Below are positions 1-64,000 of a DNA stretch of 64,000 nt, piece after piece. A program made the position numbers and the translations under genes. Below the pieces are notes generated by a model. The model was not told where the DNA came from and made no database searches. It worked only from the letters and a program-made list of their open reading frames with translations. This stretch comes from Amphiura filiformis (Eukaryota; Echinodermata; Ophiuroidea; Amphilepidida; Amphiuridae): the NCBI RefSeq assembly GCF_039555335.1, contig NC_092628.1, positions 65,737,292-65,801,291 of the forward strand, given 5' to 3'. The number at the start of each line of letters is the position of its first letter. The first letter of the stretch is position 1.

Positions 1-283
1 ATTCAACGAGGCCGAGTTGAATGGAACAGTTCATATTTCACCTCATGGAAATATTCTTTTCATTGAACGAATAAAAACATTCAATATTTGTTTTATATAA
101 CTCATAAGTAAGTTCCCTTGCTTCCACTTAATTTTATAAATCACCAGGAAAACAAAATAAATCAAAAGATATCTAAATGCATATTTATTTTAGAAGCAAC
201 ACCCGCACCTATAATTGGTGAGTCGAGGTGGAAACCTTGCGCAATGCGCTCATGCCTCTCTCAGCGTTGCTATGGTAGCTCCG

Positions 284-324
284 CGTCTGTGCAATGGAAA
301 ATCGACTATTGCACGGACGCGACA
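284..324. repeat. Short imperfect hairpin in FAM184 intron
   Basis: A 13-bp arm GCGTCTGTGCAAT faces ATTGCACGGACGC with one mismatch, across about a 15-base loop. It is probably the core of a small MITE. The rest of 1-459 is intron with no exon signal. Confidence 0.4.
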
Positions 325-459
325 TGCAATAGTCCTTTTGCAGCTGGCCCCTAAAAATAGCAGAAATAATCAATAGTAGTTGGTCAATCAAATGACAAGA
401 AACTTTGTATGAGTTATATAATATGTAATATATGTACTTTGTAATTCTCTCATCATTAG

Positions 460-744
460 GAGATGCAAAAGAAACTAGAAGATACAGATAACCGACTGAG
501 TAAAGAAAGAGATGCAGCCAAGTCCCTTCTTGAACAGACAGAGGCTGATTTGTCTGCAAAACTGAAAGCTGCAGCTGATGAATGTGAAAGAATGCAAAGG
601 ATATTGGAACAGAGTAAACAAGGCTTAGGATCAGCCAGCTCACATATAGAGAACTTATCACAGACTAATAATAGGTTAAAAACAGAATTAGAATCAACAC
701 AGAAAGAATTGAGGGAGTCTAAAGGCAAATCATTATCTGTTTCG
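460..744 (+). CDS. FAM184A: FAM184 exon (first in window), coiled coil
   Basis: 95 codons in phase 0 between an ATTAG acceptor and a GTAAGT donor. It encodes continuous coiled coil (EMQKKLEDTDNRLSKE near the start). The upstream exon is outside the window, so the Met at its second codon is internal, not the gene start. Confidence 0.85.
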
Positions 745-3700
745 GTAAGTATGATATATAGATCAACATCAGTAAAATTAAACATTCAGCTTTCTTTTGG
801 GAAATTATTGCATACTTAAAGGAGTCATTGAATTTCAACAAAATTAAACTACAGAGTATGATATGAAATAAAAAAACAACCTCATTTGTGTGGGTGTATG
901 TGCATGTCTGCGTGCAAAGCAGAAGTGCATGACCAAGATATACAATGTTTCATGTTGTAGTAAGTACATACCAGACATGCACATGGACGATGATTTCCAC
1001 GCAAATGGACATGAACCAAAACATACAAAATGCTTAGAACGTGTTCTTTCAATTACCGAGTATCTACTCAGTTCCATGCTCAAAGTAGAGAACATTCAGC
1101 TATGCAATATCTTAATTGTTGTGTTTATTTTGACAAAAAATGTAGCGGGACCAAAAAAGTGAAATGCAAGTTACTGTGGAATCAAGCCACATTTACATGC
1201 CTATTGCGATTCATTTCCTTGGTACACTAGTCGGATATAGTTTCTTGATAGATTACATCTTTGAGACAAAGCGTTTTATGTTTATTGCTCAATTCAAGAC
1301 AACTTTCACAGATCTGTTGGGAATAATTGCTGTATTGAAGCATGATGGTGACCTACTTATAACATAAACCATAAATGTTATTATAAAAAATATATTTAGT
1401 CGTATATTGGTAATAACACAGGATGTGTAGTTTAAGGGTGATCACTTCTTTGCATAAATATTAAGCATTACAAGTAGGATGTGGCCATGGAATGGGCTTA
1501 GGACTGGAGTGGGTTGAGCTTGTTGTATAAAATAGCTTAAAATATAGTACTCATAGTAGGAAAAATAACACAGAAAACTGAAATTGACTATTTCAAATTT
1601 TCTTCACCATTTTCCTATTCAGTCATTCAATGTAATATAACCATAGGAATTATATAAACATTGATATACTTGTAAGTCCAATTATGTAATATAATGCAAG
1701 ATGTTTTATTCATATCCATAACCTCATGAATATACGCTGTGCATGTGATCCAATCATAATTTGTTATTTGTAAATACGCGAACATAAATGGAGGTCATTA
1801 ATATTTCACAATTGACTGCAAAGTGCGTAATTGTTCCAATCTTGCACATAAATAACCTGTGTTTGCGTATCATTTCTTAATGTGCAAACAAGCATGCGTA
1901 ATCACCTTGAGTAAGCCCGGGTACTTGTTGATTGCATATTAAATGAGCATATTAATTAAAACAGTGAACGGAGAATACATTTTCAATAGTCTTTTAAAGC
2001 AAAAATGTTGTTACTTTCATGAAACAAATTTGTAAAATGGTGGTAATGAATGACAATAATAATTTTGCATCATCTGTTTTACGGTCATTGCGTGAAATTG
2101 TTGGGGTTTGTGATGGGCCTTTGTATTTTTCCTCGGAAGCTCACGCTCCCTCAGAAAATTACCTCGCCCAAAAACAGACCCTCTGATTTCCTGCAATGAC
2201 CTCAAAACAGATAGCATGCAGTTATTATTGTCTAAATATTTGTATCACCAGATATATCCCAGACCAGAGGTGCATGTAGTGTAAACATGCAATAAATTAT
2301 AATTTGAAAATATGCTTATTTGGCTCAAAATGAGGTTACACATCTGTTTATGCTCCCTGTATTGACACTTACAAAGAGAGTTTATTACAGCCAATGTGAG
2401 AAAGGGAGTAGATAATCTTTATCCGGTACTCTTTTTTAAAATTATTTCAGAACGAGTTGGATAAATTAAAGCATCTTCATGAAAGCAAGATGCTAGAAAT
2501 GAGAGAGGAATTAAAGAACCAATTAAATCAATTGTCTCAGGACCTGGATGGGAAATGGACGGATACACTTAGGTAAGTCACATGCATGGATGGTGTCTAT
2601 TTGTTGGTTTATATACAAATCTGTACTAATGCAATAGCCTGCATCAGCCAATTGTGCCACAGACAATTAGATACCACCTGATTGCTGTTTATCCAATCAG
2701 ATATTAAAAGTTGACATTTTTAAATATATTCAATTTCTAATTGCCAGCATTTAAACATTCTGCATTTTTAACCAACCCAAAGATCAGGCATCACTCATCG
2801 AAGATGTAAAAATGACACACAGATTCTGAATGTATAAATTTTTCATTCAAAAAACAGAAAAATGTTGCTGTGGTTGAAATACAATGTTGGCCAATGCAGT
2901 GTACACAAACAAATAAAGGGCAATATCTCAATCTAGTAAAGCCCTTAAGGAAATGCCTCGTCAATTGTCTCATACTTTAACACTATCCATGGGTGGAATT
3001 GGGTAGGAGGCATCAAGTTTATATCCTCCTGGTGAAGACTTGGATTTCCTTTTAATCTGTAGAAAGAGTTGAGATTCCAAGATTGGTGTCAAGCCTAGGT
3101 TAACACAAGGCATGTGTTGACCGAATAGGGAATCATTGATAGATTTGCAAGTCTGTAAGATGTATCCTACATAACAATCATTTCTTTTATAAGATACACT
3201 ATAAATACCCATTCTGTTTGGAAGGAAATAGTGTGAGTTGATGATTGCAAAAGAAAAAATCTTGTTTTATTGTTTTTGTTGATTTTGTTGTTGTTAATAT
3301 TGTTGATGATGCTGTTAACTCATTCAAACCATATATGACATGTTTGTCAATGTCCTGAGCATAAGATTAAATCACTTTACAAAATGAGTGTAAATGTCTC
3401 ATCCTGTTTTGTCATTCCCTTCTCAGGAAAGAATGTGAAACATTACGCAGTGAGCTAACACAGCAACACAGTGAAGATAAGAGGGCTGCCCTTAAACAAC
3501 TCAGTCTGATGAAAGAACAAGAATTGGAAGCAGCACGGACAGGATGGGAAATTAAAATACAAGAATTACATCAGCAGGTAGTACACACTAATCTTATTAT
3601 GACTGCCATCATGATGACAGATCATAGAGATGACAACACATCATTAAGCTACTTGCGGTTCCGCCATTATGCACTATGTGCGGGAGAGCCTCGAACTGGC

Positions 3701-6700
3701 AGCATACATGAATGGGAATTGAACTAGTCATAACGTTCTGTGTAAGGTTACATAATTCTTCCTTTCATGTATGCTGCCAGTTCGAGGCTCTCCCCATATA
3801 GTGCATAATGGCGAACTGCAAGTAGCTGAATGGGGATATGGGGTGCAAAATTTATCCCCTCCAAATTACTCACAAAAAGAGTCACATTAAATGCATACCA
3901 TTCCTGGAAGGAAGAATTACAAAAAGTCAACTGTAGTTTGAGTGTAAATGTATTTTTAAAGCCCCCCAGTCCATTTCTTTGGGAGTAATGTAAAGTTTTA
4001 CATGTATATTGATGTTTTCATTTTCTAAAAAAATCCGTAACAGTTGTGTCATGTTCCTTAACAAAGGCTCTGTATGTTCCATTATTTAGAGCTGCATGAA
4101 ATTGTAATATGATTTGGAATGACTGAAATGCATAGATAGCTTTCAAATCTTATTTTAACTTTCTTTTCGATATCAACAGCTGTCGTCTATTAAAGATAAC
4201 CTAGCCACTAAGTCAGAAAGAGCAATGAATGAGATGGTAGAACTTCAAAGAAGAGCTGATCAAGACTTAAATAAACTGAAATTTGAGATGACTGCAGCAG
4301 CCGAGGCCCATGCAAAGAAGATAGCTGAATTAGAAGCAGAACTGAACAAAGCTAAGCTTCAAAGCAAGGATCAACAGAGTCAGGCTTTGATGGTAGGATT
4401 TCCTGTGTGTGCTGCACTTGTTAGTAGTCCATTGGAAACGGATCTTTAGTTTTCTAATTCACTTTTTCAAAAGTAACTTTTCTTCATTTTGCACCTATCC
4501 AACGTGTTGTATATCCATAGGACATGCCTGGATAATATCTGAAAGTAACTAGACATCATTATAGAATTAAGAAAGTCCTTTCCTCTCCATTGGAAAGTGT
4601 CCAAGCAAATGAAAACCCTGATGAGGAAATGCAATATATTTTGCTATTTGTTTTGGTACATAATATTCCTTGTTAAATGCAAAGAAAAAATGCACAAAAA
4701 AGTTTGGCACAAAATAAATATTGATGTGGATGGATAATGGTAAACTACTGATCCATTTCCAGTGGCATGTAGCCATTGTCATTGGGTGTAGAATTAGAAT
4801 CTTAATTCCTTTCACTGTATACTGTGAACCATGCAGGGCATACTTTGATATGCTGCTGATTGACTACACACTTATCCCAGCCCATTTGGCTAATGTTGAC
4901 AGAGCACATGTACCAAGGGTAAAAGGAATTATGATTTGAATCTTAGTGATGTTGAAGTGATTAATTTGCTTGCTTACCTGAATGTATGCTTATTTGTCTG
5001 CTTGACTCAATCATTTGTCTTTATGTGACATGATCCAGCAAATGAGTCTTTTGTCAGGAAATAAATTTACTATTCTGAGTCTTTTGTCAGGAAATAAATT
5101 TACTATTCAATCAATTAAAGAACTAAGCATTATCAAACCTGAAAGTTAGTTCCAGGGCTTTTCATTGCCTGTGGAAGGACTTTCAATATGAAATTGAATC
5201 CTTATATCGACTGCATTTGAAATTATTTTGACTGCCATTTGACTCATTTTGCGTTATCAAATCACATCTGTTCACTCACACGTGACAGTCTATCACAGAT
5301 GGGTTGTAAAGCTAGGCTAAAGGCAGCACACCATTGATTGACTATTACTCTATTACAAAATATATATATCATTAAAATATATAAAAATATTAATATTAAT
5401 TGAGATAATTTGCCTATTGAGTCAACTTTTCAACCCATTTGTGGCTGCCAGTCACCCAGTCACATTTGCACTTTGTTGCTTCCTTGTTTGTCTATCAAAC
5501 CCTTACATGCATGCTTACCTATATCCGCTTATAAATGTGTCTGCTTACAAGCTTACTTTAAATTTAGCATCCTGTTGAACTACTTGTTGTACCTTGATAG
5601 ATGATATCATTGTGTTAATCTGTGCTTCAAACTTGCACTTACATGTCAAGACCCTCCTTAGTCTATTTGTATAAGATTAGGTTTAGAATGAAGGAATAAT
5701 GAACATTTTATAAATAGAGGTCAATTATTAATCTTTTTTACCCTGCTCAGGGTGGTAGTTGGCAGTTTACTAGCTTAAAATCTTACAATGTCAAGGTCAT
5801 GCCATGAGATGATACAACTATCCATACACAACAAACTGATGTATTGTATTCTTCAACGGCTAAAATAATCTGTAGATACCATTATTTTTATGTGGAACAA
5901 CTCTGCATTCCACCTTTATTGTTCCACATAAAATAATGGTATCTACCGTGTTATATCAGCTAGGCGATAGATACACGGCTGGGTCTCAAAACAATACTTT
6001 TATTCTCTAAATCAAATACCATTAAGGAAAAATTAAGGTCACAGTATGTATGGTTTCAGAAAATTGGGCTTTAAAACTGGGCATTTATTATTTGATTGGA
6101 GGATGAAGCAAAATGTTATCAGTGTTTTGCTGTGATTCAATCACTGCCTATGAGTTGTGCATGGAATTGAATGAATTGGAATAGAAACCGTATTTGAATT
6201 ATATCCAACTTGATAGTGATAAGTACACATTTGATTTCAACAAATGACCTTGCTTAAGAATAACTTTTAGATGCATTTAAACATTTAGGTATATTATACT
6301 AACTATATTGTATACGGTAGGTTTCAGTGCTTATTTCCTCATGAAACACGATAGCATTCTTTTCGTGGAAAAGTTTGCATCAGGGCTCAACATAGGAAAA
6401 CTTTTGTTTTGGTATTGTGGTAAAAATTGTAGACTTGAATTTTCATGTTTATAGATATCATTTAGAAATATGGTGTAATAATTATGTGAGGAAAAATGGC
6501 TCACTTGAGATGGTGGGTCTTTGTCAACTTCTTTTTTCAAATTGACCAGTTTGGTATTCCCAAAAATCATTGGCAAATTAAACCAAAACTTCATCACTAA
6601 ATGTCAGTATGCATGTTCAATAGACCTTTTCAAATCAGCTTTGGAAATGTTTGGAAAACCAGGTCACATACACAAGGTCCTTACGCTCATGAAAATTCAC

Positions 6701-9700
6701 ATAACGCTTGCCAGTGACATGCATTACATAAAGCACAACTAGCACTTGATGGAGAAGTTGTTGCATTGCTAACTAGCTTTGGGTAAGCAGTGCAGAGCCC
6801 CTTGTATTCTCAAAACAGCATCACACAAAGCTGGAGCAATGCCAACTACTCATGCACAGGAACGTTGTGAATGCGCATTGGCCATGAACGTTGATGACAT
6901 AGTTTTGGTTTCTTTTGCAGAGGATTTCAGGACATCAAAATGGTCAATACTTTTGATGGGAAATAGGGCATGTAGTCCTTGTGAGTCACATTGTTGACCA
7001 TGTACACATCATAAAAGTGCATCCGTTGTAACCCCGATCTTGTAGCTTACTTACATGAGCATACTAACCCAATCTTCAACAGCTGTCTTAAAATTGACAA
7101 AAAGTAATCAAAAACTTTATGATGTGTCTGTTCAGTCATCACTTACAGTCAACAACGTTGTACTTCTTTGATCTTGTCATTGCACCCTTTGTAGGTGCTG
7201 TTGTTGTTGTTATTAAATCAAGAATCAAGTAAAAAAAATTGTAATGCATTGTAGATGCCTTTACTCTTGATATGTTCCAAGGTCCATGATTACATTGTGT
7301 TGGACTGAGACGCTTAAGATGTTTTAGGCACTTATGATATGACACAAATTGGCAAACCATGACTTTTTACTGTTTTCCGCAAAATTTGCTGTTCTTTAAT
7401 TTACTTTATACTGGTAAAAACAAAGCAATGATTTTTTAATTCCCTTGGAAGATTAAATAAGTGATTTTTCATTTTAACACACATATGGATAGCACTTGTA
7501 ATCGAGTCCTAAGGAACCCTATCAGCTTTTATTACATTTGTTGTTTAACATTATATAATTTGGTTCACCTCAAGTTCGGTAGTGATTTGTGCGTATTTTG
7601 CTGGCCACAGTAGTGAATCGTGTGCTTAAAGTTAATTAAGCAGAGCGTACACTCACATGTACAAGGGCAGCAGTTTGTTGGCACGCTTGCGGCGCAACCG
7701 TGAAAAAGCATTGACGTCACTACCGAACTTAAAGCGAATCTATGTATAGAACTATTATTTTCTTGTGCATCAAAGAATTGAAAAGGATAAGAAGAATCCA
7801 TTAGCATTGGAAGGAGTGCCAATTTGGTTTTCTCTTTTGTGGTACTTATTAATATAATATGATTACACATTAGCATATATTTAATATGCAATGCCAAATG
7901 CATTTCTGTTCATACCGATCTACCCCACAAGTTGAAATATATCTTCATAGCTTCCTTCCTCTTATTTAGATTCTTTGATGTCTGTGCACGCTTTGTTGTA
8001 TAGTTTGTCATGTATTCCATGTTTTATGTGTAGTTTGCTGTTATTAATAATAAAAGTTGTATACATTCTGCTTTCATGTAGTTGCTAGTGTCCATGCATG
8101 CTTTGTGTTTCATGTTGTTGTTGTGTATTCATTTCATTTACATTGTGTGGATTTCAGGTTCATAGTGGTTGATATGTGCTAAATATTTCCAATCCAGAAA
8201 GTAATGTGTAAATATATATTTTATTCATATTGCATAGCACAACTTCCGATTCCAAAATTAATTGGTAGCTCAAAGTTTTAATGTGTGTGAAAATGATGTT
8301 TACAGTTGATACCATGAGCAAATTCTCTACAGAATGTCCACATAAAAGTACAAAGTAAATAGACCTCGTAAACTGTAGGTATGAGAATAATTATTTCAGC
8401 GCAATGCGTGTGTAAAATTTCTGTAAATGATTCTTTGGCGCACCAACTGCTGCACGATTTGTACTTGCCAAGCGCACCACGCTCTTTACGCATCAAATTT
8501 ATTTAACACGCAGTTCGTGTGACGCAAATTAAAGCATCAACCCACGATGCCACAGATTTGGTTTGTACTTCTATGTGGACAGACTGTAAAAAGGTTTTCA
8601 TTAAATTTTGATTTTTAAATCAATCTTGTCATACTTTTTATAATATCAAAAATTAAAACACAAAATACTTTGCTGTGACTTTAAAAAATCAAATTAATGG
8701 TTGACATTTCTGAAATAACCTGCTTTGTTTGGAAAAAGATATGTGAAACCTTTCTGGGGACCAAAAAAACACAGTTAACAGTAAACTGTAGGTATGAGAA
8801 TAATTATTTCAGCGCAATGCGTGTGTAAAATTTCTGTAAATGATTCTTTGGCGCACCAACTGCTGCACGATTTGTACTTGCCAAGCGCACCACGCTCTTT
8901 ACGCATCAAATTTATTTAACACGCAGTTCGTGTGACGCAAATTAAAGCATCAACCCACGATGCCACAGATTTGGTTTGTACTTCTATGTGGACAGACTGT
9001 AAAAAGGTTTTCATTAAATTTTGATTTTTAAATCAATCTTGTCATACTTTTATAATATCAAAAATTAAAACACAAAATACTGTGCTGTGACTTTAAAAAA
9101 TCAAATTAATGGTTGACATTTCTGAAATAACCTGCTTTGTTTGGAAAAAGATATGTGAAACCTTTCTGGGGACCAAAAAAACACAGTTAACATTAATGTG
9201 TTTATTATAAAAACATTTTAGAAGTTGCTGCTTTTCTAGAATCAGCATGCAAATTATTAATAGTCATCATAGTACATTACTTGTGGAAACCTCGATGATT
9301 AATTTATTACATGCATGGGATGATGTCACCAGTACATGATTGCATCAAACCTAGCACAGAACTCAAGGTCGTGAACTTCTTGTAATCATTCTAGATTTAC
9401 TGTCACAATCCTTGTACACTTGTTGCTTACGGTGTTGTAATTATATACTGCATGAAAACAGGATAAGGCACTTTATGCAACGTAATCAGCCATAAAGATG
9501 ATAATAATTGGTAATTTGATTCAATTAGCATTCACTGTGGGTGCTATGCACATGTTCCTTCCATATCAAAACGATGCACTTGTTGGCTGCTACATGTGTC
9601 TCATTTCAAATAATAACTAGGAATAAATACCAAGCTCATGTCAAGTGGAGGTCACTTCAAATCATTCCCAAGTGACATAGTTTAGGAAAGTTCTCTATAT

Positions 9701-12700
9701 TCCTATGCTATAGTCATGTGCCTTGGGAATGATTTGAAGTGACCTCCACTTGAGATGAATGTGGCATTTATTCTAAGCTATTTTGGGAAAAAAGAGACAT
9801 GTATAGCAGCCGCGAATATGAATGTACACAATTATCTGAAAAAGGTGGAAATGATTGTAACATAACATAAAAAGATATCCCTAGTGTTTACTTTGTTGAG
9901 AACATAAAATGTTACCTTAGTTAAATAGGGGGTTTTATCTTAAGTTGTAGAGACTTTGATGGTAATATGATGCAACTCCTCAGATGAGGTCACCTACTGA
10001 GGGACATGTTATGTAAACATATATCCATGGGAAGAAATCTTGACAATTGTACTCTTGAAATGTGAGTTGGAATTGGAAACATTTTTGTGTCACTTGTATA
10101 TTTGCCAATCTCAGGATCTGGAAGACAGACTTAGTAGTCAACATCTGCAAAATATGGCAGCACAAATAGAATCTCACAAGAAAGCTATTGAGTCTTTGGA
10201 AACCTCAGCTAAACAAGATAAGATGACAGCTTTGACTGAAATGACAAGAAAAACAACACAGAATTTAGGTATGTAAACTGAGTGCAGGTAAAAGAGTAAT
10301 ATAGGTTGTCGGCCTTTCATCATGTTGTGGCCCGGTACAAATATATTTGTGTGTACACGCTTTAGACAATATGTGCAGGGCACAGCGCATCACGCAACTT
10401 TTATCATGCATTGTCACAGTGTTTTGCGTTTGTACATGAAGGATCAAATGCTGAAGGCACCCAAATAGGCAGGTATATGACATTACAAAGATTACCTCTA
10501 TTGATGGTCGTGTATGAAACTCAAGACCAAATAAACCTTCTGTTTACTGTTCAATTAAAATATTTGAAAACAATAATTTGTATTTTTAAAATATGATGGA
10601 CAGGAATGTCCCTTGATATCGCACTAGACCACTCATGTTTTGCAATAAAGGAATTTTTAAGTTGATAACATATGTCGAAATCTATTTTATTTGGCTAAAT
10701 TTGAATGAAGCTACACAATGTCGAACATCAGATATTGTGTTTTAAATAGATTATTAAACTGTATTCCAAGGATGTCAAGTGCTATAGGGTAAAACTTTTT
10801 ACAAGAAATTGTTGCTGTAAATATGGTAAAACAATGATGCAAAGACACCTTCATGTTCATATGTGCTTTTAGTATGGGAGGATCACACCCTGTAGATATT
10901 ATAACTGACATTTCTTAACCAATTCAGATTAAAGTAGAGCAAAGCTATACATTTCATCTCTTGTCTTAGTATTTTATAACTTTTTATCAAGGTCTGAAAT
11001 GTATTTAGGATATAAAAGGAAATAAGAAAAGAAAAACAAAATATTTTAGGATACACATCTGCCCAACCAACCTAGTCCTAAAGTTGTAGAGGACAACCAA
11101 GCAATTTTGTCCTTGACATTGTTATTCTTACCTAGATGATTATAATTCTTGCAGCTGTGACATTCTATTTCTGCACATGAACTAAAAGTGACTTACCCCG
11201 TATAAGATAAAACATGTATGCACATATATCCATATCAAAAGGATGCACTTGTTGGCTGCTTCATGTAGGAATAAATGCCAGACTCATCTCAAGTGGAGGT
11301 CACTTCAAACCACAGCCCACAGAATTAGAGACAGAGAACCAGGACTCGGTCGCCATCTTGATACAGGCATGGATCAAAAATTGGGGGTATTCGGTTTCCA
11401 TCGGAATGCGCCTGAGGCATTCATTGTCATGCATGCACGACATGGATGATAGGCACATTTGAAAGACGCACTTGATGCGACATGCACGCGATTAGATGCT
11501 TCAGATGAGACGCATTATTGTTTTTGTTCGTCTCCACGCACCGTCGGCAAGGACCCGAATACCCCCAATTTTCTCCCCATAGCTGACGGCGCGATTGTAT
11601 GTGGCGGTATAGGGAGTCCAGGTTCTCCTTCTCTAATTCTGTGGATGAGCCTTATATTTATTCCTAGCTATTATGTAAAGAGATGTGTGTTGCAGCCAAC
11701 AAGTGCATCCTTTTGATATGGGATGTACACATATGATGTACAACCAAAATCAATCTGTCATTAGGCAACATCAATTTTCAAATTGATCATTTTGCATTGA
11801 AATATTGCAAATTGAACATATCAGTCCTCAGATATGTTTATTTCATAGTACTGCTCCAAACAATAAAAATACAAGAAAAGTTTAACACTCCTTATGATGA
11901 TATCAAAAAATCAACTTCGCCGATATCTGACTCATGTAGCCTGATAACTTGGCATGCTTACACTGTCTTGCTTATTTTCTGTTACTTATTTCACACAGAG
12001 AAACTAAAATTAGAACTTAGTCAGAGGCATATGGCTGAGATGGACCAGCTTTCAAGGGCTCATAAAACACAAATGGCTGCTGCTAAAATGGAGCTAGAAA
12101 GAGCAGTGGAGCTTAAAAACCAAAAGGTGAGATCAAATATCCTTGGTTGTGATTTGCACCATAAACCTCTATTAAGGTGTGCGTGGTTGGTGGGTTGGGG
12201 ATAGCTGGATGTTGCTGGGTTGGTAGGTGGGTGTTGAAGTTTATAGAAATATTGAAATTAGAGTAGCAAGTACAGTTTTGTTTTGAGAATAAAATGTGAA
12301 GATGTCTATTACTATCAGCAACATGTCTCATGATTAGTTACTTATCACAAATTCAAAAACAGTCTGTGTAGAAGATACGTACATGTATGTGATGATGGCA
12401 TGAAATTTAATTTTTATCCTTAATTAATAAACATATTATCATCATTATAACACAGGAAAGAGAACATCAGAATAGAATAGAAGACTTTCAAGATGATTTG
12501 AATCACAGAGATAGACACATACAAACCCTGGATGAACAAATAGCTGACATGAAATCCAAAGTGTCAGCTTTGAGAAAAGATTTAGAATTCAAAGGACATG
12601 AAATGCAAAGAATAAAAAGTGATGCTAATGATCAACTCAGGTAAGTTTGCATGCAAAAAATAACTGCTTTGTGAGAAGAGTGAGGCTGGTTACTTGCAGC

Positions 12701-15488
12701 GCATATTTAGCTTATCATACCACTTAAACCATATGAGGATAAGATCATAGGATACTGCTAAGTGCGAAAAATCTCAGGGAAATTTCAAATCGATTCACTG
12801 AGTGTATATATATATTTTTTTTTGTGCAAAGTGGAATGGATTGAACAATATCAAATCATCATAAGTCATATTAAATTATTTAAGAATTTAGTGCTATGAT
12901 AAATTTGTCATTGAGTTCAGTGCGGATATATTGCATGAGAAATTATCATGCGCTCAGTGTCATACCAGGCCTGACCTTCGGCTTTAGCGCACAAAACCAT
13001 ACCTTCACTTCACCCAGTGGCTAATAATATCCTCAAAGTTTGTTTTACAGCAGCTCACCTTGTGTGTTCAGAGAGAGAGAGAGAGAGCTACTAAGCCAGT
13101 GGTTCCCAAACTGTGTGTCACGACTCTTTTGGGGGTCGCCGCCTCTCCCACAAAGGGTCACGGGACTTGCCGGAAAAAGACTATTTCACACTATTTATAT
13201 GCTGAATATAAAATTTACCTTACTTTTCTGTACAGAAATCAAAAGGAAAACTTATTACAGAGACATGAAGAAGAGATAGATGATTTTACTGCCGTCAAAA
13301 TCCGAGAACATCAGGCTATGTTAGAAGAATTCAATGCAGCTCAAGAACTCCTCAAAGATAAGATTTCAGCATTGCAAATTATGTAAGTACTAGTTTCATA
13401 CCTATGTCTATCTTCTCCTTATAGAAACAAATTGAAATTAGTGATGGAGAGGTAGACCAACTGGTCAGGCCAGCTCAATATGCAGGGCAGATTTTTGACA
13501 GAAGTTGTGCATCTTCTTTTTGAGCCACTATAAACACCAATCATCACCTTCATTATTGCATTTTTGCATGCTTTGGCATTTGCACAGAATTATTTTCCTG
13601 GTAATGAGCAGGTCAGAGCAAAGACTTTACAGTCCCAGTAAAACTATTGGCATCTAGCCTGGCCAATATGTTGTACACTGGGATCATTATGTATCGTCCC
13701 TCCCCCTCTCCCCAACTGAACCCGGATTCAAATGTGTACATTTTGTCTTTCCTAATGCTGGAAGAGCTGCAGAGGTTATAAAATCAAGTATTGACAACAC
13801 ACTCTTTTCTCATGATTTTCAGGTTAGAAGAAGCAGAAGAAAGGTATCATAATCGTGACTCAAGGCCAGAAGATATTGAACAACTAGCAAGACTAAGAGA
13901 TATGGTAGAGGAAAGAGAAGAATATATGAAGAGATTAGTGGTGAGTCAGTAAAACATGCAACTTTTGTCGCATTCATCTCAAGTTGGTTTTGAAAAAAAA
14001 GCTAGAAGAATTTTTGTGACTGCCTTGAAATAATTTTGAGGACAGTTATTTGTAAATAACATTTTTTATCTCGTTTTGTGTACGGCAAAAACCTAAGACC
14101 CAAATCAATATGCATTGACAAAAAAATCTGTGGTTGGCTTCTCATAACCATTTTCCTTCTGATCATGGAGATCTCTTTTCATGATGGGAATAGATCACAT
14201 AATCTAAATGCAACATATTACTCTTGCAATGTTTAATAAATTGATTGTGTATTTTTGGTTTCTGGTGCAATGGAGGACTTTTGCTCACTGACAGTTGCTG
14301 AGTGACCTTAATGTTGTATGGAGGAAAATGAATGCTAGATCTCTAGAAATATTTGACTACATGAAGTTGTCAAATCATTTTCAAATTTCAAATTTTGAGT
14401 ATCCAAGCCAGTGGTGTAGATTTCTTTTTTTGACTCGGGGATGGAGTTGGAAAATTTTTTTGGAAGTATAGTGAATCCAGTACCTTTTGGCGATAGAATA
14501 AGTTAATGGTACAAATGCGCGCGAAGCGTGTGAAAATTTTGCCATATTGAAGATAAACTGGTGAAATATAGTGTAAAAGTGGAATAAATGTGCATGAAGC
14601 ACGAAAAGATTTGCACTTTTGGGTCTAAAATGGCCAAATATGTGGTTAATTTGGTCAAAAACCGACATACATGTGTCAACATTGGGGGGATGATTGTATG
14701 GGCCATCCCCTCGACAAAATATTGGGGGGGGGGGATTTATGATCCAGGCATACAATTTGAATAATTAATGTTTGTGCATTATCTTGCAGGAGGAGAAACG
14801 TTACTTTCAAATGGAGCTGGTTAATAGAGAAACTAATTTCAACAAAGTGTTTAATTCTAATCCAAATGTGGGTGTTTTGAATCCATTTGTCAAGGTAAGA
14901 GAAGTATAATTATTGTCAAATAATCATAAAACACTGTTTAGATATGCATGTAAGGGGCACCCACCCTAGAAGCATGTTTCAAAAAAGCATTTTTACCATC
15001 AACAGAAGGAACTTAAAAACATATGTAAACACCTGCTTTTGATAACACTTTGGATTTTGTTTTTAAACTTGGTTCGAAATTTTGATTGATGAATAATAAC
15101 GTTTGTCCACAAAGGTCTTGATTCAAAATCATAACACACAGTGCGTAGTACAATGAAGAGTATGTACTAGGAATTTTTAAAGTTTTTTTTTAACATTGTA
15201 AATATGGATTTAGTTGGAAATTAATGTAAACTTTTCTTAATTTATTAACATTTTCAGAAGAAAAAGAAAGGAGAAAGGGAAGCTATGAGATATGTCAGTG
15301 CTCCAAGTTTAAACACAACAGGCAACTCACCAGCAGGAAGTAGTCCAAATAATCCCAGACTAGATCCCATACCAAACTCACCTACACATGATATGATGTT
15401 GAATCCTAAGAGACCATTACATGGAGAGGGATTAAAGAGGCCAAGACCTCCACAACCACCAAGAACTAAAAAGTTCATCAATACATGA
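460..15488 (+). CDS. FAM184A: FAM184-family coiled-coil protein, C-terminal 612 aa (5' end outside window)
   Basis: Eleven exons: 460-744, 2451-2572, 3427-3577, 4180-4392, 10115-10268, 11999-12126, 12456-12640, 13236-13382, 13823-13940, 14790-14894, 15258-15488. All have AG acceptors and GT donors, and phases join into one frame of 613 codons including TGA. Residues 1-500 of the visible part are charged Glu/Lys/Gln/Leu heptad-like coiled coil without membrane segments. The C-terminus has the patches I recall as typical of FAM184 proteins: NRETNFNKVFN, then a Lys-rich stretch, VSAPSL and RLDPIPNSP, ending in a Pro-rich basic tail. Human FAM184A is about 1,140 aa, so roughly half the protein is here. 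The molecular role of the family is poorly known. FAM184A versus FAM184B cannot be settled; an invertebrate probably has one ancestral gene. Other coiled-coil proteins are less likely because of the C-terminal match. Confidence 0.85.
1776..2245 (+). repeat. Dispersed repeat R1, copy 1
   Basis: About 450 bp beginning near GCGAACATAAATGGAGGTCA and ending near CAGTTATTATTGTCTA, matching 18274-18694 in the same orientation with small indels. No coding capacity, so probably a non-autonomous element. It sits in the 1.7-kb intron between the first two visible FAM184 exons; the rest of that intron shows nothing. Confidence 0.6.
2451..2572 (+). CDS. FAM184A: FAM184 exon, coiled coil
   Basis: 122 nt, starting NELDKLKHLHE and ending with a split Arg codon (AG before GTAAGT). 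The acceptor has a good pyrimidine tract ending TTTCAG. Confidence 0.85.
3427..3577 (+). CDS. FAM184A: FAM184 exon, coiled coil
   Basis: 151 nt. Its first base completes the split Arg codon; it ends ELHQQ before GTAGTA. A 181-bp foldback MITE lies only about 70 bp past the donor. Confidence 0.85.
3647..3827. mobile_element. Foldback MITE in FAM184 intron
   Basis: Arms of about 65 bp are nearly perfect inverted repeats (AGCTACTTGCGGTT at the left, AACTGCAAGTAGCT at the right) and share the inner word GAGAGCCTCGAACTGGCAGC. Length 181 bp, non-coding. Confidence 0.7.
4180..4392 (+). CDS. FAM184A: FAM184 exon, coiled coil
   Basis: 71 codons in phase 0, from LSSIKDNLATKSE to KDQQSQALM, between CAACAG and GTAGGA. 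Ala/Glu/Lys-rich coiled coil. A 5.7-kb intron follows. Confidence 0.85.
5043..5108 (+). repeat. Two-copy 33-bp direct repeat
   Basis: Unit TGAGTCTTTTGTCAGG plus AAATAAATTTACTATTC is repeated exactly at 5043-5075 and 5076-5108, consistent with a small recent slippage or duplication. Confidence 0.8.
5872..5946. repeat. 75-bp hairpin (MITE-like)
   Basis: Arms GTAGATACCATTATTTTTAT and the matching ATAAAATAATGGTATCTAC enclose an 18-base loop. The stem is about 28 bp with one indel. Confidence 0.7.
7572..7730. mobile_element. 159-bp MITE with 14-bp terminal inverted repeats
   Basis: The ends AAGTTCGGTAGTGA and TCACTACCGAACTT are perfect inverted repeats. The interior is GC-richer than its surroundings. 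Non-coding. Confidence 0.6.
8368..9192 (+). repeat. 412-bp tandem direct duplication
   Basis: 8368-8780 and 8781-9192 are nearly identical, differing by one T in a T-run and one T/G change I can see. The unit starts GTAAACTGTAGGTATGAG and ends ACACAGTTAACA. High identity implies a young duplication within the FAM184 intron, or an assembly artefact. Confidence 0.9.
9561..9822. mobile_element. Foldback MITE family F2, copy 1
   Basis: Starts CCATATCAAAACGATGCACT. The central stem has arms CAAGTGGAGGTCACTTCAAA and TTTGAAGTGACCTCCACTTG, with the pairing extending into ATCATTCCCAAG and CTTGGGAATGAT. The right terminus is decayed. Shares ends and inner stem sequence with the element at 11230-11721. 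Confidence 0.65.
10115..10268 (+). CDS. FAM184A: FAM184 exon, coiled coil
   Basis: 154 nt, from DLEDRLSSQHLQNM to TTQNL plus one base, ending before GTATGT. The phase fits the exon at 4180 directly, so no exon need be missing from the large intron. Confidence 0.85.
11230..11721. mobile_element. Foldback MITE family F2, copy 2, with nested foldback
   Basis: Terminal inverted repeats of about 30 bp: CATATCAAAAGGATGCACTT at the left and AAGTGCATCCTTTTGATATG at the right. Inside, at about 11318-11645, lies a second inverted pair (CACAGAATTAGAGA / TCTCTAATTCTGTG), so one MITE appears inserted in another. Lies in the FAM184 intron 10269-11998. Confidence 0.7.
11999..12126 (+). CDS. FAM184A: FAM184 exon, coiled coil
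   Basis: 128 nt after CACACAG. It begins EKLKLELSQRHMAEMDQL and ends VELKNQK before GTGAGA. The open frame running in from the left is intron read-through. Confidence 0.86.
12456..12640 (+). CDS. FAM184A: FAM184 exon, coiled coil
   Basis: 185 nt, EREHQNRIEDF to SDANDQL plus two bases of a split Arg codon, ending before GTAAGT. Highly charged helix. Confidence 0.86.
13099..13175 (+). mobile_element. hAT-like terminal fragment
   Basis: Starts CAGTGGTTCCCAAACTGTG, the typical hAT/Charlie-type terminus, followed by a GGGGGTCGCCG stretch. No matching opposite end nearby. A (GA)n run at 13071-13088 precedes it. Confidence 0.45.
13236..13382 (+). CDS. FAM184A: FAM184 exon, coiled coil
   Basis: 147 nt after TGTACAG, NQKENLLQRHEEEIDDF to KISALQI plus AT of a split Met codon. 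A hAT-like fragment lies 60 bp upstream of the acceptor. Confidence 0.86.
13823..13940 (+). CDS. FAM184A: FAM184 exon
   Basis: 118 nt. It completes the split Met and encodes LEEAEERYHNRDSRPED onward to YMKRLV before GTGAGT. The RYxNRxSRPED patch looks like a conserved FAM184 segment. Confidence 0.87.
14406..14756. repeat. Dispersed CAGTGGTGTAG-type repeat in FAM184 intron
   Basis: Begins CCAGTGGTGTAGATTTC and ends in a G-rich run (11 G) near 14725. It contains GCGCGCGAAGCGTG. Related CAGTGGCG starts occur at 43078 and, reversed, at about 23521. Probably a decayed non-autonomous element; the class is not certain. Confidence 0.4.
14790..14894 (+). CDS. FAM184A: FAM184 exon with the diagnostic NRETNFNKVFN patch
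   Basis: 35 codons in phase 0 between CTTGCAG and GTAAGA. It encodes EEKRYFQMELVNRE, then TNFNKVFNSNPNVGVLNP. This block near the C-terminus is the strongest family signature in the gene. Confidence 0.88.
15258..15488 (+). CDS. FAM184A: FAM184 terminal exon
   Basis: 77 codons including TGA. A KKKKKGER basic run is followed by RYVSAPSLN, a Ser/Pro/Asn-rich linker, RLDPIPNSPTHD and a Pro/Arg-rich end. It is low-complexity and probably unstructured. Confidence 0.88.
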   Translation, partial: KKKKGEREAMRYVSAPSLNTTGNSPAGSSPNNPRLDPIPNSPTHDMMLNPKRPLHGEGLKRPRPPQPPRTKKFINT

Positions 15489-16601
15489 CCTACAACTGAA
15501 TACGCAAAAGTAGGCCTGTGCCAAGAATTACAGCTACCAAGAACACAGCGAACTTGGCAATTTCCTTACTCAAAGCTGAAGTTGCCAAATAAATTTGGGA
15601 GTAACAGGAATGATGTTTTAATAGGAAAGTTCGAAAGCCAAATTCCATTGAACTTCACATTTTGAGCAGCTATATCCGAAGTTTTTGTCATTTACACATT
15701 CTATTGTGTTTTACCATCAAAAGTATGTTTTTTGCAAGCACAAACTCTTAAAGAATGTTTTACAAGACAATAATTCAGAAGAAAAGTTCAGAGTTGTAGA
15801 AGCTGATACACTAATAAGATGCACAACACAATCATGCATCGGATTAAAGATGAGCGGTACACATAGTTTTTTGTTATTTTCATAAACCCTATGGCTAATG
15901 TTGTGACCTGGATCGCCCCAATTAAACTTTTTCCAACCCGGACTGACCAAGTCATGGTATCGATTTTCAACCCAGAGATGCGCGCACATCCCAGACCAGA
16001 CTGGTATCAAGACCGTCACAACACGCATTGATGTAACAATGCACTGTTCTTGTGCAACTCCACAGTCTTTATGTTACATGAAGTGTTCATTGTCAATTTA
16101 ATATTGTACATAATATTTCTAAATTATCATTATTTTATTCATAGATTTATAACTAAGCACAGAAATGTGTGCCCCAGATCTGGACTAATGTACCTATACC
16201 ATAGAGAAAAAATAACCCACCTGGACCGGACCGACAAGGTAGCAAATTAGCCTCCCTGCACTCCGCTCATCTTTACATCAGTTCACCTCCTACCTACATC
16301 TCCTGTCATTTAGGTTTATGGAATTATTTTGATGTGCACAGACTTGATGAAATCGCTTGTAACCTATTAATATTTTGTGCAATAAACAAGCGATATTCTT
16401 GATGTTGGTGTATGCCAAATATGTCAAATGATGTTAGCCACCCCCACAAAATGCAGTGTTTCTAGATATGTTGTACCATTTCAATTTTAAATTACCTGAT
16501 CAATTTGAAATAGGAGTTATATTTTATGGATATCGTTGGGATTTTCATGAACACTGAAGATATGAGTAGACTGTGAATACTAATATTTGTCCATCCATTA
16601 A
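15489..16601 (+). other. FAM184 3' UTR and downstream flank
   Basis: Non-coding sequence after the TGA. Candidate poly(A) hexamers AATAAA occur at 15588-15593 and 16381-16386, and another at 18161-18166 beyond a transposon. The first is close enough to the stop to be the main site. No coding signal was seen. Confidence 0.45.
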
Positions 16602-17943
16602 CCAGCAAACACAAAAATGTTTTGAAAACCTTATAAACGTGTTATAAACACGTTTTTTGTTTGGGCAAAAGGTTTTAATAACATTTAAATGTCGGGTTAT
16701 ATAAAGGACAGGAAAATGTTTTATATGGAAAGAAAACAAAATATTTTGTAAACACTTACAAGCAAATTCATTTTCTATTTCCTTTTTTAAGATTTTTTTA
16801 ATAGTTTTTTGCCATAAAATCACGATATTCTGAGAAATATTTTGAAGAAAATTTACTTAATTCGATTATAGGTACAAAACAATTGTGTAACTGAACTACA
16901 ATTTTATGCTGTGTACTCTTGAACACTGCGAAATGACATCTTAACATGCTTAATTCAAAATTAACAAACAAAAACACTTTCCTCATTCATTTTTGAAACT
17001 GCCAAAGGCTGAGACATAGCATTTTTTAATTTTAGCCTTATATTCTAGTAAATAACCCAAAACTATCACTCCAAATGTAAACTTGGGTTTGACTATCACA
17101 GTTTTGTTTAAATGATAGTTTCAGGTATGTAGATAAGAATTTGTTGAATGCCCAGTTGGCACCCTTTGGGTAATTCTAGAGTTCCATGTCAAAGTTTATT
17201 CGCCATAGAAGTGATGATGTAACAGGATTACCTACCATAGCAGTAGGGTAAAACAATTTTTGAATATATCGCCTTACACTACAAGCAGGTTGCACTCATT
17301 ACCTGTGTATGTCTGCAATCATAGATTGAATACAATGCTGCTCTTTTCAAAGATGTGAGTGATCAGCATGATATGGAATTATGGATATTCTATAGAATTA
17401 CGATCCAGGTCTTTATCCCTATTCTTTGACATCCATGGTTCAATGCAGAAGTACCGTGTGAATGTATTAGTGCAGTGCGATATATTAAAAAGTTATTTTA
17501 ACCTATCACTTCTACAGTGAATACAGGGCTAAAATTGCTAAAAATTTTCCCCAAGTATTCCTCTGGTCCCCCTCTGGTCATAAGGATTCAGATAATATAA
17601 AGTTTGATATGACAGAGCCCAAATTAATGTTGGCCTGAATGTTTTAACCAAACCGGAACAATTTTGAATTTTGACCCATGTGTAAACTTTGCCCTGGATA
17701 TCTTGGATATCAGTGCAAGGGAGCTCACTGGGCAGTGGGCACCCGGTATATTGTTATTCTATATACCTCGGATGAAAGAAAAAAAAAATTTTAGTCATAC
17801 CTCTACCTGACTATTAATAATAACATTGTTTGCATGTTTTGCATCAAGTTTTCAAAAATGTTTTCTGAATGTTGTTAAAACATTATATAACCTTTATATA
17901 CCCGATATTTGAACATTTTGTGCGAAACATTTGTGTTTGCTGG
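16602..17943. mobile_element. 1.34-kb non-autonomous element with CCAGCAAACAC ends
   Basis: The left end CCAGCAAACACAAAAATGTT and right end ACATTTGTGTTTGCTGG are inverted repeats. The arms continue imperfectly (TATAAACGTG... versus ...CCTTTATATACCCGA). No transposase-like frame. Located just downstream of FAM184. Confidence 0.6.
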
Positions 17944-18273
17944 ATAAATACATAATTATATGAATCAATTATAATGTTGAATAATAGTAACTGTTACATA
18001 AAATAGTGTATATTTTATATGAACAATTTTATACGTAACTGTCCATAGTCTTCAAAGTAAATTAATGAGAGAAGTTTTTAACTATTGTGTTTTTGTCCTT
18101 AAATTTATTACAGCAATATTGACAGTAAATTGTCATGTATCCTGTATGAAATAATGAATCAATAAATGTTGTCAGATGGCATGCATGATGAACTGTGTGT
18201 TTAATAATTAATTTCTCTCATATTGAATAATCTGTATCAAAATGAATTAAAGTGTACCCGAAATATATCAAAA

Positions 18274-18694
18274 ACGCGAACGCAAATGGAGGTCATCAAT
18301 TGACTGCAAATTGCGTAATTGTTTCAATCACCCACACAAATAACTTGTGTTTGCATATCGTTTTTTAATACTTATCACAAGTAAGCCTGCGTACTTGTTG
18401 ATCACATATTAAATGTGCAGTAAAACAGTGATCGGAAGATACATTGTGCACTTTCAATAGCCTTTTGAGCAAAATACATTTGTTATTTTCATGAAACAAA
18501 CTTGTAAAAAAAATTATATAGATGGCAGTAATGAATGACAATAATAATTTTGGGGTTTGTGTTGGGCCTTGGTATTTTTCCTTGGGGCCTTGCGCTCTCT
18601 TGGAAAATTACTTCGGCCCAAAACAAACCCCTCAGATTTCCTGCAGTGACCTCAAAACAGATAGTGCGCAGTTATTATTGTCTAATTAGACACC
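18274..18694 (+). repeat. Dispersed repeat R1, copy 2
   Basis: Same family and orientation as 1776-2245: shares GCAAATGGAGGTCAT, TGGGGTTTGTG, a TTGGGCC block and the end CAGTTATTATTGTCTAA. It has accumulated different indels, so the two copies are old. Confidence 0.6.
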
Positions 18695-19870
18695 CCAGTT
18701 GATCCTCAGGATACAAACATAAATCAGTTGCAAAACTTTTCACTCCAGAGACCCGAGATTTTATGTGTTGTCTATCAGATCGCCATCAATAGACGTTTGG
18801 ACTGGGCTCCATTTAGTTTAAAATTTTCAATCATACTTCACCATGATATCAGCTTTGCTGGTGATAAATGTTGGCAAGTTTTCACTGGCTGAAGGATCAA
18901 TTGGAAGACTTTGCTGGCAATGGTTTCATGGGTAAAAAGGACAGGTATGTTAAGGTATGCAGTGGCCATGCTATAGGGTAAAATGGAAAGAAATTGGTTT
19001 CAAGTACCTTCTTGAGTGTCCCATGTGTCATACCTAATATATCTATCTTAAAATATACAAGTACCCCCTGCTCCAACGATAGCCTGGATCCTCTCCCAAT
19101 AGCATGCAATTTTCAATTTTCCCTTATTTGAGAGCAGATCATCGAGTAGCACTGTAATATCTCTGCAGGCAGAAGCTGCTTTGTCAACATTTCATACTTC
19201 TATGGATTTCCTTATTTGAACCAATTGACCTTATCCTAACAAAGTGTTTTCATAACTTACTGAAGTGTTTTCTTTTAAAATATTGATATAATCGTACACT
19301 AGTAATCTAATTGGCTAAACAGGGATTAGTATACTGGTAATGAGGTAAAGGTGTGCAGACATAATTGGCCAATGGTGGGAATTGTGCTTGTTGAAGTAGG
19401 TGTCTGTGCTAAGGAAGTGCTGACTAATTTGGAAGAATAAGTTTATCCATGAAGGAAACTGCAGCTTTACTGATGAAACCAATTTCTGAATTTTTATCTA
19501 TGGGTTGTATTGAACTGCAAGCCTTAGAATTTCATTTTGGCAAACCAATTTTGAATTCAATAGTGCAACATCTTTTCTAACTTCCCTACACTGATTGGCC
19601 TAATTCTTGGGATTGAATTGAAATTTCCAAACAAATACAATAATTATGTGCAGTTTGTGTAGATTCAATCCATTCACATGGTAATATAGGCCAAATCAGT
19701 ATTATTTGAAAATGAAAAAGTGACCTCCTGTGGTTACATTGCCATCAATTTACTGTGGTCCAGATGGGTGTAGACATCATGTAAGAGTCTTCAATCCAAG
19801 AAAAATAGGTAGAGAAGCGACACTCTCTGCAAACTGCCTATACCGTGCTATACCGCAGCTGAAGACATAC
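18695..19870. other. Intergenic stretch without recognised features
   Basis: AT-rich, only short frames on both strands, no splice-bounded coding blocks. A weak outer extension of the following foldback may begin near 19710. Confidence 0.5.
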
Positions 19871-20084
19871 AGCAGAGTGAGCAGACAGTACATGTACAAT
19901 GTGATTCTCTCATTTATAATTAGGATTACGTCATTGCCAGAGCTTTGTTTTGTGAGCGGTACAAAGCGTATAAGTCCGCCCACCGCTGTCAATCATTCTA
20001 ATGAACAAATAAACAAGCTCTGGCAATGACGTAATCCTAATTATAAATGAAAGAATCACATTGTACATGTACTGTCTGCTGTAC
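19871..20084. mobile_element. Foldback element with ~75-bp arms
   Basis: Left arm GCAGACAGTACATGTACAAT through AATTAGGATTACGTCATTGC is mirrored by GCAATGACGTAATCCTAATT through ATTGTACATGTACTGTCTGC. The loop is about 70 bases. Weaker pairing (GCGACACTCT / GGAGTGTCGC) suggests the element reaches about 19818-20120. Confidence 0.7.
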
Positions 20085-20185
20085 TAGATGTCTTCCAACA
20101 AGTGCCGGAGTGTCGCGGTCCTGCTTCAATGATCTTCACATAGAGGCACCAAGTCACCTGATGTTACCCTCATTTAAAGGCTTAA

Positions 20186-20884
20186 GGTTGGTCTGAACCC
20201 TGGAATTATGAAAACTTTCGGGCCTCATAACTGCTAAATTATTAGTCTAAAGAATATAAAAGTATACATTTTAGAATGGAAATGACTTGATGAATTCATC
20301 TGTGAGGCCCAATTTGGGCCAAAATGCTCATTTTGGAGAAAATCCTAAAAAGCGGTTTTTTGGCCCAAATTTTTTTAGTGCAACGTAACAAAAAATTGTT
20401 TGGCCAAAAAAAAAAATTTTTTATTGATTTTAAAAACTAGATAAAAATATCTAGGGAGCGTTTTTTCATTTTTTTTGAATTTTGACCAACTTCACCAAAA
20501 ATATTTGAAATTTGGGTAGAAAATCAGGCTTTTTATGATTTTTTGAAAATTTTGCATTTTTGACCATTTTGGTGCAAATTTCTCAAAGTTGGTCAAAATT
20601 CAAAAAAATAAAAAACGCTCCCTAGATATTTTTATCTAGTTTTTAAAATTAATAAAAAATTTGTTTGGCCAAACAATTTTTTTGTTACGCTGTACTTAAA
20701 ATTTGTGCCAAAAACCCGCTTTTTGGGATTTTCTCCAAAATGAGAATTTTGGCCCAAATTGGACCTCACAGATGAATTCAGCAAGTCATTTCCAGTCTAA
20801 AATGTATACTTTTATATTCTTTAGACTAATAATTTAGCAGTTATGAAGCTTAAAGTTTCCATAATTCCAGGGTTAAGACCACCC
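20186..20884. mobile_element. TTAA-flanked foldback MITE family F1, copy A
   Basis: Almost the whole 699 bp is one palindrome. The left arm GGTTGGTCTGAACCCTGGAA pairs with TTCCAGGGTTAAGACCACC at the right, and internal blocks such as CTAGATAAAAATATCTAGGG recur mirrored. TTAA is present at 20182-20185 and 20885-20888, matching the target-site duplication of piggyBac- or Kolobok-type transposons. Second copy at 41532-42208. Confidence 0.8.
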
Positions 20885-20888
20885 TTAA

Positions 20889-21232
20889 TGTACGATTTCC
20901 TTCAAATTTCAAATTTGTCATTATATACTCAAAATGCTGAAATAATACTAGTAATAATGATCGGGAATGGTTTCTGTCCATTTTGAGCTGAAATAATGAG
21001 GTAACGTGAAAGAAACACTTTTTTTGGCCGTTTAACACGCAGTTCTATGGACGGACATAAAGTCATAATTTCTTGAATTATGACTTTATGTCGAACTTTG
21101 CTCTGTTTACATACAAACACAACAAATTTGGCTGATTCAATTTAGGTGCAAGTTGTGACATGTGTAAACATTACAAATATGCAAAAAAAATCAGGTTTGA
21201 AAAAAATTAACCAAATTCATATTATTAAATCG
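20889..21232. mobile_element. Second MITE-like inverted element abutting F1 at the shared TTAA
   Basis: Begins TGTACGATTT directly after the right TTAA of the previous element and ends near AAATCGTACA before a further TTTAA. It contains a 35-bp internal palindrome (CATAAAGTCATAATT / AATTATGACTTTATG) at 21056-21090. Confidence 0.5.
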
Positions 21233-21243
21233 TACATTATGAC

Positions 21244-22476
21244 TTTAAGGGCAGAGTAATGGGAGAGAACATGGACCTTTTCGGGCATCATTATTTCTAA
21301 ATTGTGTGTCCAAAGTATATAAAACTATACATTTTTGGAAAGGGAATGAGTCAAGGAATCCCATGGTGACGTCAGATTTTTTTCAAAAATCTCGAGTTTT
21401 TGATAAAATTACAAAAAAAATTTTTACCCCAATATTTTTGTGACAACTTAAAAAAAAATCCGTTCAAAGTAAAAAAAAATCAGTTAGCTTTTCATGAAGA
21501 AGAGACATGAACTTAGGGAAGGTTTTTTTATTTTTTTGAAATTCGTCTCTTTTTTCGAAATATTGAGAAAAACATGTGAAAAAAGCAATTTTGTCACTAT
21601 TAAGCTCAAATTTGCAGATAATGGTGTATATTTTTGTTTAAAACAAATCTTTTGAAAAAATGAGAAAACCTTCCCTAGACTCTGATCTGCTCTAAACGAT
21701 AGTGCAAAAAGTTTACCTTTTGCTTGCATATTTTTTGAGTTATCTTGTCACAAAAATCGTGCAATATTGTCAAAAGTGAACTCTAAGAAATCGACGTTTT
21801 AGTAAAAAAAGGTCAAAATTATGTACAAAACGTTCTTATATTTTAAAACGGTAAGACTTTCGCCCTTGTAAAAGCTATATCTGGTGCATGGTCTAAATAT
21901 GTATCTTTTTGCACCAATGAATCTATAATGTCTGCTTTTAGTGCGCCAAAATTCAAAATAATCAAAAAATCTAAGTGGCATTTTGACTGCAAATTTTTGT
22001 TTTGTTTACACCATATTTGATAGCATTAACAACAAACCGAATGCGCCTTGCCTGCGTTGGACATATGCGCAGAGTTGTGCCGCGTCACGCAACGCGATTC
22101 ACGCGCGTTATCACAATATTTCGCATTCGCGCATTTCTGACTCATTATTTCCCGCCAATTTACTGAGCTGTCTTGAGCCATGTGACTTTTTAGGGTTGAA
22201 AAGAGTAAAATAAACTCAAGCAAAAATACAAATAAATATTAGCAAGTTGTATTTTATCAGTTTCAAGTGAAAGAATACATCTTAGTGTTGATAAATATCG
22301 AGAAATCTCAAATTCGGGCGTGGACGAATGTGTCTTCCATTACTCTGGCCTTAATACAAGGTTTGTTTCCAACTTCAACCTGCATGCTGCTACATATTCC
22401 GATGATTTGCATCACAACTGGCTCAAACAGTACCAGACCGACTCATAATCATAGTCATAGGAAAACGGTACGGAAA
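21244..22476. other. AT-rich intergenic region, probable old MITE debris
   Basis: Starts GGGCAGAGTAATGGGAG after a TTAA and continues with T/A homopolymer-rich sequence resembling the interior of neighbouring foldback elements, but I could not pair its ends. No coding signal. Confidence 0.35.
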
Positions 22477-22539
22477 TTTACACTTAAATATGTACATTTT
22501 CCTGCTCGCTGCTGAGAGGGGGCGGGCAAGCGATTTTTG

Positions 22540-22596
22540 GCGAGCCGTTTGGAAATTTTACCCCCTCCCCCGGGCTCATAATTATTGCACAGCCCC
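22540..22596. repeat. Fragment of the TGCAATAATTATG MITE family
   Basis: Ends CATAATTATTGCACAGCCCC, equivalent to the right end of the element at 35180-35640. C-rich just inside, like that element. Only one end is preserved. Confidence 0.45.
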
Positions 22597-22689
22597 TTAA
22601 AGTGTACCACATCATGATATTCAAATATAGATCTCATCCACCAGACTTCTGTAGAAAAATTCCCATCACCTGCATGTTTTTGAATGTTA

Positions 22690-23273
22690 CCGTAAAATGG
22701 GGTAACTTCGGTCAGCGGGGTAACTTTGGTTGGTCAAATATATTTTTTTAAATGGTCATATTTTCGTACAGCAATATTGTTTTTAGTCATATTTGGTGTC
22801 AATTTGTTAAGAAATATGTTTGGAAGAAATAATAGTCGCTCATGTGTAATTTCCTTGAAATTTACGAAAAAAGCGGGATTTTTGACCAAAAATCAGCATT
22901 TTTTACATTTTTTTTTTTAAAATTAAAATCGATATTTGTGAGCAAGGATGTGTGTTTGATTAATTTTGCAAGGTGTCAAATGTCACAAAAAACAACAACT
23001 TGCCCATATTCAGCGAAGATCAATTTTTTGATTTTTTTCCTTCATGGAATGTAATACTGTGACCAAAGTTGCCCCAAAGGCGGGGTAACTTTGGTCAGGT
23101 CATTTTGAACCCCTAGGGCACCCTTACAAATGTATTAAAAATCTTTTTCAACTTCAAGGGGTAGAAGGGAACCCTAATGTCACAAAAAAGAGTTAATTAG
23201 AAATATAATTGGTTTTGTCTGGAAGCAGTGGTTTAAAAACTCTGAAAAGTGCCCAAAGTTACCCCATTTTACG
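22690..23273. mobile_element. 584-bp element with CCGTAAAATGGGGTAACTT ends
   Basis: The left terminus CCGTAAAATGGGGTAACTT and right terminus AAGTTACCCCATTTTACG are inverted. The word GGGGTAACTTTGGTCAG recurs internally near 22718 and 23084. No transposase frame; a non-autonomous DNA transposon of unassigned class. Confidence 0.65.
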
Positions 23274-23377
23274 CATGCGCAAAACGAATTAGCAAAAGAA
23301 AAAAGGGGGCAAAAAATTGAAAAAAGCGTAAAATTTTTGAAAAAGGTTGCTTTTAGGCGCTTGCACCTAAAATCCTT

Positions 23378-23521
23378 CTTTTTTTTTTTTTTTTTTTTTG
23401 CTCTTCACTTTTTCAAACGACCGTGAAAAAAATTGGGTCAACCTTTTCGGCTGTTAAGGAAGGGCGGCAAAATTGTTTCTACTTCAGCCCCCCGGGGTTG
23501 GAGCGGCCACGGTACGCCACT
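23378..23521. repeat. Poly(T) run and reversed CAGTGGCGTACC-type repeat end
   Basis: A run of over 20 T at 23378-23399 is followed by C/G-rich sequence ending GGCCACGGTACGCCACTG, the reverse complement of a CAGTGGCGTACCGTGGCC start. This fits a short interspersed element in minus orientation. 23522-24370 shows nothing else beyond weak similarity to 41330-41500. Confidence 0.35.
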
Positions 23522-24373
23522 GTTACGGTATGATAAAGGACTATTAGCGTAAGTTATGCATACTATCCAAATTAAACCTATCATAGCCCTATTTAGCCGT
23601 ACTGAGTCTAGTCCAACACCTTTTTGAGGTGAAAAATGATCAAAATTGTGTAGGCATATGAGACCAAGATAAAAAATTTGAATACTATCCGAACTAAACC
23701 CATCAAGCATAATTCTATAGAGACAAATTTTATCGTGAAAACTGAAGACAAGACCTTTGCATCAATTTGTCCAACTCCCATGTTCAAGTATAAATTTCAC
23801 ACACACACCTCTAGTTGGAATTTTAAATGCCTTCAGCTGCCACTAGGAATCAATGGTCCAATTCTATTCACATTTTTACATACGGTACGGCTCGCTGATC
23901 CCAAATGTATCTGATCAATTATAATTGAACAAACAAATTAATGTCTGTTTTAATAGGGAATTATGTCAGTGAGTAACCCAACTATTACCGTAATATGATT
24001 AAAGGGGGGTAACCCTATTGGTTTTGGATATGGATTGTCTTTAAAATTACATAATAATATCAAATATCGCCCCCTTTATGCTGCTTTGTGAAAAAACGAG
24101 AGCATTTTTAGCGTAAATGTGAATAAATAGCTAAATTTACAATCCAATACCTTGGTATACTTGAATTGCATTCTGGGCAGGCAAGCAACAACAATTCCCT
24201 TTCGTATGACGAATGCTGTACTATGCCCGGCCCGTATTGAACGGTAAATATTTGGGTTTTTTTCGTACCGTTTCAGAAAAAAAGGAAACAAAGTATATTT
24301 CCCCTTGCAATATGTACATTTCAAATGAATGTAAAAAAGTTTGGGTCAAAAATGGAGAGGAAAAAAAACCTTC

Positions 24374-24452
24374 CGACACCGGGTTTTGAACCGGGTACCT
24401 ATAGGTTAAAACACAATGCGCTAACCAATTGAGCCATTTAACCCACTACGTC
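24374..24452 (-). pseudogene. tRNA-like pseudogene or SINE head
   Basis: On the minus strand there is an A-box-like TGGCTCAATTGGTTAGCGCA and a B-box-like GGTTCAAAACCC at tRNA spacing, followed by an oligo-T run. The anticodon stem does not pair well and the acceptor stem fails, so a working tRNA is unlikely. The loop contains TTTTAA, as in Lys or Leu tRNAs. Confidence 0.45.
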
Positions 24453-24889
24453 CATTGTGGAATTTTTATAACTACAGCCTGTCTCATAAAAAATTGGGCA
24501 AGTGAAAAGCGCCCTTTTTGACAATTAGAAAATGCCATTGTGACATGATGTTTACATCAACGTCAAGGGCACAGTCTTAGCTTTCAAATACCGTTTGTTT
24601 TGTTCAATTTGCTTTTTTAAATCTTGAGATATGTTTAGTTAACAACGAAAGGGTAAAATCAAAATTGTGCCACTTGTACTAAGGAATAGGGCTGTACATG
24701 TAATCACTCCCCCCCCCCTCTGGGGTTCGTACATTAGACGCACCAAAATCAGCGCTCTTGCATTATTTTGTCTAATTTCATTAATATTTGTCAAATTTCA
24801 TGAACTTGTCTAAGTTCATTAACCGATAAGTGTGCAATATTTGTTTGTCTTTTAACATGTCTTGAGTGACAAAGATAACATTGGTGACA

Positions 24890-25952
24890 TCCCGCTATCT
24901 CTAAGGTCCGCTATCTCTAAGGTTCGCTATCTCTAAGGTTCGCTATCACTAATGTGTAAAGTCTATGGAGATCAGAATCCCGCTATCTCTAATAGAGAAA
25001 AGGGTTCGCTATACCTAAAAAAAGGTCCGCTACTTCTAAGGTTCGATATCACTAATTTAGAATAAAGTTCGCTAGTTCTAAGGTTCGATATCACTAATTA
25101 TAAATAAGGTTCGCTATCACTAATTTAAAATAAGGTTCGCTATCACTAATTTTGAATAAGGTCCGCTATCACTAATTTATTGAAGGTTCGCTATCTCTAA
25201 GGTTCGTTATCACTAATTCCAATAAAGGTCCGCTATACCTAAGGTTCGCTATCACTAATTTTGTTTCAGGTTCGCTATCCCTAATTAATTAAGGTTCGCT
25301 ATCTCAAGGTTCGTTATCACTAATTTCGATTAAGGTTCAAGCTATACCTAAGGTTAGTTATCACTAATCTTAAATAAGGTCCACTATCTCTAATTTTAAA
25401 TAAGGTCCGCTATCTCTAATTTCAAATAAGGTTCGCTATCTCTAATTTTAAATAAGGACCGCTATGGCGAACCTTATATGAAATTAGAGATAGCGAACCT
25501 TATTTAAAATTAGAGATAGCGAACCTTATTTAAAATTAGAGATAGCGAACCTTATTTGAAATTAGTGATAGCGAACCTTAGAGATAGCGAACCTTAGAGA
25601 TAGCGAACCTTAGGGAAAGCGGACCTTATTTAAAATTAGAGATAGCGAACCTTAGGGATACCGGGATTGTTAAAATTAGAGATAGCGGACCTTATTTTAA
25701 ATTAGTGATAGCGAACCTTAGAGATAGCGAACCTTCAATAAATTAGTGATAGCGGACCTTATTTAAAATTAGAGATAGCGAACCTTATTTAAAATTAGTG
25801 ATATCGAACCTTAGAAATACCGAACCTTTTTCAAAATTAGTGATATCGAACCTTAGGTATAGCGAACCTTTTTCGTAATTAGTGATAACGAACCTTAGAG
25901 ATAGCGAACCTTAGAGATAGCGAACCTTAGAGATAGCGAACCGTAACCATAA
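24890..25952. repeat. Giant palindromic array of the motif GGTTCGCTATCTCTAA
   Basis: About 26 forward copies of a 16-bp unit GGTTCGCTATCNCTAA (24892-25465) are followed by about 22 reverse-complement copies TTAGNGATAGCGAACC (25466-25949). Some units are back-to-back and others carry a 9-10-bp AT spacer such as TTTTAAATAA, giving 16-bp and ~26-bp periods. Variants (GGTCCGC, GATATC, ACCTAA) occur in both arms. The switch point is near 25466. It is not a CRISPR: there are no unique spacers and the orientation inverts. It could fold into a stem of roughly 0.5 kb. Confidence 0.9.
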
Positions 25953-26283
25953 CATTAACAGTATTTACCACGATAAAATCATTTACATGCACATGTATTT
26001 AATTTTACAGCAGAATGTGAAATATATATTTATCTGTTAATTTGTCGCAAGTGGAAAAAGAGAATTATTATACCTGTATCATGATAAGGGACCGTTCACA
26101 AACACTTGTAAGGGGGGCCCAGGGGCTATTTTAGTAAAAAAAAGTCACTGCATGTTAGCAAACGTAAATTCTAAAAGAGCAGCTAGCGGAGACAAGCTTG
26201 AGGGAAGGGGTTGCTGGCAGAGGGATTATATATGCCCTCGAGTTCTGTAAATTTTTCCAAATCACACGTTAAAATCACGCATT

Positions 26284-26508
26284 TTACTGACTCATTTTTG
26301 ACGTTAAAGGAGGCTGAGAGCACATCACTCGGACATACCAAATTGCATGCATTCTGAGTACGAGGAATATAGCCTTAACTGATATCAAATAATTTTGAAT
26401 TTTTGAAATTTGCGATATAATACAAATTTTATGACAAATTATTAAAAAATGATATTTTTGACATTTAACAGTCCTCGAAGTAAAGTTTATCAATCTAATG
26501 ATATACAC
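26284..26508. repeat. Half copy of TTAA MITE family F3
   Basis: Matches one arm of the element at 42213-46309: shared GAGAGCACAT, TTGCATGCATTCTGAGTACG-like and TGATATCAAATAATTTTGAA blocks, then ACAGTCCTCGAAGTAAAG. The second arm is missing. Confidence 0.55.
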
Positions 26509-27029
26509 TTAGTTGAAAATTGATACATGTCTGGTTCACTAATGTATTTAAGTAATTAATTTAATTGACTTGTCATTATTTTTTAATTACCTACAGCTCC
26601 ATGAAAGTATACACTAGGATTATTAATGTCATTAAGTTTATGGTATTGATGGTCAATGATATGCAAAAACGAATACAAAACTAAAAAAAATGCATAAAAT
26701 GCACACAGGTGCCTACATTGCACGAAATATCTGTAAAATGTAATAATAGTAACAAATTTGATTGAATTGTCATTTTTGATAACTCCATAAATAATACACA
26801 GAACCTCTTTATTAAATGTTGAATGCAATGCACACGTGTCCCTACCATCTCTTAACATGTCGCACAGTAGCGTAAAGTTCTCAAAATGTGATAAGATTTC
26901 TGCAACTTAAGTGATGCAAATGTGCAATTAGCATACAAAAGTTGCATACAAATTTCATTGGTGCTCAACTTTTAAAACACTAAGATGTTCAGTCCATAAA
27001 TAGGGTGTTTATTTTCTAAAAACAATATA

Positions 27030-28642
27030 CAGGGTCAGTCAAAAAGGTGCAATAGTGCAAAGAATCCATCTTTAATTTATAACCAGATTGAACTTTTAGG
27101 ATTTAAAACACATGATTATATTCATTAGTGGTTAGTGGCCTTGTATGAAAAAAAAGTAATTAGCACTTATGTTGTTCTGACACATTGTACAGCGATACTC
27201 GATTTTAATGCTTGTCCACGGGACATACTATAAATTTTGAATGTCAGCACACTCTTTGTAAGGTAGAATTGGAACAACTGCCATTTTCTTAACCTCATTG
27301 GCACTGAAGTAGAATGGAGCCCCCAAAGTTTTATTGTCCCTGCTCTTGAGCTGTTTTGTATATACCCTTACATTAAAAATGTTCATTCTCTTTAAAAGAA
27401 TCATACAAATTTATGGGAGGGTTTTTCAAATATAATATAAAAGAAAGGAGCAAGAAAGAATAAAGAAATAGTGAATAAAAAGAAAGAAAAAAAAAGAAAT
27501 GAAACAAGAAAAGGAGAAAGAAAAGAGGGAAGAACAGAAGTAAAAATGAGAAAAGGGAAAAAACCGAAATTTTAGCCGCATACGGGGACTCGAACCCACA
27601 AAAATAAATCATAATAGATTCAAAGTCCAACGCTCTATCCGCTCGGCCACACATCAGCTTACGCAATTGGTTGTCCTCGAAGGGGATATATAATTATAAT
27701 TTGACGCAATGACTTGATTACAATTGCGTCCGCATAATGGCTCTTAGAATAAACACGCATGTCGGCGCTGACATTTTGGACGAACCCGATGGAGAAAAAC
27801 CTCGTTTTTTGCAAAACTAGCTTCAATTTGGAGTGAAAATCAAATGGAATAGCAATTGGCAGAATGTTGAGAAATAATGTAGGTATTCAATTGTCTAAAT
27901 TAACGTCCCATAATCAAGATATCGATAATTTCACAAACCAGCTTTTTCTCAAGCAAATTCTCCAAAATTTTCCCCCAAAACGGGCTTTTAAAATTTAATC
28001 GGTACTGTATTTGGTTCTTCCCCATGGCAACATTATTTCTGTGATCGATTTGTAGTACAATACGAAAAAGAAGAAAACAATCACTCGGCGTGGATTTATA
28101 CGGGGCGCACATTTGAAAAAAAACGTCATGGAACGTGTTTTTTGTCTTGTGAACATGGTGCGTAAAAATGCTTTAAACGAAGGATTTTCAAACTTATTCT
28201 AAAAATTTGTATATAACACACACAAAAATGTTAAGCTACATCCAATGCACCAACATTTCACTCGCTGCGATATTTGATTACTGAGAAAACTCTGTTTTAG
28301 AGAACAACTTTATACGTCTTTTATCGCTTTTTATACGTTTCTTCGTGTAACCTTAAGTAATATTAGAAAGTTAGTTTGAACCGAAAAAATAAATTGAACG
28401 CAAAAATCAACCTTGATTGTGATTTAAGTTAAAGTGTATACAAAGTGTCTTTATTTCGCATTGTGTGGTCTCATTCAAATTACATGGTGCCTTGTGGACA
28501 AAGAGTTAAGATGGGTATCGCCGTAAAATGATTCATAAAATCACAAAAGGTGAATATTGAGTGTGTCATTAATGGGAAAGTTCAACTTGGTTCTTACGTG
28601 AATATTGATTCGTTGACCTATTGCACTCTTTTACTCACCCTG
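27030..28642. mobile_element. Mariner-like element with CAGGGTSAGTMAAA ends, nested
   Basis: The left end CAGGGTCAGTCAAAAAGGTG and right end ACTCTTTTACTCACCCTG are inverted, and TA lies outside each (27028-27029; 28643-28644). This end sequence and TA target are typical of Tc1/mariner transposons. At 1,613 bp it is longer than a MITE, yet no DDD/DDE transposase frame is visible. It carries a purine-rich tract (27430-27560) and a tRNA-like block. Confidence 0.65.
27585..27662 (-). pseudogene. Class II tRNA-like sequence (Ser/Leu-type layout)
   Basis: The minus strand has an A box TGGCCGAGCGGATAGAGCG and a perfect B box GGTTCGAGTCC. The anticodon arm (GGA, CTTTGAA, TCT) is near-paired and would read TTG. 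A long variable region of about 15 nt separates it from the T arm, as in Ser/Leu tRNAs. Acceptor and T stems pair only partly, so it is probably a tRNA-derived relic. Confidence 0.5.
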
Positions 28643-30061
28643 TATATACGTTTAATACCCAAATGATTTGATGTGCTCATCATTAAGTGTCTATGTGTTT
28701 AGTTTAGCGTTGAAAGTGTTCAATTTAGTATTTACCTCTATACCTTTACCTTGTAAGCACCTAGAAGAGTTTAAACCGGCTGATTTCGCATGCATTTAGC
28801 AATTGAAAAAAAACCCAATTTTTTAATAATTTAATTATCATATGGTTAAGCAGTGCTTTTTCCACTGATCTGGACTCTACTAATATATCGCAAATAAATA
28901 AATAATATAGTCTTTGAAGGTTTCCTTGAGCATGTTGAGGAAAACCGCACTTTTAGCCTGTTTCACACTAATTTGGCCATAAGTATGCCTATTGTAAATT
29001 TTGATTATAAAAAAATCCCAATATTGAGCCAGAGGGATTATCAAGCTGCCCCCGTTACCAGGTCTGTATGCCATACAGGCTGCACACTTACTTTTTTTAT
29101 TGGTGTCCCCAGTTGCATAAGCGGCGATGCATCACCGCTCATGAAAATGTTCCTGATGGTCATAATTTTTGACCTGCTTTACTGGGACAATTGAGCAATG
29201 GAGCTGCCCCCACGCCTGTTGCGGATTTTCTCGTCCAGTGGCTTTCCCCCACGAGTGACCGAAAAATTGAGAGGAAAGGGCGTTACCAGAGGCGTTGTGA
29301 GGCAATATTTTGATTTCCCCTGCCAATTGAATGTTTGACTGATCACAACGAATTATAGGATTTCCCGACTAGATTAGTCTTACTTTGTGGAGGAACTTTT
29401 TTTTTTTTTTTTTTCCTTTTATTTTTCGGGCTGAAACTAGTGTAGAAATATTTTAAGCACGGAATTTTAATTATCACTGCACAGATTTATATTCTCACTG
29501 CACGAAATAGCCCCTGGGGGGCCTGATGCAAAAAGGGGGCCCTGAAATTTGTTGACCCTCCCAAGGGGGGGGGGGCCTGAAAAAAATGACCACAAATTTT
29601 CCTGGAAAAATTGAGTTTATATGCTTTTCTATGGGGTTGGCCCATAATTTTCATGTCAAAAAGGGGGGCCCCTGAGGTCTGTAAAGGGGGGGGGGCTTGC
29701 ATCAGGCCCCCTTACAAGTGTGTGTGAACGGTGCCTAAAACAGTAAAACAATTTTGTATTGTTGTGTAATTGATGCATTCTTTTGATTTCACGTAGGAAC
29801 TCTTGATAAACTTGATGCTATCATTGATTTGCATGTACAGCTCTCTTACCTAGTAAAAGTGGCACAATTATTGTGATTTTACCCTTGCGTTGTTAAGTAA
29901 GCATATCTCGAGATTAAAACAAGCAAATTGAACAGAACAAACGGCATGTGAGAGCTAAGAATACGCTCTTGACGTTGATGTAAGCATTATGTCACAACGG
30001 TATTTTCTAATTGCCAAAGAGGGCGCTTTTCACTTGCACAATTTTTTTTTGAGACAGGCTG

Positions 30062-31016
30062 TAAATACGGCGCACCGTCTCCTCAGTAGTTAGTGTAGTT
30101 CACTTTTTTCACAGAATGTGTATGACGCGAAACCAAAGTAGCTGTTGAGGAGACTGTTGATTCGCAATTAATTCCCTACCCAGAAATCCGAAGTAATATT
30201 TTTATTTACAAAATGGTAAAAACCGCTGTGTTTCATGATTTCTCCGGAAATACATCGACTTGGAGCATCAAATTTCAGGATAGTAATATGAAAAATAGTA
30301 TCTATTATGTGATACCGAAACATCATCAACAATGAAAAAAATCGGGGTGGATGATGCTGTCGATCCACGGTTGTTTGATGTATACAGAATTGGCTTCATT
30401 ATTAACTAAATGCCAACTATAGATGGCGCTATTTATCCTAAATCATATTTTTCTATTTTATTTTATTTTATTTTATTCAGCATGTTAAAATGGATACACA
30501 TTACAAACATTATATTGCACTTACAGGTAAAATACATATTATAAACATACAAGAGGTAGGTGATTTGCAACAGGTAGGTGATTAATACTGCCATTAAAAC
30601 AGCTGGAATAGTTGAAACAAGCAACAAGGAAATTTTATAAACATATTTTATCAAACTATAAAAGGAATTATTTGTATTAAAAGCTTGAAAAGGTAATTTC
30701 CAATAACTAAATAGCACCATCAATTTTGTCAATAATAGGCACATTTTTATCCAAAAAAGCTTTTAAAATGCTATAAAAGTGAATAATTTGGAAAAAAGAG
30801 GGGAAAATAAAGTTGCGAATGACTTCAAAGCATTTGTATACATTAGCATAATATCGCTTTTAGCTGTTTAAGCCTAAAATTTGGATGTACATTATGTTTT
30901 GTTTGAAAAACTAATAAATGATCCCATCAAACAACCGTGGATCGGGTTACGCACCTTTAATACTGCCATTAATTGCATCTGGAACATAATCATTGATCAT
31001 TTTCATATTTTGAAAC
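30062..31016 (+). other. C1GALT1 upstream region
   Basis: Between the long-TIR element and the C1GALT1 start. It includes a (TTTTA)n microsatellite at about 30452-30477 and should contain the promoter and 5' UTR, but I see no convincing TATA box or initiator. Confidence 0.4.
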
Positions 31017-31227
31017 ATGGCTACTACATCGGGTCAAAGGAAATACTTCTCCCACTTCATACTTGCATATTTGTGTGGTTTTATTATCACACTTTATATA
31101 ATTAAACAAAGGAGGTGGTTGACTGATTACTCAGATCCAAATGGACACATTGAAGTAGATGCTAGTAATGATGTGTCTCTTGATGAACAACAAGAATTCT
31201 TTTCTCACAAACATGAAAAAGAACTAG
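31017..31227 (+). CDS. C1GALT1: C1GALT1 exon 1: cytoplasmic tail, membrane anchor, stem
   Basis: 70 codons plus one base before GTAAGT. MATTSGQRKY precedes the hydrophobic anchor FILAYLCGFIITLYII, followed by basic KQRRW and an acidic stem. A decayed copy of this exon lies at 47023-47164. Confidence 0.9.
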
Positions 31228-34200
31228 GTAAGTAAACAAAATCTGAAAACTTTACAGTGGAAAAGTCCTCTTTTATTTAAATTTATTAACATTCAACCGA
31301 AGCCAGGCAAAGCCCAATAGTGTTCAGAGGCTACTAAATTAAATAGATGCCAACCAAATATGACGGGACAGGGATATGGGAGGAGGTCCAATTTTGGTAG
31401 GAGGAAAACCAGAGAACCGGGAAAAAAATCATCATAACAGTGCCTTGAGAACAACAACCTGTGTTGAATTTGGCATCCATTTGAAATAAGTAAACACCTA
31501 CCAAAAAGTAATTACAGGACAAACTCAAAATATATGCAACAAATTAAAAAACTGAAATAGCAAAAACAAACCCAGGTTAATTCTGCAAATTTTCAGGAGC
31601 GTGAGCCCGTAAGATTTGTCATGCCTGGAAACACTCTCTTATGTTGGAGGCAGCAGTTAATCATTTACCGATTTATTCTTTAGTTTTATTGCTCCCTTTA
31701 TTCTTTAGTTTTATTGCTGATATCAACAGAGAAATCATCTATATTGTAAGGTTGAGAAATGAGCATGTTGTGTGGCAATGACAAATGGACATTCTGGTAG
31801 CTGGATAAAAATGTAAATTTTAAATACCGTTGCTTCTATAGAACAGCCAGGCACATATTGAATTAACACGCATTGCTACAATAGAAGCAAAAGTCTTTAA
31901 AATGAAAAACTTTATCCAGCTTTGAATAAAAATCCCATAACTTTTAGGTTTTTTTTAATAGCAGTCTTTCTCTGGTTCCAACCTTGAATAACAAGAAATT
32001 TAGGGTCTATAACTTTAAAAAATTAAAAAATTAAAAAGATTTTAAAAAACCCATAATTGCACCCAAAAAAATGCAATTGCGGCCACGAATAACGTGATCG
32101 CTTTTTGCTCCAGTGCTTATATAAACCTGATGACCACATTGATAATATTGATGCACCTGTTTCCTTGTTCTTTTACCACAGATCAGGATATTCTAGCAGA
32201 TTTGATGTGTTCCAAAGTGAGAGTACTATGCTGGGTCCTGACAAGTCCACACAATTTGTACAAAAAAACCATTCATATCAAAGCAACATGGGCTACACGA
32301 TGTAACAAAATTGTTTACATTAGTTCTGAAGTGGACACTGAATTCCCTACAGTCCGTGTGGAGGCAAAAGAAGGCAGAGAATATTTATGGCATAAAACGA
32401 GACATACTTTCCAATTACTTTATGATAAGTATTTAGATGATGCCGAATGGTTTATAAAAGCCGATGATGATACGTACCTAATACTAGAAAACTTAAGATA
32501 CTTTCTGGCAGGATATAACTCTTCACAACCAATTTATTTTGGTCGGAAATTTAAACCTTATGGTAAACAGGGATATATGAGCGGTGGAGCTGGTTATGTA
32601 ATTAGCAAAGCTGGTGTGCAGAATTTGGCAGAAATTGCATTTAAAAATTCAAAATTATGCAGATCTGCAGAATATCCTGGCGGCGCAGAAGATCTGGAAA
32701 TTGGAAAGTGCCTAGAGAATGCAGGAGTCATAGCAGGGGACTCTCGTGACAAACTTGGCCGTGATAGGTTCCATCCATTTCAACCTGAAGACCACTTAGT
32801 GCCTGGTTCTGTAGATAAAGGGTTTTGGTATTGGCAGTATGTTTTCTACAACACATCAATGGTATGATAGCTTTTGAGGAATTTAAAACAACAAACAAAC
32901 AAAAATAACACACGAACATACTTACTCATTTGTGACACTATCTGGTCCATGGGGGCCAAAGGAGGCATTTTTGAAAATTGAGTTACTGTAATTATTACAT
33001 TATATACAATAGGCTATCATATACTGGAAACACCAAAGGTCTAGCATACTTGGTTCTAAAGTTATGAAGTTTTTTGATATCTATTTCTAAATGTATTGTA
33101 TTGTTTTTTACTCCATAATTTTACCTTTATCTCAGTTTCAAATTTGCCACTTTTGGTCCCCATGGACCAGATCGTGTTACATTTACAATAATTTACCTAG
33201 TTCATTTATTTGAGTTCATTGTAGCAATGCAACATACCACATATATGCAGCATAATTTCAGCATACTGAATAATTACCTATAAAGACTGATCAAAATCCT
33301 ACCTGGGCCTGAATTCACTTAAAGGGCTACCTGAGGGTCATTATTTAATAATAATCCCTAGCCACAAAATCCAGTTCCGAGTTCAATTCCTGGGATAACT
33401 TTTAACTTTTATAATTTAAAGAACAAACCATGTCAAACATTATGTGCACAAGGTATTATTTACATTAATTAAATTCCTTTTCCCTTTATTTTCATTATGA
33501 AATATACCATTGCTATAACTCACAACTGTTTGGAAACAGTTTATTTGAAATAAAAAATTGAGTGTCAATTTCATACTCCACTTTAACTTGATCCATCACC
33601 ACAGGTACCCACTGGGAAATTGAGTATGTGAGCAAACAGTTACCCATGAAATCACACCCTACCATAGTACCTTTATTACAATGAGGGTTGAGTCATTTTG
33701 AGTGTCAATTTCTTACTCCACTTTGACTTGATCCATCACCACAGGTACCCACTGGGAAATTGACTATGTGAGCAAACAGTTACCCATGAAATCACACCCT
33801 ACCATAGTACCTTTATTACAATGAGGGTTGAGTCATTTTGAGTGTCAATTTCTTACTCCACTTGACTTGATCCATCACCACAGGTACCCACTGGGAAATT
33901 GACTATGTGAGCAAACAGTTACCCATGAAATCACACCCTACCATAGTACCTTTATTACAATTGATGAGGGTTGAGTCATTTTGAGTGTCAATTTCTTACT
34001 CCACTTTGACTTGATCCATCACCACAGGTACCCACTTGGAAATTGATTATGTGAGCAAACAGTTACCCATGAAATCACACCCTACCATAGTACCTTTATT
34101 ACAATGAGGGTTGAGTCATTTTGAGTGTCAATTTCTTACTCCACTTTGACTTGATCCATCACCACAGGTACCCACTGGGAAATTGACTATGTGAGCAAAC

Positions 34201-35085
34201 AGTTACCCATGAAATCACACCCTACCATAGTACCTTTAACAGTTGTGAGTTATAACAATGGTATATTTCATAATGAAAATAAAGGGAAAAGGAATTTAAT
34301 TAATGTAAATAACACCTTGTGCACATAATGTTAGGGTTGGACAATTTATTGCTCTTTTAGGCTAATTTTCAGAAATAGCATTGGAATTGAGTTGAGTTAA
34401 ATTGATTAGTCAAGGCACAGGTCTTGCAAACCTGAGGTCCTTGGTTCGATTCCGGGATGAGACCACTTTTCAATTTCAAATTTGCTGCCTTTGGTCCCCA
34501 TGGACCAGATTATGCCACATTTATATTTGTATATTTCATAATGAAAATAAAGGGAAAAGGAATTTAATTAATGTAAATAACACCTTGTGCACATAATGTT
34601 AGGGTTGGACAATTTATTGCTCCTTTAGGCTAATTTTCAGAAATAGCATTGGAATTGAGTTAAGTTAAATTGATTAATCAAGGCACAGGTCTTGCAAACC
34701 TGAGGTCCTTGGTTCGATTCCAGGATGAGATCACTTTTCAATTTCAAATTTGCTGCCTTTGGTCCCCATGGAGCAGATTATGCCACATTTATATTTGTAC
34801 ACTTTGTACAGCTGACTTTGCAAAGCAGGCTATTCTAGACATTCAATTTATTTGTTTCTTTGTGCTTTACTACAGGGTCCAGAATGTTGCTCTGATTACT
34901 CAATTTCATTCCACTATGTAAGTCCGGCTCTAATGTATCAGTTAGAATACCTGATATACCACATGAAACCCTTTGGAGTTGTTGGACATTATACCTGCCC
35001 TGATGAAGCTATACCAATTATGTCCAAACTGATGGATGGAGAAGAGTTCAACAAAGCAGTGGTCAGAGCAGGAGGGCAACGCTAA
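31017..35085 (+). CDS. C1GALT1: Core 1 beta-1,3-galactosyltransferase (T-synthase)
   Basis: Three exons (31017-31227, 32182-32861, 34876-35085) give 366 aa, close to the 363 aa of the human enzyme. The family transfers galactose from UDP-Gal to GalNAc-Ser/Thr in the Golgi, forming core 1 O-glycan (T antigen). It is a type II membrane protein: a short N-terminal tail, a hydrophobic segment at about residues 11-29, then a stem. The catalytic domain (glycosyltransferase family 31) has the metal-binding ADDDTY at 164-169, GYMSGGAGYV at 201-210, EDLEIGKCL at 240-248, GDSRD soon after, and CCSDYSISFHYVSP in the last exon. The ATG at 31017 is chosen because it puts the membrane anchor right after a short basic start. 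Vertebrate enzymes need the chaperone C1GALT1C1; whether this one does cannot be told. Confidence 0.95.
32182..32861 (+). CDS. C1GALT1: C1GALT1 exon 2: catalytic domain
   Basis: 680 nt after TTACCACAG, ending in ATG before GTATGA. Encodes residues 71-297 including the DDD motif and an NSS sequon at 183-185. The open frame extending left to 32094 is intron read-through, not a different start. Confidence 0.93.
32936..33182. mobile_element. Foldback MITE with CTGGTCCATGG arms in C1GALT1 intron 2
   Basis: Left ACACTATCTGGTCCATGGGG is mirrored by CCCCATGGACCAGATCGTGT at the right. Arms of about 40 bp. Half copies of the right arm occur at about 34479-34515 and 34747-34785. Confidence 0.6.
33432..34335. 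repeat. 140-bp tandem array flanked by 100-bp inverted arms
   Basis: Five copies of a 139-144-bp unit (landmark ACAGGTACCCACTGGGAAAT at 33601, 33741, 33880 and 34164, with a one-base variant at 34024) fill 33561-34236. The array is bounded by inverted arms: left ATTATGTGCACAAGGT...AACTCACAACTGTT at 33440-33540, right AACAGTTGTGAGTT...ACCTTGTGCACATAAT at 34236-34332. Entirely inside C1GALT1 intron 2. This looks like a non-autonomous transposon with expanded internal tandem repeats. Confidence 0.8.
34396..34468 (+). pseudogene. tRNA-Ala(TGC)-like relic, copy 1
   Basis: A perfect 5-bp anticodon stem CAGGT/ACCTG encloses CTTGCAA (anticodon TGC), followed by variable AGGTC and B box GGTTCGATTCC. 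The D arm and acceptor stem are not tRNA-like, so it is a tRNA-derived repeat head rather than a working gene. Confidence 0.5.
34664..34736 (+). pseudogene. tRNA-Ala(TGC)-like relic, copy 2
   Basis: Duplicate of the preceding relic (268 bp away) with the same anticodon arm and B box; the T arm reads CCAGG instead of CCGGG. Confidence 0.5.
34876..35085 (+). CDS. C1GALT1: C1GALT1 exon 3: C-terminal segment
   Basis: 69 codons plus TAA after TTTACTACAG. GPECCSDYSISFHYVSP is the conserved double-Cys block; the rest (LEYLIYHMKPFG) also matches the family. A variant poly(A) signal ATTAAA at 35129-35134 follows the stop by 44 bp. Confidence 0.92.
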   Translation, partial: GPECCSDYSISFHYVSPALMYQLEYLIYHMKPFGVVGHYTCPDEAIPIMSKLMDGEEFNKAVVRAGGQR

Positions 35086-35179
35086 GGGCAAGAAGTAGCC
35101 ATATAAGTGGAACAAAAGAAAATTAATTATTAAAGATAAATGGTAAAACTTTTGATTCAAGTCAGAATAATTATTTAAT

Positions 35180-35640
35180 GGGCTGTGCAATAATTATGTG
35201 TAACCCCGGGGTGGTGAATTCTCAAAGTGGTCTGCCAAAAATAAACACCCCCCCCCTTTCGACGTGCAAAAAATCTTTGCCCCCCTTTCGATGTGCCAAA
35301 AACCTTTGCCCCCCCTCCCCTTTCGACGTGCCAAAAAATCTTTGCCCCCCCTTTACACACTAAGATTTTGGGGAACCCTAATTTATAACCTTAAATTGTC
35401 TTATCATATAATGCGAGCGTAGCGAGCAGGAAATTTTGCATATTTTAATGTGTTCCTAATGTTTTCCTACACCTTTTTAGGGCGATATATCTAAACGGTG
35501 CCCAAAATATCTGTGCCAAAAATCGCTTGCCCCCCCCCCTTCGACCTGCCAAAAATCGCTTGACCCCCTTTCGACCTGCCAAAAATCTTCCCCCATATAA
35601 TTCACCACCACCCGGGTACACATAATTATTGCACCACCCC
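35180..35640. mobile_element. MITE with TGCAATAATTATG ends and C-rich tandem core
   Basis: The left end TGCAATAATTATGTGTAACC and right end GTACACATAATTATTGCA are inverted; inner GGGGTGGTGAATT / AATTCACCACC extends the arms. The core repeats CCCCCTTTCGACGTGCCAAA several times. It abuts the broken CDC23 exon copy and may have ended its homology there. Confidence 0.7.
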
Positions 35641-35707
35641 TAAGATGTTCATAAATATGTAGGAAATAATTTTTCTGACTTTTTTTACAATGGAGAATGC
35701 TGTTCTA

Positions 35708-38700
35708 AACACCTCAAAAGAAATAAGTCCCCCTCTGAACATGTCGTCATAACATCGTAAGGTTTCATTTTGTACCAACAAAACTAACTTTGAAATAATT
35801 ATATGACTGTTTACTAAGTGCTGTGTGAAAATGAGAGATTTCCATGACTTCAGGGCTGACTGAGCCTAAATTGAAGGCAAAAACTGCCCTTTTCAAAAGT
35901 CACAAAGTAGGCCTATGCTTGTCACAAAAGTTGATTCATGGCTTGTTACTAATGGAAAACCCCATGTGTTTGACACGGCAGTTTCACTCCCATTGAAACA
36001 CGATAATTAGGTTTGCCGATTTGTGCGTTCAGTTTTGTTTTCTCCACTGATGAAATACGCACGAAATTGACTAAACGCCACGGCTCGATCGCTGTACTGC
36101 ACGCAATAATCAAGCGGTGCGCCATGTAAGATAAAGTTGCTTTCAAACTCTGATAAAACAGTGCCAAAACAGAAAGCAAGTAAGGAGCCTTATAAGGTAC
36201 ATAATACTCAATGTTTTTGTCATTTATTGGAATAAAACAATGTTTTTAAGTTTGAAATTTTTTTACAATAAAATCACACACAAATTGCATCCTTTCACAT
36301 TGATTTTATTGTTTGTCAAAACATGAAATGTAGAATCAAAGATATTTCAAGACTGACACTTCAATAAACAGTGGGAATGTATGTTACTACAAAATGAGGC
36401 ATGTTATTAACTAACTTTTGAAAAATTAGAACTAGGCCAACAGAATATGAAGAGATATCACTTAATTAAATCACCCTTTTCACTGTTAATTGCGGCGTGT
36501 TTGCATAAACACGCACAAACGACAAGCGATCGCTGCATGCATGCGATGCATGAGTAGGCCTACTGAACACGCATGTTTTACAGCATCTTGTACGCGGACG
36601 CCCAAGAAAGAAATAATCCAAGTCAGAACTCAGTTGTATTATGAAATCCTACAGCATATTAAATAAAAAAAAAAAATTAATCACTTTTACGAAATCCAAC
36701 CCTGGTCCATGGACTGGGCATATTTCAACATACTAGTTTTAGTTCTTTGCATTTGCTGACGCACCGCATGTTGTTGATGCACCGCATACACTGGCCATAT
36801 TCATCATATTACTTAAGCCACGTAATAACATGTAGGCCTATATGCAATGTGTTTATATTATGATAACCAAGAGCTTTTTAACATGTCTTTTCATTCCAAC
36901 AATTTTAGAAACAAAGTAAGGGAACAAAGAAGAAACATAACAAAAATGTTTAATTTGAAATCTCCAAAAATCGGCGAGGGCAGAGACGATAGGCCTAAGT
37001 GTTATTTATTTTACTTGGCCTTAAAACATGTTCAAGTTTTGAATTTGCAAAATCTATCAGAATCACTTTTTTTTTTTTTCGACTCAGAATCACTCTTTGT
37101 TTACAAACATCATTTCCATACAATTGGTTACACACATCCTGACAGTGATCATGACCCATAGTTGACCGCTAATAACCCCAATGTTATGGTACAGGTACGC
37201 GCACATGACAGTCAATGCACTAACCTGACCGCTTGATAACCCCTAGGATAGTACAGATGCGCGCGCATCATGATGTACAAGCACTACAGCATGAGTGTAC
37301 AAAATGTACCACATGCGGTATTAGACAAGTTACAAAATATTACGAGTCAAACACAGTCAGTTTATAAATATTATAAATGTGGTTTGTTTTTATTTTAAAA
37401 TCAATACAAAGGTTTGTTTTTTCTTTGGTTTGTTTTTTGTTTGTTGGTTGTTTGATTGTTGTTTGTTTGCTTGTTTTTATTACTTTCCAAAGCAATGCAA
37501 ATGGAATTCATTGTGTTAGTCACTGTTGACATAATGATTTCATATAGTTTTATTATAAATCACGTGAAGAAAAATAATCTCATCAATAAATGACTAAATT
37601 ATGAAAAGAAGAAAAACTATTAATAAATGCATTTTTATAGACCATGCACAATGTGCTTTTTGTTTGCTTATTGTTTGTTTTATAGAAACTTTATTTTGCT
37701 TTCTTAAATATCTTGGTTACATTTTTGTTTCTGATATGAAATAATTTCTCAATAAGCAAATTGCTTTATAATTCATATTTCCATCTACATGTAAATATAA
37801 ATAAAAGTCCACATAAAAAAATGCATGCTATTGTAGGCCTATTCTTTGAAAAGAAGTGAATTTCCTACCAAGCATGCAAGGCCTTTGTATAGTATTCAAT
37901 CACTGTACAGTTTAAAAATGTTATGAACATTCTGTTGACATTTCACGGGTCTTCATTTCATTAGAAAAATTTTAGAACATAAAATTGTTTTGATAATTTG
38001 TAAACACAAGATTCAAAACTTTGTAAACAAAAATTATATTTAAAACACTTACCAAATGATTCAGCACTTGAACTACTGTCTGTTATATTTCAATGATTTA
38101 TAAGGTATCATGCAGCCTTGAGGATTCCAAACATCCAGAAATGTCTTTCTTCGTGTCAATTTCTTTGAAGACTCTTTGAGGTTATCAGTTTCAAATAATA
38201 TTGTATTTATTATATTGCACATCAACATCGGATGAATTTGTTTAATTTGCCGTTGTATTTATTGTAGCTCTGAAATGAGCTGTATGGAATTTTTCTCTCC
38301 TTTTATAATCCTTCCTTACAAGGAATGGTTGAAACCATTCTAATATTATAACTTTCTAAACCAGTCTCAGGCTTCAACAAAGCTGTCCTGTAATCTCGTT
38401 ATTTTCATTTGTCCCGTTTGTCCAGCAGATATCCAATAAGCCCAATTCTTGTCTTTCTAGATCCTCTGTAAAATTAAAAAAAAGAATAGAAAAACAAAAC
38501 AAACATAAATATATAAAATAGTTAAGAGTCATCTATCTTGATTTAAACCAAGGAAAAAATTATTCATACAATTATCACATACAGTAGACTAGAGCTTCAA
38601 ATGACAATGAGGACAGAAAATAACATGTAGCTGATTTCTATAGATTTTTAAAAAGTAGGGCAGTATATTAATATTTTTTTTAAAAGAAATTAAAACAGAC

Positions 38701-40001
38701 CAAAGTGGATATTCAATTATCATTAGGCCTAGCATGCAAGTTGGCTGCTGCTTGTTGCATCTATAGGCCCAATCACTTGCAAATATGATGCCGAAATTTT
38801 TATTGTAAATTCTATGAATTGATCATTCATGTTGGTATTTCTTCCCAATTCCCAGTTTATTATTAGATGGGCCTAATCAGTTAAACCAGCAAATAAATAG
38901 ATAATATAATAGTTCTATGGGATATCAATAAAGTATAAAATAATAATTTACATCTCAAAACACCAACAACATCATAAAACTTACCGTATGCATATTCCAC
39001 AGTGCACTGAGTGAATATCCCACGCAGCGGTCCTGTTCAGTGAGCTTGCCGGCTTGTCCCCGGAGTGTAGCTGTGTCAGTATGCCTATCTCTTGCCGTGT
39101 TACATGACGCATTGCTACGGCTGCATTGCCGTGCAGATGTTCTTTCTGGTGAAAAATGACCGCACTTTGGCGTTCCGTTCTGATACAAATTGCGATGGCC
39201 TAGAAAAGATTTTGTGTTCCTTGGTTATATTAGGCCCTGTTCCGACTATAGCATGTTTCTCAAGTCTCTGTTGAGGGGACTTAGTAATAATATCGGTGTT
39301 CCAAAACAAGCATCATTGTACAATATGCATCATGACGATGTTTGTGTCATTCGAAGGTTCACAAACAAACTTGATTCCATCAAATTTAGACAAAGCAGAA
39401 TTGACGTCATTTTACCCAAAGACGTAGCACCTTGTAATCTACGGTAATCTTTGATTTCAAGTCATTTTATGCTTTGGTTCACGATTAGATCCCTGTAAAA
39501 TCGGACTCCTATATCCACTGCGCCGATTAGCGAATCCGCTCTGTTGACCGAGAGGGCAATGCCCCGTGCTGAGCCGAGTCAAAGTTGATATCGAACGTAT
39601 GCGGGCGCACTCCATTTTTCTGTTTGGATCCGCCGTGTTGAGTGCAGTTTAAAATCCTCACCAAGTGAACATTTACTGTAATGTGTATCGATTCTTGATC
39701 ATTCAGCCATGCAAATCCCCTTGGTGCAGAGTTCAGCACAGTGAGTTGCAAGATGGTCAGTTCCATTCCTTGTCCCAATACGCCTTGCAGTTAACAAGCA
39801 TAGGCCTACTTTGTGACTTTTGGAAAGGGCAATTTTTGTCTTCAATTTAGGCTCATTCAGCCCTGAAGTCATGGAAATCTCTCATTTCCACACAGCACTT
39901 AGTAAACGGTCATATAATTATTTCAAAGTTAGTTTTGTTGGTACAAAACGAAACCTTACGATGTTATGACGACATGTTCAGAGGGGGACTTATTTCTTTT
40001 G
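35708..40001. mobile_element. 4.3-kb long-TIR element with AACACCTC ends, TA target
   Basis: The left arm (AACACCTCAAAAGAAATAAG from 35708) and right arm (CTTATTTCTTTTGAGGTGTT ending 40001) are inverted over about 225 bp, with high similarity up to GTAGGCCTATGCTTGTC / ACAAGCATAGGCCTAC. TA flanks both ends. The interior (35940-39790) is AT-rich with only short frames; no transposase was recognised. Inserted into a CDC23 exon copy. Confidence 0.75.
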
Positions 40002-40012
40002 AGGTGTTTATC

Positions 40013-40200
40013 ACTTAATAGCACATGGGCTCCTTTGCCTTAAATTTCATGTGCAAATAGAGTGCTCCCTCCTCTGAAATCCCAACAAGAATTACGATTC
40101 TGTGCCCTTATTTGCTGGTGGGAATTTAATTGGAGGGCACTTTCGGTTGCGCCTAAAATTCCATTTATGTCAAAGGAGCCCATTAGGCGAACTTTACAGT
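40013..40200. mobile_element. Small MITE with ATGGGCTCCTTTG arms
   Basis: ATGGGCTCCTTTGCC at 40027 and CAAAGGAGCCCAT at 40171-40183 are inverted; outer flanks (CACTTAATAG / CTTTACAG) pair weakly and fill the gap exactly to the CDC23 exon halves. Non-coding. Confidence 0.6.
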
Positions 40201-40245
40201 ACTCTCATAGGTCAAAGTAGGACTTGGCTAGCAAATACTTGCAAG

Positions 40246-41531
40246 AGGCCATAAAAGTCCAATTTTAATAGTTTCGCAATTTGAGGGGAAATGGGCCAAA
40301 AACATGCAATTTCCACGATTTCTTACAATTTCAGTCAAAATTCAAAGACTTGGGACAAGTCTAAGCATTCAAAATCTTGAGTATCTGCTAATTTGCTCAT
40401 ATTTTATGTTAATTTCGATAACTGGTTATAGATGTATTAGAAAATATGTTTTCCAACAATTAGAATGCATTATCTGAAATTAGTCTTAGTACAAGTTTTT
40501 GGGCTTGATTGTCACAGCATACCAAAAACACCCTAAAACATATGGTTTTGGCCCTTATGGGTGCACACCGGTAAATAGCTCCCATTGACTTTCTGTACAA
40601 ACAGGGCCCAGGAAAACGTCATTTTCTTGACTCCAGAGCGACTCAGTTCTTCAAAACTTACCTTTTCTGCAAGTCGAAGGTCAGATGAAGTCATCTATTG
40701 TAGAAATTATATACTGAGTCCAGCATTTTTTTCCAGAAAAAGCCGACTAGATCACCCTATAGCCCATACAGCGACGCCACCTTACAAATAGCTTGGTGTT
40801 TCTGAAATGTAACACATTTTGAAAGTTTAGCCAAATTGTAATAAAAAGTCAGATCCTGCTCATTTTTCACAGACAATCTATTTCCCAGGCCTAAATGAGG
40901 ATTAAATATGAATCAGGGCCTAATAGTTGGGTTTTAAGCCTTTTCTGATGGATTTAATTTAGTCGTATTGCACGAATCCTCGTTTTAAACACTGATTTTT
41001 TTCTCCCAGGGTGTAGGAGACTTGTATTTACTGGTGTGCACTCTTATTTCCAAAAATTGGCCAAAAATGAAAATTTGACTTTTATTGCCAGTTAGAACCA
41101 ACTAAAGGATTAGGATTTAGCTTTGTTTCATTTGGCATAAGTTGATAATATTTTTTTAATTCCACAAAATTAGTGCTGTATTTTTCTGGAATGGGAGTAG
41201 TCTGGGATTTGAGTAAATTATGATCTTTCAATCAAGCACAGAGGCAGTTAAAAAAAACCTTATGTTAAAAAAAACATGTATAGTGTAAGATAAAGGAATA
41301 TATACTTAAGTTTTGCTTGGTATCCAAACTAAACCTAACAAGCCCCATCAATAAAGATACAAAAATCCACGGCTTTCATAGATGCATACTGTATTGTGAA
41401 TACTGAGGACTGGCACCAGTTTAAGCATTCCAGATTGTTGTACATGTACATAGTATGATTTTGCATCAATTTGTCCAATTCTAATGCTCAAGTATTGCTG
41501 CCTTAGAATAACACATATCATACAAAAAAAA
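40246..41531. other. Intergenic region with a possible CDC23 first-exon relic
   Basis: On the minus strand, 40694-40662 reads ATG then TSSDLRLAEK, directly followed by GTAAGT. This would suit an N-terminal APC8 exon but is only 11 codons. The rest has short frames only; 41330-41500 weakly resembles 23565-23790. Confidence 0.25.
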
Positions 41532-42208
41532 GGGTGGTCTTAACCCTGGAATTATGGAAACTTTCGGGCTTCATAACTGCTAAATTATTAGTCTAAAGAA
41601 TATAAAAGTAGACATTTTTAGACTGGAAATGATTTGCTGAATTCATGTGTGAGGTCCAATTTGGGCCAAAATTCTCATTTTGGAGAAAATCCAAAAAAGC
41701 GGGTTTTTGGCCCAAATTTTTTTCGTCTAGCGTAACAAAAAAATTGTTTGGCCAAAAAATTTTTTTATTAATTTTAAAAACTAGATAAAAATATCTAGGG
41801 AGCGTTTTTTATTTTTTGAATTTTGACCAACTTTGAGAAATTTGCACCAAAAATGGTCAAAAATGCAAAATTTTCAAAAAAATCATAAAAAAGCCTGATT
41901 TTACCAAATTTCAAATATTTTTGGTGAAGTTGGTCAAAATTCAAAAAAATGAAAAACGCTCCCTAGATATTTTTATCTAGTTTTTAAAAATCAATAAAAA
42001 AATTTTTTGGCCAAACAATTTTTTTGTTACGTTTTTTGTTTTTTTAGGATTTTCTCCAAAAATGAGCATTTTGGCCCAAATTGGGCCTCACAGATGAATT
42101 CATCAAGTCATTTCCATTCTAAAAATGTATACTTTTATATTCTTTAGACTAATAATTTAGCAGTTATGAGGCCCGAAAGTTTTCATAATTCCAGGGTTCA
42201 GACCAACC
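41532..42208. mobile_element. TTAA foldback MITE family F1, copy B
   Basis: Inverse-oriented relative of 20186-20884: starts GGGTGGTCTTAACCCTGGAA and ends TTCCAGGGTTCAGACCAACC, with TTAA at 42209-42212. Nearly full-length palindrome of 677 bp with the same CTAGATAAAAATATCTAGGG block twice. The left TTAA is lost in an A-run. Confidence 0.8.
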
Positions 42209-42672
42209 TTAAGGGATGGGGTATGGACGTTTCGACAGTATTTTTTGTGGAACATGAGAGCACATGAGGCATATCGAATTGCATTCTGAATACGAAGAAT
42301 GTCTTTCTGATATCAAATAATTTTTTTTTGAAATCCACGATATAATACGCATTTTATGGCAAATGATTAAAAAATGGATATTTTTGATATTTAACAGTCC
42401 TCAAAGTAAACTTTATAAATCTAATGATATGTACTTTAAAAAGTGTATGTAGCTGGGAAGAAAAGCAGACCAATTGAAAATGTTGACCTTTTGTATTGAA
42501 GATATGGAATTTTTTCCCAAAAACACCAAAAAAAAATTAAAAAAAAAAAAAAAATGTATATCAATAATATGAAAGGTCAAAATTGTCAATTGATCGTCAG
42601 CTTTTCATCCCAGCCACATACACTTTCAGTACATATAATTAGATTTATAAAGTTTTCTTCGAGGACTGTCTA

Positions 42673-45600
42673 TCTATATAAATAAAAGGAAGTCGCTAAA
42701 TCTTGTTCGCGAATAGGCTCCGAGATGCTTTGACTTTCAGCTCTGATTTATTCGTACATTGATCGGGTACATATTGCCATTAAACCATCTGACGTTCATT
42801 TTTGCCAAACTATTCAATCACTATGGAAATACCAAAAAAAATGGTCGGTTGCTAGGCCATTGAGGCCAATAACCTTATGGGTCAGGTCATGACAGCAAAT
42901 GCGTCAAATGTACAACACGCGAGGTAAGTGGCGAGTCACGCACCTGCGCGTACACGGCACCATGGTTTCACGCGCATTCATTGCAGCGCATGGTATGGAC
43001 GCACTTAATGTTGGCTTACCCCGCGTAGGCCTACGTATGTCATGGTATGTGTATGTGACTGAATTCTTCTCTGAGACAGTGGCGGATCCAGGAATTTGGG
43101 AAAGGGGGGGGACACACTCGAAGTTCTTGCCGCCACTTTTTGAATGGCCACGAAGTACCATTGTGTCGTGCGCCGTGCAGGGGGTTGTGCCCCCTCAGAA
43201 TTGGAAACTTGGTCAAAGTAGGCCTAAAGGCCTTGAAGCCATTTCGGGATGATCATTGGGTGTAAGCTGATGAAAAAGGGGGTCATTGGGTGAAAGATTT
43301 GCAAAAAAGTACACTTTTCAGACAGAATGTTAAATTGTAGCCAACAGGGACCGAATTAGTCGTTCAACTGTTCAGTATAGCCCGAAAAGGTTTTAATGTT
43401 AGGGAGTGGGTGAAAGTCCACATTTTGCGGCACCTGTCAACGCGTCCCGCAATTAAATCCTGGCTATAATATAGGCCTATAATAGCTATTAACAATTTAC
43501 GGAATCGCTTAAAATGTTTTGCAGCAACTTTTAAAGATGTTGCTTACATGTTTTATACTATTATAACCCGATATTGACACGTTTTCTAGCAACCTCTTTT
43601 ACCCTTAATGTTTTATGTTTGTTGGGATAAAGTTAAAATCAATCATTTTGTCACAAGCTGTTTCAAAAGTATAATCTGAGGGATTGAATGAGTAACAACA
43701 TTATCACAGGTCTGGATATTTATGATTATCAAGCTAACATGATCATTTACTATACTGGATGAATAATCTACAAGATACCATGATTATCATCACCGTTTAC
43801 CATGTTTACAACCACTCCAGTTTACTAACCGCTCCCGTTTACTCAACTAGCGGGGACCCGCGCTTATAAATAAAAGGAAGGTTGCCCCATCTTGTGCGCG
43901 AGTGTCAACAGGGACCGAATTAGTCGTTCAACTGTTCAGTATAGCCCGAAAAGGTTTTAATGTTAGGGAGTGGGTGAAAGTCCACATTTTGCGGCACCTG
44001 TCAACGCGTCCCGCAATTAAATCCTGGCTATAATATAGGCCTATAGCTATTAACAATTTACGGAATCGCTTAAAATGTTTTGCAGCAACTTTTAAAGATG
44101 TTGCTTACATGTTTTATACTATTATAACCCGATATTGACACGTTTTCTAGCAACCTCTTTTAACCTTAATGTTTTATGTTTGTTGGGATAAAGTTAAAAT
44201 CAATCATTTTGTCACAAGCTGTTTCAAAAGTATAATCTGAGGGATTGAATGAGTAACAACATTATCACAGGTCTGGATATTTATGATTATCAAGCTAACA
44301 TGATCATTTACTATACTGGATGAATAATCTACAAGATACCATGATTATCATCACCGTTTACCATGTTTACAACCACTCCAGTTTACTAACCGCTCCCGTT
44401 TACTCAACTAGCGGGGACCCGCGCTTATAAATAAAAGGAAGGTTGCCCCATCTTGTGCGCGAGTGTTCTCAAAATTGCCTAGACTTTCGGCTTTGATTTA
44501 GTGGTATATTGATCGGGTACATATTGCCATTTTTCCATCGGACATTCGTTTTTACAAAAATTGATGGTAACTAAGAGAATAACATAAAAAACTGTCGTGT
44601 TGCTATGCAAAATCGCAGTGGCATTGTGGGTAATAAGGACAGTGTGAACGCGTAATAATATTTCCATTAAAAACCATACGCAGAGCAACATTGCCCGTTT
44701 TCTGCCAACTGCGAGGTGGCCAAGAAATGATTCAGGCTATCTAGATGCACAACAGCGCATAATTTAATAATGATCTTATGAGCTTATCGTCCCTACGCAG
44801 AGCTACGCGCCCCATTTTCCGCCACTGCATCGAGGTTGGCAGCCAAGAAATTAAGGCTACGACGCGTGAATCAGGTCTTTGCGTCATCACTAAGGTAACA
44901 TAGGAAACAGTGGTCTGGTAGACTAGAGTGGTGATAGTGCCTGCGTGGAGACCCGGGTGCAGACAGTCAGTGTACAATTTCATTATTTATTCTAGGCCTA
45001 TGAATCGTTGTTAAGTTTCATACGGGAGATTGAGGAATATATACAGGAAATGCATTGCACCTTTTTTCCCCGGGCTTTTTTATTGTCAAAACTCAGTGGT
45101 AGCGCGTACCGTAACTAACTTGCAGCGCGTTGGCGTTAGTGCATTGGCGTACAAGGGATGTGACTCGCACGCACAGGGCGCATATGCATAGGCCAACTTT
45201 CCGTGCCCGAGAAATATAAAAGAAAAGAAAGTAGGACAAAACTGAAAAGGTAGGCCTACTATGGATGGGTTATGGGTACAGGGTTGTGGATTAGAGTAAA
45301 TAAATAATTCAAAAAAAAGGAAGCTAAAATAATGAGAACATAATTAAATGCAAACGGAAATCACACGCTAAGCAGGAAATATGAAAAATGGGAACAAAAT
45401 AACTATGTAGAAAAAAAGCCAAAGCTAACAGGACAAACGTAAGAAAGGGTAGATTTATAAAATATCAAATAATAATAAATAACATCAATAAATAAATAAC
45501 ATGGAGACGGAGAATAACAGCATATATTTATTGAAACAAAATAGATCTGTGTAGAAGAAACTGAAAAGAAAGAAAGAATAAAATGAATAAAAAAGAAAAG

Positions 45601-46128
45601 AAAAAGAAGACAAAAAAGATACGGATTATGGTTACAGTAACTAAATGAAACGGGAGCAAAATAAAGAAGGAAAGAAAGAAACTAATCAGGAAACGGAAGA
45701 AAAAAAGCTAAAATTAGATTAAAATTAATCAGGAAATATAAGAAAAGAGAAGCTAAAATAATGAGAACAGAATTAACATAGAAACAGGAAATCACAAGCT
45801 AAGCAGCATATAAAAAAGAAGCTAAAAGGGAAACGCAAGAAAGGACAGATTTAGAAAATAATGGGAATGCGGTTAGGCCTAAATAAATAAATAACATGGA
45901 AACGGAAAATCACAAACTAAATAGCAATTTTTTTTAAATGGGAACAAACTAGGCCCATGTAGAAGAAACTGAAAAGAAAGAAAGAAGCTAAATGAACTGC
46001 CAGAAGGGACAGGTTTAGAAAAATAAAATTTACCTTTTCAATGATTCTACCTTTTCAGTAATTCCTCCTGTTTTAGTGATCGCTCCCACTTACTCATCTA
46101 GCGGGGACCCGCGCGGGTATCCCACTAG
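42673..46128 (+). mobile_element. Non-autonomous Helitron, three head-to-tail units
   Basis: The 5' end TCTATATAAATAAAAGGAAG follows an A; the 3' end has the GC hairpin GCGGGGACCCGCGCGGGT, then ATCCCACTAG followed by T, as expected for Helitrons (5' TC, 3' CTAG, insertion between A and T). Two internal junctions at about 43862 and 44423 join CTAGCGGGGACCCGCGC directly to TTATAAATAAAAGGAAGG, a truncated 3' end fused to a new 5' end. Units: 42673-43862, 43863-44423, 44424-46128. No Rep/helicase gene. A purine-rich tract fills 45230-46020. Confidence 0.85.
43342..44466 (+). repeat. 564/561-bp tandem repeat inside the Helitron
   Basis: 43342-43905 and 43906-44466 are almost identical, from CAACAGGGACCGAATTAGTC to GTGCGCGAGTGT. 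The visible indel is 3 bp near 43490. Each copy contains one 3'-to-5' Helitron junction, so duplication occurred after, or together with, concatemer formation. Confidence 0.9.
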
Positions 46129-46589
46129 TATCAACAATTTTAAAAATATTCAATTTTAAAAATTTGTCATAAAATAATATTATATCGCAAATTTCAAAAA
46201 ATTATTTGATATCAGAAGGATATTCAGAATGCAATTCGATAGGCCTGGTGTACTCTTAGCTCCCACAAAAAATATGTGAAAACATCGCTAAACGTTAATA
46301 TCCCATTCCTTAAGGAAATCACACTTTTTGAGAAAAAAAATTACCTCCATAAAGGTTGTACATGTACTCATAATTGGCTCCACCGGGCATACCCAAAAGG
46401 AACACACACCTTTAACATGTCTAAAAGACCAAAAACTCCACATCGTAAAACTTTATTGTTGCAATCAATGTACAAACATTTCTAATGCATTGTACAGGTT
46501 GAGTCAAAATGGAGTAAACTGTTTGCGGCGCTTGGGTACAAAATCTAGAAGGAATCTGCTGTAAATAAAAAATGAATTAAAACAATCAT

Positions 46590-46735
46590 CTCTCAACACG
46601 CAATATTCAAAATTGTCGAGTGCAATGACGTCCCAGTTATACAATGAAGGCTGACAACAATTGAGCACAAATAACCATGACGTCATTGCACTAGAAAATT
46701 CCGGCACGGGAATTTTGAATATCGTGTGTTGAGAG
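46590..46735. mobile_element. 146-bp MITE with CTCTCAACACG ends
   Basis: Left CTCTCAACACGCAATATTCA and right GAATATCGTGTGTTGAGAG are inverted over about 25 bp. Inner GCAATGACGT / ACGTCATTGC pairs too. Non-coding; overlaps nothing else. Confidence 0.7.
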
Positions 46736-47022
46736 CTGGCTGTTTTTATTCATTTTTATGGTCAATATGAGTTTGTTTTAAATAAATCCACATGATTCAT
46801 GCTTGGTAATATTATGAGGCATAATGTTGTGATTACCGGAGTCATCCTTCAATTATTTCTCACCAACATGTTGTTAATACATACTTTTTATTTAAAGGGA
46901 TATTTGTGTACTACCAGAGACTTGATTATTAAATACGCTGCTATTGTGCAGCTGGAACATTTCTGTGGCTGCAACATTGCAATTCTGTTTTCATTTCACT
47001 TATTTGATATACTGGTCTGAAA

Positions 47023-47164
47023 ATGGCTACTGAAAGGCAAATAACATTGCACCTGTCCTGGTATATATGTGTGGTCTTTTTATCACACTTTTTGCAGTCA
47101 AATTTGGTGGTCAAGTATTTGAACAAAGGAGGTACGTAGTTGACTGATTACTCAGATCCAAATG
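47023..47164 (+). pseudogene. C1GALT1: Decayed copy of C1GALT1 exon 1
   Basis: Begins ATGGCTACT as in the true exon at 31017, shares GTGTGGT...TATCACACTTT in the membrane-anchor region and GAACAAAGGAGGT...TTGACTGATTACTCAGATCC, the last almost identical. A 5-bp insertion (ACGTA) and extra bases in the anchor break the frame, and homology stops at CCAAATG. No copy of exons 2 or 3 was found nearby. Confidence 0.8.
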
Positions 47165-48452
47165 AAAAATATAACACTGACCCCAAACCAGGTTACCTGA
47201 TTTTATGCATTTTTGGTGGCCATTTTGAAATTTCAAGGTCAAGGTGGACCATTTGGGTTTTTCAGTTGAATTTGTCATGTCAGAATGTCAAAATCATGAA
47301 AATTGGGCAATCTTAACCGCTTTAGTAAAAATGCACCTAGCCAAAAGTGCGTTGACCTTTTGTCACATTTCAGACCATAGCTCCATACGCAAAGCTCGCA
47401 GATAGGGCAAACTATACTTTTTTGGATTCCTTATGACCTTATTACATATAAAAATGTACAGGGCTGTCAAGTTTGCATGTTGCCTACAGACTGAACTAGA
47501 ATTTCGCGGTTCTCGACGCATAGTGTCGGCCGCAATGCCTCCACCTTGACGCCCATCATTTTAACCAGTGCAAATTCACTTGACCCTAAAATGACCTTCA
47601 CATTATTTGTCTCACTAAGGTGGACGTTCCCACCAAATTTCATGAACCTGCAGCAGCCTTGGGCAATTTGACCCCAGATGACCCTGAATGACCCCAAAAT
47701 GACCTTGACATTTTTGCCTTGTTTCAGTGGTCGTCCCCACAAAATTTCATGAACCTGCAACAATATATGGCAATTTGACCCCGGATGACCCCCAAATGTG
47801 ACCCGGCAGCACAAAGGAGCCGTAAATTCCCTAAATTGTATTCTGAGTTACGGTGTAAAATGTGTACGAAGGTCGTATTTATCGGTAACTTAAGCTGGCC
47901 CGACATCTGTCTTATTTTGATAGTCAAAAACTAATCAATAATCCTATTGTTGAAGTGGATAATAAGCTTCTACCTTATATGGCTATAGAACTTTTAATAG
48001 CTCTGGTCTTTGTTTGCTTTTGCTAACTCCTGTTCAAGTGGTGGGTTACCAGGCATTGTATTTTGTACAGGTATGCATAACCAACAATTAACAATGAGAG
48101 AGGGGCTTCAACTCATCTCTTGCAAAAATATAGGGATGATATAGGACAAATTTGGGAAAAATATAGGGGGAATATAGGAATATTTTTGGGAAAATATAGT
48201 TAAAATATAGGGCAGATGATGGATATATATGTAGAAAAGAGGATTTTTTATCGACATATTTTACACAAAGTGTACCACATGTAAAACAGACAATAGGACA
48301 AAATGTAGAAGAAACATGACTTCAGTTAAATTGATACATGAATTTGTTGTAATATCCTACTGCACAGTCTATACCTTAATGTATAATGGAAGTGCAGTGG
48401 ACCTTTTGGTTTTATCACTTAAATTACACTAATTGTGGCCTTTGCTGTTTTA
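47165..48452. other. Intergenic region with 107-bp GACCCC-rich tandem units
   Basis: 47580-47790 holds about two units of period 107 bp (AAATTTCATGAACCTGCA at 47635 and 47742) with ATTTGACCCC and GATGACCC words. 48096-48250 has short TATAGG-rich repeats. No gene was seen. Confidence 0.45.
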
Positions 48453-49262
48453 ATCTACATCAATGATCTGCCTGACAACCTGTCTTCAAGAGAGAGATTA
48501 TTCGCCGATGACTGCATTATCAAGAAATCAAATCTGCTGAAGATTCCAGGATTCTTCAAAATGACATAAACCATCTGCAACTGGGAAACCAACTCCAAAT
48601 GCTTTTTAATGAGAGTCACTATAAAAACAAGCCAATTGCAAACCAGATCAACCATATAAGATGGGAGACAGTCTGCTTGACGAAGTTGTTACCTGGGAGC
48701 AGAGCTCTCATCAAGCATTACCTGGAACAGACACATAAATCAGATTGCCATAAAACCAAATAGAATTTTGGGACTTCTTCAAAGAAACATATCATCTTGT
48801 GACAGTCAACAAAGGACGTAGCGTAAAATGCACTTGTCTGCCCACTGTTGGAATATTGTCGGACAATATGGAATCCGCACCAGAGAAACAATATTGACAC
48901 CCTTGACAATTAAAATTCATCAGAGTTGTGCAGCCCGGTTTGTCCATAATGACTATTCAAGACAATTGTTACTGACATATTGAGATGCCTCGACTAGGAG
49001 TAACTGGAATCAAGACGCACCAAAGCTCGCCTATGTCCCATCTACAAGGAGACTCATGACCTCATACGGAGTCATACCCAGTAACATATCACATCTCATC
49101 CAAACCAAAACTCAGAAAACTACATACTAGGCAGTCCTCAGGTCATCTTATCTACCCGCATCTGAGCCAACAAAAATGGCTATTTGCAGTCACTATATCC
49201 TTGGACCACCCCAGAGTGGAATATGCTTCCTGACACCAGATGCGGACCAACACAGCTGCCGT
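48453..49262 (+). pseudogene. Non-LTR retrotransposon reverse transcriptase remnant
   Basis: The plus strand reads IYINDLPDNL then RLFADDCII, the FADD catalytic box of CR1/Jockey-type reverse transcriptases. With frame changes it continues through WNRHINQIA, ILGLLQRNISS, LLEYC, IWNPHQRNNIDTL and a final WTTPEWNMLPD. Stops and frameshifts are frequent, so it is dead. Upstream domains are absent (5' truncated). Confidence 0.75.
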
Positions 49263-50195
49263 GTTGGAATTAAGCATTTTTTATGCGTAGCAAAATTTTG
49301 CTTTCATTACTTTTCTCTTGGTATATTCACATACTTCAGTGTGTAAGTCTATGGCATAAAAATGCTACTCTAAAATGGTGAAGCAAATTGATAAAATTGT
49401 GCAGCATTATGCTACGCGATACCAGCTATTTCCAACGCTGCACAACTGGACAATGTGGACATAAACTATCTCACCAAATCTGCCCACTTCTAAGCTGCTG
49501 AAACATGTTCTTAGTTTGCGCACTTGCATTGAAGATCTACAAGTGTGCGCCCATTGCGTGGCAGTGTGTGCGCTGTGACTCTCCACTATTGTGTCATAAT
49601 GTATAGCTGATACCAATCAAATTGTGTGTATTCTTGATAAGACACACCAACTGAATAAGAATTTGATGGGAATGTCAGATAAAATCATAGTGATTTTGAA
49701 AACTAAATGTCAGTAAATTATGCACATATATACCAAATTATGTGGTGTTTCAAAACTTCATATCAATTAAATATTCCATAAAATAATAAATTTTAATTTA
49801 AACCAATTCGATCAGTGCTGCTATTTTGAAGCCCAAATACAAAAGAGCACATAGTCATAGAATCCCTCAGTTGTCTTCATTGAGACACAATTATAAAGCA
49901 GAAATAATGATTTGATCAAATTTCTGCAGTGCACTGTGCACATTAAAAACAAATATGCACATAAAACACAAAAACAAAAACAAAAAGGAATTATAGGGCA
50001 TTTTACAACTTTATAGGAAAATATAGGAAAAGTTCAAAAATATAGGAAATATAGGGCCAGTTGAAGCCCTGCAGTTCCGAGAAATTGCACTCGCAAGCTC
50101 GGACGGACAGAATGACGGACAACCAGGAAACATAATACCTCTGGTGGAGGCATAAAAATAGTGTACCTATCATATGTATTATGCACATGCATATC
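49263..50195. other. Downstream flank of CDC23 with TATAGG-rich repeat
   Basis: 50010-50060 repeats AAATATAGG words and ends in AGTTGAAGCCCT, the inverse of GGGGCTTCAACT at 48103-48114, bracketing the retrotransposon remnant. Otherwise nothing was recognised. Confidence 0.4.
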
Positions 50196-51045
50196 AACGG
50201 TGTCCTGGTGACAGAACCCATGTCTTGTCCCTTAGTTCTTTAGTCCTGCTATCATGTTATGGTGTAAAGTCCAGATTCATAGGAGATAAGTGAGGTTTAG
50301 GTGTTGTAGACCAGTCTTGAGCAGTACTTGATAATGGTGCCCTGGTGACAGAACCCATGTCTTGTCCCTTAGTTGTTTAGTCCTATGTCATGTTATGGTG
50401 TAACGTCCAGATTCATAGGAGATAAGTGAGGTTTAGGTGTTGTAGACCAGTCTTAAGCAGTACTTGATAATGGTGCCCTGGTGACAGAACCCATGTCTTG
50501 TCCCTTAGTTGTTTAGTCCTATGTCATGTTATGGTGTAAAGTCCAGATTCATAGGAGATAAGTGAGGTTTAGGTGTTGTAGACCAGTCTTGAGCAGTACT
50601 TGATAATGGTGCCCTGGTGACAGAACCCATGTCTTGTCCCTTAGTTGTTTAGTCCTACTATCATGTTATGGTGTAAAGTCCAGATTCATAGGAGATAAGT
50701 GAGGTTTAGGTGTTGTAGACCAGTCTTAAGCAGTACTTGATAATGGTGCCCTGGTGACAGAACCCATGTCTTGTCCCTTAGTTGTTTAGTCCTATGTCAT
50801 GTTATGGTGTAAAGTCCAGATTCATAGGAGATAAGTGAGGTTTAGGTGTTGTAGACCAGTCTTGAGCAGTACTTGATAATGGTGCCCTGCCAACAGAACC
50901 CATGTCTTGTCCCTTAGTTGTTTAGTCCTATGTCATGTTATGGTGTAAAGTCCAGATTCATAGGAGATAAGTGAGGTTTAGGTGTTGTAGACCAGTCTTG
51001 AGCAGTACTTGATAATGGTGCCCTGGTGACAGAACCCATGTCTTG
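50196..51045 (-). repeat. 136-bp tandem array made from the CDC23 coding tail and 3' UTR
   Basis: The landmark GGTGACAGAACCCATG (one copy with CCAACAG) recurs at 50207, 50344, 50480, 50616, 50753, 50889 and 51025, period 136-137. In minus sense each unit holds [11 protein letters not shown]...[10 protein letters not shown], stop TAA and about 28 bp of 3' sequence. The genuine coding copy is the one nearest the exon. Units at about 50452 and 50726 have CAA changed to TAA inside the tail, so downstream copies are not coding. Confidence 0.92.
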
Positions 51046-51132
51046 TGCAATTTGTTCTTTTGGTAATGCTGCTTCTTCATTTGCACGCAGTTGAGATATC
51101 TGAGCTTGGATAGCCTTGCCTTCCTCTTTGGT
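50938..51132 (-). CDS. CDC23: CDC23 terminal exon
   Basis: 64 codons plus TAA after [26 protein letters not shown], a linker, then the tail [10 protein letters not shown]. The human tail ends VSPLNLSSVTP, so the end is conserved. Its last ~35 codons form the first unit of the downstream 136-bp array. Confidence 0.93.
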   Translation of the reverse strand, partial: TKEEGKAIQAQISQLRANEEAALPKEQIAQDMGSVTRAPLSSTAQDWSTTPKPHLSPMNLDFTP

Positions 51133-54100
51133 CTGCATAGATGTGGGAAAAAAGAAGAGAAATGAAATTAAGTGTTTTTAGCAGAATAAATTTTTCAGCT
51201 GAACATTTATGATTTATGATTCAGAGTTTGTCTTAGTTGTACCGCGATTGCCATGATGGCGGTGAAATTTGCTTTCCTTGAGTGTGTGCGTTTACAAACA
51301 CCAGCAAACAAGGACACATAAGAAATCTCTGTAACTACAGGCATACAGGAACTGCAGATGTCCGTAGTTCCTGGATGGTGTTCCTAGACGCAACGTTCCC
51401 GGAACCACCGCTAGGTGGCAGCACACGACGAAAGCTTTGATGGAACACCTTAATTACTTTCATATGGAAAAACCAGGTAATGCTCTGAGATGCCCGAGAT
51501 ATCTATGATGTAGCCACAATTTTGACATTGTAGCGCATGGAATGCCTTAGAATGGTTTCAAAAGGGTTGGAAACGATGATAAATATACGAAACAGCATTG
51601 ATCTGGGCCAAAAAAGGGCATTTAATCGACAGATCTAATAGACCCGTGACGTCACAGGTCTATACATGTACAGGTAGCCGGGTATAGCCCCCTTCATCTG
51701 GCCAGACGCCACCAACGGCATCTATCTCTAGTTCCGAAAAACTCTGGATCCACAATGGCATAAGAAGCATTATAGCTATTGACCGCAGTTGCCTATGTAG
51801 GTCAATCCACACTTTTTCTGCAGATCATTAACACCTGTCAAGCAGGAATTCTCAAGAGAATGGGTATAATCTGTTGCAAGATTCCTTTTATACCTTAACC
51901 ATCGTGTATACAGACACAACGGCAAGAGTGTACACAGGGTATTGTGGGAAATAATGAGCTCTGGACGGTTAGCAGTACACTTAATTTGTAAAAGTTAATC
52001 TGAAAAATATTATAGTGTATTCAACCTAATCAGCACCCCAGGTTCTTAACATAGTCATATAATTGTTACTACTAGTTAATAATTGTAAATGATCCACTGT
52101 ACCTCATCAAATTCACAGCATTTTCTAGCATAGTCGCTAGCCATCTCCAGGTTGCCATTCTTCATATGGTACTGAGCCAGGAATTTATACGCCATGCACA
52201 GCTCTTCCGTATCACCAGTCTGGTGGAGCAAATTACAATTGTTCCATTTTGAATCAATTACAAATAATATAAATATATGTGAGGTGATGAAGGAATTGAT
52301 ACCAACCATTCTCAATTTTGTATACAATTAATTTACATATTGTGTATAATAAATTTTGTACAAGCATAACCATAAATCCAAATTAAACACTTTTAGTCCC
52401 TTAACCAATAATAAAAGTAACTGGTTTTAGTGGTATATCAAAATTGACTTGTAATGACATTCCATTCATGTGCTAGATTGCATCATATACCATAAGATCT
52501 TGATAGTTAGCAATAGCATTTGTGCTTACTATCAAGCGCTTTTAAAACATGCAAACATGAAGTGCCCCATCCACAAAAGTGTATAGGGTTTTGAGCAAAT
52601 CATTGATACACATAGTTATATACGATCAAGTAAACCTGCCCATTTGTGTCTCAACCCCATTAGCTCATTTGGTAAAGCGCCAAACTTTGGTACAATTTCA
52701 TGTTTTCAAAAGTGCTGGATAGGAAGCACATATGTTTTTGAGTTTTTACAATAGTTCAATGACTACAAGACAGCTGATGATGTTGCTCACATCATTTCAC
52801 ACATGACAGGTGAGTTACAAGCCAGTCCTTATTGCACTAGGTGTTTGTCTTTCAACTTGTAGCATCAACAACTAGATTTGGTCTCTGTAGCCAGGTCCAG
52901 GTTTATTATAATACTACAACTGGTGGTTTCTTTTGGCAAATTGAGATGGGCTACAACTTACCCCCATAGCTTCTGCTTGCTCAACGTATTTAGTATAAAA
53001 TGAAGCAGCTTTCTCTTCTTCACTCAAACTTTCATGGAGCCTGTTGAGTAAAAAAAATTGTATTGAAAGTCAATTAAATGGATACCATCATTAATCTGCC
53101 TGTAAGAATAACCATTGAAGACATGCTAAGGTCCTTTTATTTTGTTTAATATGTCAGAATAACTACTGGTCAAGTTTTCCAAGGATATTTCAAGCGGCTC
53201 AATGTATAAGCTAAAGTGTATAGGGATGCCAACACATTATTACAGCACAATGCCCAGCTTACTTACTGGGAGGCATTATTTATGGAAGCCTTTTCATAAT
53301 GAAACGATAAATGATGCAATACTGAAATAATTCCATTATCCATCCAGGAATCTGCATTGTAACATTTCACTTGATGAAGTTACGAGACAAGGAAGAAACC
53401 TGTACTGAATTTCAACCTAACTAAGATAAGATGGCAATTGCAATTACTGTATTGTATTGGAAGCAGCTGTTGTCCCTCTCCTTAAAAAAGTTTGAGGTAG
53501 TCAAGCGCCTTGTAAAGCTCTTCAAGTAGTGTCAGTGCATATCAATACAATGCTAACCCATTTCAAATTGGATTCCTGGATTGTTACTTTATGTACTTCT
53601 GGTGTTTTAGTACTATTGAAAGAGAGAAAATATGGAACTTACTTGGCTAATTTGGCAAGCGCTGTACCCTCTATGTCACCTACTGAATATGCACGCCAGT
53701 AACATTTCTTAGCTTCCTGAATCTTCTCAAGCTTCTCGTAGCTTTCACCTAATGCTACCAACATTCTTGAATCATTTGGTCTGCAAAACAAGGTCAAATA
53801 TTCAATAACATAAGCAACTGGTTTAGATTAGTTATAAATGTTAATTTTTTAAACATGATTGTTGTACTTCATGGGTAGTACTTACCAAACCATAAATTAT
53901 GCAATTCAGTACCTAATTGACATATTATACTAAAAATTTAGACTTCTCTAGCAGCTGCAGATTTTTCTCTGTCTTAAAAAGCATATGACAACTTTAATGA
54001 GTGATCAAGAAAACTTGTTTGTTAGACTGTAAGGAGATACTTGCTACATGATCACATCAATATAAATGGAGCAAAACTACCTCACACTTTGTTGACAGAG

Positions 54101-57100
54101 ATTAAGTAACCTTGTACATACCTGAGTTGTTGTGCTTGTCTGTAGTAGTATAAGCAGTAAAATGGCATGCGAAGGAGTTCATATGTCTGTCCCAGACCAT
54201 ACCAGGCACGGAAATCACGCTTGTTCACCTCTTGGGAAGGGAGAAAAAGAAAGAAATGTAGTGAATTGAGAATAGCAGTACTGATCAAATATTAATCAAT
54301 GTTAATGTTTAGCACTGTCACACAACACTAAAACATATGCAGGTTTATGAATTCATGATTGGGCTTTTCTGACCATGATAATAATTTTTTTGAAAATCAT
54401 GATTCATGTAAGCTTACATAATGAAATCGGAGTAAATGAGCTCAGGAAGACAACTGTTGTCTTTGTTTTGTTAACTTTTAGATTTGTAAATTAAATGCTT
54501 GCTAAAAGCACAAAAATAGACATAGGAATCAAATTTCCTATTAGTATTTATATGAAGCATATGATTCCATTTCTGCAATGGTCATAATATCATAACTCAG
54601 TGGCAGATGTAACTAGTGAGGGATTTATCATGCGTGCATGTCACTCATAGAGGGCAAATAGTTTTTTTGTCATAAGCCTGTAAAAATTTGCATTCTGATC
54701 TTATACATTGTAGTGGTACCATGGACTAATTGCTACATGCCCAAACCTTGTTAAATTCAAGCTTAAAGAAGATTTTATCCTTCTACTTCTAGTCTTTGCA
54801 AATAAATTCCAGAGGTATACTGTTTTGGTCACCATGTGTAACAATCCAATAAAGCAAACATACTATAGTGTTACATATATATAAGGCTATTTATTCATTT
54901 TCTTAATAACATATGGCACAAAGCCAGTCACATGCAATATTGAATAAGTCAATAAATTGAAGGATAGCCTTTAAAATCATATCAAAACATTACTAGAAAA
55001 TACATACAAGCAAAACATGAAATAAAACAATAAAAGAGAACATGCATGGAATGTTACACCTACTACTATTATAGCGCTCTCCTCCTTTGACAACATAATT
55101 TATATGTTATCAAAATGTTTGAACAGACATGGATTTTCCCTACCTACCTATAGCTTGCCTATATGCTTCAATAGCTGCTGGTGTGTTTTTCATTTCCATG
55201 TACTCATGACCCATCAGAGTCCATGCAGAGAGGTAATGGGGATTGAGTTTCAAAGCTCGCTGGAAGTAGAGTACAGCTTTCTCATGCTGGGCACGCAGAG
55301 AATAGTAATTCCCTGGAAAAGAGATATAGACATCAAGTCAGGTTGATCAGTTTCTAATTTATACCAATTCCATGATAAATACAACAGCAGTGAAGTGCCA
55401 ACACATACAGCACAAAAGCTGCTGAAATGTGCTTGTAGAACCTGAAGGCTATGGCCCCAACCATATATGTGGTGCTAATTCAGACAGCCAATTTTGTCCT
55501 TCTCCACTCAATTTTATTTGCCAAATTCGAGTAAAATATGTATGGCTTTCCTAATTAAATTTACAACTTTTATCAGGTAATGTCAATGTGACCTTCATCA
55601 AAGCTTCTTAACATTCTTACCATTAAAACATTCTTGATTTTCTTGATTCATTTCTGTACTAATCTGCACACTGATTTGTTCTTTACTTTTTTATTGTTAG
55701 GCCTTGTCTATGGCAAAAGCTCAATAACCACCCACTCTAAATCTGAGTGTATTTGCCTGCTCACAGCAACTCACCTATAACACAGCATGTCTCTACCCTG
55801 TACTTATCCACATCACATGCATGGTGTGCTAAATGACTTAACTCAGCTTTCATCTCCTACAAACAAACACAAATATTCCTTTTTAAGGTACTTGTTCAAC
55901 ATGTCAGCTTCCATTTTATGGTATACAAAATATTGACTGCACATGAGGTATGATGAAACTATTTCTCCTGATGAGATGATATCTACAGTGTAGGCCTATT
56001 ATTTTCGACAGGTCGGATCCCCAAATAATGACAGGAGGGTGAGAGTTCATAAGGGCAATGTCGTGACCCAGGTCACAGTGTTAGGTAGAGATGACATACC
56101 ACTACCACCATGACCATGGCCATTTTGTTCATTCTAACGTTTCTAGTACATTTCGATTTAGACTTATGTTAATGTTAATTCTTGAGGTACATGAACATGA
56201 ATGATTTATAGTTGTACCATGCAATAACTATATTGAACACGAATGAAATGTTTTGTTATTATTTCTTCCAAGATCTGTTGATCCCATCAATGAGATACTA
56301 TGGTCAGATTCCACCAAGCATATCAACTTATCACTGTCATATTCCATTGATTTACTACAGAATATATCGCATAATCTACTTGTAATTTAAAATTGTAAAT
56401 ATGTTACAACACATGAATAATATCATGTAGAAACAAAATGGGGGCTATGCCAGGATGGACTGATCTATGTCAATTCAGATCATAGACATGATATAACACT
56501 TTGAATCGTGACTTTGCGTGGATTTTTGTCACTCGCCCTTCACGAATATTTAGACATTCCCTGATAAAGTGCATTTAATGTCTTCTGATTGGTTAATAAA
56601 GTATTATTATTTTTCTTATCAAAGCTTCTTAACCTAGTATAAGCAGTAGTAAGCTTTTAGACTACACTTGGAGGTGACAAGCCTAGTGATGACAGTCTAA
56701 AACAGCCACCATGTTAATATACCTTGACATAGAGTAGGTTGGAGTAGACATCCATGTTTTCTAGTCGGTAGGGATCCACTTTCTGAAGCTGACCAAACAA
56801 CTCAACTGCTCTGTCTACATCTACAGAATGATGAGATACAAAATACACAATATACTATTTTTACAATCTGGGAACTATTCTGGTCAGGCTGCAAAGTTGA
56901 TATTCATAAGGCACTCATTTCTGAGGCCACTGAAAAAGGGTACTATGATCATCAAGTATTTAAGAATGCTTAAGAAATTGTAACACCAAGTGGCCAGTGG
57001 TCATTTTGAGGTCATTCTTAAAACATGTATGTTTTCCACCATATTTTACATTCTGAGAACTCTGCTTTAGATAGTTAAACTACAAATTACACATGCTTGC

Positions 57101-60100
57101 ACAGATTTGTGCTAGGATATGTAGCATTGATGACAAAAAGTGCGTTCATGTTACACTAAATCTGTGCAATACTTCAGAGCCAATACTTGTGTTACAATAT
57201 AAGCTAAACATTTAACAGCTTCAACAACATGAGTACAGATCAACAAATCATGATATACATATGGGACAATTGCAGCAGTATCAAAACCTATTTGCCAATA
57301 CCATCATCTGTTCCACCAAATTAAATGTCCTGTACATCCAGGATAGAAAACATCATGACTACAGTTTGTCCACTTTGAAGTATGAAGTAAGGTACGCACA
57401 TTTTGTGTAAGCGTATCGTGCCTTGCATTTTAAGATGCTCATGCATTTTTTGTGCGCCTAGCAGTGTGTTAAGTCCTTTTGACATTATGGTGCGCAGAAA
57501 CTGCATAATTTACTGCATACTTTACTTCATATTTCAAAGTGGACAGACTGTATTCTATGGTTTAATGTATTTATTCCATGTTGTAGTGCAAAATGTTCTT
57601 TCAATTCCATTAAAGGTGAACCTCATTGAAAATAAAGTTATATATCAATGGAAAGCTTATGATGTCAGGATACTAACAATTATTTTTTCCGATTTTTTTG
57701 ATGGCCAATAAAGCTGAAAAATTAAAAAAATGATTGAATTTTTAGTCTTTTTTAAGGCGCCCAAAAAGCACCCAAATCAATCGTCTATGACCTTGAGAAT
57801 GCTCGTGACGTAAGTTCAGGGTTCGCAGTCACGTGATCCTACTCGGAAACATGTAAACAAGACTTGCTTCCTGTACTTTGCAAGCTGCCCGGCAAGTCTG
57901 ATTTTGACAATAAAGCTTGAAATTAGAGGAATCTTCAAGTTGCTGGTTCCTTCTATATTAGAAATAATAGAATTATGGTCAACACATAAATTTTCCGTAA
58001 TTTTTGACAAAATCAGTCATAACTCTGGGTATAACTGGGTAATTGTAATTGAGTTTGAATTTCGCGCTGGGATCAATCCCATGCGCAAATGCTTGCTGGA
58101 CCGTTCATGTCATGGACTGAATAAACATGATCGAATAACAAATTTAATAATTGTTTGTGACATTCCCTATTCTTGATTCATTTTAAAATATCTGATTTAA
58201 AAAAATATCGTCTTGAAGTAATCAAAAAAATAATAAGAAACCGCCGATTTCATCAAATCCAGCCCATATAAAGGTTTTCATATTTAGCGCATTGCGGTAA
58301 TACATTCTTTCCACACAATCGCGATTGAAAGAAACAGATACTCGGCAGATACTTTATTATAAAATAAATACAATTTAGACTTAGTAGACCGTTATTTGAT
58401 GGCATTCTGAAATCTGAATAAAATTAAAATATTGTCACTTGTGTCACGATTCTTTAATGATATTACAATCAGTGTACGGTACTGAAAAAGTGAAACATTC
58501 ATGTTTTATGGATTACCGAACACGATGCGCGTAAATTGCTGCTGGATGCTGAAGAAATGGCAGGGACGGATATGCACAAACACAGCGACTCGCTTCGGGG
58601 CTTGGTCCTCGTAGCACTTGCGCTGTCAGGAGATTTGGTCACTCGTTCCCTTATATTTGGAACATTTACAGGAATAAATTTTGCTGATGAAGTAGCAATA
58701 AGTTGGAAATATCAGAATGTGAATATCAAATCGGTCATTTTGTCTGCAAGTACAGTACAGTCGCGGATACTGAACACTCGGCGTAGTGAGACTCAGTCAG
58801 TCCGCTGAGCTGAGCTCATCCGTATGTATCTATATCGAGTTCGCTTATCATACATGACCGGCTATGACCGGTTGTAAAGCTAAGAAATAATTAAAAATCC
58901 TGTACATGTACCTTATTCTATGCCTTCCTTTTCTCTTTGTGATAAGTTCATCTCAACTTGGTGTGACGATCTGAACTGGTAGCACTAGCAGTTATTTTTG
59001 CAATCTGTTTTCAGTCCGGTTCTTCGCTAATCTTCGCTCTTCAGTACTTTACTGTAATATTCCCTATGCATATCGTGGATGGATTGGCCTATCCCAAATC
59101 ACCCCGGCCAGCACTTTTCCCATTTTTAAATCCACACACTTTATTCAGGAACTTCATTCTTGATTTGATCATGATATTTCCTTCATGTTATTCTTATTTT
59201 ATTGAAGATATTTTTCATGTAAAGTAAGTTGACAATGACTGAATTAGTGCATTGGCCCGATGCATGCCACAGTAATACACGGACATTGTGTTTACAATCA
59301 AACCCGGAAGTAACTGTGTGTCCCGTGCTGACGTCATCATCGAAAGCGCCCAATTTGAACGATTTCGTTTTGTAATTTAGGGGGGGTGCCAATATCCAAT
59401 CTTTGCATGGAGATTATGTCTATCCTGGTGCGTTAGGCAAATAAAAAATATTCTTTTCTGCTTCCTGGCATCATAAGCTTTTCATTGATATATAACTTTA
59501 TTTTCAATGAGGTTCACCTTTAATAACATCATATATTTTCTATGACTTTTTGGGTATTGATTTTTTCATCCATTAATTTCTCAGGCCAAACAATTGATTA
59601 ATCATGATTTTTCTAGGTTTTTCAAGTCAATTTCCAACTCAGAGTATGACATCAGTTAAAGCTCATTCAGTCATGAATGATTGTGTTAATTACCTCTGAC
59701 ATTATGATGAGCTACAGCAATCTGTGATATGATATAAGTACTGGTACTGAATCCACTCTCACTCAGATTGGTATATCTCTTTAAAGCTTCCTCATTTAGT
59801 TGTAACTCTAAGTAGGTGTGTGCTATGAAGAATTCTTTCATCCAATGGTCTGGTAATGTCAAGAAACTTAACTGGAAGCAAAGTGCAAAGTTAGTATGAC
59901 TTATATTATCAACTCACTCACATGTCCCATAGAAGTATCTATACTTGGTAAAGCATGCCAAATATGGCACACCGACATCGCCTGGCTAATAATTACTTGG
60001 TACAGCAGAGATACTAAAATGAATACCCGGGATCGATACATGTGAATGTGCTATGCACGATTTGATATTTAGATGATAAATCTTTGGATACCGGGGTAGA

Positions 60101-63100
60101 AAATAATGAATATCTCCTGTAATTTTTTTATTCTAAAGAAGCCATATTTAGATCCTTCCACTTGAATATATGTGTTGAACGGATATGATAGTCGTTAGCT
60201 TGCGTCTTGAGAAAGAACCGTGCGTCTTTAACTCAAAAACTGACAAAAATTCTGATTTTATATGTGCCGAACTATAAGCGCAACGTAGGCTAGCTGCACT
60301 CACTCGTGGAGGCAATCTAAACGCAGCCTGACCTCATGGCGTATACATGCTCACTCACACACAGAGAGGTCAATTATCAGGCTATTGTCAGTAGTCTTAG
60401 TCGGCTCATTCTCTCTCTCTCTCTCTGTGTCAGGTGGCGCTGTGTAGCGCTGCTGTGGTCTTCACAAGAGTACGCCATCTCACTCGATCCGATGCCAAGT
60501 GTGTTGCACCTTGCATTCCCTGGTTAGAAACCAGCTTCACGTCATTAGTCCAAGATGTTGGTGGACGTCCTCTTCCTCGCTTGCCTTCCATGGCCCCTTG
60601 CAAAATCTGTTTTTCTACACCTCCATGTTTCCTGACAATATGGCCAAAGTACTTCAGCTCATTATGCGTCTCAAAACTATTAAACAGGTCGGAACAAAAT
60701 GGCCATGCGTGGATGTGGATTCAACCTAGCATGGCGATTTCTGCCATGAAGATATCGGGGCGATGACACTATGCATGGTCAATTGAATGCATACATAAGC
60801 CATACAAACAGGACTTTTGCGGCTTTTGTGAAATTTGACCACTACTTATAGTTTGTACCACCAAATGGGATACACACTCACACCTAACCACCAACCAAGG
60901 ATTCTCAAATACATACATACAATTGACACACAATGATCTCTAGCATTCAAGTTTTTCTCACCAAACCTTAGGCAACTTTGATGTTATATTATCTACTATT
61001 AGGCCTATTTCGCTTACTGCCACATGGAAACTTCACTGAATCATGTAAGAGAAATCCAGATGTACGCTTTTTACCCTTATAGTGTGTTAATCCAAAATGA
61101 AGGATTTGTCTATTTGGTGATCTAGACCTTATAAAATAATCATTTTGCCTTTTGCCCCCAATCGTCTCCACTTGACTGTAATTTTACCTTTTCCTTGTCT
61201 GTAATTAGTGTTGACAGTTCTACCCAAGCTCCCCAATGTAATGGTGTTTTATTGATAGCTTCCACTAACACACCCTCAGCTTCTTTAGTCAATTCCAATT
61301 TCTTCAACACAACTCCATATCTGTAATCAAAGATAGTTACATCCACACTGTGAAGGCAGACAGCAGGTTTACATGCATTTACACACCCAATTTAGAAAAT
61401 GAACATCCATTTCATAAATTCTCCCAATTAAATATGTGAGCATCATTAAGGCTGGGCCACAACTAACTACTAATTCCAAATCTTATATCATGTCTTGACC
61501 CTTGAATAGCAATGCTAACAGAGTCAGAGACACTGGTTCTACCATTAAATGGTTTTCCTGGTTCCACCATTACATACAGTTATTTCAGGCTAAAAGTTGC
61601 ACAAATTTTCAGTTTTCTTTAAGCGAGTTTCAAATTCTGTCATATGGGATCTAATAATTCAATTACTCATGACACAATTTATAAGTGAAACAGTTGGCCA
61701 GCTCTTACATCTTGTTTGGTTAACTCCCAGCAATTTTATTCATAATCTTGTGATTAATTGCTAACAATGTCATTCATACAGGCCTTTGTATCAGGACATG
61801 GAATAAGAATTTCCATTATCTCATTTCTCGACCCAAGGGTTAAGAGCAACATATTGTTCACTTGATTTGTTCAATCTTGTTTCTTTCTTGTCTTTCCATA
61901 CAGGCTAGCATGCTTTAGGCTTTTAAGTTTGTCTTGAGCAATTTGCTTCAGCCTGGTCCCAGCAAGCATGTTTCAGCCTGAACCAACTGGTTAACAAGTA
62001 TATATTCCTATTCGCTTGTTGTAATACTTACAAATATAAGCAGTATCCATCTAATTCAGCTTTCTCATGTTTCTTGCATAGTTCAATACGTAATGCCTTG
62101 AGTGATTCATTCATAATAGTCTTGTATTGTATAGGTCCCATCAGGTCTGTAATCTCATCATATTTCTTCTTCTCTCCTGACTGAAAATATACAAGTGATG
62201 ACTTCAATCATGTTTCACTGTTGTTCATCACCATTCAATGGCATGCATCCATCATGTCATCTGCATGGTTTACTTTGTAGTAGATAAAGGGTGAGAAACA
62301 GACCATTACCATAGATAATCGGTGTCTTGTTGAGGTATGGTGAGCATGTTAGTAAGCTCGGAATGCGAGACCCAAGGGTCGAGCCTTCCAGCTACTAACA
62401 TGCTAACCATACCTCAACAAGACAATCGATTATCTATGGTAATGGTCTGTTTTGAACCGCTTATCTTACATATACGGTGAGCCAAAATAAACAAATTTGT
62501 TGTTATGGTTTATTCATTTTCCAAAAGACGAACTGGAAAAGCTGATATGATTATCTCGTGTAAGTTTAGGGTTTTCCAAAATAAAAACACACGAGACAGT
62601 GTAATATTCTTCCCGTGTGTCCTGCGTTTGAGTCTCACGAGTCTTATCTAGTGTCAATTGAAAGTGATTTAATCAAATCAATACAGCATTGATTTTAACC
62701 GGAGATTCTATTCAATTCACTTGTGGTCATGTCCCACTCGATTATACATATTCGTAATATTAATAATGAATATGTAAATAGTTCAAAGGTCAAAGTGGGT
62801 GTGTTTTACCTAGACATGGCGGTAACTCATTTAACACCATAGAATTTATATTTATCTTTAATATGCTTATAGAACAAATGTCCTGAACCAAATCAACGCA
62901 TATTCCTGGGTACCTTCCTCGACCTTTTTGGTTGGGGTTAGGCCATGAGATTGTTGTAGTTTTTCTACATCTAGTCTTGTGGCCTGTAATGTACTGCATT
63001 TTAGGTGCAAAATATCCTTGGTTGAACTTAATTTGTAAGACCTCATGGCTCTTGTTTTGTTACCTACTTTGTCGGAATCTGCGTTAGTTGGGAGAGGGGG

Positions 63101-64000
63101 ACAAAGGTAGATTGACATCCTCGTCCCTAATTATACAGGCTTTAAGACATAATACAAACTAATTTGCATTATTCAATATAGGTGTTCTTGGTGTCATTCA
63201 ATACACACAAGTATTGTTTACCATCTTCATTTAAATCTAATATGCATAAACTTGCATAATAATTTATGCTGATCGTGTAAAATATATTAAACTTTGATGC
63301 ATTTTAAGTTTGTTGAAATGTCCAAAAAGTCAAATAATGTGGCCAGTGTTTCTAAATATGAACATGTACTTCTCTTGTTCAAAATTTATTGACCTGACCA
63401 AGATTATCTTGACCTGTCCACATTACTTGATATAATCGACAGTTGACCAGACTTTGAACAAAAGAAATACAATAGATAATGGAACAAAAGAAGAGGGCTA
63501 GACGTATATGCGAGGGTAGCTTTAGCTGTCCGGTCATGTAATACACATTTATCCAATTAATGATGTGAACATAATAAATGAAGGCTATAATCAATCTTCA
63601 TAATGGGGCTTGGGGTGTTTTACAATGTTACTTTGGTCCATTCTTTATGACAGCCATAAAAGTTGATCATGATATTTGAAAGCATAAATATGCATTTAGA
63701 TTTAGCATAAAAATCCATTTTTTGTGTGAATAATAAAACTGACTCCAAAAGGAATGACAGGGATAGGACAAATCTTACAAAATCCCTATCAAGTATATAA
63801 TATCTACACACAAACAAATGCATGCACACACACTCAATTCTTTCCTAATTCTGAATTAAATCCACCAATTCTACTTACCAAGTATCGTGCATAGATATGT
63901 AGGAAATAAGTTTTCAGACTTGTACATTTTTCAGCTGAGAATGCTGCTCTATCATACTCTCGTAAGTCAAAGTAGGACTTGGCTAATAAATACTTGTCAT
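50938..64000 (-). CDS. CDC23: Anaphase-promoting complex subunit CDC23/APC8 (N-terminus outside window)
   Basis: Twelve exons from right to left: 64000-63879 (partial), 62180-62032, 61320-61188, 59871-59694, 56820-56723, 55856-55775, 55312-55148, 54230-54122, 53780-53643, 53040-52962, 52219-52103, 51132-50938. Joined, they give 520 aa plus stop with all phases consistent (human protein about 597 aa, so roughly 80-90 residues are missing). CDC23 is a TPR scaffold subunit of the APC/C ubiquitin ligase that degrades cyclins and securin; it dimerises and binds the TPR lobe and cofactors in the nucleus. Hallmarks: [44 protein letters not shown] helices around [20 protein letters not shown] and [18 protein letters not shown], and the C-terminal [10 protein letters not shown] tail. 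Confidence 0.95.
51133..52102. other. CDC23 last intron, with CTCF-like and CRE-like sites
   Basis: CCGCTAGGTGGCAG at 51408-51421 fits the bilaterian CTCF core closely, and a palindromic TGACGTCA lies near 51646. Both are pattern matches only. No exon or repeat otherwise. Confidence 0.35.
52103..52219 (-). CDS. CDC23: CDC23 exon
   Basis: 39 codons in phase 0: [20 protein letters not shown] and [19 protein letters not shown] before GTACAG. Last TPR of the protein. Confidence 0.92.
52655..52720 (+). pseudogene. tRNA-like fragment in CDC23 intron
   Basis: TTAGCTCATTTGGTAAAGCG is a good tRNA D-arm/A-box, followed by CCAAACTTTGG, but no B box follows at the right distance. Probably a SINE head or decayed tRNA. 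The rest of intron 52220-52961 shows nothing. Confidence 0.35.
52962..53040 (-). CDS. CDC23: CDC23 exon
   Basis: 79 nt: [20 protein letters not shown] then QAEAMG before GTAAGT. Confidence 0.92.
53643..53780 (-). CDS. CDC23: CDC23 exon
   Basis: 138 nt: [42 protein letters not shown], with Lys split before GTAAGT. Confidence 0.93.
54122..54230 (-). CDS. CDC23: CDC23 exon, core TPR
   Basis: 109 nt: [20 protein letters not shown] and [15 protein letters not shown]. Nearly identical to vertebrate APC8 here. Donor GTATGT. Confidence 0.95.
55148..55312 (-). CDS. CDC23: CDC23 exon, core TPRs
   Basis: 165 nt after [48 protein letters not shown] and [10 protein letters not shown]. The donor GTAGGTAGG offers two nearby GT positions; the first keeps the frame. 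Confidence 0.93.
55775..55856 (-). CDS. CDC23: CDC23 exon
   Basis: 82 nt: [20 protein letters not shown] then VETCCVIG, before GTGAGT. The [13 protein letters not shown] segment spans this junction. Confidence 0.92.
56723..56820 (-). CDS. CDC23: CDC23 exon
   Basis: 98 nt: [20 protein letters not shown] then [13 protein letters not shown] before GTATAT. The DPYR.ENMD.YSN block is highly conserved in APC8. Confidence 0.93.
57362..57550. mobile_element. 189-bp TA-flanked MITE in CDC23 intron
   Basis: Ends CAGTTTGTCCACTTTGAAGT and TTCAAAGTGGACAGACTG are inverted; TA lies outside both (57360-57361; 57551-57552). Arms continue through ATGAAGTAAGGTACGCAC-like sequence. Tc1/mariner-type target. Confidence 0.7.
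57614..59519. mobile_element. 1.9-kb piggyBac-like non-autonomous element, TTAA target
   Basis: Ends AGGTGAACCTCATTGAAAAT and ATTTTCAATGAGGTTCACCT are perfect over 20 bp and extend to about 55 bp (ATATATCAATGGAAAGCTTA mirrored). TTAA flanks at 57610-57613 and 59520-59523. The interior is GC-richer than the surrounding intron with only short frames, so no transposase. Confidence 0.75.
59694..59871 (-). CDS. CDC23: CDC23 exon
   Basis: 178 nt: [20 protein letters not shown] through [14 protein letters not shown], one base over at the GTAATT donor. Helical TPR sequence. Confidence 0.92.
59872..61187. other. CDC23 intron housing the retrotransposon tail
   Basis: Apart from the 60431-60700 fragment, only AT-rich sequence without paired repeats is visible. 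Confidence 0.4.
60431..60700 (-). pseudogene. 3' end of a non-LTR retrotransposon ORF (RTE-like)
   Basis: An open minus-strand frame without a start reads [40 protein letters not shown] and [18 protein letters not shown], ending in TGA at 60430-60432. FGHIxR plus [12 protein letters not shown] is typical of the C-terminal tail after the reverse transcriptase of RTE/CR1-type elements. A CT microsatellite at 60411-60426 sits just downstream in element sense. 5' truncated copy in a CDC23 intron. Confidence 0.75.
61188..61320 (-). CDS. CDC23: CDC23 exon
   Basis: 133 nt: [20 protein letters not shown] and [20 protein letters not shown] before GTAAAA, a weaker donor than its neighbours. First repeats of the TPR array. 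Confidence 0.92.
62032..62180 (-). CDS. CDC23: CDC23 exon
   Basis: 149 nt after [24 protein letters not shown] through [20 protein letters not shown], with Leu split at the GTAAGT donor. Matches the human SGEKKK...LDGFGLYLYG region. Confidence 0.92.
62296..62453. mobile_element. 158-bp foldback MITE in CDC23 intron
   Basis: AAACAGACCATTACCATAGA at the left is mirrored by TCTATGGTAATGGTCTGTTT at the right; the stem continues through GTCTTGTTGAGGTATGGT for about 65 bp. Short loop near 62365-62385. Confidence 0.75.
62454..63878. other. CDC23 intron without recognised features
   Basis: AT-rich; only short frames. No repeats or RNA genes were seen. Confidence 0.4.
63879..64000 (-). CDS. CDC23: CDC23 exon (5'-most in window, cut by edge)
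   Basis: Encodes [19 protein letters not shown]...[10 protein letters not shown], ending in phase 0 before GTAAGT. It is the source-type sequence of the broken copy at 35641-40245. Confidence 0.92.

Follow-up and report, generated by a model that had tools for sequence, protein, structure and literature searches.

A palindromic array of 16-bp repeats in Amphiura filiformis as a probable foldback transposon

A kilobase of Amphiura filiformis DNA is built almost wholly from one short motif that runs in one direction and then turns back on itself. Is such a stretch a rearranged satellite, an assembly error or a mobile element? We addressed this question in a window of 64,000 nucleotides (64 kb; positions 65,737,292 to 65,801,291 of contig NC_092628.1), to which all positions below refer.

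Units and spacers of the array

A 16-bp repeat with the consensus GGTTCGCTATCTCTAA occupies positions 24889–25942 in 25 forward and 22 inverted copies, which bears out an earlier note, made from the letters alone, that had described a one-kilobase palindrome of opposed arrays. The forward arm (24889–25455, plus strand) consists of tandem units, typified by TTCGCTATC, with mostly 0- or 10-bp AT-rich spacers, and the unit scan placed the 22 inverted units at 25474–25942 (minus strand). Polarity switches at a 4-nt centre, TATG (25463–25466), where the earlier note had put it (near 25466), and the adjoining units within 25456–25473 are half-degenerate. That note had counted about 26 forward and 22 inverted units. 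A greedy scan gave 26 forward and 23 inverted rows, the last row of each arm matching at 11 of 16 and 10 of 16 positions, respectively, and overlapping the other at the centre. Our counts leave out this half-degenerate unit of each arm; the inverted count thus stood, and the forward count became 25.

Units matching at 15 or 16 of the 16 positions (10 forward and 14 inverted) all lie within the array, with none elsewhere in the 64 kb. Outside it, only two sites in the window matched at 12 or more positions, at 11325 (14/16) and 11621 (13/16). We judged these unrelated to the array, as mutually inverted mates with a different core; they are enclosed by inverted repeats (11230–11259 and 11692–11721) in what we take to be a different element at 11230–11721.

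Over the 47 units, spacers were absent in 18 cases, exactly 10 bp in 21 and of other lengths in 8. Tandem Repeats Finder reported the array region at several periods, including 16, 26 and 42. Of the 47 steps between units, 39 were 16 or 26 bp long, which with 10.5 bp to the turn amounts to some 1.5 or 2.5 turns of the helix, and neighbouring units fell on opposite faces (mean angle between steps 177 degrees, with a resultant of 0.86). This half-turn phasing is weak evidence, because the spacers were probably inherited by duplication. The earlier suggestion of many phased protein-binding copies held in part: binding at many sites is plausible by analogy with known elements, but helical phase was not kept across the whole array (resultants 0.05–0.28).

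Conservation within the unit was uneven. It was scored over 46 full-length units; the half-degenerate pair at the centre and a 15-bp unit missing the T of CTAA were left aside. Positions 8 and 13–16 were invariant, the most variable positions were 4, 7, 11 and 12, and position 12 was conserved in only 23 of the 46. Every unit with A at position 12 (16/16) was followed by a spacer, and 19 of the other 31 had none. Positions 5–6 read CG in 44 of 47 units, CA in one, as methyl-C decay would give, and AG in two, one of them via a 2-bp insertion. The observed/expected CpG ratio was 1.46 in the element versus 0.54 in the window; in 1,066-bp windows at 100-bp steps it averaged 0.54 (SD 0.28), and the four highest values overlapped the element. 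High CpG is not unique to it, because windows starting at 27301–27701 reach 1.18–1.34; this second CpG-rich stretch (27301–28766) gave no Pfam match among the frames scanned there. Because duplication of units passes on part of the variation among them, the conservation counts are not independent. Taken together, uneven conservation and CG retention indicate that the unit core is young or else maintained by selection, two explanations that are inseparable on present evidence.

Element ends and probable foldback identity

An exact 8-bp direct repeat, ATAACATT, is present at 24875–24882 and 25949–25956 (both plus strand). Flush inside its two copies are 10-bp end motifs, GGTGACATCC on the left (24883–24892, plus strand) and GGTTACGGTT on the right (25939–25948, minus-strand reading), which are alike at 5 of 10 positions and each extend a few bases into the outermost unit. 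The ends read GGTGA and GGTTA, with GG at both. Because the direct repeat is exact and flush outside the end motifs, 24883–25948 is probably a single, discrete insertion of 1,066 bp, judging from its sequence, with ATAACATT as its putative target-site duplication. These limits replace the extent given earlier, 24890–25952. Within 24883–25948 there is no open frame of at least 60 codons.

Three features that mark foldback elements by structure are present. Long inverted repeats form much of the element (arms of 580 and 482 bp, which fill all of the 1,066 bp except 4 nt), the arms consist of short tandem repeats whose number differs between the ends (25 versus 22), and an 8-bp target-site duplication, exact and flush, is seen at this one locus. 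We consider it very likely that the palindrome is a non-autonomous foldback-type (type-2) DNA transposon. Its mobility is unproven, and that reading is based on one 8-bp repeat around a single copy in the 64-kb window; the low agreement of the two end motifs also speaks against it, and we found neither a transposase gene nor a related autonomous copy for it.

In plan, the element is of a known foldback kind. The terminal inverted repeats (TIRs) of the Drosophila FB and sea urchin TU elements are largely short tandem repeats, with units of about 15 bp and an 8-bp duplication in TU and long arrays in FB as well; our literature search for TU elements found no paper with the term. The available text on Muta1, an active element of Aedes mosquitoes, describes an end motif of 10 bp, then nine tandem copies of a 12-bp repeat set 3–4 bp apart, together with 8- or 9-bp duplications, and terms the element a type-2 foldback (PMC5225508). 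It also reports 9–15-bp subterminal tandem repeats in 10 of 12 Aedes Mutator-like families with long TIRs (PMC5225508). As described there, Muta1 shares with our element the 10-bp end motif, steps of 15–16 bp and the duplication size, and it has many non-autonomous derivatives. By contrast, its TIR is 145 bp long with nine units, and its middle encodes a transposase, whereas the element here has 22–25 units per arm and no middle; and the Muta1 end motif is an imperfect palindrome, whereas in our left motif only the outermost GG/CC can pair. The likeness to Muta1, taken from the available description, is one of plan.

Similar to our element, Tm1 of root-knot nematodes is described, in the text available, as having asymmetric short ends (7 bp), tandem repeats of about 14 bp whose number differs between the ends, MITE-like copies and 8–10-bp duplications in 45 of 53 elements, with ends on average 93% alike (PMC3169594). 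It differs in having one to nine consecutive units per TIR, the motifs B and D and another unit sequence. Tetris of Drosophila virilis is, by the description available, likewise a non-autonomous foldback with an 8–10-bp duplication and tandem repeats in its TIRs, although these repeats are about 220 bp long (PMC4079207). With 22–25 units per arm and no middle, the present element goes beyond the Muta1 and Tm1 descriptions available to us, in a comparison that covered part of the foldback families.

Superfamily, mechanism and alternative explanations

Which transposase could have moved such an element? Mutator elements have 8–10-bp duplications and TIRs longer than 100 bp, and here we found 8 bp and arms of 482 and 580 bp. 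By analogy with the elements above, we give membership of the Mutator group about an even chance. The 16-mers are best read as multiple transposase binding sites and the 10-bp motifs as cleavage ends, as Galileo and Muta1 would suggest. The element would then be entirely TIR, an end motif of about 10 bp being followed by 16-bp units up to the 4-nt centre. The transposase, probably a Mutator-group enzyme acting in trans, would bind the repeated 16-bp units and pair both ends; cleavage would occur at the 10-bp end motifs, and the element would be pasted in with an 8-bp stagger. Unequal exchange or slippage may have lengthened and shortened the array, and this would account for arms that differ in unit number. 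Because Muta1 and Tm1 are similar in plan, this mechanism is open to testing, and comparing unit numbers among further copies, should there be any, would reveal how arrays expand and what use transposases make of multiple sites. The locus is a compact, well-bounded case of a short tandem array apparently carried by a transposon that is nearly all repeats.

Two alternatives are variants of the foldback reading that differ in the transposase. Mobilization by a Merlin (IS1016-like) enzyme instead of Mutator is unlikely, even though the 5′-GG at both ends and the 8-bp duplication agree with Merlin elements, which in the available account start with GG, make 8- or 9-bp duplications and in several cases carry tandem repeats (PMC8101967). 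Among the Merlin descriptions accessible to us, none features termini with dozens of short units in tandem. We favour Mutator over Merlin because a short end motif with short tandem units is known in Mutator-type foldbacks.

Membership of the P (Galileo-like) or hAT superfamily is quite unlikely. Elements of both groups are able to make 8-bp duplications. The size of the repeat therefore fits hAT, but hAT ends usually read YARNG, and with GGTGA and GGTTA as the ends we rejected hAT membership. As for P, the foldback form does arise within that group: Galileo of Drosophila has long, internally repetitive TIRs (PMC3688188, PMC3573991), and its transposase domain has been shown to bind the tandem repeats in them (PMC3688188), according to the text available. 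Against this, the same descriptions assign Galileo, a P-superfamily element, 7-bp target sites and, in one subfamily, a repeat of about 210 bp. The 8-bp repeat here would be compatible with 7 bp plus a chance match, given the one copy.

Searches for relatives elsewhere were negative within their scope. Exact array patterns of 23 to 32 bases had no occurrence in viral and prokaryote contigs, and blastn of 24860–25970 against 50,697 phage records found nothing; none of these collections is of animal genomes, so these results say little. No Rfam family reached its gathering score in the 64-kb window. Matches to the unit motif as text in the literature, within the text available, were judged to be chance, such as primers.

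Another reading is that the hairpin itself is functional, its transcription yielding long double-stranded RNA that feeds small-RNA silencing. The predicted fold energy is −642 kcal/mol, whereas 20 mononucleotide shuffles gave −231 on average; 21 other segments of the window, one of them overlapping the left edge of the array, averaged −254 (lowest −332). This predicted structure pairs 83% of the bases of the element, with 419 of its 445 pairs spanning the centre. A transcript of the element would thus be predicted to fold into a hairpin, as had been proposed earlier, but any long inverted repeat would fold likewise, and we regard a function of the hairpin as improbable. We hold a related proposal to be similarly doubtful, namely that the element is an extreme foldback that has kept only binding sites, 47 in number with neighbours on opposite faces of the helix, and acts as a decoy titrating transposase or as a source of silencing hairpins. 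If this were true, the decoy would soak up transposase, or small RNAs from the hairpin would silence the autonomous parent.

It is very improbable that the palindrome is a local satellite that became palindromic when replication folded back, without any transposition, and that its 8-bp repeats are due to chance. A single snap-back duplication would also give collinear arms. ATAACATT itself is not rare in the 64-kb window (six forward and four reverse occurrences). We estimated the role of chance in tests that were all devised after the repeat had been seen. Of 50,000 random intervals of the same size, 174 (0.35%) had an 8-bp direct repeat no more than 10 bp beyond the two edges; when 3 bp of slack was allowed, 335 of 200,000 random placements gave 8-bp repeats at a distance of 1,066 bp. 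Flush repeats at this distance, with no condition on inverted ends, occurred at 5 of 61,900 positions, the element included. When an equal offset and 2-bp inverted ends were required, the element itself was the only one of 62,750 positions to pass. Among 13 repeat-bounded intervals compared, the sole other 8-bp direct repeat near the ends was CCTTAAGG (42207/46308), which is self-complementary and belongs to the inverted ends of its own interval; two further intervals had 7-bp repeats that were not flush. In addition, the sequence beyond the 8-bp repeats is not mirrored. The earlier idea of a snap-back duplicated array was thus right about mirrored, collinear arms, but the end motifs and the 8-bp repeat suggest a transposon in its own right.

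When aligned from the outside inwards, the arms are collinear and identical at 422 of 471 positions (89.6%), differing at the other 49 and by several unit-sized gaps. The 'exact polarity reversal' described before is therefore clean in direction, but the palindrome is imperfect, with gains and losses of units. Only 1 of 5,000 full shuffles of the unit order of the inverted arm aligned as well as observed, versus 10 of 5,000 permutations that preserved which places were taken by short units (up to 17 bp) and which by longer ones, so that the evidence for mirrored order is weaker when length classes are preserved. A first run gave 0 of 500 in both forms; we trust the larger one. Each arm contains a single copy of TTTATTGAA, a 25-bp unit with spacer that stands out from the others, at 25160 and (leftward) at 25758; the two copies are paired in the arm alignment and lie inside the longest perfect inverted match of the element (52 nt). 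Arm collinearity led us to reject independent arrays in opposed orientation, and because the unit number differs between the arms, units must have been gained or lost since the arms were alike. Palindromic reads are a known artefact, but an assembly or read error is scarcely credible here, because the arms diverge, their unit numbers differ and the 1,500-bp flanks are not mirror images (best flank-to-flank match, E 0.97).

Host element and neighbouring repeats

The foldback element is inserted 408 bp inside a 5.6-kb host element (24473–30063) with TIRs of about 230 bp (24473–24703 and 29829–30063; 86%) and a possible TA duplication. Its CAGCCTGTCTC ends face each other at 24475 (plus strand) and 30051–30061 (minus strand), in agreement with the nesting that the earlier note had proposed. 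The other inverted repeat of the host matches only its first 230 bp or so, and an empty site is not demonstrable because this match stops short of the insertion point. Seven of the 16 stop-to-stop frames of at least 60 codons in the host element were scanned, with no transposase match in Pfam. Next to it, 24366–24446 (minus strand) is tRNA-like by eye, with the A- and B-box-like sequence GGTTCAAAACCC, and is perhaps the head of a SINE; ARAGORN did not call it, and found no tRNA in the 64-kb window.

The window contains many transposon-like repeats and, at 32046–32864, an open frame for a Fringe-like glycosyltransferase (Pfam PF02434, E 2.8e-15). The foldback array is not its sole palindromic repeat, because others are present, such as two nearly spacer-less palindromes of about 700 bp (20182–20888 and 41530–42213) that share 91% identity and are oppositely oriented. 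A TTAA-type target is suggested for the first by TTAAGGKTGGTCT at each of its ends; the second lacks an intact outer TTAA on its left. At 33436–34799, a 140-bp tandem array of 4.8 copies (33558–34238) lies between 95-bp inverted repeats (98%) and is followed by a twofold 268-bp duplication (34261–34799). Another tandem array, at 50199–51046, has 6.2 copies of 136 bp with 97% matches. Inverted 217-bp repeats (35706–35922 and 39794–40010; 97%), 3.9 kb apart, are perhaps the ends of a recent element. Small self-palindromes of 185–276 bp are found at 3642–3832, 9585–9811, 19880–20080, 42394–42669, 46568–46757 and 62282–62466.
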